A DNA stretch of 64,000 bases, from positions 744,001-808,000 of the forward strand of contig JARGXX010000075.1 in the NCBI GenBank assembly GCA_030374765.1, given 5' to 3'. The position numbers and the translations under genes were made by a program. Shown piece after piece: positions 1-64,000 of the stretch. Under the pieces are notes generated by a model. The model worked only from the letters and a program-made list of their open reading frames with translations, made no database searches and was not told where the DNA came from. This DNA is from Agarophyton chilense. Lineage: Eukaryota > Rhodophyta > Florideophyceae > Gracilariales > Gracilariaceae. Position 1 is the stretch's first letter; each line of letters starts with the position of its first letter.

Positions 1-635
1 GCTTTGCAAGTCACACGGTTGCGCACATACACTGCAACATTCAGTGCCTCAGCCCAAAAGTGCTTTGGCAATTTCTTGTGACATAACATCGATCTGACCA
101 AGTCCATGAGTGTGCGGTTGAACCGTTCGGCAAGTCCATTCTGCTGAGGATTGTAAGGCACAGTTCGCTGATGCTCAATACCGTGACGTTCAAGTTCTTT
201 GGTAAAACGATGTGACAGATATTCACCACCGTTGTCAGTGCGCAATGCTTTGAGCACACTCTCACGTGCGGTGATGGTTTTCACTTGTCTGCCAGTTTGG
301 TTTTGAACAAACTTGAGCCACCTTAGGAACATCTGGAACACCTCATCCTTAGTTTTGAGCATGTAGAAGAAGCAGAAACGACTGTGATCATCGATGAATG
401 TGACGAAGTAGTGCGAGCCTCCCAAGGATTTCACACTTACTGGACCTGACACATCGGAGTGAACAAGTTCCAGTACGTGTTTTGCTCGTTCCCCCCCTTG
501 CTTGGGAGTCGGAGCACGGGTTGCTTTTCCTACTACACATGAGCCACACACATCTGAATCCTGCGCAACGTCTACGTTGAGCCCTGACACAACCTTGTTT
601 CGAGCCATATGCTTGATACCATCCACATTCACATG
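1..635 (-). mobile_element. Cop2-a: reverse Ty1/copia pol fragment (integrase region)
   Basis: This is the reverse complement of the integrase region of the Cop2 element seen forward at about 12645-13278, with only scattered differences. It runs off the left edge of the window and is cut at 635 by a Cop1 LTR in the same (reverse) orientation. It is therefore the oldest layer of the left nest. The rest of this Cop2 copy is not found on the far side of the insertion, so it was lost by later rearrangement. Fossil; too little is present to judge how many breaks it has. Confidence 0.9.
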
Positions 636-1308
636 TCACAACGTGAGCGCAGGTTAGGTAAAGGAAAAGGAAGAAGAGGGGGAAAAGACGAGAAGAAGAG
701 AAAATTAAAAGAAGAGAAACAAAGGAAGGTAGTCAGCCTTGACAATTTACTTCGATCGTTGGCGACCGTCATTGAGAACTATATCTACCTCGCACGCAGT
801 TCCGCCGCCGGTGCTGACCGTCGGCGGGTCACCCACGTCTCACACCTTGCCACTGTGCGACGAGGAGTTGCGCGCCAAAACAATTTCAAACATGAAGCAT
901 ATCAAATAAAAACTCAAAAAATCATCCAAAGTGGTGCGCCAGTGCCAACCACCCCGCGCAGCCCAGATTCGGCTGTTACGGCCAAACCCCGTATCCAGCC
1001 CACATTCGCACATTCTCTCCAACTGCATAGCCCGTGCTCATTCAGCGCTCTCGTCCAATCAAATCGCTCCACTTGGGCCGAAGCCCCAACACGCCCCATT
1101 AGAACCAGACCACTTGTCCATACCACGTTGCATGAGGGCATTTGCAGTAGCCAATCAGATGGCCGTTTCACGTTGAGATTGAGATGAGGCGCATATGCGT
1201 TTTTCCGCGGAGGGTGCCCAAAAGTGCCCATGCTTAAATCCACTTTTTGTTTTCCACTATTTCCAACACTCCAAAGGGCTTGGGGGCACAGTCGACCAAA
1301 CCTCAACA
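636..1308 (-). repeat. 3' LTR of Cop1-a (reverse)
   Basis: This 673-bp repeat is the reverse complement of the LTRs at 3128-3800 and 9010-9682. Read on the minus strand it starts TGTTGAGG right after the Cop1 purine tract (gaggaggag) and ends CGTTGTGA. The adjoining bases 631-635 (acatg) would be the left target-site duplication. The partner copy is lost. Several antisense open frames within it are LTR by-products. Confidence 0.93.
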
Positions 1309-2934
1309 CTCCTCCTCGACTGGTCGGCCAAGTCCAACACGGTCCACGTTATTGTTGTGAAGACCTGGGCGAAGTGGTTTAGTTAAGAAGTCCGCATCAT
1401 TGTCTTCACTTGGAACGTACGTCACATTGATGTGACTATCCTTGACTAGTTCCCGAACGAAGTGCAACGTAACGTCAATGTGCTTAGCGCGACCCGACGG
1501 ACAGCGTTCACCAGTTGCCCAGTCAATGGCGCACTGGTTGTCCGAACGAATGGGCACAGCACCTTGCACTTTCCATCCAATCTCCTTAAGCACACGCTTC
1601 AACCAAATAACCTCCTGACACGCAAGCGTCAAAGCATAATACTCGGCCTCGCCGGTAGACAACGCCACCGAAGCCTGTTTTCTTGCGCCCCACATACATG
1701 TCGCTTTGCCAAGCTTCACTAAGAAACCAGACATTGACTTGCGACCACGTGTGTCCGCAGCGTAGTCAGAGTCAACGTGCGCCTCCAGTTTCACCATGCC
1801 AGAGTGATAGTGCACACCATGTCCAGTTGTACCGCGAAGGTAACGAAGAACCCGCTTTGCCGCCTTGTGACAGTAGGCCGTGGGCGATTTCTGAAAACGA
1901 GCCAAGATTAGGACGGGTGCTAATATATCCAACCGAGTTCTCAGTGCCAAATACAAAAGCGATCCAATGATCTGCTGGTACAGCTGAGTATCCTGGATGG
2001 ATTTGTCTTTCTCAGATGTCCACCCGGTAAAAAAAGATTCTACCATAGGGGTGCATGCCGGCTTGGATGGCTGAAACCCGAAACGGCGCAACACGCTTTC
2101 CGTGTACAGTGACTGACCAAGATACAGCGACACAGGTCGACCATCTGAATCTAAAGTCCATTTGAATTCAACGCCGAGGTACAAGTTCACTTCGTCCGCC
2201 ACACGCAGCTCGTAAAACGACTTAAGCTCCTCCAAAATCGCATCACGTTCCATGGCAGAAGTTGTGAATATTAGCAAGTCATCCACATCAACTAGCACGA
2301 ACGCATCGTCATTGCTCTCGTTTTGGCGGCGAAACACGCAAGGTGCACTCGGTAACTCTTCAAAACATATGCTTTTCATATCCTCGCATAGTTTGTTGTG
2401 CCATGCCAAGTGCGCTTGCTTCAGTCCATAGATAGCCTTGAGCAATTTGAAGCATCGTGAAGTCACGCCAGGTATACCTCGAGGTGACATGATCCACACA
2501 TCTTCCTCAAGTTCGCCATTGAGAAACGCAGTCTTCACATCCACCTGTACCACATACATGCGCAAGCATAACGTCAGATACAAGAATATGCGAACCAAAG
2601 AGAAGGAAACAACTGGTGCATAAGTCTCCATGTAGTCCTGACCATATGTTTGGTGGTTTCCACCGGCTACAACACGAGCCTTAAAACGTTCAACTGACCC
2701 ATCAGCATTGCGCTTTACCTTCAGTATGACGTGAGTTGGTAGTGGTTGTGAAGCAGGAGAGTCATCAGGTTTCCAAGTTTGCTTCGACTCCAATGATGAA
2801 AACTCTTCATCGACGGCTGCTTGCCACATGGTACGCTTCTCCGCACTGGCGGACATTGCCTCCTTGAGTGAGGGCTCATCACTAGTAGTGACTTTGACTT
2901 GCGATGTACAGTGAGCAGACCCTGCAATGAACCA
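1309..2934 (-). mobile_element. Cop1-a internal region, RT/RNase H end (reverse)
   Basis: The minus strand encodes the C-terminal half of a copia polyprotein: the RT segment with VDVKTAFLNGELEEDVW, then the RNase H segment ending in the conserved HIDV region next to the 3' LTR. It closely matches the RT/RNase H part of Cop1-b (4714-9015). It stops at 2934, where Cop2-b inserted with a 5-bp duplication (accac at 2930-2934 and 16120-16124). The element resumes at 16120. Fossil; this part is mostly open. Confidence 0.92.
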
Positions 2935-3127
2935 CTGTTGGCTGTTGACCCTGTGCTGTCACTGAAAAACAAAAGTGCAGGGGAGCATGGGCTGTTTTGG
3001 AGGGTGCCCCTGGAAAAGCGCATATGCGTGTCAGTCGGATCTCAACGTGAACTCGGGCTGTGATTGGCTACTGCAAATGTGCACATGCAATGTGGTGTGT
3101 ACAAGTGGTATGGCACTATTGGGTTTG
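2935..3127 (+). repeat. Cop2-b 5' LTR, first part (U3)
   Basis: Starts TGTTGGCTGTTGACC, the same start as the LTRs at 15434 and 18315. It is cut at 3127 by Cop1-b and resumes at 9683-9688. This portion holds the U3 palindrome and CCAAT-type module described separately. Confidence 0.93.
3001..3110 (+). promoter_or_regulatory. Cop2 U3 module shared with Cop1
   Basis: A stretch of about 110 bp holds, in order: the palindrome CGCATATGCG (3019-3028), CTCAACGTGAAC, GATTGGCTACTGCAAATG (an inverted CCAAT box plus an octamer-like word), CATGCAATGTGGT and ACAAGTGGT. The same words in the same order and near-identical spacing occur in Cop1 U3 (3206-3330) and in Cop2b LTRs, while much of the rest of the LTRs differs. 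Inferred to be upstream promoter elements; no direct evidence of use. Confidence 0.6.
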
Positions 3128-3800
3128 TGTTGAGGTTTGGTCGACTGTGCCCCCAAGCCCTTTGGAGTGTTGGAAATAGTGGAAAACAAAAAGTGGATTT
3201 AAGCATGGGCACTTTTGGGCACCCTCCGCGGAAAAACGCATATGCGCCTCATCTCAATCTCAACGTGAAACGGCCATCTGATTGGCTACTGCAAATGCCC
3301 TCATGCAACGTGGTATGGACAAGTGGTCTGGTTCTAATGGGGCGTGTTGGGGCTTCGGCCCAAGTGGAGCGATTTGATTGGACGAGAGCGCTGAATGAGC
3401 ACGGGCTATGCAGTTGGAGAGAATGTGCGAATGTGGGCTGGATACGGGGTTTGGCCGTAACAGCCGAATCTGGGCTGCGCGGGGTGGTTGGCACTGGCGC
3501 ACCACTTTGGATGATTTTTTGAGTTTTTATTTGATATGCTTCATGTTTGAAATTGTTTTGGCGCGCAACTCCTCGTCGCACAGTGGCAAGGTGTGAGACG
3601 TGGGTGACCCGCCGACGGTCAGCACCGGCGGCGGAAGTGCGTGCGAGGTAGATATAGTTTTCAATGACGGTCGCCAACGATCGAAGTAAATTGTCAAGGC
3701 TGACTACCTTCCTTTGTTTCTCTTCTTTTATTTTTCTCTTCTTCTCGTCTTTTCCCCCTCTTCTTCCTTTTCCTTTACCTAACCTGCGCTCACGTTGTGA
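3128..3800 (+). repeat. Cop1-b 5' LTR
   Basis: 673 bp. It is followed immediately by the primer-binding site at 3801. The 3' half holds a long pyrimidine-rich tract (about 3708-3780). Only a weak TATA-like word (gatatag, near 3651) is visible. Confidence 0.95.
3206..3330 (+). promoter_or_regulatory. Cop1 U3 module with palindrome and inverted CCAAT box
   Basis: Palindrome CGCATATGCG at 3237-3246, then CTCAACGTGAAAC, GATTGGCTACTGCAAATG and CATGCAACGTGGT, then ACAAGTGGT. This is the same order as in Cop2 U3 (3001-3110). It is repeated in every Cop1 LTR in the window. Inferred promoter module retained between families; function not shown. Confidence 0.6.
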
Positions 3801-3814
3801 GGTTATGGGCCCAG
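3801..3814 (+). other. Cop1-b primer-binding site (initiator tRNA-Met half)
   Basis: GGTTATGGGCCCAG directly follows the LTR. Its reverse complement, CTGGGCCCATAACC, is the anticodon arm of eukaryotic initiator tRNA-Met. This is the site type used by Drosophila copia, where a 5' half of the tRNA primes reverse transcription. Confidence 0.88.
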
Positions 3815-3858
3815 AGCGTCGACTCTTCGCAGACGTCACGCTCTACTAACATTTATTT

Positions 3859-3948
3859 GGATTCAAGAAGATTCCCTACTGCGACAGGTGCGCGATCTAC
3901 GACTAACGCTCATCTGGATTCAAGAAGTTATTTTGTTTTGCGACAGGC
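3859..3948 (+). repeat. 57-bp-spaced imperfect duplication in the Cop1 leader
   Basis: GGATTCAAGAAG followed by GCGACAGG occurs at 3859-3888 and again at 3916-3947, a period of 57 bp. The same pair is present in the Cop1-c leader, so it belongs to the family and not to this copy. Confidence 0.65.
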
Positions 3949-4115
3949 GTGTACCCTGCGGACTTCCTCCTTGGTGGCGAAAACATATCGCGTTTGTTAG
4001 TACCCCCTTGGCACGAGACCGGGAAGTCTGCCAAATCCTGCTCTCCGTCCGTAGAGTACGGAGGTCGATGAATTGGGCTTGGAAGTGTAGGAGCAACCGT
4101 ACTACACCGCACGAC

Positions 4116-4375
4116 CGCGCTACTTTCCCGCAAGAGGCTAGCTTGGGTCAACTGGGGGAAGTGTATCTTGACGACACCCCTCCTTGGGACGCCTCGTAGG
4201 GACTAAAAGCGCCGGACTCTGAAGTGCGCAGAGTTCGGTAGGTAATCAAAGCGTACCTCACCTGGAGAGAGTAACCAGGGTCCAGGGGATCATCCTTTAG
4301 GGTAGCGGAGGTAGTTTCTCCCGCCAGTGCGCCCGCCTACCTCGAGCAAGTCTCGGTAGGTTCAATCAAGAAGTT
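4116..4375 (+). ncRNA. Structured leader RNA shared by Cop1 and Cop2
   Basis: About 250 nt of the gag leader align with 11030-11277 of Cop2-b although the rest of the leaders differ. Shared anchors are CGCGCTA, GGGTCAACT, the word GCCTCGTA, GCGCC, CCAGGGG, CTTTAGGG and GCCAGTGCGCCCGC. Between them lie at least four hairpins whose arms differ in sequence between the families but still pair. In Cop1 the arms are GGGG/CCCC, ACTCTG/CAGAGT, AGGTA/TACCT and CCTGG/CCAGG. This suggests a selected RNA structure such as a packaging, dimerisation or translation element. The role is inferred. Confidence 0.55.
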
Positions 4376-4713
4376 TCAACCCGAAGTCGAGAAGTTTGTC
4401 TGTTCCGGGTACGCCTTCTGCCACTGCCCGTGAGTATACTCCAAGCGTGGGAGCACCCGAGCTCCGCTTGTGATCGCGTACGAGACGCGTCTCGGTGAGC
4501 GTTGCAGGCTACGTCAAAAGTCTCCGCTGTCGTCCTCGCTGTCGAACGTTTGAGTTGGGATACTCCGTTCGGGCAAGCTCGGCCACGAATTCATCACTGC
4601 TCGTGGCCCTTTTCTTAAACTTCCCAAGGCATTGAGTCCCTCACTCTGCTTCCCTCTACTAATTATTTTCGTTTGGTTCCGTTCTATCTGCTTCGTGGAT
4701 AACAGACTGAAAT
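4376..4713 (+). other. Cop1-b leader, rest up to the gag start
   Basis: This is untranslated leader between the structured RNA and the ATG at 4714, where the long frame begins. No other gene is visible. It includes pyrimidine-rich sequence shortly before the start codon. It is nearly identical in Cop1-c. Confidence 0.7.
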
Positions 4714-7700
4714 ATGTCGGACACGGAAATGGAATCCGAAAGTACTACCGGGATGAAAATCCCTCGTTTTCATGGAAGGCGTGGTGATGATTATGCCCTA
4801 TGGCGCCATCGCCTTCGTGCTGCATGCCGTGTTAAAGGTGTGTGGAACGTTGTGGAATCCGATTCTGGATATTCAGCAACTACTGAAGCAACATCGGATA
4901 CCGCTATTGATAGCGCTCGAGTTGTCGCCAAGCGCGAGAAGGCATGTGGAATCATAATATGCGCCTTGGGTGATGCGCCACTTCGTGTGGTCATGGATGT
5001 CGACGACGACCCGGCGCGCATGCTCGCATTGCTTGATGCACGGTATGCGTCCAATCGTACTGTATCCAGAATTGCTGTGCAGACTCAACTATTCCGTATG
5101 GGATACAATGGTCAGAATATGTCAGGCTATGTGGACCAGTACACGGCGTTATTTGCTCAGTTAGAGCGCATGGGGAAGGATGCGGCAGTACCGGAGTCGC
5201 ACAAAGCTCCCATGTTACTTGCTTCTATTGATCCCAATTGCACACTGGAGTCTACTGCTGCAGCTCTTCGAACCAAGGATATCGCTGAGCTTACATGGGA
5301 CTACGTGGCCACGACCCTCATAGATGAATACAACGCGAAACAGGTGTCTGCAAGGCCGTCTGGACGTAGTTCACGTCGCAAGAAGAAGGGCAGGAAAAAA
5401 TCTGGTCGACATTCTGAATCGACTAATCGTACCCGCAGTAGTGCAAACAACGAAGATGAGGAGTCTGATGGTCACTCCGACATTGAGTCTACTGCTCGTG
5501 CACTTGCTGCCGCCTTGAGATCGTCATCATTTGATCGTTCTGGATCGAGCAATGGACATCATTGCGACTTCTGTAATCGCGATGGACACACACAAGATCG
5601 TTGCTTTATGAATCCGGACAACCCGGACAACCACTTGCCGCAGAGTATCCTCGATAAACTGTCGCCACAACCCAAGCGAATGGGTGGCAGTAGTGGTAGA
5701 AGCGCCTCGAGCAAGTCTTCTGGAAAGTCTGGAAAAATCGAAATTGCTGGTGCAACTGTGGAAAGGACCACTATAGTTCCGCCGAATGACCTGAGTACCT
5801 ACGCAGACAGCGGTGCGACAGTACATTGCTTCCATTCTGTTTGTGCGTTCGTGCCCGGTTCACTTGAACCTTGCGACGAAAGGACAGTGATGCTTGCCGA
5901 TAACACATCTGTTGTATCTAAACAACGCGGAGAGGTGATCATTCCTTTGGACAATGCGAACATACGTCTGAGTGATGCCCTACTGACCCCCGCTCTGGGA
6001 TACAACTTGGTTTCAACCGGGTGTTTGGCCGACAAAGGTATTGAGTCGCTCTTCGGTCGTCATAGTGTACGTTTGACGCTAGAGTCAAATGGTTTTGAGG
6101 TGGGCATTGGTGATCGTGACAAGGTATCTCGCATGTACACACTGCCTCAACCTTTAGGGCATGCTGGTGTGGAACTTGCGCTTTCGACTAAGTCTACGGA
6201 GACTCAACTGTGGCACCGACGACTGGCTCACATCAACCAACGTGATCTGCAACATGTACACAAGTACGCAGATGGAGTGCCGCACTTGTGTGACATGGAG
6301 GAGGTATGCCGAGCATGTCGACTTGGCAAAGCTCATAAGCTTCCGTTCCCAGGTCACTTTGAACATGCATCCGCGGTTGGTGACATTGTGCACTCGGATA
6401 TTGTAGGTCCTCTGGAAAAGTCTTTTCCGGAAAAGTTTCAATATGCATGTACATTCCTCGATGATCACTCACGGTATGTGTTCCTAGGTCTTGTGATCCA
6501 TCGCAGTGCTCTTAGTGATGTGTTTGTGGGTATTGCGGCAAAGTTTAAGCAGCTTGGAGGAGTGCATATCAAAAGTTTGCACTCGGACGGTGCAGAAGAA
6601 TATATTGCCCTGCAAGAGAACTTGGCAGCAGAACATGGCCTCACTTCTTTCTCTGCTCCATACACCCCCGAACACAACGCTATAGCTGAGCGCATCAATC
6701 GTACCATGGTGGAAGCTGCTCGATCGTTGCTGATCCAAGCCGATCTACCAGAATGTTTGTGGCCATATGCGCTGAAACATGTTATCTTTGTGCGTAATCG
6801 AGTGCAACATTCTACTGTTAACAACAGTCCCTACTTTCTGGTAACTGGAAATAAACCTTTGTTGAAGCACGTGCGTGTGTTTGGATGCACTGCATTCGTG
6901 CTAAGGACTCCGCGTGGACCCAAGTTCGAGTCTCGTGCACTTGAGGGAGTGTACTTGGAGACTCTTGAGCATGGTGTGTACAAGGTACTCGTCGTTGATA
7001 ATGACGGTACTCCGCGTATTATTGAGTCACGACATGTTACTTTTGATGAATCCAAGTTCCCTGGCGCATCATCTCTTGCCAACTACATGGATGATGAAAG
7101 TGCGTCAGATGCTGACTATAGCTCTGATATGGGATTATGTGATAGCATTGATGACGAATCGGATACCTTCTCCGTCGATAATGTTGAGGAGGAGGTGGTT
7201 CATGACGGATCCTCGCACCTGATTCCAGCACTCAGGCAGTCGGAGTCAGACTCCGGCAGCAATGAAGACGATGCACAGGATTCCGAAAGTGATGACGAAA
7301 GTGCTGCTGATGACCTTGATACATCTGCTAACGCTGATACGGAACCACGCTACCCGCGGCGCACGCGCCGTCAACCTCTAAGGTGGTTCATGGCAGGGTC
7401 TGCTCACTGTACATCGCAAGTCAAAGTCACTACTAGTGATGAGCCCTCACTCAAGGAGGCAATGTCCGCCAGTGCGGAGGAGCGTACCATGTGGCAAGCA
7501 GCCGTCGATGAAGAGTTTTCATCATTGGAGTCGAAGCAAACTTGGAAACCTGATGACTCTCCTGCTTCACAACCACTACCAACTCACGTCATACTGAAGG
7601 TAAAGCGCAATGCTGATGGGTCAGTTGAACGTTTTAAGGCTCGTGTTGTAGCCGGTGGAAACCACCAAACATATGGTCAGGACTACATGGAGACTTATGC

Positions 7701-9015
7701 ACCAGTTGTTTCGTTCTCTTTGGTTCGCATATTCTTGTATCTGACGTTATGCTTGCGCATGTATGTGGTACAGGTGGATGTGAAGACTGCGTTTCTCAAT
7801 GGCGAACTTGAGGAAGATGTGTGGATCATGTCACCTCGAGGTATACCTGGCGTGACTTCACAATGCTTCAAATTGCTCAAGGCTATCTATGGACTGAAGC
7901 AAGCGCACTTGGCATGGCACAACAAACTATGCGAGGATATGAAAAGCATATGTTTTGAAGAGTTACCGAGTGCACCTTGCGTGTTTCGCCGACAAAACGA
8001 GAGCAATGAGGATGCGTTCGTGCTAGTTTATGTGGATGACTTGCTAATATTCACAACTTCTGCCATGGAACGTGATGCGATTTTGGAGGAACTTAAGTCG
8101 TTTTACGAGCTGCGTGTGGCTGACGAAGTGAACTTGTACCTCGGCGTTGAATTCAAATGGACTTTAGATTCAGATGGTCGACCTGTGTCGCTGTATCTTG
8201 GTCAGTCACTGTACACGGAAAGCGTGTTGCGCCGTTTCGGGTTTCAGCGATCCAAGCCGGCATGCACCCCTATGGTAGAATCTTTTTTTACCGGGTGGAC
8301 ATCTGAGAAAGACAAATCCATCCAGGATACTCAGCTGTACCAGCAGATCATTGGATCGCTTTTGTATTTGGCACTGAGAACTCGGTTGGATATATTAGCA
8401 CCCGTCCTAATCTTGGCTCGTTTTCAGAAATCGCCCACGGCCTACTGTCACAAGGCAGCAAAGCGGGTTCTTCGTTACCTTCGCGGTACAACTAAACATG
8501 GTGTGCACTATCACTCTGGCATGGTGAAACTGGAGGCGTACGTTGACTCTGACTACGCTGCGGACACGCGTGATCGCAAGTCAATGTCTGGTTTCTTAGT
8601 GAAGCTTGGCAAAGCGACATGTATGTGGGGCGCAAGAAAACAGGCTTCGGTGGCGTTGTCTACCGGCGAGGCCGAGTATTATGCTTTGACGCTTGCGTGT
8701 CAGGAGGTCATTTGGTTGAAGCGTGTGCTTAAGGAGATTGGATGGAAAGTGCAAGGTGCTGTGCCCATTCGTTCGGACAACCAGTGCGCCATTGACTGGG
8801 CAACTGGTGAACGCTGTCCGTCGGGTCGCGCTAAGCACATTGACGTTAAGTTGCACTTCGTTCGGGAACTAGTCAAGGATAGTCACATCAATGTGACGTA
8901 CGTTCCAAGTGAAGACAATGATGCGGACTTCTTAACCAAACCACTTGGCCCAGGTCTTCACAACAATAACGCGGACCGTGTTGGACTTGGCCGACCAGTC
9001 GAGGAGGAGTGTTGA
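4714..9015 (+). CDS. Cop1-b gag-pol polyprotein (Ty1/copia)
   Basis: A single open frame of 1433 codons. Domain order is copia-type: gag (about residues 1-280, with a basic stretch near 225), a CCHC zinc knuckle of form CX2CX4HX4C near 284, protease with YADSGATVHCF near 363, a GAG-pre-integrase segment LWHRRLAHINQ near 499, integrase with the D, D, E region between about 560 and 650 (HSDIVGP, LHSDGAEEY, PEHNAIAER), RT with YVDDLLIF near 1106, and RNase H with YVDSDYAAD near 1276. An acidic, serine-rich linker lies between integrase and RT. Gag and pol are in one frame, as in most copia elements. The stop codon overlaps the start of the 3' LTR. It looks whole and is the best-preserved copy in the window. 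Confidence 0.95.
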   Translation: MSDTEMESESTTGMKIPRFHGRRGDDYALWRHRLRAACRVKGVWNVVESDSGYSATTEATSDTAIDSARVVAKREKACGIIICALGDAPLRVVMDVDDDPARMLALLDARYASNRTVSRIAVQTQLFRMGYNGQNMSGYVDQYTALFAQLERMGKDAAVPESHKAPMLLASIDPNCTLESTAAALRTKDIAELTWDYVATTLIDEYNAKQVSARPSGRSSRRKKKGRKKSGRHSESTNRTRSSANNEDEESDGHSDIESTARALAAALRSSSFDRSGSSNGHHCDFCNRDGHTQDRCFMNPDNPDNHLPQSILDKLSPQPKRMGGSSGRSASSKSSGKSGKIEIAGATVERTTIVPPNDLSTYADSGATVHCFHSVCAFVPGSLEPCDERTVMLADNTSVVSKQRGEVIIPLDNANIRLSDALLTPALGYNLVSTGCLADKGIESLFGRHSVRLTLESNGFEVGIGDRDKVSRMYTLPQPLGHAGVELALSTKSTETQLWHRRLAHINQRDLQHVHKYADGVPHLCDMEEVCRACRLGKAHKLPFPGHFEHASAVGDIVHSDIVGPLEKSFPEKFQYACTFLDDHSRYVFLGLVIHRSALSDVFVGIAAKFKQLGGVHIKSLHSDGAEEYIALQENLAAEHGLTSFSAPYTPEHNAIAERINRTMVEAARSLLIQADLPECLWPYALKHVIFVRNRVQHSTVNNSPYFLVTGNKPLLKHVRVFGCTAFVLRTPRGPKFESRALEGVYLETLEHGVYKVLVVDNDGTPRIIESRHVTFDESKFPGASSLANYMDDESASDADYSSDMGLCDSIDDESDTFSVDNVEEEVVHDGSSHLIPALRQSESDSGSNEDDAQDSESDDESAADDLDTSANADTEPRYPRRTRRQPLRWFMAGSAHCTSQVKVTTSDEPSLKEAMSASAEERTMWQAAVDEEFSSLESKQTWKPDDSPASQPLPTHVILKVKRNADGSVERFKARVVAGGNHQTYGQDYMETYAPVVSFSLVRIFLYLTLCLRMYVVQVDVKTAFLNGELEEDVWIMSPRGIPGVTSQCFKLLKAIYGLKQAHLAWHNKLCEDMKSICFEELPSAPCVFRRQNESNEDAFVLVYVDDLLIFTTSAMERDAILEELKSFYELRVADEVNLYLGVEFKWTLDSDGRPVSLYLGQSLYTESVLRRFGFQRSKPACTPMVESFFTGWTSEKDKSIQDTQLYQQIIGSLLYLALRTRLDILAPVLILARFQKSPTAYCHKAAKRVLRYLRGTTKHGVHYHSGMVKLEAYVDSDYAADTRDRKSMSGFLVKLGKATCMWGARKQASVALSTGEAEYYALTLACQEVIWLKRVLKEIGWKVQGAVPIRSDNQCAIDWATGERCPSGRAKHIDVKLHFVRELVKDSHINVTYVPSEDNDADFLTKPLGPGLHNNNADRVGLGRPVEEEC
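9001..9009 (+). other. Cop1-b polypurine tract
   Basis: The purine run gaggaggag lies immediately before the 3' LTR, where plus-strand priming is expected. Confidence 0.75.
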
Positions 9016-9682
9016 GGTTTGGTCGACTGTGCCCCCAAGCCCTTTGGAGTGTTGGAAATAGTGGAAAACAAAAAGTGGATTTAAGCATGGGCACTTTTGG
9101 GCACCCTCCGCGGAAAAACGCATATGCGCCTCATCTCAATCTCAACGTGAAACGGCCATCTGATTGGCTACTGCAAATGCCCTCATGCAACGTGGTATGG
9201 ACAAGTGGTCTGGTTCTAATGGGGCGTGTTGGGGCTTCGGCCCAAGTGGAGCGATTTGATTGGACGAGAGCGCTGAATGAGCACGGGCTATGCAGTTGGA
9301 GAGAATGTGCGAATGTGGGCTGGATACGGGGTTTGGCCGTAACAGCCGAATCTGGGCTGCGCGGGGTGGTTGGCACTGGCGCACCACTTTGGATGATTTT
9401 TTGAGTTTTTATTTGATATGCTTCATGTTTGAAATTGTTTTGGCGCGCAACTCCTCGTCGCACAGTGGCAAGGTGTGAGACGTGGGTGACCCGCCGACGG
9501 TCAGCACCGGCGGCGGAAGTGCGTGCGAGGTAGATATAGTTTTCAATGACGGTCGCCAACGATCGAAGTAAATTGTCAAGGCTGACTACCTTCCTTTGTT
9601 TCTCTTCTTTTATTTTTCTCTTCTTCTCGTCTTTTCCCCCTCTTCTTCCTTTTCCTTTACCTAACCTGCGCTCACGTTGTGA
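9010..9682 (+). repeat. Cop1-b 3' LTR
   Basis: 673 bp, matching the 5' LTR at every position I compared. It is followed by the second TSD copy gtttg (9683-9687) and the rest of the Cop2-b LTR. Confidence 0.95.
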
Positions 9683-10183
9683 GTTTGTCTGTGGTACACG
9701 TGTGTACGTGGTCTACTTGTACTACTGTGCACGCTGTTCAATATGTCCAGCTGGTGTACTATGAACACATCTCACAAGGTGTAACGAATGTACTTGGAGA
9801 AGAGACGTGACATGTGTATTACAGGAGACTTGGTGTACTGTGCTGGAACGTGAATGTGTATGGAGGCGGATTGCAAGTAGTGTGTGCTGGCATATTGAAT
9901 TTGTGCACACGTCAGTGTAATTATGGGCTGTGCACTGTATATTGCCTTGTTGTGCGCTGCAATGAACATTGACTAGGGTTAATGTCATGCTTGAATATGA
10001 TTGGTAGTATTGAGTGTCCCTGCTTTGTAGTCTAGGGTTTACTTTGAGTTGGAGTCTAGACAGCTGACGTTTTGAAGTAGTATATAAGTGAAAGTTTGAG
10101 CGCCTCCAAGTAAATCCAAGCCAGAGCTGGCGAACTTCCTTTTCATTCCCTCAACCATTCCTTCAGCATTTCCCTATCCAACA
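9683..10183 (+). repeat. Cop2-b 5' LTR, second part (U3 end, R, U5)
   Basis: This is the continuation of the LTR that starts at 2935. The first five bases duplicate 3123-3127. It ends TATCCAACA, directly followed by the primer-binding site. It contains a good TATA box. Confidence 0.93.
10081..10088 (+). promoter_or_regulatory. Cop2-b TATA box
   Basis: TATATAAG lies about 100 bp before the LTR end, so transcription would be expected to start near 10110 inside the LTR. The same word stands at the same place in the LTRs at 15434, 18315 and 29492. Confidence 0.7.
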
Positions 10184-10198
10184 GGTTACGGGCCCAGC
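10184..10198 (+). other. Cop2-b primer-binding site (initiator tRNA-Met half)
   Basis: GGTTACGGGCCCAGC follows the LTR without a gap. It is the Cop1/copia type site with one difference from the Cop2-c version (GGTTATGGGCCCAGC). Confidence 0.85.
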
Positions 10199-11029
10199 CC
10201 CGCTGACCTCTGCCGTCTAGTTCGTCTCTCGCCGCTCTCCCGCACCGCCGTTCATCCGTTTCGCTGTTCTATTCTCTTCGTTTCCGCCGTAGTAGCCGTT
10301 TCGTCGGGTGTGTGACCATATCGTGGGTTGGTGTTGGTATTTTCTTTCGGTCTTGCGTTCCTCCCTGAGGGCGTTGTGGTGGTAGTTTTTGGACGTTTTT
10401 ATCGTGATTGTGGTTGGGTGCTCGTTGTTGCCCGTGTTTGTCGATCGCTATCCGTTTCGTTTGGTCTCCCTCTGTTTCGTTGATTTGTGGATCCCTGCGT
10501 CGTGTTTGCGGGTTCTGATCTGAGAGGTTGAGGACCGTGTTTGTTGAAGTCTGGGCCTGGAGTTCTTGGCTCAGCGTTCGTGTGTGTTTGTGTGTTTGGT
10601 CTGCTTCTTTGCCTGTGCGACGAGCGGTTGATCCGAGGTACTTTGGGTGATTCCTTGTACTCGGGGACGTTAGCCTGGCGGCTTGAACCAAAGCAGGTGT
10701 ACTGTGCAAGCGGGTTCCCCACTGGTCCTTTTAGGGCGGATAACAGTGACGGTCGAAAGATCTGGTTGAACTTTGCTGGTGCATTTGTGGACGGGGTGCC
10801 GTGGCGCACTGCATTTGGCTGGTTGTTTGACTTTGTGTGTGAGCCCGACCTTTGTGGTTGGGCACTTGGACTGTTGTGAACAGCATCCATAAGGAGCTTT
10901 TGATCCGCAGTACGCGGGAAGGCGACGTTTCGAAGGCTGACCTCCTTTTCAGGATCAGGCCGCGTGCGATCTTCATTGATTGCTCGTTAGAAGCGTATCT
11001 CGGTGTTGAAGTAGCTTCGGTTTCGAGGT
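10199..11029 (+). other. Cop2-b leader, 5' part
   Basis: About 830 bp between the primer site and the shared RNA module. It is GT- and CT-rich. It contains a short array of the 8-bp unit gtgtgttt (about 10580-10597; two units here, three in Cop2-c near 19399). Short open frames on both strands show no recognisable motif and differ between copies. I see no gene. Confidence 0.65.
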
Positions 11030-11277
11030 CGCGCTAGTTCTTGAAAGAGGCCAGAGAGGGTCAACTTGGTGAAGGCATATCTTCGGTCATTAACCATCCT
11101 CTGGAAGCCTCGTAAGGAGCAACGCGCCTTCTCCTTTTGACGTGGGAGGAGGTAGAGTGCAGAAAACCGTTATCTACCCAGAAGAGCTCTGGGGGCCAGG
11201 GGTCCGACCTTTAGGGACGCGAGTATAGGAAGCCCTGCCAGTGCGCCCGCAGACTATTGTCTGTTCAATCTTGAAGA
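11030..11277 (+). ncRNA. Structured leader RNA, Cop2-b version
   Basis: Counterpart of 4116-4375. Anchors GCGCTAG, GGGTCAACT, GCCTCGTA, GCGCC, CCAGGGG, CTTTAGGG and GCCAGTGCGCCCGC appear in the same order. The arms that pair here are TGGT/ACCA, CTCC/GGAG, GGTAGA/TCTACC and CCAGA/TCTGG, replacing different but also complementary arms in Cop1. It lies about 110 nt before the likely gag ATG. Inferred cis-acting RNA. Confidence 0.55.
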
Positions 11278-11280
11278 ATT

Positions 11281-11331
11281 ATTTGTTGTTTGTTGTTTTT
11301 ACTTTGTTGTTGTTGTCTGTTGTTGTTGTTC
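11281..11331 (+). repeat. TTG-rich low-complexity tract
   Basis: Runs of ttg and tttg just before gag. The same tract is found in Cop2-c near 20107-20157. Confidence 0.7.
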
Positions 11332-11387
11332 ACTCGTCTGTTGCTGTCAAGTCATCTCTCTCGGCCTCTTGTGACACTTTGCACAAC

Positions 11388-14300
11388 ATGGATTCGTTCA
11401 GTGGGGTGAAAATCGAAAAGCTGGTTGAGGATAACTTCCACGTATGGAAGCAGAAGATTGAGCTGCTGCTTGCACTCAAGGACCTCGACGGCCACCTCGA
11501 CTCTGTTAGACCCACTGACGAAGATGAGCTGTCGACTTGGAAAAAGAAAGATGCCAAGGCCAGAGCTATTATTGGTCTCACACTCAGTGATGAGCATTTA
11601 GATCATGTGCGCGACGCCGACAACGCTGCCGATATGTGGAAAGCCATTTGCGATGTGTTCCAACGCAAGACTCTGCTCAACAAAATCAACGCCCGACGGT
11701 CCTTCTACTCTGCCAAGATGCGTGATGATGAGAAAATGCTACAGTTCATCAACCGTGTACGTCATCTGGCATCAGACCTGAAGTGTATGGACGTTGTTGT
11801 TGAGGAGGAGGACATCGCTATGGCCATCCTATGCGGACTTCCGGAAAGATTCGAGCACCTCATCGTCGCAATTGATACTACGATTGGCGATCGTCAACTC
11901 ACTCTAGAGTTTGTGAAGAGTCGTCTGCTGCAAGAAGAGCAGCGAATGAACGATCGTGCCAAGGAGGAGCCTGGTGGAAGTGAGGCAGCTTTGGTTGGCA
12001 GGCAGTCGCGATGGAAGAACATCGAGTGTCATTATTGTCATAAGAAGGGTCATATCCAGAGGAACTGTTTCAAGAAGCAACGTGATGGGGCTAACATGAA
12101 TCAGGTCGGTGCTGCTCACCCAACTGTCAATACTGAGCTCAGCGATGAGCGAGGTACGGGTGGCAACGACTCTGATTTTGTATGTCTCATTGCTACTGGC
12201 TCTGATAAAGCCACGAACAGTGACTGGATTGTTGACTCTGGTGCTACTGCCCACATGACTTTTGACGAATCCATGTTCCAAACATATGACAGTAAGGTGT
12301 CTTCTGGCGTTAGCATCGGTAATGATTCCAAACTAGAGTCTCTTGGTCACGGTAGTGTGGAGCTTGATCTGATTGTGGAAGGGTCCAAACGAAAGTGCCA
12401 GCTGAAGCAAGTTGTTCATGTACCGAATTTAAGGTACCATTTGCTTTCTGTATCGGCGATTTGTGATCTGGGGTGCAAAGTAGTGTTTGAAAAAGAGAAG
12501 GTATGTGTATACAAGGGGTCAAAAGTGGTTGCCTTGGGTCGCCGCGTCAAAGGCCTATACTACCTTTGCACTGCTGCACACCAGTGTACAGATGTAAACA
12601 GCGCACTTGTGTCGGACTTGTCACTATGGCATGCTCGAATGGCTCATGTGATTGTGGATGGTATCAAGCATATGGCTCGAAACAAGGTTGTGTCAGGGCT
12701 CACTGTAGACATTGCGCAGGATTCAGATGTGTGTGGCTCATGTGTAGTAGGAAAAGCAACCCGTGCTCCGACTCCCAAGCAAGGGGGGGAACGAGCAAAA
12801 CACGTACTGGAACTTGTTCACTCCGATGTGTCAGGTCCAGTAAGTGTGAAATCCTTGGGAGGCTCGCACTACTTCGTCACATTCATCGATGATCACAGTC
12901 GTTTCTGCTTCTTCTACATGCTCAAAACTAAGGATGAGGTGTTCCAGATGTTCCTAAGGTGGCTCAAGTTTGTTCAAAACCAAACTGGCAGACAAGTGAA
13001 AACCATCACCGCACGTGAGAGTGTGCTCAAAGCATTGCGCACTGACAACGGTGGTGAATATCTGTCACATCGTTTTACCAAAGAACTTGAACGTCACGGT
13101 ATTGAGCATCAGCGAACTGTGCCTTACAATCCTCAGCAGAATGGACTTGCCGAACGGTTCAACCGCACACTCATGGACTTGGTCAGATCGATGTTATGTC
13201 ACAAGAAATTGCCAAAGCACTTTTGGGCTGAGGCACTGAATGTTGCAGTGTATGTGCGCAACCGTGTGACTTGCAAAGCTCTTCCAAGTAGTGTTACACC
13301 ATATGAACTGTGGCATGGTCCGAAGCCTGATGTGAGCAACCTGCGTGTGTTTGGGAGCCGATGCTGGTACAAGGTTGTGGATCATAAGCTGAAGAAGCTA
13401 GAGGAGCGTGGTGTGGAAGCTATCTTTATTGGGTACACCCCAGGGTCTCACGGACACAAGTTGTGGGACTCTGAAAAGAAAAAGGTGATTGTGTCAAGAG
13501 ATGTACGGTTTGATGAGTTTTCGGGCTCAGACAACCAGTTTAGCCATGAGGAAGAGGACTACGCAGACATTGAATTTAGTAATATGTCTAGTCCACATGA
13601 TACCTCTACATCTGACACATCTAGTGGACCCAGCGATGATGACCCTTCTGCTCCTTTGCCTGACTCTGATGATGCTTCTGACAGCTCTGTTGATGATTCC
13701 GCAGCTGATACATCAGTTGAGCCTGTAGTGCATGAGACACAACCTGTTCGTAGGTCCACGCGTGAACGTAGGAAGCCGAGCTCATGGTGGCGTGCAACTG
13801 CTCTACTCACTGCCAGTGATGACACCCCGTCGTCATATGATGATGCTGTGTCACGTCCTGATTCTGAAGCATGGAAGAAGGCAATGAAGAGTGAGTACCA
13901 GTCACTAATTAACCATAACACATGGGACTTAGTGCCAAGGCCAGCAGACAGAAACGTGATTTCGTCCAAGTGGGTGTATGTGCAGAAGTATGAAGCAGCA
14001 CCATCTGGTGAACTAACTATCAGGTACAAGGCTCGTATGGTTGCTAGAGGATTCCTGCAGATCGAGGGTGTTGACTTTTCTGAAACATATGCACCTGTTG
14101 TTAAGTTTACCTCGATCAGGATGATTCTGTCTGTGACTGCTGTACGAGACTTTCATTTGCACCAGATGGATGTGAAAACAGCTTTTCTGAACGGTGACCT
14201 TGAGGAGACAGTGTACATGGAGCAGCCAACAGGTTTTGTTCAGCAAGGTAACGAGGATCTGGTGTGTCGTTTGAAGAAAGCCATCTATGGGCTACGACAG

Positions 14301-15413
14301 GCACCCAGACAGTGGCATGCAAAGATATACTCGTTCCTTGTTGAGGAGGTGCAGTTGACGCCAAATGACGCAGATGAGTGTGTGTACAGCGGAAAGATAC
14401 TGGGATTTGTTGTTTTGATTGCTCTATACGTTGATGACTTGCTTATTGCAAGTCCGAGCATGAAGACAATGGATCGTGTAAAGGCAGAGCTGTCGTCTCG
14501 GTTCCACATGAAAGACCTCTATCAAGCTCGCATGGTACTCGGATTCGAGATCCACCGTGACAGAGTTAAGCGAGAGTTGTATCAGACTCAGTCTGCGTAC
14601 ACACAAAAGGGCTTGGAACGTTTTGGCATGCACCAGTCCAAACCAGTTGACACTCCAATGGAAGTTGGCATGGACCTGTCTGCGATTCAGGATGTACTCA
14701 GGGAGGTGCCGTACCGTCAGGCAATTGGCTGTCTCATGTACTTGTCTGTAGGAACTCGTCCAGACATCTCATACGCGGTGTCCAAACTTGCCAAGTATGT
14801 TGAGAAACCTGGAGAGATTCACTGGAAGGCAGTCAAACGTGTGATTCGCTATCTCAACGGTACTTGTACATTTGGTCTCACCTACAGCTTAAACACCGAT
14901 TTGGCACTTCACGGCTACGTGGACTCTGACTGGGCAGGCGATGTTGCAAACCGCAAGTCTACCAGTGGATACTTGTTCATGATGGCTGGAGGTCCTGTGT
15001 CATGATGTTCACGTCAGCAAGAAGTGGTTGCACTGTCTAGTGCTGAAGCTGAGTATGTGAGTCTGTGCAGTGGTTCCAAAGAGGCCATCTGGCTTACGCG
15101 TTTGTGGAATGGCATCGGCATAGTCATTGGAGTAGAAGTGGACGATTCGGTAAAGTTGCTTGTTGAACCAACGCCTGTATATGTTGACAACCAAGGGTGC
15201 ATTGACCTTGCCCGAAATGGCGTTGTCAACAAGCGTACCAAGCATATCGACATTCGTTTTCACTTTACTCGAGAAGCTCTACGTGACAAGTCGATTGTGT
15301 TGTTCTACTGCCCTACCGATTGCATGACTGCCGATATGCTCAACAAACCACTTTGCCGTGTGAAGCACGAGAGGTTCCGTGAAGACAGTGGCGTCCGACA
15401 CCTAGACCTTTGA
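11388..15413 (+). pseudogene. Cop2-b gag-pol polyprotein
   Basis: Copia-type polyprotein. The frame is open from 11241, but the first ATG followed by conserved gag (MDSFSGVKIEKL) is at 11388. Order: gag of the UBN2 type; zinc knuckle CHYCHKKGHIQRNC near 12028; protease WIVDSGATAHM near 12226; integrase with HSDVSGP near 12820, LRTDNGGEY near 13036 and PQQNGLAERFNRT near 13130; an acidic Ser/Asp linker; RT with VDVKTAFLNGDLEE near 14166 and YVDDLLIA near 14427; RNase H with YVDSDWAGD near 14920 up to the C-terminal HIDIRFHF region. Nearly whole, with about one break. It is homologous to Cop1 only at the level of domains. Confidence 0.92.
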
Positions 15414-15423
15414 ATTCAGTGAC

Positions 15424-15433
15424 AGAGGGGGAG
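15424..15433 (+). other. Cop2-b polypurine tract
   Basis: agagggggag directly before the 3' LTR. Confidence 0.75.
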
Positions 15434-16119
15434 TGTTGGCTGTTGACCCTGTGCTGTCACTGAAAAACAAAAGTGCAGGGGAGCATGTGCTGTTTTGGAG
15501 GGTGCCTCTGAAAAGCGCATATGCGTGTCAGTCGGATCTCAACGTGAACTCGGGCTGTGATTGGCTACTGCAAATGTGCACATGCAATGTGGTGTGTACA
15601 AGTGGTATGGCACTATTCGGTTTGTCTGTGGTACACGTGTGTACGTGGTCTACTTGTACTACTGTGCACGCTGTTCAATATATCCAGCTGGTGTACTATG
15701 AACACATCTCACAAGGTGTAACGAATGTACTTGGAGAAGAGACGTGACATGTGTATTACAGGAGACTTGGTGTACTGTGCTGGAACGTGAATGTGTATGG
15801 AGGCGGATTGCAAGTAGTTTGTGCTGGCATATTGAATTTGTGCACACGTCAGTGTAATTATGGGCTGTGCACTGTATATTGCCTTGTTGTGCGCTGCAAT
15901 GAACATTGACTAGGGTTAATGTCATGCTTGAATATGATTGGTAGTATTGAGAGTCCCTACTTTGTAGTCTAGGGTTTACTTTGGGTTGGAGTCTAGACAG
16001 CTGACGTTTTGAAGTAGTATATAAGTGAAAGTTTGAGCGCCTCCAAGTAAATCCAAGCCAGAGCTGGCGAACTTTCCTTTCATCCCTCAACCTTTCCTTC
16101 TGGATTTTCCTATCCAACA
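15434..16119 (+). repeat. Cop2-b 3' LTR
   Basis: 686 bp, TGTTGGCTG to TATCCAACA. It is followed by the TSD accac (16120-16124) and the continuation of Cop1-a. It differs from the 5' LTR at roughly 2-3% of sites by eye. Confidence 0.93.
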
Positions 16120-18314
16120 ACCACCTCAGAGGTTGACGGCCCGTGCGCCGCGGGTAGCGTGGTTCCGTATCAGCGTTGGCAGATGTATCAAGGTCATCAG
16201 CAGCACTTTCGTCATCACTTTCGGAATCCTGTGCATCGTCTTCATTGCTGCCGGAGTCTGACTCCGACTGCCTGAGTGCTGGAATCAGGTGCGAGGATCC
16301 GTCATGAACCACCTCCTCCTCAACATTATCGACGGAGAAGGTATCCGATTCGTCATCAATGCTATCACATAATCCCATATCAGAGCTATAGTCAGCATCT
16401 GACGCACTTTCATCATCCATGTAGTTGGCAAGAGATGATGCGCCAGGGAACTTGGATTCATCAAAAGTAACATGTCGTGACTCAATAATACGCGGAGTAC
16501 CGTCATTATCAACGACGAGTACCTTGTACACACCATGCTCAAGAGTCTCCAAGTACACTCCCTCAAGTGCACGAGACTCGAACTTGGGTCCACGCGGAGT
16601 CCTTAGCACGAATGCAGTGCATCCAAACACACGCACGTGCTTCAACAAAGGTTTATTTCCAGTTACCAGAAAGTACGGACTGTTGTTAACAGTAGAATGT
16701 TGCACTCGATTACGCACAAAGATAACATGTTTCAGCGCATATGGCCACAAACATTTTGGTAGATCGGCTTGGATCAGCAACGATCGAGCAGCTTCCACCA
16801 TGGTACGATTGATGTGCTCAGCTATAGCGTTGTGTTCGGGGGTGTATGGAGCAGAGAAAGAAGTGAGGCCATGTTCTGCTGCCAAGTTCTCTTGCAGGGC
16901 AATATATTCTTCTGCACCGTCCGAGTGCAAACTTTTGATATGCACTCCTCCAAGCTGCTTAAACTTTGCCGCAATACCCACAAACACATCACTAAGAGCA
17001 CTGCGATGGATCACCAGACCTAGGAACACATACCGTGAGTGATCATCGAGGAATGTGCATGCATATTGAAACTTTTCCGGAAAAGACTTTTCCAGAGGAC
17101 CTACAATATCCGAGTGCACAATGTCACCAACCGCGGATGCATGTTCAAAGTGACCTGGGAACGGAAGCTTATGAGCCTTGCCAAGTCGACATGCTCGGCA
17201 TACCTCCTCCATGTCACACAAGTGCGGCACTCCATCTGCGTACTTGTGTACATGTTGCAGATCACGTTGGTTGATGTGAGCCAGTCGTCGGTGCCACAGT
17301 TGAGTCTCCGTAGACTTAGTCGAAAGCGAAAGTTCCACACCAGCATGCCCTAAAGGTTGAGGCAGTGTGTACATGCGAGATACCTTGTCACGACCACCAA
17401 TGCCCACCTCAAAACCATTTGACTCTAGCGTCAAACGTACACTATGACGACCGAAGAGCGACTCAATACCTTTGTCGGCCAAACACCCGGTTGAAACCAA
17501 GTTGTATCCCAGAGCGGGGGTCAGTAGGGCATCACTCAGGCGTATGTTCGCATTGTCCAAAGGAATGATCACCTCTCCGCGTTGTTTAGATACAACAGAT
17601 GTGTTATCGGCAAGCATCACTGTCCTTTCGTCGCAAGGTTCAAGTGAACCGGGCACGAACGCACAAACAGAATGGAAGCAATGTACTGTCGCACCGCTGT
17701 CTGCGTAGGTACTCAGGTCATTCGGCGGAACTATAGTGGTCCTTTCCACAGTTGCACCAGCAATTTCGATTTTTCCAGACTTTCCAGAAGACTTGCTCGA
17801 GGCGCTTCTACCACTACTGCCACCCATTCGCTTGGGTTGTGGCTACAGTTTATCGAGGATGCTCTGCGGCAAGTGGTTGTCCGGGTTGTCCGGATTCATA
17901 AAGCAACGATCTTGTGTGTGTCCATCGCGATCACAGAAGTCGCAATGATGTCCATTGCTCGATCCAGAACGATCAAATGATGACGATCTCAAGGCGGCAG
18001 CAAGTGCACGAGCAGTAGACTCAATGTCGGAGTGACCATCAGACTCCTCATCTTCGTTGTTTGCACTACTGCGGGTACGATTAGTCGATTCAGAATGTCG
18101 ACCAGATTTTTTCCTGCCCTTCTTCTTGCGACGTGAACTACGTCCAGACGGCCTTGCAGACACCTGTTTCGCGTTGTATTCATCTATGAGCGTCGTGGCC
18201 ACGTAGTCCCGTGTAAGCTCAGCGATATCCTTGGTTCGAAGAGCTGCAGCAGTAGACTCCAGTGTGCAATTGGGATCAATAGAAGCAAGTAACATGGGAG
18301 CTTTGTGCGACTCC
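16120..18314 (-). mobile_element. Cop1-a internal region, gag to start of RT (reverse)
   Basis: Resumes Cop1-a after the Cop2-b insertion. On the minus strand it encodes the gag part with the basic stretch and zinc knuckle, the protease, the GAG-pre-integrase and integrase, and the acidic linker, all very like Cop1-b. It is cut at 18314 by Cop2-c (left TSD candidate actcc, 18310-18314). Its gag start, leader and 5' LTR are missing from the window. With the part at 636-2934, Cop1-a shows about two breaks besides the two insertions. Confidence 0.92.
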
Positions 18315-19002
18315 TGTTGGCTGTTGACCCTGTGCTGTCACTGAAAACCAAAAGTGCAGGGGAGCATGGGCTGTTTTGGAGGGTGCCTCTGGAAAAGCAC
18401 ATATGCGTGTCAGTCGGATCTCAACGTGAACTTGGGCTGTGATTGGCTACTGCAAATGTGCACATGCAATGCGGTGTGTCCAAGTGGTACGGTACTATTG
18501 GGTTTGTCTGTGGTACACGTGTGTACGTGGTCTACTTGTACTACTGTGCACGCTGTTCAACATGTCCAGCTGGTGTACTATGAACACATCTCACAAGGTG
18601 TAACGAATGTACTTGGAGAAGAGACGTGACATGTGTATTACAGGAGACTTGGTGTACTGTGCTGGAACGGGAATGTGCATGGAGGCGGATTGCAAGTCAT
18701 GTGTGCTGGCATATTGAATTTGTGCACACGTCAGTGTACTTATGGGCTGTGCACTGTATATTGTCTTGTTGTGCGCTGCAATGAACATTGACTAGGGTTA
18801 ATGTCATGCTTGAATATGATTGGTAGTATTGAGTGTCCCTGCTTTGTAGTCTAAGGTTTACTTTGGGTTGGAGTCTAGAAAGCTGACGTTTTGAAGTAGT
18901 ATATAAGTGAAAGTTTGAGCGCCTCCAAGTAAATCCAAGCCAGAGCTGGCGAACTTCCTTTTCATTCCCTCAACCTTTCCTTCAGCATTTCCCTACCCAA
19001 CA
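18315..19002 (+). repeat. Cop2-c 5' LTR
   Basis: 688 bp, TGTTGGCTG to ACCCAACA, with the U3 module and TATATAAG near 18900. It shows that Cop2 LTRs without Cop1-b are continuous across the Cop1-b insertion point. Confidence 0.93.
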
Positions 19003-19017
19003 GGTTATGGGCCCAGC
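19003..19017 (+). other. Cop2-c primer-binding site
   Basis: GGTTATGGGCCCAGC is an exact reverse complement of GCTGGGCCCATAACC, the anticodon arm of vertebrate and fly initiator tRNA-Met. It is the cleanest copy of the site in the window. Confidence 0.88.
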
Positions 19018-20213
19018 CCCGCTGACCTCTGCCGTCTAGTTCGTCTCTCGCCGCTCTCCCGCACCGCCGTTCACCCGTTTCGCTGTTCTATTCTCTTCGT
19101 TTCCGCTGTAGTAGCCGTTTCGTCGGGTGTGTGACCGTATCGTGGGTTGGTGTTGGTATTTTCTTTCGGTCTTGCGTTCCTCCCTGAGGGCGTTGTGGTG
19201 GTAGTGGTTGGACGTTTTTATCGTGATTGTGGTTGGGTGCTCGTTGTTGCCCGTGTTTGTCGATCGCTATCCGTTTCGTTTGGTCTCCCTCTCTTTCGTT
19301 GTTTTGTGGATCCCTGCGTCGTGTTTGCGGGTTCTGATCTGAGAGGTTGAGGACCGTGTTTGTTGAAGTCTGGGCCTGGAGTTCTTGGCTCAGCGTTCGT
19401 GTGTGTTTGTGTGTTTGTGTGTTTGGTCTGCTTCTTTGCCTGTGCGACGAGCGGTTGATCCGAGGTACTTTGGGTGATTCCTTGTACTCGGGGACGTTAG
19501 CCTGGCGGCTTGAACCAAAGCAGGTGTACTGTCAAGCGGGTTCCCCACTGGTCCTTTTAGGGCGGATAACAGTGACGGTCGAAAGATCTGGTTGAACTTT
19601 GCTGGTGCATTTGTGGACGGGGTGCCGTGGCGCACTGCATTTGGCTGGTTGTTTGACTTTGTGTGTGAGCCCGACCTTTGTGGTTGGGCACTTGGACTGT
19701 TGTGAACAGCATCCATAAGGAGCTTTTGATCCGCAGTACGCTGGAAGGCGACGTTTCGAAGGCTGACCTCCTTTTCAGGATCAGGCCGCGTGCGATCTTC
19801 ATTGATTGCTCGTTAGAAGCGTATCTCGGTGTTGAAGTAGCTTCGGTTTCGAGGTCGCGCTAGTTCTTGAAAGAGGCCAGAGAGGGTCAACTTGGTGAAG
19901 GCATATCTTCGGTCATTAACCATCCTCTGGAAGCCTCGTAAGGAGCAACGCGCCTTCTCCTTTTGACGTGGGAGGAGGTAGACTGCAGAAAACCGTTATC
20001 TACCCAGAAGAGCTCTGGGGGCCAGGGGTCCGACCTTTAGGGACGTGGGTATAGGAAGCCCTGCCAGTGCGCCCGCAGACTATTGTCTGTTCAATCTTGA
20101 AGAATTATTTGTTGTTTGTTGTTTTTACTTTGTTGTTGTTCTCTGTTGTTGTTGTTCACTTGTCTGTTGCTGTCAAGCCATCTCTCTCGGCCTCTTGTGA
20201 CACTTTGCACAAC
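19018..20213 (+). ncRNA. Cop2-c leader with structured RNA module at about 19856-20103
   Basis: Near-identical to the Cop2-b leader, including the anchor words and hairpins of the shared module and the TTG-rich tract. The gtgtgttt array has one unit more than in Cop2-b. No gene is visible. Confidence 0.6.
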
Positions 20214-22936
20214 GTGGATTCGTTCAGTGGGGTGAAAATTGAAAAGCTGGTTGAGGATAACTTCCACGTATGGAAGCAGAAGATTGAGCTGCTGCTTGCA
20301 CTCAAGGACCTCGACGGCCACCTCGACTCTGTTAGACCCATTGACGAAGATGAGCTGTCGACTTGGAAAAAGAAAGATGCCAAGGCCAGAGCTATTATTG
20401 GTCTCACACTCAGTGATGAGCATTTAGATCATGTGCGGGACGCCGACAACGCTGCCGATATGTGGAAAGCCATTTGCGATGTGTTCCAACGCAAGACTCT
20501 GCTCAACAAATTCAACGCCCGACGGTCCTTCTACTCTGCCAAGATGCGTGATGATGAGAAAATGCTACAGTTCATCAACCGTGTACGTCATCTGGCATCG
20601 GACCTGAAGTGTATGGACGTTGTTGTTGAGGAGGAGGACATCGCTATGGCCATCCTATGCGGACTTCCGGAAAGATTCGAGCACCTCATCGTGGCAATTG
20701 ATACCACGATTGGCGATCGTCAACTCACTCTAGAGTTTGTGAAGAGTCATCTGCTGCAAGAAGAGCAGCGAATGAACGATCGTGCCAAGGAGGAGCCTGC
20801 TGGAAGTGAGGCAGCTTTGGTTGGCAGGCAGTCGCGATGGAAGAACATCGAGTGTCATTATTGTCATAAGAAGGGTCATATCCAGAGGAACTGTTTCAAG
20901 AAGCAACGTGATGGGGCTAACAGGAATCAGGTCGGTGCTGCTCACCCAACTGTCAATACTGAGCTCAGCGATGAGCGAGGTACGGGTGGCAACGACTCTG
21001 ACTTTGTATGTCTCATTGCTACTGGCTCTGATAAAGCCACGAACAGTGACTGGATTGTTGACTCTGGTGCTACTGCCCACATGACTTTTGGCGAATCCAT
21101 GTTCCAAACATATGATAGTAAGGTGTCTTCTGGCGTTAGCGTCGGTAATGATTCCAAACTAGAGTCTCTTGGTCACGGTAGTGTGGAGCTTGATCTGATT
21201 GTGGAAGGGTCCAAACGAAAGTGCCAGCTGAAGCAAGTTGTTCATGTACCGAATTTAAGGTACCATTTGCTTTCTGTATCGGCGATTTGTGATCTGGGGT
21301 GCAAAGTAGTGTTTGAAAAAGAGAAGGTATGTGTATACAAGGGGTCAAAAGTGGTTGCCTTGGGGCGCCGCGTCAAAGGCCTATACTACCTTTGCACTGC
21401 TGCACACCAGTGTACGGATGTACACAGCGCACTTGTGTCGGACGTGTCACTATGGCATGCTCGAATGGCTCATGTGATTGTGGATGGTATCAAGCATATG
21501 GCTCGAAACAAGGTTGTGTCAGGGCTCACTGTAGACATTGCGCAGGATTCAGATGTGTGTGGCTCATGTGTAGTAGGAAAAGCAACCCGTGCTCCGACTC
21601 CCAAGCAAGGGGGGGAACGAGCAAAACACGTACTGGAACTTGTTCACTCCGATGTGTCAGGTCCAGTAAGTGTGAAATCCTTGGGAGGCTCGCACTACTT
21701 CGTCACATTCATCGATGATCACAGTCGTTTCTGCTTCTTCTACATGCTCAAAACTAAGGATGAGGTGTTCCAGATGTTCCTAAGGTGGCTCAAGTTTATT
21801 CAAAACCAAACTGGCAGACAAGTGAAAACCATCACCGCACGTGAGAGTGTGCTCAAAGCATTGCGCACTGACAACGGTGGTGAATATCTGTCACATCGTT
21901 TTACCAAAGAACTTGAACGTCACGGTATTGAGCATCAGCGAACTGTGCCTTACAATCCTCAGCAGAATGGACTTGCCGAACGGTTCAACCGCACACTCAT
22001 GGACTTGGTCAGATCGATGTTATGTCACAAGAAATTGCCAAAGCACTTTTGGGCTGAGGCACTGAATGTTGCAGTGTATGTGCGCAACCGTGTGACTTGC
22101 AAAGCTCTTCCAAGTAGTGTTACACCATATGAACTGTGGCATGGTCCGAAGCCTGATGTGAGCAACCTGCGTGTGTTTGGGAGCCGATGCTGGTACAAGG
22201 TTGTGGATCATAAGCTGAAGAAGCTAGAGGAGCGTGGTGTGGAAGCTATCTTTATTGGGTACACCCCAGGGTCTCACGGACACAAGTTGTGGGACTCTGA
22301 AAAGAAAAAGGTGATTGTGTCAAGAGATGTACGGTTTGATGAGTTTTCGGGCTCAGACAACCAGTTTAGCCATGAGGAAGAGGACTACGCAGACATTGAA
22401 TTTAGTAATATGTCTAGTCCACATGATACCTCTACATCTGACACATCTAGTGGACCCAGCGATGATGACCCTTCTGCGCCTTTGCCTGACTCTGATGATG
22501 CTTCTGACAGCTCTGTTGATGATTCCGCAGCTGATACACCAGTTGAGCCTGTAGTGCATGAGACACAACCTGTTCGTAGGTCCACGCGTGAACGTAGGAA
22601 GCCGAGCTCATGGTGGCGTGCAACTGCTCTACTCACTGCCAGTGATGACACCCCGTCGTCATATGATGATGCTGTGTCACGTCCTGATTCTGAAGCATGG
22701 AAGAAGGCAATGAAGAGTGAGTACCAGTCACTAATTAACCCTAACACATGGGACTTAGTGCCAAGGCCAGCAGACAGAAACGTGATTTCGTCCAAGTGGG
22801 TGTATGTGCAGAAGTATGAAGCAGCACCATCTGGTGAACCAACTATCAGGTACAAGGCTCGTATGGTTGCTAGAGGATTCCTGCAGATCGAGGGTGTTGA
22901 CTTTTCTGAAACATATGCACCTGTTGTTAAGTTTAC
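20214..22936 (+). pseudogene. Cop2-c gag-pol, 5' portion
   Basis: Encodes gag, zinc knuckle, protease, integrase, the acidic linker and the first part of RT, with the same motifs as Cop2-b at a few percent difference. The frame then runs into the Cop1-c LTR. Fossil, incomplete at the 3' end. Confidence 0.9.
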
Positions 22937-23609
22937 TGTTGAGGTTTGGTCGACTGTTCCCCCAAGCCCTTTGGAGTGTTGGAAATAGTGGAAAACAAAA
23001 AGTGGATTTAAGCATGGGCACTTTTGGGCACCCTCCGCGGAAAAACGCATATGCGCCTCATCTCAATCTCAACGTGAAACGGCCATCTGATTGGCTACTG
23101 CAAATGCCCTCATGCAACGTGGTATGGACAAGTGGTCTGGTTCTAATGGAGCGTGTTGGGGCTTCGGCCTAAGTGGAGCGATTTGATTGGACGAGAGCGC
23201 TGAATGAGCACGGGCTATGCAGTTGGAGAGAATGTGCGAATGTGGGCTGGATACGGGGTTTGGCCGTTACAGCCGAATCTGGGCTGCGCGGGGTGGTTGG
23301 CACTGGCGCACCACTTTGGATGATTTTTTGAGTTTTTATTTGATATGCTTCATGTTTGAAATTGTTTTGGCGCGCAACTCCTCGTCGCACAGTGGCAAGG
23401 TGTGAGACGTGGGTGACCCGCCGACGGTCAGCACCCGCGGCGGAACTGCGTGCGAGGTAGATATAGTTTTCAATGACGGTCGCCAACGATCGAAGAAAAT
23501 TGTCAAGGCTGACTACCTTCCTTTGTTTCTCTTCTTTTAATTTTCTCTTCTTCTCGTCTTTTCCCCCTCTTCTTCCTTTTCCTTTACATAACCTGCGCTC
23601 ACGTTGTGA
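22937..23609 (+). repeat. Cop1-c 5' LTR
   Basis: 673 bp, TGTTGAGG to CGTTGTGA. It carries more private differences than the other Cop1 LTRs in the window. Confidence 0.94.
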
Positions 23610-23623
23610 GGTTATGGGCCCAG
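23610..23623 (+). other. Cop1-c primer-binding site
   Basis: GGTTATGGGCCCAG directly after the LTR, identical to the Cop1-b site. Confidence 0.87.
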
Positions 23624-23924
23624 AGCGTCGACTCTTCGCAGACGTCACGCTCTACTAACTTTTATTTGGATTTAAGAAGATTCCCTACTGCGACAGGTGC
23701 GCGATCTACGACTAACAATCATCTGGATTCAAGAAGTTATTTTGTGTTGCGACAGGCGTGTACCCTGCAGACTTCCTCCTTGGTGGCGAAAACATATCGC
23801 GTTTGTTAGTACCCCCTTGGCACGAGACCGGGAAGTCTGCCAAATCCTGCTCTCCGTCCGTAGAGTACGGAGGTCGATGAATTGGGCTTGGAAGTGTGGG
23901 AGCAACCCTACTACACCGCACGAC

Positions 23925-24184
23925 CGCGCTACTTTCCCGCAAGAGGCTAACTTGGGTCAACTGGGGGAAGTGTATCTTGACGACACCCCTCCTTGGGACG
24001 CCTCGTAGTGACTAAAAGCGCCGGACTCTGAAGTGCGCAGAGTTCGGTAGGTAATCAAAGCGTACCTCATCTGGAGAGAGTAACCAGGGTCCAGGGGATC
24101 ATCCTTTAGGGTAGCGGAGGTAGTTTCTCCCGCCAGTGCGCCCGCCTAGCTCGAGCAAGTCTCGGTAGGTTCAATCAAGAAGTT
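23925..24184 (+). ncRNA. Structured leader RNA, Cop1-c version
   Basis: Same module as 4116-4375, with the anchor words and hairpin arms retained despite a handful of substitutions. The positions are those of Cop1-b shifted by 19809. The leader continues to the gag ATG at 24523 without other features. Confidence 0.55.
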
Positions 24185-24522
24185 TCAACCCGAAGTCGAG
24201 AAGTTTGTCTGTTCTGGGTACGCCTTCTGCCACTGCCCGTGAGTATACTCCAAGCGTGGGAGCACCCGAGCTCCGCTTGTGATCGCGTACGAGACGCGTC
24301 TCGGTGAGCGTTGCAGGCTACGTCAAAAGTCTCCGCTGTCGTCCTCGCTGTCGAACGTTTGAGTTGGGATACTCCGTTCGGGCAAGCTCGGCCACGAATT
24401 CATCACTGCTCGTGGCCCTTTTCTTAAACTTCCCAAGGCATTGAGTCCCTCACTCTGCTTCCCTCTACTAATTAATTTCGTTTGGTTCCGTTCTATCTGC
24501 TTCGTGGATAACAGACTGAAAT

Positions 24523-27500
24523 ATGTCGGACACGGAAATGGAATCCGAAAGTACTACCGGGATGAAAATCCCTCGTTTTCATGGAAGGCGTGGTGATGAT
24601 TATGCCCTATGGCGCCATCGCCTTCGTGCTGCATGCCGTGTTAAAGGTGTGTGGAACGTTGTGGAATCCGATTCTGGATATTCAGCAACTACTGTAGCAA
24701 CATCGGATACACCTATTGATAGCGCTCGAGTTGTCGCCAAGCGCGAGAAGGCATGTGGAATCATAATATGCGCCTTGGGTGATGCGCCACTTCGTGTGGT
24801 CATGGATGTCGACGACGACCCGGCGCGCATGCTCGCATTACTTGATGCACGGTATGCGTCCAATCGTACTGTATCCAGAATTGCTGTGCAGACTCAACTA
24901 TTCCGTATGGGATACAATGGTCAGAATATGTCAGGCTATGTGGACCAGTACACGGCGTTCTTTGCTCAGTTAGAGCGCATGGGGAAGGATGCGGCAGTAC
25001 CGGAGTCGCACAAAGCTCCCATGTTACTTGCTTCTATTGATCCCAATTGCACACTGGAGTCTACTGCTGCAGCTCTTCGAACCAAGGATATCGCTGAGCT
25101 TACATGGGACTACGTGGCCACGACCCTCATAGATGAATACAACGCGAAACAGGTGTCTGCAAGGCCGTCTGGACGTAGTTCACGTCGCAAGAAGAAGGGC
25201 AGGAAAAAATCTGGTCGACATTCTGAATCGACTAATCGTACCCGCAGTAGTGCAAACAACGAAGATGAGGAGTCTGATGGTCACTCCGACATTGAGTCTA
25301 CTGCTCGTGCACTTGCTGCCGCCTTGAGATCGTCATCATTTGATCGTTCTGGATCTAGCAATGGACATCATTTCGACTTCTGTGATCGCGATGGACACAC
25401 ACAAGATCGTTGCTTTATGAATCCGGACAACCCGGACAACCACTTGCCGCAGAGTATCCTCGATAAACTGTCGCCACAACCCAAGCGAATGGGTGGCAGT
25501 AGTGGTAGAAGCGCCTCGAGCAAGTCTTCTGGAAAGTCTGGCAAAATCGAAATTGCTGGTGCAACTGTGGAAAGGACCACTATAGTTCCGCCGAATGACC
25601 TGAGTACCTACGCAGACAGCGGTGCGACAGTACATTGCTTCCATTCTGTTTGTGCGTTCGTGCCCGGTTCACTTGAACCTTGCGACGAAAGGACAGTGAT
25701 GCTTGCCGATAACACATCTGTTGTATCTAAACAACGCGGAGAGGTGATCATTCCTTTGGACAATGCAAACATACGTCTGAGTGATGCCCTATTGACCCCC
25801 GCTCTGGGATACAACTTGGTTTCATCCGGGTGTTTGGCCGACAAAGGTATTGAGTCGCTCTTCGGTCGTCACAGTGTACGTTTGACGCTAGAGTCAAATG
25901 GTTTTGAGGTGAGCATTGGTGATCGTGACAAGGTATCTCTCATGTACACACTGCCTCAACCTTTAGGGCATGCTGGTGTGGAACTTTCGCTTTCGACTAA
26001 GTCTACGGAGACTCAACTGTGGCACCGACGACTGGCTCACATCAACCAACGTGATCTGCAACATGTACACAAGTACGCAGATGGAGTGCCGCACTTGTGT
26101 GACATGGAGGAGGTATGCCGAGCATGTCGACTTGGCAAGGCTCATAAGCTTCCGTTCCCAGGTCACTTTGAACATGCATCCGCGGTTGGTGACATTGTGC
26201 ACTCGGATATTGTAGGTCCTCTGGAAAAGTCTTTTCCGGAAAAGTTTCAATATGCATGCACATTCCTCGATGATCACTCACGGTATGTGTTCCTAGGTCT
26301 GGTGATCCATCGCAGTGCTCTTAGTGATGTGTTTGTGGGTATTGCGGCAAAGTTTAAGCAGCTTGGAGGAGTGCATATCAAAAGTTTGCACTCGGACGGT
26401 GCAGAAGAATATATTGCCCTGCAAGAGAACTTGGCAGCAGAACATGGCCTCACTTCTTTCTCTGCTCCATACACCCCCGAACACAACGCTATAGCTGAGC
26501 GCATCAATCGTACCATGGTGGAAGCTGCTCGATCGTTGCTGATCCAAGCCGATCTACCAAAATGTTTGTGGCCATATGCGCTGAAACATGTTATCTTTGT
26601 GCGTAATCGAGTGCAACATTCTACTGTTTACAACAGTCCGTACTTTCTGGTAACTGGAAATAAACCTTTGTTGAAGCACGTGCGTGTGTTTGGATGCACT
26701 GCATTCGTGCTAAGGACTCCGCGTGGACCCAAGTTCGAGTCTCGTGCACTTGAGGGAGTGTACTTGGAGACTCTTGAGCATGGTGTGTACAAGGTACTCG
26801 TCGTTGATAATGACGGTACTCCGCGTATTATTGAGTCACGACATGTTACTTTTGATGAATCCAAGTTCCCTGGCGCATCATCTCTTGCCAACTACATGGA
26901 TGATGAAAGTGCGTCAGATGCTGACTATAGCTCTGATATGGGATTATGTGATAGCATTGATGACGAATCGGATACCTTCTCCGTCGATAATGTTGAGGAG
27001 GAGGTGGTTCATGACGGATCCTCGCACCTGATTCCAGCACTCAGGCAGTCGGAGTCAGACTCCGGCAGCAATGAAGACGATGCACAGGATTCCGAAAGTG
27101 ATGACGAAAGTGCTGCTGATGACCTTGATACATCTGCCAACGCTGATACGGAACCACGCTACCCGCGGCGCACGCGCCGTCAACCTCTAAGGTGGTTCAT
27201 GGCAGGGTCTGCTCACTGTACATCGCAAGTCAAAGTCACTACTAGTGATGAGCCCTCACTCAAGGAGGCAATGTCCGCCAGTGCGGAGGAGCGTACCATG
27301 TGGCAAGCAGCCGTCGATGAAGAGTTTTCATCATTGGAGTCGAAGCAAACTTGGAAACCTGATGACTCTCCTGCTTCACAACCACTACCAACTCACGTCA
27401 TACTGAAGGTAAAGCGCAATGCTGATGGGTCAGTTGAACGTTTTAAGGCTCGTGTTGTAGCCGGTGGAAACCACCAAACATATGGTCAGGACTACATGGA

Positions 27501-28824
27501 GACTTATGCACCAGTTGTTTCCTTCTCTTTGGTTCGCATATTCTTGTATCTGACGTTATGCTTGCGCATGTATGTGGTACAGGTGGATGTGAAGACTGCG
27601 TTTCTCAATGGCGAACTTGAGGAAGATGTGTGGATCATGTGACCTCGAGGTATACCTGACGTGACTTCACGATGCTTCAAATTGCTCAAGGCTATCTATG
27701 GACTGAAGCAAGCGCACTTGGCATGGCACAACAAACTATGCGAGGATATGAAAAGCATATGTTTTGAAGAGTTACCGAGTGCACCTTGCGTGTTTCGCCG
27801 CCAAAACGAGAGCAATGACGATGCGTTCGTGCTAGTTGATGTGGATGACTTGCTAATATTCACAACTTCTGCCATGGAACGTGATGCGATTTTGGAGGAG
27901 CTTAAGTCGTTTTACGAGCTGTGGGTGGCGGACGAAGTGAACTTGTACCTCGGCGTTGAATTCAAATGCACTTTAGATTCAGATGGTCGACCTGTGTCGC
28001 TGTATCTTGGTCAGTCACTGTACACGGAAAGCGTGTTGCGCCGTTTCGGGTTTCAGCGATCCAAGCCGGCATGCACCCCTATGGTAGAATCTTTTTTTAC
28101 CGGGTGGACATCTGAGAAAGACAAATCCATCCAGGATACTCAGCTGTACCAGCAGATCATTGGATCGCTTTTGTATTTGGCACTGAGAACTCGGTTGGAT
28201 ATATTAGCACCCGTCCTAATCTTGGCTCGTTTTCAGAAATCGCCCACGGCCTACTGTCACAAGGCGGCAAAGCGGGTTCTTCGTTACCTTCGCGGTACAA
28301 CTGGACATGGTGTGCACTATCACTCTGGCATGGTGAAACTGGAGGCGCACGTTGACTCTGACTACGCTGCGGACACACGTGGTCGCAAGTCAATGTCTGG
28401 TTTCTTAGTGAAGCTTGGCAAAGCGACATGTATGTGGGGCGCAAGAAAACAGGCTTCGGTGGCGTTGTCTACCGGCGAGGCCGAGTATTATGCTTTGACG
28501 CTTGCGTGTCAGGAGGTTATTTGGTTGAAGCGTGTGCTTAAGGAGATTGGATGGAAAGTGCAAGGTGCTGTGCCCATTCGTTCGGACAACCAGTGCGCCA
28601 TTGACTGGGCAACTGGTGAACGCTGTCCGTCGGGTCGCGCTAAGCACATTGACGTTAAGTTGCACTTCGTTCGGGAACTAGTCAAGGATAGTCACATCAA
28701 TGTGACGTACGTTCCAAGTGAAGACAATGATGCGGACTTCTTAACTAAACCACTTGGCCCAGGTCTTCACAACAATAACGTGGACCGTGTTGGACTTGGC
28801 CGACCAGTCGAGGAGGAGTGTTGA
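24523..28824 (+). pseudogene. Cop1-c gag-pol polyprotein
   Basis: Same domain order and motifs as Cop1-b: gag, zinc knuckle, protease, integrase, acidic linker, RT and RNase H. Differences from Cop1-b are scattered. About one break interrupts the long frame, and at least one conserved RT position also differs, so this copy is not whole. Confidence 0.92.
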
Positions 28825-29491
28825 GGTTTGGTCGACTGTGCCCCCAAGCCCTTTGGAGTGTTGGAAATAGTGGAAAACAAAAAGTGGATTTAAGCATGGG
28901 CACTTTTGGGCACCCTCCGCGGAAAAACGCATATGCGCCTCATCTCAATCTCAACGTGAAACGGCCATCTGATTGGCTACTGCAAATGCCCTCATGCAAC
29001 GTGGTATGGACAAGTGGTCTGGTTCTAATGGGGCGTGTTGGGGCTTCGGCCCAAGTGGAGCGATTTGATTGGACGAGAGCGCTGAATGAGCACGGGCTAT
29101 GCAGTTGGAGAGAATGTGCGAATGTGGGCTGGATACGGGGTTTGGCCGTAACAGCCGAATCTGGGCTGCGCGGGGTGGTTGGCACTGGCGCACCACTTTG
29201 GATGATTTTTTGAGTTTTTATTTGATATGCTTCATGTTTGAAATTGTTTTGGCGCGCAACTCCTCGTCGCACAGTGGCAAGGTGTGAGACGTGGGTGACC
29301 CGCCGACGGTCAGCACCGGCGGCGGAACTGCGTGCGCGGTAGATATAGTTTTCAATGACGGTCGCCAACGATCGAAGTAAATTGTCAAGGCTGACTACCT
29401 TCCTTTGTTTCTCTTCTTTTATTTTTCTCTTCTTCTCGTCTTTTCCCCCTCTTCTTCCTTTTCCTTTACATAACCTGCGCTCACGTTGTGA
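28819..29491 (+). repeat. Cop1-c 3' LTR
   Basis: 673 bp, closer to the Cop1-b LTRs than to its own 5' LTR. It is followed directly by the tail of a Cop2 LTR. Confidence 0.94.
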
Positions 29492-29627
29492 GGTTGGAGT
29501 CTAGACAGCTGACGTTTTGAAGTAGTATATAAGTGAAAGTTTGAGCGCCTCCACGTAAATCCAAGCCAGAGCTGGCGAACTTTCCTTTCATCCCTCAACC
29601 TTTCCTTCAGCCTTTCCCTATCCAACA
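29492..29627 (+). repeat. Cop2 LTR tail fragment
   Basis: Matches the last 136 bp of Cop2 LTRs, with the TATA box, the leader-proximal words and the TATCCAACA end. It is joined on the left to the Cop1-c LTR. The sequence after 29627 begins ggtt but then does not match the Cop2 primer site or leader, so this is either a 3' LTR end with its genomic flank or a solo LTR remnant. Confidence 0.85.
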
Positions 29628-30556
29628 GGTTCCGATGTGGGGGAAGGCAGTTGATTAAGTAAATATGTTTTGACAAAAAATTGGTTGCTGACCGGTGATG
29701 TTGGTGACGTTTGTGAATGTTAAACTAAAGAGAAACGGAATGAAATATTAAACCATCACCGAACTGCGACTAGCACTGTTGGTTCTAGGGGGATTGGAAA
29801 CGACATCTCCAAAAAATTTTAATTTCTACAGTGCAACTGGTGTGAACTGGCGCGAAATGCAAGTCCACCAAAATTTTCAGGAGTTTTCGCTCCAACATAG
29901 CTATCTAGCACACTAAACTAGCATTCCGAGAACACAGACCTTGTAGGGTAATCAGGGTTTGTGAAGGGAGACGCCACGGGGTTAAATAGCGCTGGTATGG
30001 CTTATTCTTCTGCGTCACCAAAAATGTTCTATTTGCCCTTCTAGTTTTTTGGTAGGTAGTCTTTTCGACAGGGTGGCAATATATGCAAAACCTGGAACGA
30101 AGTGTCTATTTACTTAACAAAATTCTACGAACGATCGAAGTTCCCTCTGTCTGTTCGGAGTTTGAACCTCTTTGAAGGGTTTCACCCGCACTTTTTCGAT
30201 CAAAAGTCGAGCGAGACGAATTATATGTCCCATGTACGTAACGGAGTCGGATTGACACTCACAATTCTTGAATTTGAATGTGATACTTGCGTTATGCAGC
30301 CCCCTATTGCCACTCTGCAAGTAAGTGAGATACACCTCGTAGTTGTTAAATAGTGAAACGATGTTTTTTTTGGTACAACTAAGTATGAGATGGATAAAAA
30401 CTGTAGTTATAATGTGCTGACGAGCTGAGTTGGATGCGAGCGTTTCGTCGCATGAGCTGCTGAGTCATCGTACAGTGTTTGAGTAAACAGTAGGAAATTC
30501 TGTAGTAAATTTACGATAGCATTTGCTACTGTCTACTTAAACACTTCAGTGCATTT
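29628..30556 (+). other. Intergenic DNA, nothing recognised
   Basis: Lower GC than the element block. Short open frames near 30102-30353 on both strands lack motifs and look accidental. No repeat ends, RNA genes or element pieces were recognised. Confidence 0.5.
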
Positions 30557-30674
30557 AAATGTACTAAATGCAAATGCAAGACTGCATAGGCGTCAGATTG
30601 CAGTATTCCTCACGTAAATGCACTAACTGCAAATGAAAGACTATGCGAGCGTCAAATTGCAGGAGTCCTCGCGT
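30557..30674 (+). repeat. Two 59-bp diverged tandem units
   Basis: Units 30557-30615 and 30616-30674 align end to end, sharing aaatg.actaa.tgcaaatg, gcgtca.attgca and tcctc.cgt. Identity is roughly three quarters. They lie beside the tail of Cop6. Confidence 0.7.
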
Positions 30675-30679
30675 GTGCT

Positions 30680-32790
30680 CTAGCCAAAGTACTTCTCAGA
30701 GCTTTTCGACTCAGCTGCGGCTTCAAAGTCCATGCTTGGTTTGCCAGAGTACAGAGTACGATGCAGTCATTCAGTTGAGCATCTGTCCTTCTTGGTGAGG
30801 GGATTGGCAAGGTTGATAGAGCCCGGGATCCACTAGATGGACTCCATATGGCCAGTCTCAAACTCAAAACGTATACTGCTTACGTCATCTCTTATCGACT
30901 TATCAACATAATTCTTTTGCGTTGACATGGACGTAAATAAGTCTTTGGAGTCAACCAGAACGCGAAGCTTGATCTCGACATTGAGCAATTCATTAAAAGC
31001 ACTGCAAATCTTCTTACCCTCATCAATACCTTCTCTTGCGGCGAATATATCAGCCACAGAAACACTTTTTACAGGTCGGCTTGCCTTGTGAGAGATCCAT
31101 GACGTAACGTGATTGATAGAATTTTTCTGCATGCTGCCAACAAGAAAACCAGTCACGACGCCGAGTTGACCGACATCGTCCACACGAGAGGCATCAGTGA
31201 AAACTTAAACAGTTATTTAGTTAACAAGTTTGTATGTTGGCTGCGGATAGTCAATCACAGTACCCGGTTTCTTTAGCTTGCAAACAGTAGTCACCTGCTC
31301 AAATATATGCGAAAAGCACAGATCGGGGGCTTTATGGTGGAGGGAGCTACTGTAGAACAAGCACAGTGTAGAAGCTGAGGTACCGATCCAACTCAATGAA
31401 CTGTTGATGGATGCAGATGTAGCTTTCTCAATCTTGTTGAGGCTTTGATCAGATTCCTTGCGACGGGCACGAGTGATGGGGTATCCCATTATACCATTCA
31501 TTTTGTCCTCTGCATTGATTGAAAAGGTGTAGTCCTTATGCTGGATGGTGTTTATACCAGAAAACCTCATCTTCCCGGGACCATTGTTCACAACGCCGAA
31601 GTTGAATAGTTCATGGAGTACAGTAAGGAATCGTTGCGCTCTGTCACCAACACCGGCAACCTTGAGGTCGTCTACACTCTTGGCTAAAATTAGCAGAAGC
31701 TTGCTGTCTGTCTTCAGGTAAAACAGTTGCAGAAGTTTTGCACACTACTTCAGGTTGATGTTTTTCACAGCTTGATCAAAGGCGTGCTGCCATTTAGCCT
31801 TGGCATTAACGAGCCCGTAGGCGGCCATTAGCAGGAGCCAAACATGTGTTGACTTCAACTTACTCTTCTTTGGCGGGCGAACATAGACATCGCGCTGAGA
31901 TTTACCTTTCTGGAGGAAAGCTGCGGTTAAGTCTGTCTTGTAGAGCGTCCAGCCTTGCATGGAGGCGATACTCTCCAACATTGGCAAACCGATGCGCGGA
32001 CAGGTTGCGCAATCTTTGCTTAGCATGTCTTTCAAGTCGTCTTCACTTCCATGGTGAGCGATCCTCTCCTTGAGCTTCAATGAGACATCGTAATTTTGCT
32101 TGACCTTTGAAAAGGTGTGGCTGCAGATAATGTTGGCGTTAGAGGGGAAATGGCGGCGGAGCACGGGCTGGGCTGTTTTGAAAAAGCTATTCTTTTCTTT
32201 CGTGTAGGCGTTGTGAACAGGATACTGTTCAAAATCTTGAGCCTGGTGCTGAAGAAAGGTCTTGTTGCCAAAAATCTAGGGCATCTGTTTGAGAACTGAT
32301 GTTTTTTGAGGGACTAGTGAAAGTGACACTGTAGTTCTCACAGAGCTGGCTGGGATGGCACCAGAAAAGTTCCAGAATTCCTTGGACATGTCAAGAATTT
32401 TGGTGCCTTCGTCATTGTAATGCAGATTGACGAGCCCATCGTCTGCAGCAGAATGTACCGGGCCGCGATAGTATGTGTCATCTTATATCAAGCACACTTC
32501 CACTCCGTCACCTATGCTGGAAGTGACATTGCCTTCAACTGCATCTGTGACAAAGTCCGAGTTAACAATAGCATTGTCAGGAGTGTTGCTCGGGAGTTGT
32601 GAGCAGGCAAGTTTGGCAGTTCGGTCATGTCCTCTAGGGCATCTATGCCATCTTGCACAAGTTTGACGAAGCTCGTGTTGGGGAGGGCCATACGGGCGTA
32701 TGGGGAATCTACGTATTGTGTGGTATGCGTGAAAACACCCCCAGATCATTACGAAAACGGGGGTGATCCTCAATGTACTCACCATCCACT
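30680..32790 (-). mobile_element. Cop6: decayed GalEa-like copia RT/RNase H
   Basis: The minus strand encodes, from right to left, the linker before RT (about 32785-32300), RT with a YKTDLTAAFLQ segment followed by DVYVRPPKK (about 32164-31745), the later RT part (about 31591-31217) and an RNase H-like part with VSVADIFAAREG and a VDSKDLF strand (about 31183-30833), then a WIPGSINLAN-like tail. The AFLQ plus PPK signature is typical of GalEa-like copia elements rather than Cop1 to Cop5. Broken in at least five places, and no LTRs found. Old. Confidence 0.7.
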
Positions 32791-33374
32791 GTAAGATACT
32801 TAGTATCCAAATGAAGTATGCTAAGTAGACTAGATCCTACTAGATCCTTACGTCCAGTACCGCTTATTAGGTCATTCAGAAAACGCATCTATGTATTACG
32901 CTTGAGGGAACTCTCAATGGTTCCGCTATCATTACACGAAAGCGTTACGCGCAAACGTACTCAATGATGCTCATTGTGCACTGTGACATCTCTAGTGCAA
33001 CCGCTAAAATGCTCGCGCTTTTCACCACAGTTCGCGTGACGATACTTTCAAGAAAGCAGCGACCGCTCAACCTCGCTCAACCAGCACCCTGGGCACTTTG
33101 ATGTTCAAAACGTCCTCCAAGCTCAGCACCGCGGCCACTTGGATATTGACACCATTCGTCTAGCACCACACTCTTCGAGACCGTCGTAATTTCTCAGAAT
33201 TTATTGTTTCAATCTCGTCAGAGATCCTCCAAAAACTCAGCAACCTGACACCGACCCAATCCTCGTTCTTTCATCACGAATTGCTGTATTTTGTCTACAT
33301 CCATAGCATAATACTTTTAAGCTCACATTTTTGCCCTGCAATCCTGCGTGCCGCCTTGAGAAAACACCATTTCA
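32791..33374 (+). other. Intergenic DNA upstream of the C48-like gene
   Basis: No frames with motifs, no repeat ends and no RNA gene recognised. The word actagatcct is repeated at about 32829-32848. If the following gene was host-derived, its promoter would lie here, but nothing decisive is visible. Confidence 0.45.
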
Positions 33375-34089
33375 ATGGTCACGTTTTGCAAACCTCTTGA
33401 TATTACCCTGAAATATACGCCGGAAGATCCTCTCGATTGCTTTTTTGCGAGCTACTACGACTCCGATAATCAGAACAGGGGTTATGACATAGACTGATTC
33501 GATACTGCAGAAGAACGTCTACAAACCACGCAGTTACGACACCAACATATTCACCGCAAACCCGACATAAAGGTCTTAAAACGCTTTATAACTTTTTTTC
33601 TGCAACAAATACAGGATAAATCATATACTAAGTACAATAAAACAACTGCAGTGGGCTTTAGGGAAATTAAAGGGGTTTGGTTATAATTTCACAACGTTGT
33701 TTTTACCGAAGAAATGACGATGGATCCTTGGGGCATTTTCTGATATCATCCTGTGAGGAGAAGGCCTGGTTCCGTAATACTTTGTGGACTACAGGAATCC
33801 ATGAGATGGAGCCAAAAAATGGAGTGGTTCTTGTTCCAGCAGATACTGGGTGCAATATTGGGTACGTCGCCGATTTCTGGGAGATGAAGCCCGAAAAGCG
33901 GAAACATGAACCGGATAAAGATGCCCTTGAACGGTTCAAGAAGAAACTAATCGACGAGGTATATCTTTCACAAGGACCATTCCATTCTGTTCTGATTCCC
34001 ATGAACATAAACAACTCCCATCGGGGCCTCGTTATTGCCAAAAGGAGTAAGGATCTGATGTGGAATATGTACTGGGGTGACAATCTCCG
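33375..34089 (+). pseudogene. C48 (Ulp1)-like protease gene, first piece
   Basis: An ATG at 33375 opens a frame that carries a TGA at 33495-33497, continues open to 33685, and is followed in another frame by an open stretch from about 33671 to 34089. The second stretch has a VLIPMNINNSHRGLVI segment and then a WGDN turn, the layout of the catalytic His and Asp region of Ulp1/C48 cysteine proteases (usually N..HW.L and YDS). The His is kept, but the following Trp is Arg. The gene is cut at 34089 by Cop5 (TSD ctccg). It continues at 40098 and, on the other strand, at 60401. It could be a host gene or a gene of a DNA transposon carrying a Ulp1-like protease. The stop and frame change mark it as dead, unless an intron lies near 33670. 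Confidence 0.5.
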
Positions 34090-34358
34090 TGTTTTAGAAA
34101 CCTTTAGAATGTCTTAAGGAAACAAATAGAAACTCCTCTATGAATTAGAACTGTGTAGAAGCATCTAGAATCTTCCTTGGAACATTTGTTTTAGAAACTC
34201 TAAGAACTATATCGGAAGAAATGCTGTGCTTCTAGAACAACGTAGAAGTGCTTTAGAGTACTATAAAAGAATAGGAGAATAAAGACTGAGTCTCGAGAAA
34301 CGAACTCAAGTCTACACTTCACCAAGTTATCCGCGTTTTAAGTGTACTCTTTACATCA
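34090..34358 (+). repeat. Cop5 5' LTR with heat-shock-element-like words
   Basis: 269 bp, TGTTTTAGAAACC to TTTACATCA. It contains TTCTAGAA at 34230-34237 within a run of TAGAAG and CTAGAA words, and ACTATAAAAG near 34260 as a TATA box. The bases after the LTR (ttgttattggcccgga) resemble a decayed initiator tRNA-Met half site. Confidence 0.85.
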
Positions 34359-35922
34359 TTTGTTATTGGCCCGGACTACGTACAGGCCTAGTCTACGAAG
34401 AATTAAGGAAAATACTGCAACGCGGGGAGAAGTCTCACTGCGAAGAGATACAGAAACCGCGCCGAAATTCAGAATCAGGAAACCGGTTTGGACGTTCAGA
34501 ATCGTTTGAAACCGAAGGACAAACACGTGCAGTCAGTGTTCAAAATTAACCGAAATTCTCAAGAAACGAACAGTACAGTACAGAATTGAGTCAAAATCGT
34601 TTAGGAATTTTTCAGAATTTTCCAGAATCCACTCAAATCAGAAGTTTGTGGTTTATATCGAAATCAACAGCCGCTGTTTAGATAAACAGGAAAACGTGGG
34701 TAAAATGTTCGAGGATTGTTTAGTACTGTTCACAACAGTCTTTTCTTTTACAAATACCACTATTCGAGCGAAAATGAATTGTTCCATCACATTTAAGGAC
34801 ATTTCCTGAAGCATCCAAAAACTGAAACTAGAGGGAAATGGAGGAAAAAAACACATTTCAAATTGAAAAACGCAATGGAGAAAACTTCTACTCCTGAAAA
34901 TTCAGAATGATGAACTATGTCAAGAAGAAAAACTACTGGAACGTCGTGATTGGAAGTGAAGAAGACTCGACAGCAAACCAAAAAGCTTTAATAGATATCA
35001 GCCTTTCCGTCGATGATAATCAAATTATCTATGTTGAATCTGCCATGAATGGAACAGAAGCTTGAAATGCTTTGTCATAAGTTTATGAAAACAATGGAAT
35101 GGCAAACAAAATGGACTTAAAAGAAAATTTTATTTCAAAGAGACTAAATAGAGAAGATTCAATAAAACAACACATTGAAGATCTGAAACGTTTAAGAACC
35201 AGATGGCACAAACATGGAGTTCAAAAATTCGACAGAAGAGTATGTTATGCGTCTACTACGAAGTTTGCCAAAATCGTATGAAAGTTTGGTGGTAACATTG
35301 GAAAAAAAGGCAGAAAAATTCAGTATCAAAGAACAACGCGCCAGAATTCTACGAGAGGCGTTCAGAAAAAACTCTTCTTGAGAGAATGAAAAATCTGGAA
35401 ACCTGTTACAGGGAAAATCGAACAAACGGAACACCATTTCCGTTTAAATGCCATTATTGTCAGAAGAAAGGACGTAAAATAGCAGACTGCAGACTTCAAA
35501 AAAGGAACAATCATAGTTCAGAAAATAATTCTGCATCGATTAATCAGCAGAATGAAAGGATGGATAATTCGAACAGAAATTCATCACATTTTGTAATGGC
35601 CGAACAGAACGTAGAAAAATTATCTGGAACTTGGTATATGTACTCTGGGGCATCATTTCACATGACGAACGACGAAAAATGGTGTATGGAAGGAACAGGC
35701 AAGAATATCAACTCTATAAGTATACGACTTGGAGATGGATCAAGCGTATTTTTCAACAAAGAAGGAGATTTATAGATGAAAATTTTTTTCATGGAAAGAA
35801 AAGCACTATTTCAGTTCATTATTTGCTTTATGTTCCTGAAATCGCAACGAATATTATGTCTATTGGATGTATTGACGAACGTGGTCACTCAGTTGAATTC
35901 AAAAATGGATGGTGCCGGGTAT

Positions 35923-36369
35923 TATGAAGGAGCAAGGATAACGGTTGAGCCTTGTGAGCCGCCGGGCCCTGAGGGATCTTACAGACGCCACGTTGACTGG
36001 CCGAACTCAGCTGGACTCATGTTGATTATTAATTTATTTTAATTAGCGTAGTAGGATAGCATTACATGGCCAGGGAGATCCCAGCGCCTCGCCAGTACTA
36101 TTTACTTGGCTCGAGCGACGCTTCTCCCTCAGAGTAGAAGTAGGAACTGTTAGGATACTAAATAACCCTCTTTGGTTTATTAGTTTCACCCATTTGTTTT
36201 CAAGCCATCGTTTCCGTAGCTCCAACCTGTAGGACTAAGCAGTAAACGCCAGCCAATTGCAACAAGTACTGTGGGAGTACCGCCATCAAGGATTCGAACC
36301 TAAAGATCCAGTCTACCACACTACCACCTGTCGAGACCCGTACGCTGACCCACCAGTCATTGCGTTACA
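35923..36369 (-). mobile_element. SINE-like insertion with tRNA B box
   Basis: A 447-bp block interrupts Cop5 and is flanked by ggtat (35918-35922 and 36370-36374). On the minus strand, 36300-36290 reads GGTTCGAATCC, a perfect Pol III B box. It is preceded by GGTAGTGTGGTAGACTGG, like a tRNA D arm and start of an anticodon arm, but with too short a spacing for an intact tRNA. A tRNA-derived SINE in reverse is the best guess. No poly-A tail is clear. Confidence 0.45.
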
Positions 36370-37578
36370 GGTATCTTTAAAAGAAACAAATAAAGCACTA
36401 CTTCAAGTAAGGAAAGAAAATTCAACATAAAGTTTCAGAAGCATGAGGAAAGACTGAGAAAAGCATTATGCATATGCCGCAATATCAAACGACTATGAAC
36501 TGTGGCACGCCAGATTGCGACACGCTGGGGAAACAGTTTTAAAACAAATTTTTTCAAAGAAAACAGCAAACCGAATCCCTGAAGCGCTAAAGGACAACAC
36601 TGGTGACACATGAAAAGGTTGCGTTCTTGGAAGAATGTTTTCAAAATCGTTCAAAACACTTGTAAAATATCACTCCAAAGACAAGCTAGGGCTGATGCAC
36701 ACAGATCTTTGTGAACCAATGAGCAAAAAATCGAAAACAGGAAAATTTTATTTTATAACATTCACAGATGACTACACCAGAAAATCATTTGTCTATTTTA
36801 TGAGAAGCAAAGGTGAAGCCACAGCAAAAATTACGGATTTCGTGACGATGATCGAGAAACAAACATATCTATTTGTGAAATGAATTCGGAAGTGGTGAGT
36901 ATATTTCTGAAAAACTACAGACATTTTTAAAGTAGAAAGGAATTATTCAAGAGCTAACAGCAGCTCATCAGCCACAACAAAATGGAATTGCCAAGAGGAT
37001 TAATCGAACACTATGTAAAAAAGCTCGATGCATGCTGTATTATCAAGGTTAACCTAAAGTATTTTGGGCAGAGGCAGTTCAAACTGCAAATGCGTTAAGA
37101 AACTTTAGGCCTACAAAAATTCTGGGAGACGAGAGTCCTTTTGAAAAATGGTCTGGAAGCAAACCAAATATTTTTCATCTTCGCGTTTTTGGATGCGAAG
37201 CGTTGGTTTTTATTCCAAAAGACAATAGAAGGAAAATTGGATCCAAAAGACAAATTATGTACTTTTCTTGGATGTGAAGGAAAGCACTACCGAATCATGG
37301 ATGATAAGACAAAGAAGCTTGTCGTCAGTGCGAACGCTAAGTTTCAAGAAATACCGGATACAACGAATTTTGAGATTGAAGTAAGAATGGAAAACAATAT
37401 TCAGAATCCGTAAGAAACGCATCCAATATTATCAAAAAATATTCAACAGCAATATGAAGTTCACGAAAACAATGAAAAAAGATTGATGCAGTTCCCGGAC
37501 GTTCAGAAAGAATTAGAAAATAGCCTACATAGCGAACTTACGAACATGCTGATGAAAATCAGGAAACTTCACAATGAG

Positions 37579-38213
37579 CATCAATGATGCTGGCTAGTGA
37601 GATAGAACCGAAATGTAGTATCCGCTCTAACGGAGAGAGCAGACACCTGCGACAGCGTTCGGACTGCCGATGGGTCGCTTGCGGCGAAGTAAAAAGGGTG
37701 GTAGAGCTACAACACCAGCGAGCTGGAAGTGGGGTGTAAGGCCACTACTCGCCAGCGAGGGTGAACAGTGCAACTGTAAAACGTTGATGGAACGTAGGTA
37801 CGAGACGGCTCGTGAAGTGGTTGGGGGCTAACTATCTACTATGGCTCGTCTGGATCTTCGTTTAAGGAATCCTAAGCGAGGAACAGAATCGTCATGATGC
37901 CCATGTTGTCTCCTTTACTTGGAGTCGGCGCTCACCTCTGGTGCACTATATACTGTGTGCCAGGGTGAGTGCCCAAATAAATATATAAATAATACCCAGT
38001 GATCAGCCACTTAGCCAAAACACAGTATGGGTATGGTCCCTAATGGACGCCTAGCTACAAAGGGTAGTAAAACCTGCCACGTGGATCGCCACTACATGCA
38101 CCGTTGCAAGCCACTCCACTCGTGATGCCACGTGTTCCACTAATGTACCCTGCCTCCTGGCATTCTACGCGGTGTGCCGTTTCATATCACAAGTTTGATG
38201 ACATCACTCACAT
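37579..38213 (+). mobile_element. Unidentified 635-bp insertion in Cop5
   Basis: Non-coding block between the integrase end and RT of Cop5, flanked by atgag (37574-37578 and 38214-38218). It contains an A/T-rich run (aaataaatatataaataat near 37974) and several GC-rich hairpin-like words. No tRNA boxes, long terminal inverted repeats or coding motifs were found. It could be a solo LTR, a SINE or a non-autonomous transposon. Confidence 0.45.
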
Positions 38214-39831
38214 ATGAGTTCCAACCGCGACTTCGCGAAAAATCATCCTATCGGATTCCCCGACATAGTAGAATACCACACGAAAACATACAATGATGCA
38301 ATCATAGGACAAATAAAAACAATTGCAAGAGTGCAATGGAAAAAGAAATGATTTCTTTAAAGGAAAAACAAACATGGAAACTGGTTCAAGTCTCACCGGA
38401 AATGAGAATACTTTCTCCAAGATGGGTATATGAAGTCAAGCCGAAGACTGGAAATCAAGACAAAATATTCAAAGCTCGGCTGGTATGCAGAGGGTATCAA
38501 CAAAAATACGGGCTTGACTATTTCGAGACATATGCATCTGTTGTGAGAATGGCATCTCTTCGGACCATGCTGGCAGTTGCATTATAAAGCAAAATGCACG
38601 TATACCAAATGGATGTAAATACTGCTTTCTTAAATGGAATAATTGAGGAAGAACTCTTTTTGTACCAACCTGAAGGTTATATTGACACACAAAATACAAC
38701 TCATGTATGCAAACTTGAGAACTCAATTTATGGACGGAAACAGGTACCAACAGCATGGTAAAAGGTAATTAGCAAAGTGTTAGACAATATAAACTTTGAA
38801 AGATCCCATGCCGACAGTGGAATCTTTATCGGAAATATTCACAGCAACGATATCTATATTGCACTATATGTAGATGATTTCGTGATTGCATTCTGTGAAA
38901 AGGATATTCTGGATATGGTTAAAAATCAACTTATCTCAGCATTCAAAATGTCAGACCTAGGAAAAATTCGTCATGTTTAGGGGAATTGAAATTCATTATA
39001 GCCAAGAGAGAGGACATAAGAAACTTCCATAATCAAATTTTGCTAGAACGATTTTATATCGATTCAATATGGAGTCGTGCAAAGAATTTAATACGCCCAT
39101 TGAAGCAAATATAATTCTTCGAAAGAAAGATATTAAGGAAACGAATATTGAAAACATCCCGTACAGAGAACTTATCGGCTCCTTGATGTACTTGATCATG
39201 GGAACAAGACCAGACTCGGTTTATGCTATGGGAGTACTCACCCAATTTTCTGAAAAATCATTCGATTGAGCATTGGAAAGCCTGCGAACAAATTTTGAGG
39301 TATGTCCAGGAGACAAAGGATTCTTTCTTACTCTGTACAAGAGATGAAACACCCAAAGTAACATTATACAGTGACGCAAGTTGGGGAAATACAGAAGAAC
39401 GAAAATCAATATCTCGATTTGGGACTTACTACGGAAAATGCCTTTTATCGTGGAGCAGCAAAAAGCAGAAAACTGTTGCTCTGTCATCCACTGCAGCCGA
39501 ATTAATAGCTCTATCTGAAACAGTGAAAGAAGGATAACGGATTTCAAAATTATTGTATGACTTGACATCTGAATTTATCTTCCCTTTCGAAATCTTTTTT
39601 GACAATCAGTCTACGATTGCAGCATCTAAAAAAGAATGCAGTCATGAAAAGATTAAACATATATCTACTTTTATATTCCAGAATTATTGAAAAATGGAGA
39701 GCTGGATCTTGAGGACTGTTCAACAGAAGATATGGTAGCTGATATTTTTACGAAGTCGCTGAACAGAATCAAGCACTGAAATTTCATGAATATTCTTTGG
39801 TTAAGGAAGTTATCAATTTGAGGGAGAGTAT

Positions 39832-40097
39832 TGTAGAAACCTCTAGAAGGTCTTAAGGAAACAACTAGAAACTCTTCTATAAATTAGAACTGTGTAGAAG
39901 CATCTAGAAGCTTCCATAGAACATTTACTGTAGGAAATCTAAGAACTATATTAGAATAAGTGCTGTGCTTCTAGAACAAAGTAGAAGTGTTTTAGAGAAC
40001 TATAAAAGAATAGGAGAATAAAGACTGAGTCTCGAGAAACGAACTCAAGTCTACACTTCACCAAGTTATCAGAGTTCTAACTGTACTCCTTACATCA
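39832..40097 (+). repeat. Cop5 3' LTR
   Basis: 266 bp, TGTAGAAACC to TTACATCA, preceded by the purine run gagggagag. Heat-shock-element-like words are TAGAAGCTTCCATAGAAC near 39905-39922 and TTCTAGAA at 39969-39976. Confidence 0.85.
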
Positions 40098-40149
40098 CTC
40101 CGTGTGTTTTGTTCTAAGGCAAGAAGGAAACTGATTTCAGCGCTCTTAG
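40098..40149 (+). pseudogene. C48-like gene, short middle piece
   Basis: About 52 bp between the Cop5 TSD and the Cop4 LTR end. Read on in the phase left at 34089, it is open and encodes a short Lys/Arg-rich helix-like segment (SKARRKLISALL), as expected after the Asp region of a C48 fold. The gene is then cut by Cop4. Confidence 0.5.
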
Positions 40150-40521
40150 AGTTTCACGCAGAATATGCAAAATGTGAGCATCAAAGCTGACTTCTCAGTC
40201 GATGACCAGAGACTGCTTTGTGCCTGTTTTTATATAGTTCTGAAATGCAGTGTAATAATTTTCTAGTCGTCATCAAATTCTACGTCCTAAGTGTCCAATA
40301 CGAATAGACCATTATAGGGGAAAGACACGCAAGACGTCCTTTCAGATCATCCTTAGGAATCGTTGAGGATGTACTGACTTGATCATAGATGTCACGTGAA
40401 TGCGGCATCGTCCTTGTAGTACGTGAGCGTTTCCAAATCTGCACACGCCGATGCACAGTTTGTCAAATAAAATATTCTACCATTTCATTTGCTTCTCTCA
40501 ATTTTTCGACATTCGTTAACA
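40150..40521 (-). repeat. Cop4 3' LTR (reverse)
   Basis: About 372 bp. It starts TGTTAACG after the purine run tcgagggggcg and ends near GCGTGAAA. It is about 90% similar to the LTR at 60402-60772. The exact right end and the TSD are uncertain. Confidence 0.75.
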
Positions 40522-42749
40522 CGCCCCCTCGAGAAGTTAATGGAACTACGCCAAGGTTGCTGCGATGATGTTCAAATGTTGCTATTGGCAGAATCTTCGT
40601 CAAAGAATCAGCTAGATTATTCTCTGAGGGTGTATATTCAACACCTATGACTCTTCTCCGAAACATCTCCTTCACATAAGAATACCGAATTGATATGTGC
40701 TTTAGATTTCAAATACCTTGAACTTCCGTCGTCCATTTTGTACTACCGAGATTATCTTGTAGTACAGTGTTTGGTTTTGAAATAGGTACTCCAACTTCTT
40801 CAAGAAATTGCTGATCCCCCACAGTGTTCCTTATGCATTCGGATGATGCATAGAACTCTGCCTCACATGTCCACAGTGACACCGACTGCTGCATCTTTGA
40901 GACCCATATTACTGTACAAACACCCAGTTGAACAACCAATCCACTGCGCGATCTACAAGAGTCCTTGTCTCTGCCCAAATCTGCATCAGACCATGACAAA
41001 AGAGTCGTTTTATCAGTCTTAGAAATGGAAAGAACCATATTCAGTCAGCCCTTCAGATAGCGCAAAACATGGTTAGGCGCTTTGCAGTGTGGTAGTCTTG
41101 GACAAGAAGCATAATTTGCTAATAAAGAAACAGCGGTGCTGATGTCCGGCCTCGTTTAAGTGGAAAGAAACAACAGTTTTCCTATCGTTACGCGGTACGT
41201 AACACCCTTCATTTGAAGTATCTCAACATCAGATGGAATCTGCAACGATTCATACAGGTCATGCGTCAGCAGAAGTGGACTGTATACTGGCTTGCAGTTC
41301 CCCATGTGGGTATCCTCCAATATCTTCAGCATTTCAGCCTTTTGTCCCAATATGATCTCATTGTTTGACTCGTAGAATTGCACTCCAAGGAGCATGCTAC
41401 TGCGTCTAAGGTCTTTGACTTGGTACTCCTTCATTATCTGAGATTTTACCTCCAATACTGATATAGTGTCCCCAAATATGACGATATCGTCGACGTAGGC
41501 ATGCAAAATAACAGTTTCCCCTCGACAGTGCTTAGTGTAAACACAATCGCTGCTTCCAATCGGTCTCAGACCAATTCTCTTCAAGAATGACGACAAAGTG
41601 TAGTACCACAGTTTGAGAGCCTCACGGATTCCATAGAGAGATTTGTGAAGCTTTGCAATGTCATCATTAGCCTCAGAGATGTCTTCAATACTTGGGAGCC
41701 GGACATATATATATCCAAATTCTTTGGTAATGGAGCATTCAGAAAGGCCCCTTAACATCAACATGTTGCCGATTCCATCTTTTGGACATACAGACAAACA
41801 AAAGGATTCGGAATGCTTCAAATCCCGCTACTGTTGCATAGCATTTTTCTGGTTTCCACAGTGCTCAATTTCTCTAGATTGCCACGGGCGACCAGCCTGG
41901 CTTTGAAGCGTTGCGGATTACCATGTTCGTCTCTCTTCAGACGTAGAATTATTCCAGTGGGTAATGCAAAATTCGAAGGAGCCTTTGTAAGGACACTGTA
42001 CATCTTGGCATCTTTGATGGTTTGGAACTCCTCCATGATCGCCTCTTTCCAGAAGGGCCACTCTGGAGAAGCATGTGCCTCCTTGAGGGAGGGCTCATCT
42101 GAGGTGCTGATAGTCCCTGGCACTGCAGGGGTATCTCTTGATCGCAGATTGTAGCGATGTGATGACGTCTCCTCAGGTTCCAGAGGTTTTGCAACATTCT
42201 CACTTTCATCATCATACATGGTTCCATCATATGTTGACGGATGCTCTGGGTAGTGGGTGTGGGTGTTCAGTGCATCTTGACTTTCGTCATCGTCACTTCT
42301 TTCTTCCTCGTCTATTGAATGATATTCAGATCCTTTATCATCATCCTCGTGTGGGCCACTCTCTTCTGAATCTTCTGTAGACGAGTACTCGCTGTCACAA
42401 ACTGTAGGAAGAACCATTGTTGGTTACGAGGGTTTTGAGCCTTTTGATGGTTGCACAGCACCTGGTCCAGGACATTCAGTCTCAAAGAAGCGTACATGTT
42501 TCGAGAGAAATTTCTCTGAGTCTGTGAGAATCTTATAGATACCATCCCCACTATGTCCCAGATGGATTCCGGGAACAATCCAGGTTTTCATCTTCTTACA
42601 TTTCTTCGTTAATGGTTGAACCAAAACACGACATCCGAATGGTCTAAGATGTCTTGTGTACGGCGCAGAGGTGTTAAGAATGAGATCATATGGACATCTA
42701 TCGGCAATACTGTGTGGCACTGCGTTTCTCGAGTCAACAACGTGCTTTA
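40150..42749 (-). mobile_element. Cop4, 3' half (integrase end, RT, RNase H, 3' LTR; reverse)
   Basis: On the minus strand: integrase C-terminal part (about 42720-42424), acidic linker and RT start (about 42417-41818), RT with YVDDIVIFG (about 41820-41156), RNase H (about 41038-40530) and the 3' LTR (40521-40150). At 42749 the coding region stops at the five bases taaag, right before a Cop2b LTR. It resumes beside the other Cop2b LTR at 62970-62974, also taaag, but on the other strand. Broken in about five places. Confidence 0.82.
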
Positions 42750-43436
42750 TGATGGAAAGGGAAAGGCTGAAGGAAAGGTTGAGGGATGAAAGGAAAGTTC
42801 CCCAGGCCTGGCTCGGATTTACTTGGAGGCGCTCAATCTCTCACTTATATACAACTCAAAAACGTCAGCCAACTAGACGCCAACCCAGAGTAAACCCTAG
42901 AATACAAAGTAGGGACACCCAATACTACCAGTCATATTCAAGCACGACATTAACCCTAGCCAAAGTTCATTGCAGCACAGAACAAGTCAATACAACAGTG
43001 CACAGCACATCATTACACTGACGTGTGCACAAATTCAATATGCCAGCACACGCTTCTTGCAATCCGCCTCCATACACGTTCACCTTCCAGCACAGTACAC
43101 CAAGTCTTCTGTAATACACATGACACGCTCTTCTCCAAGTACATTCGTTACACCTCGTGAGACGTGTACATAGTACACCAGCTGGACATCCTGAACAGCG
43201 TGCACGATAGTACAAGTAGACAACATATACACGTGTTTTCCAGAAAATCCCAATAGTGCCATACCACTTGTACACACCACATTGCAGGTGCATATTTGCA
43301 GTAGCCAATCACAGCACGAGTACACGTCGAGGTCCGGCTGATACGCATATGCGCTTTTCCAGAGGCACCCTCCAAAACAGCCCATGCTCTCCTGCACATT
43401 TAGTTTTCAGTGACAGCATAGGCGCTTGCACAAACA
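42750..43436 (-). repeat. Cop2b 3' LTR (reverse)
   Basis: 687 bp, related to Cop2 LTRs at perhaps 80%. It includes the U3 palindrome CGCATATGCG, the inverted CCAAT module and a CACTTATA-type TATA region. It is flanked by taaag of Cop4 at 42749-42745 (minus strand). Its sister is at 62975-63661 on the plus strand, and the two differ by roughly 5%. Confidence 0.85.
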
Positions 43437-46400
43437 CCCCCCCTCTGTCACTGACTTCAGAGGTCTAGGGGCATCAAGCCACTCTCACTTCGAAACTTTT
43501 CCAGCTTTACACGCCGAAGTGGTTTTGTTAGCATGTCAGCAACCATGTTCCCGGTGGGGCAGTACTGCAACTCAATGGACTTGTCCTGCACAGCCTCTCG
43601 CGTGAAGTGAAAGCGAATGTCAATATGCTTAGAGTCAGCTGACCATGTCTGCGAGCTAAGTAATTTCATCGGGGTGTTCATCGACTTCGAGTCTGACATC
43701 TGAAAGCGATCCAGAATCTTGTCGATATAAACTTCCTGGGACAGCTTGAGGGTGCGATTTGACGAATCCCGAGTGACTTGGATGCCAAGAAATTCTTGTT
43801 CTGCATTGAGATCCTTCATTTTGAAGTGCTTCTTGAGCTCGGATTTCATGCGCAGAGTCTCGGAATCATCGTTTCCGGCGATCAGAAGGTCATCCACATA
43901 GAGAATAATGAGCAGGATGATGTCCCCAGAGTGGAAAAAATACAGGCAGGGTTCGTAGGAGCTGCTGACAAATTGTAGTTCAAGAGTGAGAAACGAGTGT
44001 ATTTTTGCATACCACTGCCGAGGTGCTTGCTTCAAACCGTAGAGAGCTTTGAGTAGTCGGCACAACTGGTTGGGACGGGTTGGGTCGCGAAAGCCTGCGG
44101 GCACCTCCATAAAAATTTCTCCATCCAATTCACCATTTAGAAAGGCAGTAAGAACATCCATCTGATCACAGCGCAAGTCGAGAAAATTGACAAGGCACAG
44201 GAAAAGTCGAACAACAGCCAGGGATACCACAGGGGCATAAGTCTCGTTATACTCCACCCCAGGAACCTGTCGAAATCCCTTGGCGACAATGCGCACCTTG
44301 GGACCGACGTCCTTCTTCACTCGGAACACGTATCGACAGGAAATGATGTGCATGTCGGGTGTGCGATTAACGAGTTCAAAGGTGTTGTTCGCACGAATGG
44401 ACTCTTCCTCCTTGCGAATTCTGGGCTCCCAAAAATCTTTGTTATGAACAGACATGGCTTCAGCGTATGTGGTTGGGGTGTCGGAGGCGACAATGGGCTG
44501 GGAAGATTTTTGGTGAGCCAAAAGGAAGGTCTCGGATGGATCGGAAGTTGGTGCAGAGGAGGAGGCAAGACCTGGAAGCCACCATTTGCCGGGTTTCGAG
44601 GCAAGGCGAGCTGAGCGCCGAAGAGCCGGGGGTGGCGGAGCGGAACAAGTGATATCGGTCGGATTATTGGATATGTCCAATGGAGGTGTAGGCGAGTTGG
44701 TGATTGAGTTTGAGGGAACTTCCGGAGGGTTCGGAACGGGCTGAAAAGGTGGCAGAGAATTTTTCTGGACGATTTCGGAGGGCATGTCAGCGCCCCCATC
44801 ATCGGGAACTTCATCGTCATCACATGGAGTTTGGTTCGTGACTCCAGTTTTGTTGAAAGTTACATCCCGTAAGACAACAAATTTCTTTGTTTCCGTGTCC
44901 CATAACTTGTATCCCTTGCTCTGCTCCGAGTAACCCATCATAATTGCCGACCTAGATCTAGGGTCCAACTTGGTGACTTTAAATTTCGGAACCACAAACC
45001 AGCACGGGGCACCAAAAATACGAATTTGAGAAAGATCAGGAGTCTTTCCGTGCCAAAAGTGGAACGTGGTTTTGTCCGAAGGGTGCGAACGGGATGTGAC
45101 CCGATTTCGGACATACACTGCTGTGGCAAGAGCTTCGGCCCAGAAGTGTTTCGGGACCGATTTATGGTGCAGCATAGACCGCACTAGGTCGAGAAGTGTG
45201 CGATTCATGCGCTCTGCCACCCCATTCTGCTGCGGAGTATAGGCCACTGTGAGCTGATGGCGGATGCCGTGGTGCTCCAAAAATGCTTGAAGTCACTTGA
45301 GAGGTATTCTCCACCATTGTCCGAGCGTAGAGCCTTGAGTCGTAGCGACTGATCATCTGACGGAAGGGAGCTGCTGGAATCGTGGAAGGCGATGTTTCGC
45401 ACCAAAGAGCTAGTGTGGGTCTCTGCTGACGCTTTGAATTTCTTAAAGCATCCCAGCACCTTATACTTGCGTTGCATAGGATAGGCCACTGTCCATTTGG
45501 AAAACTCGTCAATGAACGTAACAAAGTATCTGGCACCGCCCAAGGATGGGACCTCAATCGGACCACTCACGTCGGAGTGCACAAGTTCAAGTAAATTTGT
45601 AGCACGACTATGGGATAATTTTCAAATGGCAGTGCGATGAGATTTCCCAAGAACGCAACCTTCACAATTCGCAGATGCATGTTCACCACTAAGGTTAACA
45701 CCTTTAACCACCCCGCGATCTACCATCGACCTAATCTCAGATGTGCTGACATGAGCAAGGCGCTCATGCCACACGTTGACCGGGGTGTACAAAGCAACTT
45801 CAGAAATTTTATTTGAGGATTTGGGAGGGTCAAGGACTAAATCAAGGCTGTAAAGCCCATTGCGGAGGGTACCTGTCGCGACCACAGATGAGTCGGACTG
45901 ACGCACAAGGTGCATGTAGGTGTCGAAAAATTGTGAGCTTATCTCAAGCTTACCCATGGCAGAAGTGGAGAGTAACTGGTAGCGTAGAGCGGGGACGTGC
46001 ATCACATTGCGAACAAGGCAGTTGACGGTAGAGCCGTTGTTGCGAACAGTAAGGGCGACGTCGCCGCGGCCGACAATTGATGTGGAGGAACCAGCAGCAA
46101 AGGTAAGCTGCGTAGGGGAAGCCAATTTTTCATAGGTGGTGAATGCAGAGCGGTCGTAGGTGAGATGTGAGGTGCAGGCAGAGTCAACCATCCAGGCGCC
46201 GGGGCGAGGCGTAGGCGATTCAGACGAGTGCAGCGCGACGTTTGGTGAAGCTTGAAAGCTGACTAGACACACAAAGTCACTCGAGGGGACATCGGAAATG
46301 GTAGGAGACTGCTTTGCAATAAGGGCTTTTTTAGCAGCATCCAAATGCGCACGAGCTGGATGACCTGGAGGAGCGAAGTGGGGGTACTTGGTGTAGCAAC

Positions 46401-47106
46401 GGCTGCTGTCATGATGTTTTCCACAGTGAACACAAGTCTCTGTAGAGCTCTGGGAACGCTTCTTAGGGGCTCTATAGGCAATCAAGGCAGCATTCTCTGA
46501 CTTTCGGAGTGCATCGGCATCACGGGCTACGTGGCGCTGCTCTTCCTGGATGCAACGACTTTGGACAAACTCGAAAGTGAAGTGATCGTCGTCGATGTGG
46601 GAGGCGTCCAGGGCGGAAATGAGACTGTCGAAATGATCGGGAAGTCCATTGAGCAGAGCCATAGCCATCTCTGAGTCTTCGATAGGGACGGACATGGACT
46701 TGAGAGTGGCAGCGAGCTGGCGAATGCGAGCAGCAAAGGGGAGAACCTTTTCGTTGTCGATCATTTTGGCGGTGTAGAAGCGACGACGAGTGGCGAGCTT
46801 GTTGAGCAGAGTGTGTTTTTCGAAGATGTCACAGATGAGAGACCACATTTCCTTTGCGGAAGCGGCATGCTGAACTTGTTCGAGGTGAACATCGGAGAGA
46901 GTGAGACCGATGATAGGCCTTGCCTTGTTATCGCCTCTAGCCCAAGCGGAGAATTCTGGAGAATTGCGGTTTGGAGGAAGCTCTTCGAGATAGTGGTCGG
47001 ACTCTCTGTATGAGAGAACCCGCTTGATACGAGGTTTCCAAGTATGGAAATTGAACTCTGAGAGTTTCTCGATACGGAGGAGTGAGGTTGAGGAGTCTGA
47101 AGCCAT
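43437..47106 (-). pseudogene. Cop3 gag-pol (reverse), fused to the Cop2b 3' end
   Basis: On the minus strand: gag from ATG 47106 (RIEKLSEFNFHTWKPRIK, similar to Cop2 gag), zinc knuckle CVHCGKHHDSSRC near 46430, protease VDSACTSHL near 46185, integrase with HSDVSGP near 45570, LRSDNGGEY near 45330 and PQQNGVAERMNRT near 45215, RT with TAFLNGELDGEIF near 44150 and YVDDLLIAG near 43895, and the end of RNase H near 43620-43460. The purine run agaggggggtg precedes the LTR. Broken in about three places, and much of RNase H is absent. The 5' LTR of this element (48101-48395) is unlike the LTR at its 3' end, so the unit is a hybrid. Confidence 0.85.
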
Positions 47107-47203
47107 TTTGCAAAACGCGTTGAGACCTTGGTATTAAAGCAGACAGTGAGCAGAGAAGACTTGTCAAATTGATAATGGAATACAAGATGACAAGAAGTGA
47201 GGA

Positions 47204-47775
47204 TTATTTATTGTGTCTGCGTTTGTGGTGCCTGTCTCGATAGTGTCGAGTGAGGAAATTTTTGGAACAACCTTGACAAAGGGTGATGGCACGCTTTCGA
47301 TCTTGACGTGCTTTGCACTTCTTTGAGTTTCGGTGCTGGAGGAGCTGCTTTGGACCGAAAACCTTGAGACTGAAAAGATTGCAAACTGGAGAAGATCGAA
47401 TAGATGGAGCCTTGGGGACCGGAGGAAGCCTTGGAAGTGGCTTGGAGTGTGGTGGAGCAGGAGCGGAAACAGGAGCAGGAGGAGGAGGATAGAATTTTCG
47501 GGGAAGGCAAACCTTGGTGGGCACACAAAAAGGCTTGATGAAGGTGGGCTGTTGGATGTTGAAGGGTGTTGGGTGTTGTGGAGCGGGAGAACCGGAGGGA
47601 GTGGTTGTTGTGGAAGATATGTTGCCGCCTTCTCCGCCAGATTCTATAGCAGAGTCGTCGATAAAAAGGTAGCGGGGACGAGCGTTGGGGTCCTTGAAGA
47701 TGAGTTTCCGGATGACGGGATCACAAGTGCGAACCTTGATGCCGCGCTTGAAGACGGAGTAGGAGATAGGCACTG
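47204..47775 (-). CDS. Leader ORF of Cop3: Pro-rich protein with basic zinc-finger-like tail
   Basis: About 190 codons are open between the Cop3 primer site and gag. The N-terminal part is mixed (RPRYLFIDDSAIES), the middle is rich in Pro and Ser, and the C-terminal 40 residues are strongly basic with CQGC followed by His residues (LTRHYRDRHHKRRH), like a small C2H2 or CCHH finger. There is no ATG. The frame follows an in-frame TAG, and the preceding TGCTAAC...CCCCAG looks like a branch point and splice acceptor, so it may be an exon. It could be a captured host fragment or an accessory element ORF. I do not recognise a family. Confidence 0.4.
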
Positions 47776-47838
47776 GGGGCTAGTTAGCAAGTGCAAGCGA
47801 GGAAGCAAATGTGGGAAGGAACGTACTGTTGCGGCGAA

Positions 47839-47921
47839 GCGGGCTGCAAGACAAACCGAAGTGAGCAGTGCAGAGACGAGAGCGAAGCAACGGAGGGTGG
47901 CGGGCCGCAAGACAGACCGAA
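47839..47921 (-). repeat. 22-bp direct repeat in the Cop3 leader
   Basis: gcgggctgcaagacaaaccg and gcgggccgcaagacagaccg, each followed by aa, stand at 47839 and 47900 (period 61). Confidence 0.6.
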
Positions 47922-48082
47922 ATAAGTACAGGCGGAGAAGAACACTTGAACGCTGGGAAACCACTTGAGCTTGACCTTGATTGGCACTTGATGGAGGTGT
48001 AGCTTAGGAACCTTGGCGGCAGCCTGGGGTGGGATGGGGCAAGATGGAGCGAAGCGAAGTGAAACGGTAGAGCGAAAGCGAA

Positions 48083-48097
48083 GCTGGGCGCATAACC
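48083..48097 (-). other. Cop3 primer-binding site
   Basis: Minus strand GGTTATGCGCCCAGC, one difference from the initiator tRNA-Met half site of Cop1 and Cop2. It marks an LTR end just to its right. Confidence 0.75.
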
Positions 48098-48100
48098 TAT

Positions 48101-48395
48101 TGAATGAAAATGGTCGAGAGCGAAGAGGGAGACGAGGAGAAGAGAGTTGTCTGAGTTTTCTTTGAGCGAGGGGGTGGAGAGTATAAGTAGACTCTCCGAC
48201 CCAAGAGGTTCCGTTACATTCAAACGTTTGAATAGTTACGGCTTTGTGATCTGGAGATGAGATCACGGGCTGATCCAGATATAGACATGGAGATCTTATA
48301 CAAGTGGACAGCTAGTGTAAACTGCTGAGTACTAAGGTGACATAAACACTGACATAAGAGACATCTGCAGTGACGTACTGACAACTGCGTCAACA
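48101..48395 (-). repeat. Cop3 5' LTR (reverse), approximate
   Basis: The right boundary is inferred from TGTTGACGCAG on the minus strand at 48395, the left boundary from the primer site (...CATTCA then ATA). CTTATACTCTCC near 48185 could be a TATA region. No second copy is in the window, so the ends are not confirmed. Confidence 0.5.
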
Positions 48396-48598
48396 TGTCA
48401 AAGTGAAAAACTAAGTAACGCTTATACTACAAGCACTAAGTGCATTAAGTAAGTAACTAAGCGAATAAAAGCTAAGTGAATAAGCATTACTAACATTTTT
48501 AAGGCTCTTTAGAGGTATTTTTTAAAATAATAAAGCAAAAGTTAAAATTAGCTTAAGCCCCATACTAATTCAATCCGCGTTATTGTAATTGCTATGTA
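48396..48598 (+). other. Intergenic DNA, nothing recognised
   Basis: A/T-rich spacer with short repeats of taagtgaataa type near 48440-48490. No gene seen. Confidence 0.4.
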
Positions 48599-48600
48599 TA

Positions 48601-48690
48601 TTATGGTCTCCGACGAAACAATCCCTTAAGCAGATGTCACCTTCCTCTGTCTGCGGTTCAAGTGAACGCAAATGCGTTCTTAGACCATAA
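48601..48690 (+). mobile_element. MITE-like foldback flanked by TA
   Basis: TTATGGTCT at 48601-48609 and its reverse complement AGACCATAA at 48682-48690 are each flanked by TA (48599-48600 and 48691-48692), as in Tc1/mariner insertions. The interior has a second hairpin, GAACGCA/TGCGTTC (48664-48679). 90 bp, non-coding. Confidence 0.5.
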
Positions 48691-48944
48691 TAACATTTAG
48701 AATTAGTCGAGCTTCCGTAAGAGTTTTCGAGTTACACTGAACTCAGCGAGGTTTGAATTCTGTTTTTATCAGTCTCCGAGCGGTCATGAAACCACTAAGC
48801 TGCTGTTACTGAAGATATTGGTATGAAGAATGTACTTAAGAGCAAGAGGAAATGGTTAGAAAATTAGTTTTTTACTTAGAAAATAGAATACGCTGCTGCA
48901 GAATGGAAATCAGCGATTTTTACAATTCTTTTGGAAATTAGAAC

Positions 48945-48990
48945 TGGCCTCATATGAGGCCAAGCTGGTTTCATGTGAGGCGAATTCGCC
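48945..48990 (+). repeat. Palindrome cluster
   Basis: TGGCCTCATATGAGGCCA (48945-48962) is a perfect 18-bp palindrome. A degenerate second copy (ctggtttcatgtgaggc) follows, overlapped by the 12-bp palindrome GGCGAATTCGCC (48979-48990). Confidence 0.8.
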
Positions 48991-49018
48991 GGGCGTCTAG
49001 ACACTAGCTCTTTGTTTA

Positions 49019-50289
49019 AGGGCCGTTCTTAACAAGCGTGAACGAGCGTGAACGTGAATGAGCGTTAAAGAATAATTTAATTTTTTTAAGAATTGCGCAC
49101 AGTACACTAAAGTCTGTAAAAAGCATTCAGAGCTAGTTTACAGCCATGGTTCCACATTCTATTTCTCCTTAATGTCGTATAGTGGCAGAAGGTCTGACCT
49201 TTGAAGTTGTCAATATACTACACTGACCTTGTAGGTGATGGATGCGAGGGATCATCGGCCATGCAGCTCCGGGCGAGCTACCATCTAGGTGTTGTCAGCC
49301 ACTTGTAGTGTTGACATGTTCCTTCTGGTTGAGTAATTGTTAGTAATAGTAATTGTAATTATATGTATTTTAGTACAGTAGTTGAGTGGCCACCTGGCAC
49401 TGTAGCCAGTGTTGGTCAGGGGTCTGACACTAAGTCAGAGACCGTGCCTTGCTGGTACCTCCCGGGTGATCTGGAGAGTGCATTGCACTGCATATAGGGA
49501 ACTGCACCTCCCCCATCCTAATCTGATAAATACAGGCATCACTTGGGTCACGACTATACCTTTTAATTCATTGTTTCTCAACTACCACACAGCCTTTCCC
49601 GTGCGTCGACGCCTACCATCGTTCACCTACACGGTTTAGGCTAGTTGCCCCGCCGTTTGCCCCTGCGGGTTTTCACGGTGCCCTGTTACCATCGAGGTTT
49701 ACTACGTCTACCTTCTAAGGTTGAGCGTCAACACGCTCTCTACGGTTGAGCGTCACCACGCTCCCGAGACAAGACAGTAGCATACCCCATAGGTGATTGT
49801 ACGACACTTAATGTGCATCGTGTTTGCATTGCAAGCTTTGAAATGGATTCGTGGAACGCGATGTCGTAGTTTTGGGATGAGAAATTTGTTTGGGCTTCTG
49901 CTTTTATGATGCGGTGGGGTACTGATCGTTTAGAAAACAGGACCGTGTCCTTTTTGGGAAATTTTTGGTGTAGGATGCGGAGGTGGTGCGAGAAAACTCA
50001 ATGTGCAGTAACTGGCTGGTTATACGTTGAAATGCAGTGCAAAATTACTCCAAAAAATGATTGGCCTGGGCACCAAAGCAGGTTTCGATAATATGCACTG
50101 CGTAGATCGTGGTCCACTTCGCAATATTGTGGGGGTTTGATGCCTTTATAACTGTGCATTCCCATTACAGTCAGGGGCATATTAGAAAAGGTTGTGCAAA
50201 AGTCAAAATTTTTTTTGACGAATTATATGGTACCACCCTTCACTCACGCGTGGATTCACGGTGAATCCACGCTTGTTAAGAACGGACCT
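49019..50289 (+). mobile_element. 1.27-kb terminal-inverted-repeat element, non-autonomous
   Basis: CCGTTCTTAACAAGCGTG at 49023-49040 is repeated in exact reverse complement at 50268-50285. The outer bases AGG(G/T) extend it to 22 bp with one mismatch, and weaker similarity (aacgtgaatgagcg against the right subterminal words) continues inward. The right end also has a 12-bp-arm palindrome (50248-50272). No transposase frame was found. No clear TSD. GGKCCGTT-type ends would suit PIF/Harbinger or a related superfamily, but this is uncertain. Confidence 0.6.
49723..49763 (+). repeat. Twin hairpins in tandem
   Basis: GAGCGTCAACACGCTC (49723-49738) and GAGCGTCACCACGCTC (49748-49763) each form a 6-bp stem with a 4-nt loop. 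They lie in a TATA-like, LTR-like stretch (about 49287-49780) within the TIR element. That stretch may be a separate insertion, but its ends are not clear. Confidence 0.6.
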
Positions 50290-50580
50290 CATTTTGCACG
50301 GAGGATTCTAGAATTTGGCCAGTCAAATATGGCTTCATGGAACCTTTTTGTAGCATTCTGGATGCACCTGAGTTCGACCGTTCGAAAATACTACGAAGTC
50401 GCTATACGGCATTCATAAGCTATTTCTTGGGCGATACTCGATTACGGGAAGTTATGAGAAGAATTACTTCACGGAAAGGTTTGGACAGGATATATTTAAT
50501 TAGGAAGTACTATATTTAGTGTACACGGTAAGGTGCTATCACCAAATACTTTATTTGGTATTATTTACATAATTGTGAAG
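50290..50580 (+). other. Spacer, nothing recognised
   Basis: Short open frames without motifs between the TIR element and the presumed gypsy LTR. Confidence 0.4.
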
Positions 50581-51140
50581 TGTCACGCCACTTGTATGCA
50601 TTACTGTACAGTACTTGCTTTGCCTCTTGGCACATTAAAGGGCGCAAGGCCCAGGTGAGGACGGCGAAAGGCCAACCAACAACCAACCAATCTAAACACT
50701 ATCTTGGTGAGTCCTAGAAATCCTAAAATGGTTTACCCCAAACGGACACCTATAGTATCAGTTCTTAACCTTTCTGAGCTATAGCTCTTGTTCCGAGGAT
50801 ACTCTCTACTGCTGCGCGTTTACGGCCCTTTTTCTACAGCTTTCTGTGTGTATGTGTGAGTGTGAGTGTTGTTTCTTCATTGTTTTCTCTACTGTTACCT
50901 GGTTATTTTTGTTGTTACAAAGGTTTTCGAGCCGATCTCGTGTGCACTACGTACCGTCGTATCTGGACATCCGCCTCGTGAATACACGTATTATCCCCAT
51001 TGTTCAGGTACACTTGGCTGCTTTCCGCACACTCTCTTCTTATCTGAGAACTGTCGCTCGCACGGCGACACCCGCTCTTCGCGGTTATTTCTGTGGGTAT
51101 CCACTGCATCGAGACTTCTACAGTCTTCAGTGGAATACAA
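50581..51140 (+). repeat. Possible 5' LTR of Gyp1-a
   Basis: Begins TGTCACGCCACTTG and ends GGAATACAACA. The following taaaTTGGTGTCTCGACTTAG resembles the TGGTGTC-type primer sites of gypsy elements. No second copy is present, so both ends are tentative. Confidence 0.35.
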
Positions 51141-54100
51141 CATAAATTGGTGTCTCGACTTAGTTGGAAGGACATCTGTGTGTGGAATATTGATCGCTTG
51201 GACCGGAAATATCGTGTTTCGCACGGTCGAATGATCTTCGTTGGATTTACGTACGTTGTACTGAGATCAGTGAACTGAAGCTTGAACCGTCATCACGGAA
51301 TCTAAATTGTCAGAAGACATTTCGAACCGGGTCTAACCGTTCGCCAAGTTCGTCGGTTAACCCAAATACTATTTTTGCATCTTCACTGTTTGTTGCTTCT
51401 ATTTCCTACAAGTTTCTATCGTTGTCGATATTGGTTGTATCAATCGCGATATATATTGTTTTCATTGAGAATTTTTGTTTGCGTCGTTCGAATTTGTTAT
51501 CTGGATTGCTAGTGATAATTTGTCGCCATACAGACAAGAAGACGACCGGATTGGGATAGAAGTGAGTCCGCGGCACCCCGCTTAGCTACCTCTACAGAGG
51601 CCGGCAACCGCCTATATCGTCAGGCGAAGAAGAAGTCGAAATCGACAGGAGGTGCATTTTCACCTTCGGAGGTTCCGATGACGATCGTTCTCGAGGCTAC
51701 TACCTCATCTGAACGTGATATCACGGAAGGTGCAGCCTTGACAGCTGAATTACAGCAACTACGTGCGGAATCTGCGAAGCAGAAGTTCCGTGTGGAGGAG
51801 ATGGAAGGTCGAATTAACTTGTTAAAATCGTCATTAGAGACGTAAAGAAGAGAGCACACGGCTCTGAAGAATCGAAATCTAGAAACGAATCGGATGGCCA
51901 AAACTGTTCGGAATATCGGAGAAGATCTAAATCAAACGCTAGACGAGCAAGTAAATGCTACATGGATCTTAACAGCTATACCGGTTACGGTTGAGGAGTT
52001 CCTCTCACGTGTATAGCCTCGCTTAGAGCGATGGGAGAGTGTGGTAAATGCACCGTTTCAATTATCCGCACCCGGAAGTACAGTAGGTGAGACTCATCGT
52101 TGCTGATGCGCGGTCGCACAAGAAAGATTCGAAGAAGTCGAAGGTACCGAAGTTTTTCAAGGCGCTTTAAATCGAGAAAACTCGCATGAAGACATGACAC
52201 CAATGGAGTAGGAGATGATTCTGATTATACGGATTCCGATAGTTCAGATACGGACGATCCCGAGAATGGAAGTTCATCTTCCGATGATACCTCGAGCGGG
52301 AAGGACACTCGCCGTTCGACGTTCGAGTAAGAAAAGAAGTGGTATCTCACTATTGTCCCGCAAGAAGAGACCGCCCTACAAGAATCTGAAACCGCTTCCG
52401 TGTACGAACCCACTTTACAGGAAGATTACGAATTATCTTGTATATCGGCTCAAGGTCCGAAAGGGGAAGCGAACAGGTCGCGAGACAGCAAAAGTGAGAG
52501 ATCACATTTAGCGTTTGAAGATTTGCCTCGATGATGTTACATTTTCTGGGAAGGATCCCATTTTTATATTTTAAATTTTCAATCGCTTTGTAGTAGAAGC
52601 CGACACGCTGGGGATGAGTAAAGCTCAAGCATTCGTGGCACTTCCCCACTTATTAGTTGGGTTTGCATTGGAGCACTACTGCGCCCTGAGTGGTTCACAT
52701 ACCGTCGATAAAGGTGGAGTCACCAGTTCGGCCGAAACCGTGCAATACTTGCTGCGTAATGACGCAACGTCTAATGCGATTCGCGAAGCTATTCTGAATG
52801 TCAGAGATATTACCCAGAAGCCTGGAGGAAAGGAGGTTGAGTACAGTTCAAGACTGAATAATGCAGCTACACGCTGTGGATATGTCCATTCTACGGACGA
52901 GAGGATGACACTTTTTGTCGATGGACTCGATCCGACTATCAAGTCATTGGTAGCCCGTCCTCGGGGGAAGCACTCGAGAAGCTTTTTTCTGGAATTAGTG
53001 CAGTATGCACAGGCTGAAGGTGAAGCCGTTCGCGCTCTTCGCGGAGGTGGAACACGTCGTCTAGGGACATACCCTGTTCCGAACAGGGATATAAAGCGCC
53101 CTATCAAGCGAGGCAATTTTTCGCATCTGGAGTCGCCAGAGGAATCACGCGTTCCGTCTTTTATGCCTCATGAAGCCAGCCATACTGGAGAAGAAGCAGT
53201 TACTTACCTGAATAAGCCAGAGGGGTCAGTGCCTACAACAGATTTGCTGTAAACTGATTCCCATGTGGAAGATGGTATATTAGCTATGGAGCCACGCCAT
53301 TATCCTTACAGAAGGAGTCCGATGGTTCCGCCGGCGGATGGATTTACTTCTCAGAAGCCTGGTTGGGTGTATACCCGTGGCACAGAACAGCCACAGCGGA
53401 GGTTGAACAGGGACGGCCTGGTATGTTAGGGGTACCATGGAAGACATCATTTGTCATCAGAGTGCACTTTTCCCTTTACAAAGGTACATCGAGTTGTCTC
53501 GAACTATGAAGCTCTCCCGAAGCAAGAACGAGCGCGTGTACCAGGATAATCATATTGGAAGGCCAAAGCTTGGGGACTTGCGTATATGGTACGCAGAACT
53601 TTTGCGTGAGCTCAGAACTCTGAAAGATCACAGGGTTCAGCCCTAGAAGTACAGAGGAACGCCGATGTGGCGAGGGAGAAACCCGCGTCATCGGGAAATT
53701 AAGTGGGGGAGCCCTCAGGGGGTTTGGTGGAATCAAACCCTCCATACCGATCGGGGAACCGACATTGCCCCGCTCCCAGGAATTTAAACAGAAGGTCCTA
53801 TTGAGACCAGGAAGATCGTCGAATGTCGGAAATTATGTACAGTTTGACTGTATGTTGAAACGTCCTTGGAGACGATAGGTGTGCCCAAGTAGGAGGAAGA
53901 AACAAGTCATGACTATGGCCCGAAGGAACTACAAGGTCTATGCCGACGTCGGCTTTTCTCAAGCGCTGTTATTGCGAAGACTCGCTGTATTGGATACGGG
54001 TGAAGGCCCGAACTTGATCAGGCTGTCTGAATTGCGTGAAGACGAGCGAGCTCGAATACAACAGGCACAGATACCGGATATCCGGGACGCGAACAGGAGA

Positions 54101-56702
54101 CTGATAAAGTCTATTGGAACAATACGACTGGTCGTTCGCTTGGAAAATCATGTTGTCATGTTCACGTTTATTATGTGTATCTCATTGGCTGCATCAATTG
54201 TGCTGGGTTGAGGCTACTGTGACAAGTTTGTCGAATCGATTCGTCCGATGATTAGGGAAGGGGAGCTGGGCGACGGCTCTACAGTGCCAATCGCGCGCAG
54301 ACCTCTGCGGTGATCCGCTTCATTTGCACCACTACCATCTTCATTGGAATACGAAGCCCCACTGGGCAGAACATCTCCGGAGATTGGAATGTGTAAACTA
54401 ACGGTAATACCACCAAAAAGTCAAATATGGGCATCAGTCGTTACTGAGACGCACGGACCTATCCTTATTCAGCCGAATGCGGCACTGTATCACAATAGTG
54501 AATTGCTAATCGCTAACGGCATTGTACAGGTGAGCCTGAAGATCTCTTTCAGGATATTGCTGAGCAACATTGGCTCTGAAGAGCGTCGCTTACACAAGCT
54601 TCGGCTCTTGGGCATGGCGCTGGCACACGCTTCAGTGGTGATACCGACACACATAATGACGGCAGACGTCTTAGAAGTAACGCACACAGACGAGTAGAAG
54701 TCAACAGCGACAGAAGCGGTCGAGAACATGAAAAACAAAAAGGAAGAGAATGTCTCTGAAGAAGAGATGGAAGAAGACCTCGAGGGCCTGAAGATGGAAC
54801 ACGTTCTTCAGGGGTATAAAGGAAGATTGAACCGATTGCTGCTGAAGTTTTCACATATGTGGAGAGGTCATATTGGCCAGATCGTGGCTACAGAACATCA
54901 TAATGACGATGTACCGGGTACACGACCCATCGCTCAATTACCGTATCGGGCAGGCCCTCGAACTCGTCAGATCGAGCAAGAACACGTGGACTCCATGTTG
55001 GAGAAGGGAATTAATGAGCCAGCTAAATCAGCTTGGGCACCCACAGTGGTCATTGTTCTCAAAGGAGATTGTTCTTTACGCTGTTGCGTTGACTACAGAA
55101 AACTGAATCCAGTAACTGTGAGGGATACGTACCCATTACCACGTATGGATGAATGCATCGATAGTCTTGGAGAAGCCAATACTTTTACTACGCTTGACGC
55201 AAATTGGGGATACTGACAGATACCAGTCGCCCCAGATGACCAAGATAAGATTAAAATTGCGTGTCACGCAGGACTGTATCGCTTTGGGTGAATGCCATTG
55301 GGTTTTACCAACGCCCCTACTACTTTTCAGCGTGCTATCGATACAATATCATCACATTATAAGTGGAAAACATTTCTTCTTTACTTGGATGACATCATCG
55401 TTTTAAATAAGAATATGGAGGACCATTTCGGGAATGTTGAAAGAATCCTCGAGAATTTACAGCAGGCTGGAATCACCTTGAAGATCAAAAAGTGTGAATG
55501 GTTCACGGACCAAGTGAAATACCTGGGACACATGATAAAGCCAGGGAAACTGGAAATGGAAGAAGTGCAGACCGCTGCGATTCGTGAGTTCAAACCTCAG
55601 CGAACGCAGAAGCAACTGAGTTCTTTTCTCGGACTTTGTAACGTCTACAGACGATTTTTGCCGTGCTATTCGCATTTCGCTGCACCCCTTAATGCTTTAT
55701 TGAAGAAGGGACAACCCGTTCATATTAAAGGAATTCGGAGATGCTGAAAGGGAAGCTATCGCATAGCTAAAACATGTGCTGACCACAGCTACTGTATTAT
55801 CTCTTCCGAAAACGGATCTTTTTTACTCCGTCAATACGGACGCTAGCGATTATCAGATAGGGTGTGCCCTTTTTCCAACGCACGAAGACGGCATACGACA
55901 TCCTATTGGATGCTGGTCGAGAACACTGCACAAGGCAGAAAGGAACTACTCTGTGTCAGAAAAGGAATGCCTTCCTATGGTTTGGGCTCTCACGACCCTC
56001 AGACCTTACCCACAGGGGGCTTACTTTACTCTCAATACCGATCATTCATGCCTCAGATGGCTTGTGTTGATTATCGACCCTTCGGAACGCTTAATGCAAT
56101 GGCGTCTGCGCCTTTCTGAGTTTGATTTCACAATCAACTACAAGAAAAGAATTCCAAACGTACACGCTGACGCGTTATCGCGACTTGAAACCTTGGGAGT
56201 AACCCAATCGAAAATCGATGATAAGATACCATGTTTTGTAACGTAAAATTCAAGAAAGAAAAAACAATATCTAGAAGATCTAGAAGAAGAGGATTATAAA
56301 ATGAAATTACTGGTAGCCCAAACTACGGACACTGGTCCAGAAGATCAACTCGAACGAATATCTCTTCAGGAGCTATTACGTGAAAAAGTCACAGATGCCT
56401 TCTGCTCGGCTATCTGCTCTCGTCTTAACGGGGGGAGGTGTTGCCTTTTCGTCTCTACGATTGAATAATCTTTTTTCGACCTATTGATTCGTATAAGCAA
56501 ATCGTGATACCACTCGCTCTCAAGAGCAGAGTAAAGCATTTGGCACATTATTCGAAAATGTCTGGTCATCCAGGAGGTACAAAGCAGTATAAAATCCTCA
56601 GAAGGGACTTTTATTGGCCATCTTTGGCAAGTAATTGTCATGCGAAAGCTAAGATGTTCGTAACTTGCTCGAGAAATAGAGTGCAGCTCTGGAAAAGGAA
56701 GA
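51141..56702 (+). mobile_element. Gyp1-a: decayed Ty3/gypsy element
   Basis: Parts in order: gag with a coiled-coil-like segment near 51740-51840, an acidic Ser/Asp stretch near 52210-52310 and the main gag body at 52614-53252; protease VLDTGEGPNLIRLSE near 53985; RT with DYRKLNPVTVRDTYPLPRMD near 55090 and YLDDIIV near 55383; RNase H with NTDASDYQIGCALF near 55838; integrase zinc-binding part near 56520-56640. The RT motifs and RNase H before integrase place it in Ty3/gypsy. Broken in eight or more places. The integrase core and 3' LTR are missing where the solo LTR begins. Confidence 0.85.
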
Positions 56703-57389
56703 TGAAGGAGAGCGAAAGGATGAAGGAAAGGTTGAGGGATGAAAGGAAATTTCCCCAGCTCTGGCTCGGACTTACTTGGAGGCGCTCAATCTCTCACTTA
56801 AATACAACTCAAAAACGTCAGCCAACTAGACGCCAACCCAGAGTAAACCGTGGACGACAAAGCAGGGACACCCAATACTACCAATCATAATCAAGCACGA
56901 CATTAACCCTAGCCAAAGTTCATTGCAGCTCACAACAAGGCAATACAACAGTGCACAGCACATCATTACACTGACGTGCGCACAAATTCAATATGCCAGC
57001 ACACGCTTCTTGCAATCCGCCTACATACACGTTCACCTTCCAGCACAGTACACCAAGTCTTCTGTGATACACATGACACGCTCTTCTCCAAGTACATTCG
57101 TTACACCTTGTGAGACGTGTACATAGTACACCAGCTGGACATCCTGAACAGCGTGCACGATAGTACAAGTAGACAACATATACACGTGTTCTCCAGAAAA
57201 TCTCAATAGTGCCATACCACTTGTACACACCACATTGCAGGTGCTTATTTGCAGTAGCCAATCACAGCACGAGTTCACGTTGAGGTCCGGCTGATACGCA
57301 TATGCGCTTTTCCAGAGGCACCCTCCAAAACAGCCCATGCTTTCCTGCACATATGGTTTTCAGTAACAACATAGACACTTGCACCAACA
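56703..57389 (-). repeat. Cop2b-type solo LTR (reverse)
   Basis: 687 bp, TGTTGGTGCAAG to CCTTCA on the minus strand, with the U3 palindrome CGCATATGCG and the inverted CCAAT module. The flanks gaaga (left) and gtcga (right) do not match. The left neighbour is Gyp1-a forward at integrase, the right neighbour Gyp1-b reverse after protease, so the LTR marks a rearrangement joint rather than a simple excision scar. Confidence 0.82.
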
Positions 57390-59720
57390 GTCGAGCCATC
57401 TTCTAACGTGATTAGTCAACTCCGAGGGCGGATTGGTTCTACAAATTTGTCACAATAATCACACCCCAGAACAACTGGTGTGGCCAGCGACTTGCAGACA
57501 ATAAAATCCACTTTCACCAAAAAGTATCCAAGTCGAACGAGCAACTTCATTGTTCCAAGTGTTCTCATTGCATTCATATTAGCATCTCGTATGTCTGGCC
57601 GCTGACAGTAACGAATTCGTTTCTGATCGGTGGGACCTAGTTCCGATATCCGAATAAAGTTCGGTCCGGCGCCTGTGTCAACAACTGTCAGGTGGCGGGT
57701 CAGTAAAGTCTTTTCCAAGCCGATGGCGGCATAAACTTTATATTTCCTCTTCTGCATTATCACAATAAAGATTTCGCGTTTCGACGGACAAGTATAACGT
57801 CTCCAAGGACGTTTGAGTTCACAGTCAAACTGTACTCGCTTTCCAACGAACGGATCCAATCGGCTCGACGGAATATGATGAGTCCTCATCAGAACCTTGG
57901 GTTTCCAAGCTGCGGAACAATGAGGCGAGTACTCCCTGGTCGGCTCTAAGCGATGGAATAGGGCCGACCCCCTAGGGGTTCCCTCACTTAGTTTCCCAAA
58001 TGAGGCTGATCGTTCGCACTTGGGGCGTTGCTTCCACCTTGCAAGTTAGCCTGTGGTGCATCAGTGTTCTGAATCACTGGAGCTCCAGATTGACATCCAG
58101 GATGGTACCTAAGCCCTCCTTTGACCTTCCAGTAGGTGCCAGCCGGCACTCGGGTTCTTTCCTACTCTGAGAGAGTCTCATAATTCGTGAGGACGCGAAC
58201 TAAATCCTTTGCAGGAAGGGTACGTTCTGAAGAGAGATGATGCCGGGCATAGCACAGATAGCATATTAACGCTTCACGGCGTGTTGCAGACCTCGGTTGT
58301 GATTGGGACGCTATTCACGGATCCACCCATCCAGGTTTTCCATTCTTGAATCCTCCTTACGGGGGTTTCAGGTATGCACGGGACTCTGGGCGTCTGCCCT
58401 CCATAGCAAATAGAGCTTCTCCCTCTTGGGATTCTGAGTGAGGTAGATCCTCTGTGGGCACCGACTTGTGCCAATAATGCATAAGGTGAATAGCATCTTG
58501 TTGCGATTGGATATCGTGTCGAACAGACGACGACTATCGAGAGTCCAGCGGAGATTCCAGGTGTAACACCTTTCGAGTGGGTTTCGCGGCTTGTTTTTGT
58601 CTTTCCTCTGCTTTGGATGCACCAAGCGTCGTGGAGTTCCGCGTATCCCCGTGAGCTCTTACTGCGTCATCCTCAGCTTGGGCAAACTGAACCAACTCCA
58701 GAAATGGGGTTCTTTCATGCTTTTCTCGAAATCAAGCCACTAGAGATTTGATGTTGGGATCTAGTCCATCGATGAGCAAGGTAATCTCGTCCTCCGTTGA
58801 ATGGACGTTTCCACAGCGCGTGGCCATTCTGTTTAGCCTCGAGCTGTACTCTGCTTCTCCCTCACCAGGTTTCTGGGTCACATCACGAAGATCCAGGATA
58901 GCCTGTCAGATTGCGCTCGATGTCGCATAGCTGCGCAGAAAGTACTGTACTGCCTCCGCCCAGGATGTCAGACATCCTTCGTCAGCGGTCAGAGATCCGC
59001 AAACGGAACGATATTGCTCGGACATAAAATCTGTCAAGAAATGTGGTAATAAAACCCAAGCTTGAAGATCACTCAATTCGAAGGTCTCCGCCCTTGCAAC
59101 AAAACGGGTAAAGAACTCGATAACGAGAATGGGCGTTTTTCCATCAGATACTAGATCATTCAGGCCAATCTGCAACCGTCTAATGTGGTCCTTAATCTTT
59201 GCGATTTCGAGACCCGATCGCTTCTTTCCTCCTTTATTTAAGCGATCATACCTGTAGTCCAGGACTTTCCGGTACAACGGATTCGTACAAGGAAATGGCC
59301 TGAGACGCTTGTACTTAGGACTTTTCTTCCTTAGTAGCCAAAAAGACTTGTTCGTCTTCCTAGAACGGAAACTACAATGATCATCATCACTTGAATCGTC
59401 AGTGGACGTGCTCGAAGAGTCAGAGTCGTCAGAACTGGAGTCCTCATTCTCCCATCCTGATGAATCATAACACGTGTCCGGCTTGGACCTTCGCTTCTTA
59501 CGACGTCTTGACTTCGATCTCCTCGATCGCTCTTCTCTCAAGGGGACTTCAATTTCGTCTTTCACGACTTGGGTAGCAGTATTCTGCGCATTCACTGCTG
59601 CCTCCAGGCGTTCCATGAGAGGGTTAACTCGAGTGAAGATTTCCTCCACGTCAACTGTCAGGCCCGATAAAACCTCTAGAGCATTACCATGCCTTTCCAT
59701 TACTTGGGGAAGTTTTTTTT
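57390..59720 (-). mobile_element. Gyp1-b: reverse gypsy fragment (gag and protease)
   Basis: On the minus strand, gag (from about 59720; EEIFTRVNPLMERLEAAVN, an RS-rich basic stretch, an acidic Ser/Asp stretch and a body matching Gyp1-a gag) is followed by a decayed part (58900-57890) and the protease (57889-57416) with VVDTGAGPNFIRISE. It ends at 57390 at the solo LTR, shortly after the protease. The gag N-terminal segment present in Gyp1-a is absent, so it is truncated on both sides. Broken in several places. Confidence 0.82.
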
Positions 59721-59730
59721 CAATCCTCTG

Positions 59731-60401
59731 TCATTTGGAGGCCGACGTCAGGGGCAATGGAACCTCATCATCTTCTGGACTGTTCCGTTTGGCTCTGTTC
59801 TCGTGTTCTTTATACCCCAACTCAGCCTTCTTAACAGCTTTCTGGGAGTCCCTTTCATCCGTAGTAGAGTTACCAATATTCTCACTATCTACGCAACGTC
59901 CCACACCACTGCTCTCCATGGCAACGTATTTTCCCTCATTCTTATCATTACAATTGTGTCCGCGCAGTTCACTAGAATTCATTATTTCCAGGACTGCGGC
60001 TATTGAAGGTGGGGATGCTGACAGTTTGGAACGAGATACCGGGTTCTGATCTGGCTCATACCAATTTCGTTCTGCATTTACCCGCTCACGAAGCTTCTCT
60101 TGAACCACATTGATAATGTATTCGTCCATTGTCGGGAGCCTCCGATGGGCTGCTCCTATTATGATTGCTCCCTCTCGCCTCAGCACATTCCCAGGGATAC
60201 TGCTCGACAATGATGTAAAGTGTTTTGTTTGAAATGTAGCTTCGGAAAGTAGCCCTCTCGTTTCACAAATATGAGACATTGCTGAAAACACGTATGGGCC
60301 AGAGCTATACAAATCACGTTTTCTGTCGTAATTTAGAATGTGTACCATGTAGTTTTGAATCGGAAAGCTCCACTGTCTATTTCCATTAAGGGCATAATCC
60401 C
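59731..60401 (-). pseudogene. C48-like gene, C-terminal piece (opposite strand)
   Basis: About 223 codons are open on the minus strand, ending in TGA at 59733-59731. Near its start, FPIQNY and then YSSGPYVFSAMSHI resemble the Gln and DCG(V/P)(Y/F)V segments that close the C48 active site, with Ser where Cys is expected and a longer gap than usual. The rest is hydrophilic with an acidic and basic tail. It begins at the Cop4 LTR edge (60401), where the pieces at 33375-34089 and 40098-40149 leave off. Gene or transposon-derived origin is open. The assignment rests on weak motif similarity and on position. Confidence 0.5.
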
Positions 60402-60772
60402 TGTTGAAGAATTTGGAAAAATAGCGAGAAGCAAATGTAATGGTGGAATATTTTATTTGACAATCTGTGCATCTGCGTGTGCAGATTTGGAAACGCTCAC
60501 GTACTGCAAGAACGATGTCGCATTCAGGAAACATCTATGATCAAGTCAGGACATCCTCAACGATTCCTAAGGATGATCTGAAAGGACGTCTTGTGTGTCT
60601 TTCCCCTATGATGGTCTATTCGTATTGGATATTTAGGACGTAGAATTTGATGACGACTAGAAAATTATTACACTGCATTTTTGAACTATATAAAAACAGG
60701 CACAAATCAGTCTCTGGTCATCGACTGATAAGTCAGCTTTGACGCTCACAGTTTGCATATTATGCGTGAAAT
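60402..60772 (+). repeat. Cop4 5' LTR
   Basis: About 371 bp, starting TGTTGAAG and ending near GCGTGAAA. TATATAAA at about 60688 is a good TATA box. The following ttatgggtttctg may be a decayed tRNA-Met half site. It differs from the LTR at 40150-40521 by about 10%, so the insertion is old. Confidence 0.75.
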
Positions 60773-62974
60773 CTTATGGGTTTCTGACGTACGTCAGCGC
60801 ACACTCTCAATCTTCAACGTCGTGGTCCATCTTTGTTATACTGGAGGTAGACTTCAGACGGTTTTTACGCCTGTAAAGCGCTTTTCTGCTCTGATCTGGC
60901 ACCATGTCAGAATCAGAAAAGCCGCGTATAGAGCCACTTAAGGACGGTCATGATTTTACCATTTGGAAGATCCGCATACAATCGGCATGTAATGCGAAGG
61001 GCCTAAACGAAACCCTCGAATACCAAGAATATTTTTTCTGATACAGTAGAAAGAAAGTCAAAATTCACGTCAGATTAGAAGAAAGCAAGTGGAATAATCG
61101 TGTTCGCGCTTGCAAATGAAGCGATACGAGTTGTTCGGAATGATGTTGACAATCCGTTCCGAACGCTACAGAAGCTCGGTGAGAGATATGATTCGAAGAC
61201 ATCAGCATCTCGGATAGCAAAGATGACGGAGCTAATATCGATGAGGTACTCCACAGTGAAGCATGTCTTTGGCAAAAATATAGATCGAATGAAAGGCATT
61301 CTGGAAAATCTTGAATCTATGAACACCATTCTACCTATAAAGCTCTCCATTGCAATTCTAATTACGTCCATTGATGCGGCAGAGCTGGTTCCAATCACAG
61401 CAGCGCTGAAAACACTCTCCGATAGGACGTTTACGTGGGAGACAGTGACTGTGAGACTACTAGAAGAACAGGAAGCAATCCGGTATAACATAAACGCGTT
61501 GAATGGGCTCACTCCATGAAGCCCTATTGCCATATCTACAACAAGACGGGACATACCAAAGAGAAATGTTGGTTAAATCCTGAAAATCCACAAAACAAGT
61601 TGCATGGCGGTTTAGATGAAGATGAGCCGTCAGAGGAACCAAGAAGGAATCTATTTGATAGGCATGATTTCAAGAAGAGTTCTAAACACAAGCCTCCCAA
61701 AAGATCCCCAACTCGAGCTGCACTGGCATGAACTATGCCAAGAAGAATTGAAACTCCTTTCATGATGCTAGATTCAGGAACTTCATCACACATGACTCCA
61801 ATCAAAGGCTCCTTGTTTGACATCCAGAACTGTTCGATACCAATTGCACTAGGACACAACTTCCTAGTGCATGCTGATGTCAAGAAGACAAAACGAGTGA
61901 AGTGAACAGCTCGCAGCACGACGACAGAGGTGCACCTTAGTGAGAATCTGTGCTTCCCAGAGTTGGCAATGGACCTGCTTTCTGTTCCAGCGCTAACCGA
62001 TCAGGACTTTTTTGTGCTGTTCACGAAGGAGCAGGCTATTGTACTGGGTAGAAGGGAAAACTTTCGACCCATCCGCACCGTGAAAAGGGATGAGGAAGGT
62101 CTATTTTACGTAGGCAAGCCATCTTCTAGAACATCTAACAGCGCCTTTGACAAAGCAATGATGGAAGTAGTACTGCAACATGCTGAACCAGAATCAACAT
62201 CCGAGAGCGCTGATGAGGTCCCGTATTTTAATGATGAAACCTTACATGATGCAAACTCGAATTCAGAAGATTCTGAATTTAATCACCAAGGACCAGTACT
62301 TGAAGTGCATAGAAATGGAGATGGCTCGGAAGATGATGAAGAAGTCGATCTGAAAAGAATGGAAACTCTGGAATATTCAAACAAAGGACTTGGGGATGAA
62401 CTGGAAAGGCTTTGGCATCGACGTTTGGCACATGCTGGACCAGAAGAAACAATCAGGAAGATGATTCGAAACGGAGCTCTACCAGAGAAAAAGACTCAAA
62501 AGATGAACTGTGGGCCTTGAACGGCAGGAAAATACAGACGCTCCTACAGTGGAAGTCTCACCAAAGCTACGAAACCTTGAACACTGCACTCGGTTGTTGT
62601 AGGAAAAGTGAATCCCATGTCTCGGGATCACTTCGAATTATTTCTGCACTGTGGTAGACGAGTCCTCTCGATTCGCATATGAGCAACCGATCAGAACGTA
62701 ATGGGAAGCGTCGAAGGTTGTTGAATAGTCCATGATCTGGCTTGAACGCCAATTTGAACACAAAGTCACAACATTACACACCGACGGCGGAAAGGATTTC
62801 ATCAAAGCAGAAGAAAAGGTGCCTAGACTAGGTGTTTCAGTTCAGGCATCAACTCCGTACATACCAGTCTCAAACGGACTCGTGGGAAGAACGCAGGGAG
62901 TCATTCTAGCGCTGGCCCGAACTTGTCTCTCTGAAGGAAAGCTACCACTCCAGTTCTGGTCGTATCCCTTAAAG
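60773..62974 (+). mobile_element. Cop4, 5' half (leader, gag, protease, integrase)
   Basis: Short leader, gag from ATG 60904 (PLKDGHDFTIWKIRIQSACN), zinc knuckle CHIYNKTGHTKEKCW near 61525, protease LDSGTSSHMTP near 61770, GAG-pre-integrase LWHRRLAHAGPEE near 62410, and integrase with LHTDGGKDF near 62775. It ends at taaag (62970-62974), where the Cop2b LTR begins. The remaining integrase, RT and RNase H lie reversed at 42749-40522. Broken in about five places over this half. Confidence 0.82.
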
Positions 62975-63661
62975 TGTTGGTGCAAGTGCCTACGCTGTCA
63001 CTGACAACTAAATGTGCAGGAGAGCATGGGCTGTTTTGGAGGGTACCTCTGGAAAAGCGCATATGCGTATCAGCCGTACCTCAACGTGAACTCGTGCTGT
63101 GATTGGCCACTGCAAATATGCACCTGCAATGTGGTGTGTACAAGTGGTATGACACTATTGGGATTTTCTGGATTACACGTGTGTACGTTGTCTACTTGTA
63201 CTATTGTGCGCGCTGTTCAGGATGTCGAGCTGGTGTACTATGTACACGTCTCACAAGATGTAACGAGTGTACTTGGAGAAGAGCGTGTCATGTGTATTAC
63301 AGAAGACTTGGTGTACTGTGCTGGAAGGTGAACGTATATGGAGGCGGATTGCAAGAAGCGTGTGCTGACATATTGAATTTGTGCACACGTCAGTGTAATG
63401 ATGTGCTGTGCACCGTTGTATTGCCTTGTTGTGTGCTGCAATGAACTTTGGCTAGGGTTAATGTCGTGCTTGAATATGACTGGTAGTATTGGGTGTCCCT
63501 GCTTTGTAGTCTAGGGTTTACTCTGGGTTGGCGTCTAGTTCGGTCACGTTTTTGAGTTGTATTTAAGTGAGAGATTGAGCGCCTTCAAGTAAATCCGAGC
63601 CAGAGCTGGGGAACTTTCCTTTCATCCCTCAATCTTTCCTTCAGCCTTTCCCTAACCATCA
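62975..63661 (+). repeat. Cop2b 5' LTR
   Basis: 687 bp, TGTTGGTGCAAG to CTAACCATCA, with CGCATATGCG, the inverted CCAAT module and TATTTAAG near 63560. Partner of the reverse LTR at 42750-43436, sharing the flank taaag. Confidence 0.85.
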
Positions 63662-64000
63662 GTTTATGGGCCCAGCCCTGCTGACCTCTGCCGTCTAGTT
63701 CGTCTCTCGCCGCTCTGCCGCACCGCCGTTCACCCGTTTCGCTGTTCTTTTCTCTTCGTTTCCACCGTCGTAGCCGTTGCGTCGGGTGTGTGACCGTATC
63801 GTGGGTTGGTGTTGGTATTTATTTTTCGGTCTTGCGTTCCTCTCTGAGGGCGTTTTGGTGGTAGTGGTTCGACGTTTTTATCGTGATTGTGTTTGGGTGC
63901 TCGTTGTTGCCCGTGTTTGTCGATCGCTATCCGTTTCGTTTGGTCTCCCTCTGTTTCGTTGATTTGTGGATTCCCGCGTCCTGTTGGCGGGTTCTGATCC
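63662..64000 (+). mobile_element. Cop2b primer site and start of leader (runs off window)
   Basis: GTTTATGGGCCCAGC at 63662-63676 is the initiator tRNA-Met half site. The following 320 bp match the Cop2 leader (10199 onward and 19018 onward) at about 95%, including ctgacctctgccgtctag. No coding region yet. The shared RNA module would lie beyond the right edge. Confidence 0.85.

Follow-up and report, generated by a model that had tools for sequence, protein, structure and literature searches.

A leader block common to two copia-type retrotransposon families of Agarophyton chilense: a probable folded RNA and possible control signal

Elements and their leaders

The window, a stretch of 64,000 nucleotides of Agarophyton chilense DNA, contains copies of two retrotransposon families, Cop1 and Cop2 (Table 1). 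Assignment to Ty1/copia was based on a copia-type Gag, an integrase upstream of the RVT_2 reverse transcriptase, and LTRs on both sides. Both families are of this type: PF14223, PF00665, and PF07727 were found in that order, and flanking LTRs were found by self-BLAST. The likely primer-binding site of Cop1 is presumably complementary to the anticodon arm of tRNA-iMet. Both Gags have a CX2CX4HX4C knuckle, and they are about 20% identical to each other.

Table 1. Coordinates of the elements, the leader blocks, and the predicted hairpins (values in the last column of the arm and hairpin lines are mean pair probabilities)
Feature	Position	Strand	Remark
Cop1 5' LTR	3127..3801	+	675/675 identical to 9009-9683
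LTR segment common to Cop1 and Cop2 (Cop2: 18343-18502)	3182..3341	+	control without structural signal
Likely primer-binding site GGTTATGGGCCCAG, Cop1	3801..3814	+	
Block, Cop1 copy a, between primer-binding site and gag ATG	4116..4368	+	
5' arm, Cop1, invariant GAGGC 4134-4138 / GCCTC 4191-4195	4134..4195	+	0.34
Strongest hairpin, Cop1, GCCGGACTCTG / CAGAGTTCGGT, 11 bp	4211..4239	+	0.97
Hairpin AGGTA / TACCT, Cop1	4240..4258	+	0.73
Hairpin CCTGG / CCAGG, Cop1	4261..4279	+	0.45
3' hairpin GCCTACC / GGTAGGT, Cop1, then shared TTCAATC	4335..4361	+	0.81
Cop1 gag-pol ORF, 1433 aa (gag, integrase, RVT_2 domains)	4714..9015	+	
Block, Cop2 copy a	11030..11271	+	
5' arm, Cop2, GAGGC 11047-11051 / GCCTC 11107-11111	11047..11111	+	0.96
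Cop2 counterpart of strongest hairpin, CTTCTCCT / GGGAGGAG, 8 bp	11128..11151	+	0.99
Hairpin GTAGA / TCTAC, Cop2	11152..11177	+	0.96
Hairpin CCAGA / TCTGG, Cop2	11178..11192	+	0.97
3' hairpin GCAGAC / GTCTGT, Cop2, then shared TTCAATC	11249..11264	+	0.97
Cop2 gag-pol reading frame, first ATG to first stop	11388..15005	+	
Block, Cop2 copy b	19856..20097	+	3 substitutions vs copy a over 248 nt
Block, Cop1 copy b	23925..24177	+	4 substitutions vs copy a over 260 nt

When the leaders were compared whole (3802-4713 of Cop1 and 10184-11387 of Cop2), the best local alignment paired 4116-4336 with 11030-11250 at a score of 55, against a mean of 22.9 (sd 2.2) and a maximum of 31 in 200 dinucleotide shuffles. 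Another scoring scheme gave 61, against a maximum of 25 in 200 shuffles. The alignment of 4116-4374 with 11030-11274 has 178 identical, 50 mismatched, and 48 gapped columns; the identity is 178/228 ungapped columns (78%), and words of up to 14 nt are spared despite the gaps. Outside the block, the real score was matched by 55 of 200 shuffles for the upstream leader, 72 of 200 for the leader from the block to the ATG, and 80 of 200 for gag (its first 900 nt). The reverse transcriptase region does align between the families (0/200 shuffles match the score). The block is common to both leaders and is sharply bounded within them. The first-pass annotation had placed it here, with six anchor words, second copies, and a neighbouring leader and gag that could not be aligned; all of this was borne out, the six words being in the same order in both families.

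In addition, the LTRs share a segment (Table 1), which showed 72.8% identity over 162 positions with an E value of 4.6e-22 when whole LTRs were compared. A comparison restricted to a portion of the LTR of Cop2 had given a score matched by 46 of 200 shuffles. The alignment of the segment has 123 identical, 32 mismatched, and 10 gapped columns, or 123/155 ungapped columns (79%), compared with 78% in the block. Therefore, the block is not the sole DNA common to Cop1 and Cop2.

Cop2 has a nearer relative than Cop1 in a further copia locus, Cop3: the Gag of Cop3 is 39% identical to that of Cop2, compared with 20% for Cop1, and its 3' LTR is 88% identical to that of Cop2. The Cop3 leader does not contain the block. 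By eye, the Cop3 sequence before the primer-binding site differs from that of Cop2.

Known classes of sequence were also considered. A protein-coding block was rejected, with stops in all three forward frames and longest open frames of 31 and 44 codons inside the block, as was a tRNA or tmRNA, since the whole window yielded none. None of the 4227 Rfam covariance models reached its gathering score within the window. At 3800-4700 there were no matches up to E 5. At 10184-11400 there were two weak ones, STnc560 with 14.7 bits and, on the other strand, CrcZ with 13.7 bits, both far below their cut-offs of 55 and 95. A known Rfam RNA, IRES families included, was thus rejected.

Predicted fold and tests of common structure

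The hairpins are described by mean pair probabilities, and the Cop2 helices listed are those of 3 bp or more with pairs above 0.1. Four hairpins with differing arms that still pair had been proposed from the first reading of the sequence, and three of them stand, namely those with ACTCTG, AGGTA, and CCTGG arms in Cop1 and their Cop2 counterparts. ACTCTG/CAGAGT is part of the 11-bp helix of Cop1, and in the corresponding 8-bp helix of Cop2 both sides are changed in five of the eight pairs of the model alignment. The remaining hairpin, GGGG/CCCC against TGGT/ACCA, is weak in Cop1 (0.10-0.22) and is absent among the listed Cop2 helices, so that the observation is only partly confirmed. It should be mentioned that AGGTA/TACCT and GTAGA/TCTAC have, by eye, a common GUAG core in better register; part of the proposed difference between these arms is therefore a shift.

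The 5' arm helix, its flanking pairs, and the 3' hairpin are additions to the earlier list of hairpins. In Cop1 the 5' arm encloses the invariant GGGTCAACT (4145-4153) and is flanked by TCCC 4126-4129 and GGGA 4199-4202 (0.33); in Cop2 it is flanked by GTTCTT 11037-11042 and AGGAGC 11115-11120 (0.98). Folded separately in each family, the arm takes a similar topology. Two alternative conformers are predicted, in which CGCGCU would pair with the 3' AGUGCG (0.49 in Cop1, unlisted in Cop2) or form local pairs (GCGC/GCGC, 0.91 in Cop2). The minimum free energies (MFE) of single copies were not below those of shuffles, with z values of -0.05 and -1.40.

A covariance model of 242 positions was built from Cop2 alone with its own MFE fold. 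This model matched Cop1 copy a over its full length at 83.5 bits and copy b at 69.8 bits. The sequence-only model gave 54.0 and 47.8 bits, and its matches ended at positions 225 and 222 of the 242. The relative is thus accounted for better when structure is added to sequence, and the gain for Cop1 copy a, from one pair of models, was 29.5 bits. Among 22 outside loci, neither model found a match up to E 10 with default filters. These loci include 18 copia loci, in bacterial assemblies, from a scan of genome contigs with a reverse transcriptase profile; one DNA pattern gave 0 loci in the genome contigs. In viral contigs, four DNA patterns gave 0, 3, 1, and 3 loci, none alignable (best local score 32), and three reverse transcriptase protein scans found no copia. 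Three further outside loci were covered by alignment only.

The joint-fold score of the whole block was matched by 0 of 300 column shuffles at band 3 and by 4 of 300 in each null keeping one native sequence; at band 6 the counts were 0, 2, and 2 of 300. The difference between sense and antisense strands was matched by 5, 6, and 8 of 400 nulls, and the antisense score itself by 28, 123, and 200 of 400. The LTR segment showed no structural signal, since its joint-fold score was matched by 243, 299, and 131 of 400 nulls. The 3' part alone was matched by 3, 11, and 4 of 500 nulls at band 4 and by 10, 24, and 19 of 400 at band 3, with a strand difference that was not significant (96, 100, and 77 of 400). 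With the 5' arm by itself, the score was equalled 63 and 101 times in 500 under the stricter nulls. When the MFE fold of Cop1 was transferred to Cop2, the score was matched by 3, 5, and 8 of 1000 nulls; in the transfer from Cop2 to Cop1 the score was not significant (362, 226, and 137 of 1000).

The model alignment was made to fit the structure; in it, 91.8% of the 279 cells are paired, compared with 41.5-48.0% in slid structures. Both sides are changed in 13 of 71 pairs, and 54 of 500 shuffles do as well; with two independent sequences, the double-change counts were mostly not above the null. With regard to the covarying arms of the earlier proposal, the joint-fold score of the whole block is above the nulls, but the double changes are mostly at null level, and covariation between the Cop1 and Cop2 blocks is suggestive only. 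As a whole, the results support the proposed cis-acting RNA common to two copia families and place it on the transcribed strand; the cap-independent initiation named among its possible functions is disfavoured (see below). Folding of the block as RNA is probable, and a role as a control signal is possible.

Possible functions and origin

The block occupies the interval from the primer-binding site to the start of gag, in which retroviruses and Ty1 have their packaging and dimerisation signals. We tentatively regard the block as a cis-acting domain of the genomic RNA, with packaging or dimerisation as its likeliest role. It would be a multi-hairpin domain of the genomic transcript of both families, selected on the transcribed strand, and would act in packaging and/or dimerisation to mark this RNA for the particle. 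Recognition would probably take place via the zinc knuckle kept in both Gags or via a host protein, given the low identity (about 20%) of the rest of Gag. The AUG-poor leaders would suit a scanned, retrovirus-like leader. Several observations count against this reading: a Gag-specific signal fits poorly with the divergence of the Gags, the similarity of the block does not exceed that of the LTR segment (178/228 vs 123/155), and Cop3 has no block. The single-copy MFE values, the Cop2-to-Cop1 transfer, and the weaker results for the separate 5' and 3' parts also count against it. A related idea, possible but doubtful, is that copia families of one host lineage, with Gags at about 20% identity, kept or exchanged a common RNA module, which might be a host-factor-recognised tag or a packaging tag enabling shared particle use.

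It seems unlikely that the block is a translation-control RNA (an IRES, a shunt, or a scanning regulator) that binds either the ribosome of the host or an initiation factor and thereby sets gag translation. The block does lie upstream of gag with no AUG between its start and the gag start in either family, and a conserved host partner would account for a common RNA despite the diverged Gags. However, all four leaders studied, that of the block-less Cop3 among them, are poor in AUG, and where the block is present the depletion extends to both sides of it. After the primer-binding site, the Cop2 leader has 0 AUG, against 11.9 (copy a) and 11.2 (copy b) expected; the Cop1 leader has 1 against 6.2, and the Cop3 leader 0 against 5.5. 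This disfavours an IRES, because an IRES would make upstream AUGs harmless. Furthermore, no Rfam IRES matched.

Template-switching exchange between the families, with no selection on RNA structure and with the block and the LTR segment as remnants, is rather unlikely as the whole explanation. The nearly equal identity of the two segments agrees with it, and composite elements do occur here, as Cop3 combines a Cop2-like 3' LTR with another pre-PBS sequence and a leader lacking the block. It is opposed by the sparing of long words in a block with so many gapped columns, by a structure score that is above the nulls for the block but at their level for the LTR segment, and by the 29.5 bits that structure adds. 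As for origin itself, the block had been supposed to be older than the split of the families or exchanged between them. Recent recombination with identical flanks had been named as a case against the proposal; the leader flanks are not identical, but the LTRs have a second common segment, and a closer relative of Cop2 is without the block, which leans towards exchange or loss. Exchange of a leader module is somewhat favoured over common descent with loss in relatives.

That the block binds a host factor and so serves the nuclear export or the stability of the unspliced RNA is decidedly unlikely. The presence of the block in elements with diverged Gags points to a partner common to both, and the whole-block signal is specific to the sense strand. 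Export elements of this kind are known. A DNA-level element such as a transcriptional enhancer, which reportedly exists in the leader of Drosophila copia, is improbable: short invariant words in a fixed order might serve as sites for protein binding, but sequence plus structure outperforms sequence alone and the whole-block fold signal is on the sense strand.

Relation to known leader signals

Leader RNA signals have been mapped in yeast Ty1 and retroviruses; to our knowledge, little is known of them in most other copia elements. An AUG-poor structured leader between primer-binding site and gag may recall the retroviral Psi/DIS leader, a likeness by class and not a claim of homology; the blocks have no Rfam match above cut-off. 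For Ty1, a 5' domain of the genomic RNA is described that includes a proposed packaging region, a long-range pseudoknot, and the dimerisation palindromes PAL1 and PAL2 (PMC8396678). Ty1 appears similar by position and class, as a copia-class LTR retrotransposon with structured RNA near the 5' end. Unlike in Ty1, the block is common to two divergent families; neither block has a 10-nt palindrome, and one 8-nt palindrome is present in Cop2 only.

BARE1 and BARE2 are copia elements of one genome that keep common dimerisation and packaging signals, so that one element can use the particles of the other (PMC3735527). BARE2 cannot make Gag, whereas Cop1 and Cop2 both have gag. The same paper indicates that fairly little is known about packaged RNA outside BARE (PMC3735527). 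The Sirevirus motifs are also copia-class non-coding motifs that outlast divergence elsewhere, but the accessible part of that paper places them at the PPT, the LTR junctions, the integrase signal, and the TATA box, and contains no mention of stem-loop, hairpin, packaging, or RNA structure (PMC2829016).

A folded leader RNA common to families with non-alignable gag DNA would offer a handle on the sorting of genomic RNA. Its presence in both Cop1 and Cop2 would likewise give a handle on the modules that families exchange, or on a common host factor, and the covariance model of the block may be used to seek such RNA in other genomes.

Copia elements and the block shared by two leaders

The window has a GC content of 47% and carries many nested copia elements, including two copies (a and b) each of the LTR retrotransposon families Cop1 and Cop2, and a third locus, Cop3. 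Cop1a is nested in the 5' LTR of Cop2a and splits it into 2936-3128 and 9683-10183, both of which match the 3' LTR at 15434-16119. Cop1a looks like a young insertion, because its LTRs are identical to each other and its open reading frame of 1433 amino acids is unbroken. The primer-binding site (PBS) listed for Cop1a and Cop2b presumably fits the anticodon arm of tRNA-iMet, with priming of the Ty5/copia type. Copia reverse transcriptases are also encoded on 18 contigs of bacterial or metagenome-binned assemblies (L005-L022), which are probably eukaryotic contamination.

The leaders of Cop1a (4116-4368) and Cop2a (11030-11271) share a block between the PBS and the gag ATG. Its location, taken from the first-pass annotation, was recovered by whole-leader alignment: 4116-4336 aligned with 11030-11250 at a score of 55, the maximum of 200 shuffles being 31. 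A slightly longer block had 178 identical, 50 mismatched and 48 gapped columns. The neighbouring sequence does not align, as had also been claimed; the real scores were reached in 55 (upstream), 72 (downstream) and 80 (gag) of 200 shuffles. The reverse transcriptase region aligns above chance (0/200), as expected from protein homology. The protein identity is 39% for the reverse transcriptase pieces, 29% for an integrase-region piece and approximately 20% over 198 residues of Gag. The block is real and was probably kept by selection.

In Cop2a, the gag frame is open upstream of its ATG (11241-11388), reaching the 3' end of the block. This is not common to both families, since Cop1 has a TGA two codons upstream of the gag ATG. 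Another Cop2-like LTR (87%) with the start of a leader, at 62974-64000, is cut by the window end; its block copy, if any, would be beyond the window.

Coordinates and details of the copia features
Feature	Position	Strand	Detail
Cop1a LTRs	3127-3801 and 9009-9683		identical over 675 bases
Cop1b	22937-29496		second Cop1 copy
Cop2b	starts 18315		second Cop2 copy
Cop3	gag from 47106	-	third copia
Likely PBS, Cop1a	3801-3814		GGTTATGGGCCCAG
Likely PBS, Cop2b	19003-19016		GGTTATGGGCCCAG
Likely PBS, Cop2a	10184-10197		GGTTACGGG in place of GGTTATGGGCCCAG
Cop1a leader	3815-4713	+	AUG 1 vs 6.2 expected
Cop2a leader	10195-11387	+	AUG 0 vs 11.9 expected
Cop2b leader	19020-20213	+	AUG 0 vs 11.2 expected
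Cop3 leader	47107-48085	-	AUG 0 vs 5.5 expected
5' arm helices			GCGC/GCGC; UCCC/GGGA vs GUUCUU/AGGAGC; GAGGC/GCCUC (thermodynamic folds)
5' arm inner helix			uses GGG of GGGUCAACU; weak in Cop1
Agreed hairpin	4211-4239 (Cop1) / 11128-11151 (Cop2)		followed by two further agreed hairpins
3' hairpin			before UUCAAUC; agreed in both folds

Predicted fold of the block

Separate thermodynamic folds of Cop1 and Cop2 concur on the 5' arm, the next three hairpins and the 3' hairpin; neither fold stands out in overall stability (z = -0.05 and -1.40). The two sequences were compared with a purpose-written banded joint fold-and-align program under three nulls, in this order below: column shuffles within classes, native Cop1 with permuted Cop2 substitutions, and the converse. 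The whole-block score of 131.7 (band 3) was reached by 0, 4 and 4 of 300; the counts were 0, 2 and 2 of 300 at band 6, 2, 3 and 8 of 200 in a looser run, and 1, 3 and 10 of 400 with other seeds. The antisense score was 108.3, a difference reached by 5, 6 and 8 of 400. The shared LTR segment, a negative control, gave no structural signal in the same test (243, 299 and 131 of 400).

At band 4, the real score was reached by 0, 63 and 101 of 500 for the 5' arm alone, 0, 6 and 4 for the middle hairpins, and 3, 11 and 4 for the 3' part (10, 24 and 19 of 400 at band 3). The 5' arm thus draws its support from invariant pairs; that for the 3' part is at about the 1-6% level. The sense-antisense difference of the 3' part alone was not significant (96, 100 and 77 of 400). 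In three bands, the minimum free energy (MFE) structure of Cop1 scored significantly when moved onto Cop2 (3, 5 and 8 of 1000); that of Cop2 moved onto Cop1 did not (362, 226 and 137 of 1000).

The hairpins had been described as having different arms that still pair. The whole-block score exceeds the nulls, but the number of double changes is by itself mostly not unusual: it was reached by 6, 19 and 21 of 300 nulls at band 3, 40, 124 and 100 of 300 at band 6, 152, 159 and 135 of 200 in the looser run, and 47 to 240 of 500 by part. The differing arms are thus weaker evidence than had been held.

A covariance model (R1), trained solely on Cop2a and Cop2b with the 71-pair MFE structure of Cop2 itself, recovered both Cop1 copies end to end, Cop1a scoring 83.5 bits (E 3.1e-26) and Cop1b 69.8 bits. 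When the same alignment was modelled by sequence alone, the scores were 54.0 and 47.8 bits, and the matches ended at model positions 225 and 222 of 242. In the R1 alignment, which is fitted to the structure and so biased towards it, pairing holds in 91.8% of 279 cells, compared with 41.5-48.0% when the structure is slid; the 13 of 71 pairs changed on both sides are equalled by 54 of 500 shuffles. On these results, from two independent sequences, the block likely forms an RNA structure.

Possible function

The position between PBS and gag, the sense-strand multi-hairpin fold and the zinc knuckle in both Gags point to a packaging or dimerisation domain of the genomic RNA. Ty1 RNA carries a packaging region, proposed at +230-580, and a pseudoknot that binds Gag, both lying towards the 5' end like the block (PMC8396678). 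BARE2 is described as unable to make Gag yet keeping dimerisation and packaging signals (PMC3735527). Gag is, however, far less conserved than the block RNA, which counts against packaging or dimerisation; the block could instead be recognised by a host partner. No such RNA in copia leaders was found among the matches listed from the open full-text literature (titles and abstract starts), and Rfam 15 gave no match above its cut-offs.

An export element is a live alternative, as is control of translation by the block. The earlier suggestion of cap-independent initiation became less likely: of all 64 triplets, AUG shows the strongest depletion in each of the four leaders (first-order model, leader counted after the PBS), so that these long AUG-poor leaders are most likely scanned from the cap, in which case there would be no upstream AUGs for the block to help bypass. 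The PBS itself contains an AUG in Cop1, Cop2b and Cop3. Just upstream of gag, the Cop3 leader has an open frame of 189 codons with no AUG (47204-47773, minus strand), ending in a C2H2-like cysteine/histidine stretch; it had no Pfam match and is possibly a non-AUG-started leader protein.

History of the block

Cop1 and Cop2 share a second DNA segment of approximately 160 nt near the LTR 5' ends (3182-3341 and 18343-18502). It is 72.8% identical over 162, about the identity of the leader block; another alignment counts 123 identities, 32 mismatches and 10 gapped columns. Cop2 has a closer relative in Cop3 than in Cop1: the Gags of Cop3 and Cop2 are 39% identical over 417, and the Cop3 3' LTR is 87.9-88.9% identical to the Cop2 LTRs. 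The sequence upstream of the Cop3 PBS, judged by eye, differs from the end of that LTR, and the locus (42749-48200, minus strand) looks composite. An unfiltered model search matched nothing in the Cop3 leader to the block, the best score over 45000-64000 being 6 bits. Leaders and LTRs here are thus not always inherited together. Plain exchange between the families is a live explanation of the similarity. The presence of the block in Cop1 and Cop2 and not in Cop3 leans towards exchange, or towards loss in Cop3, and the history of the block may include exchange.
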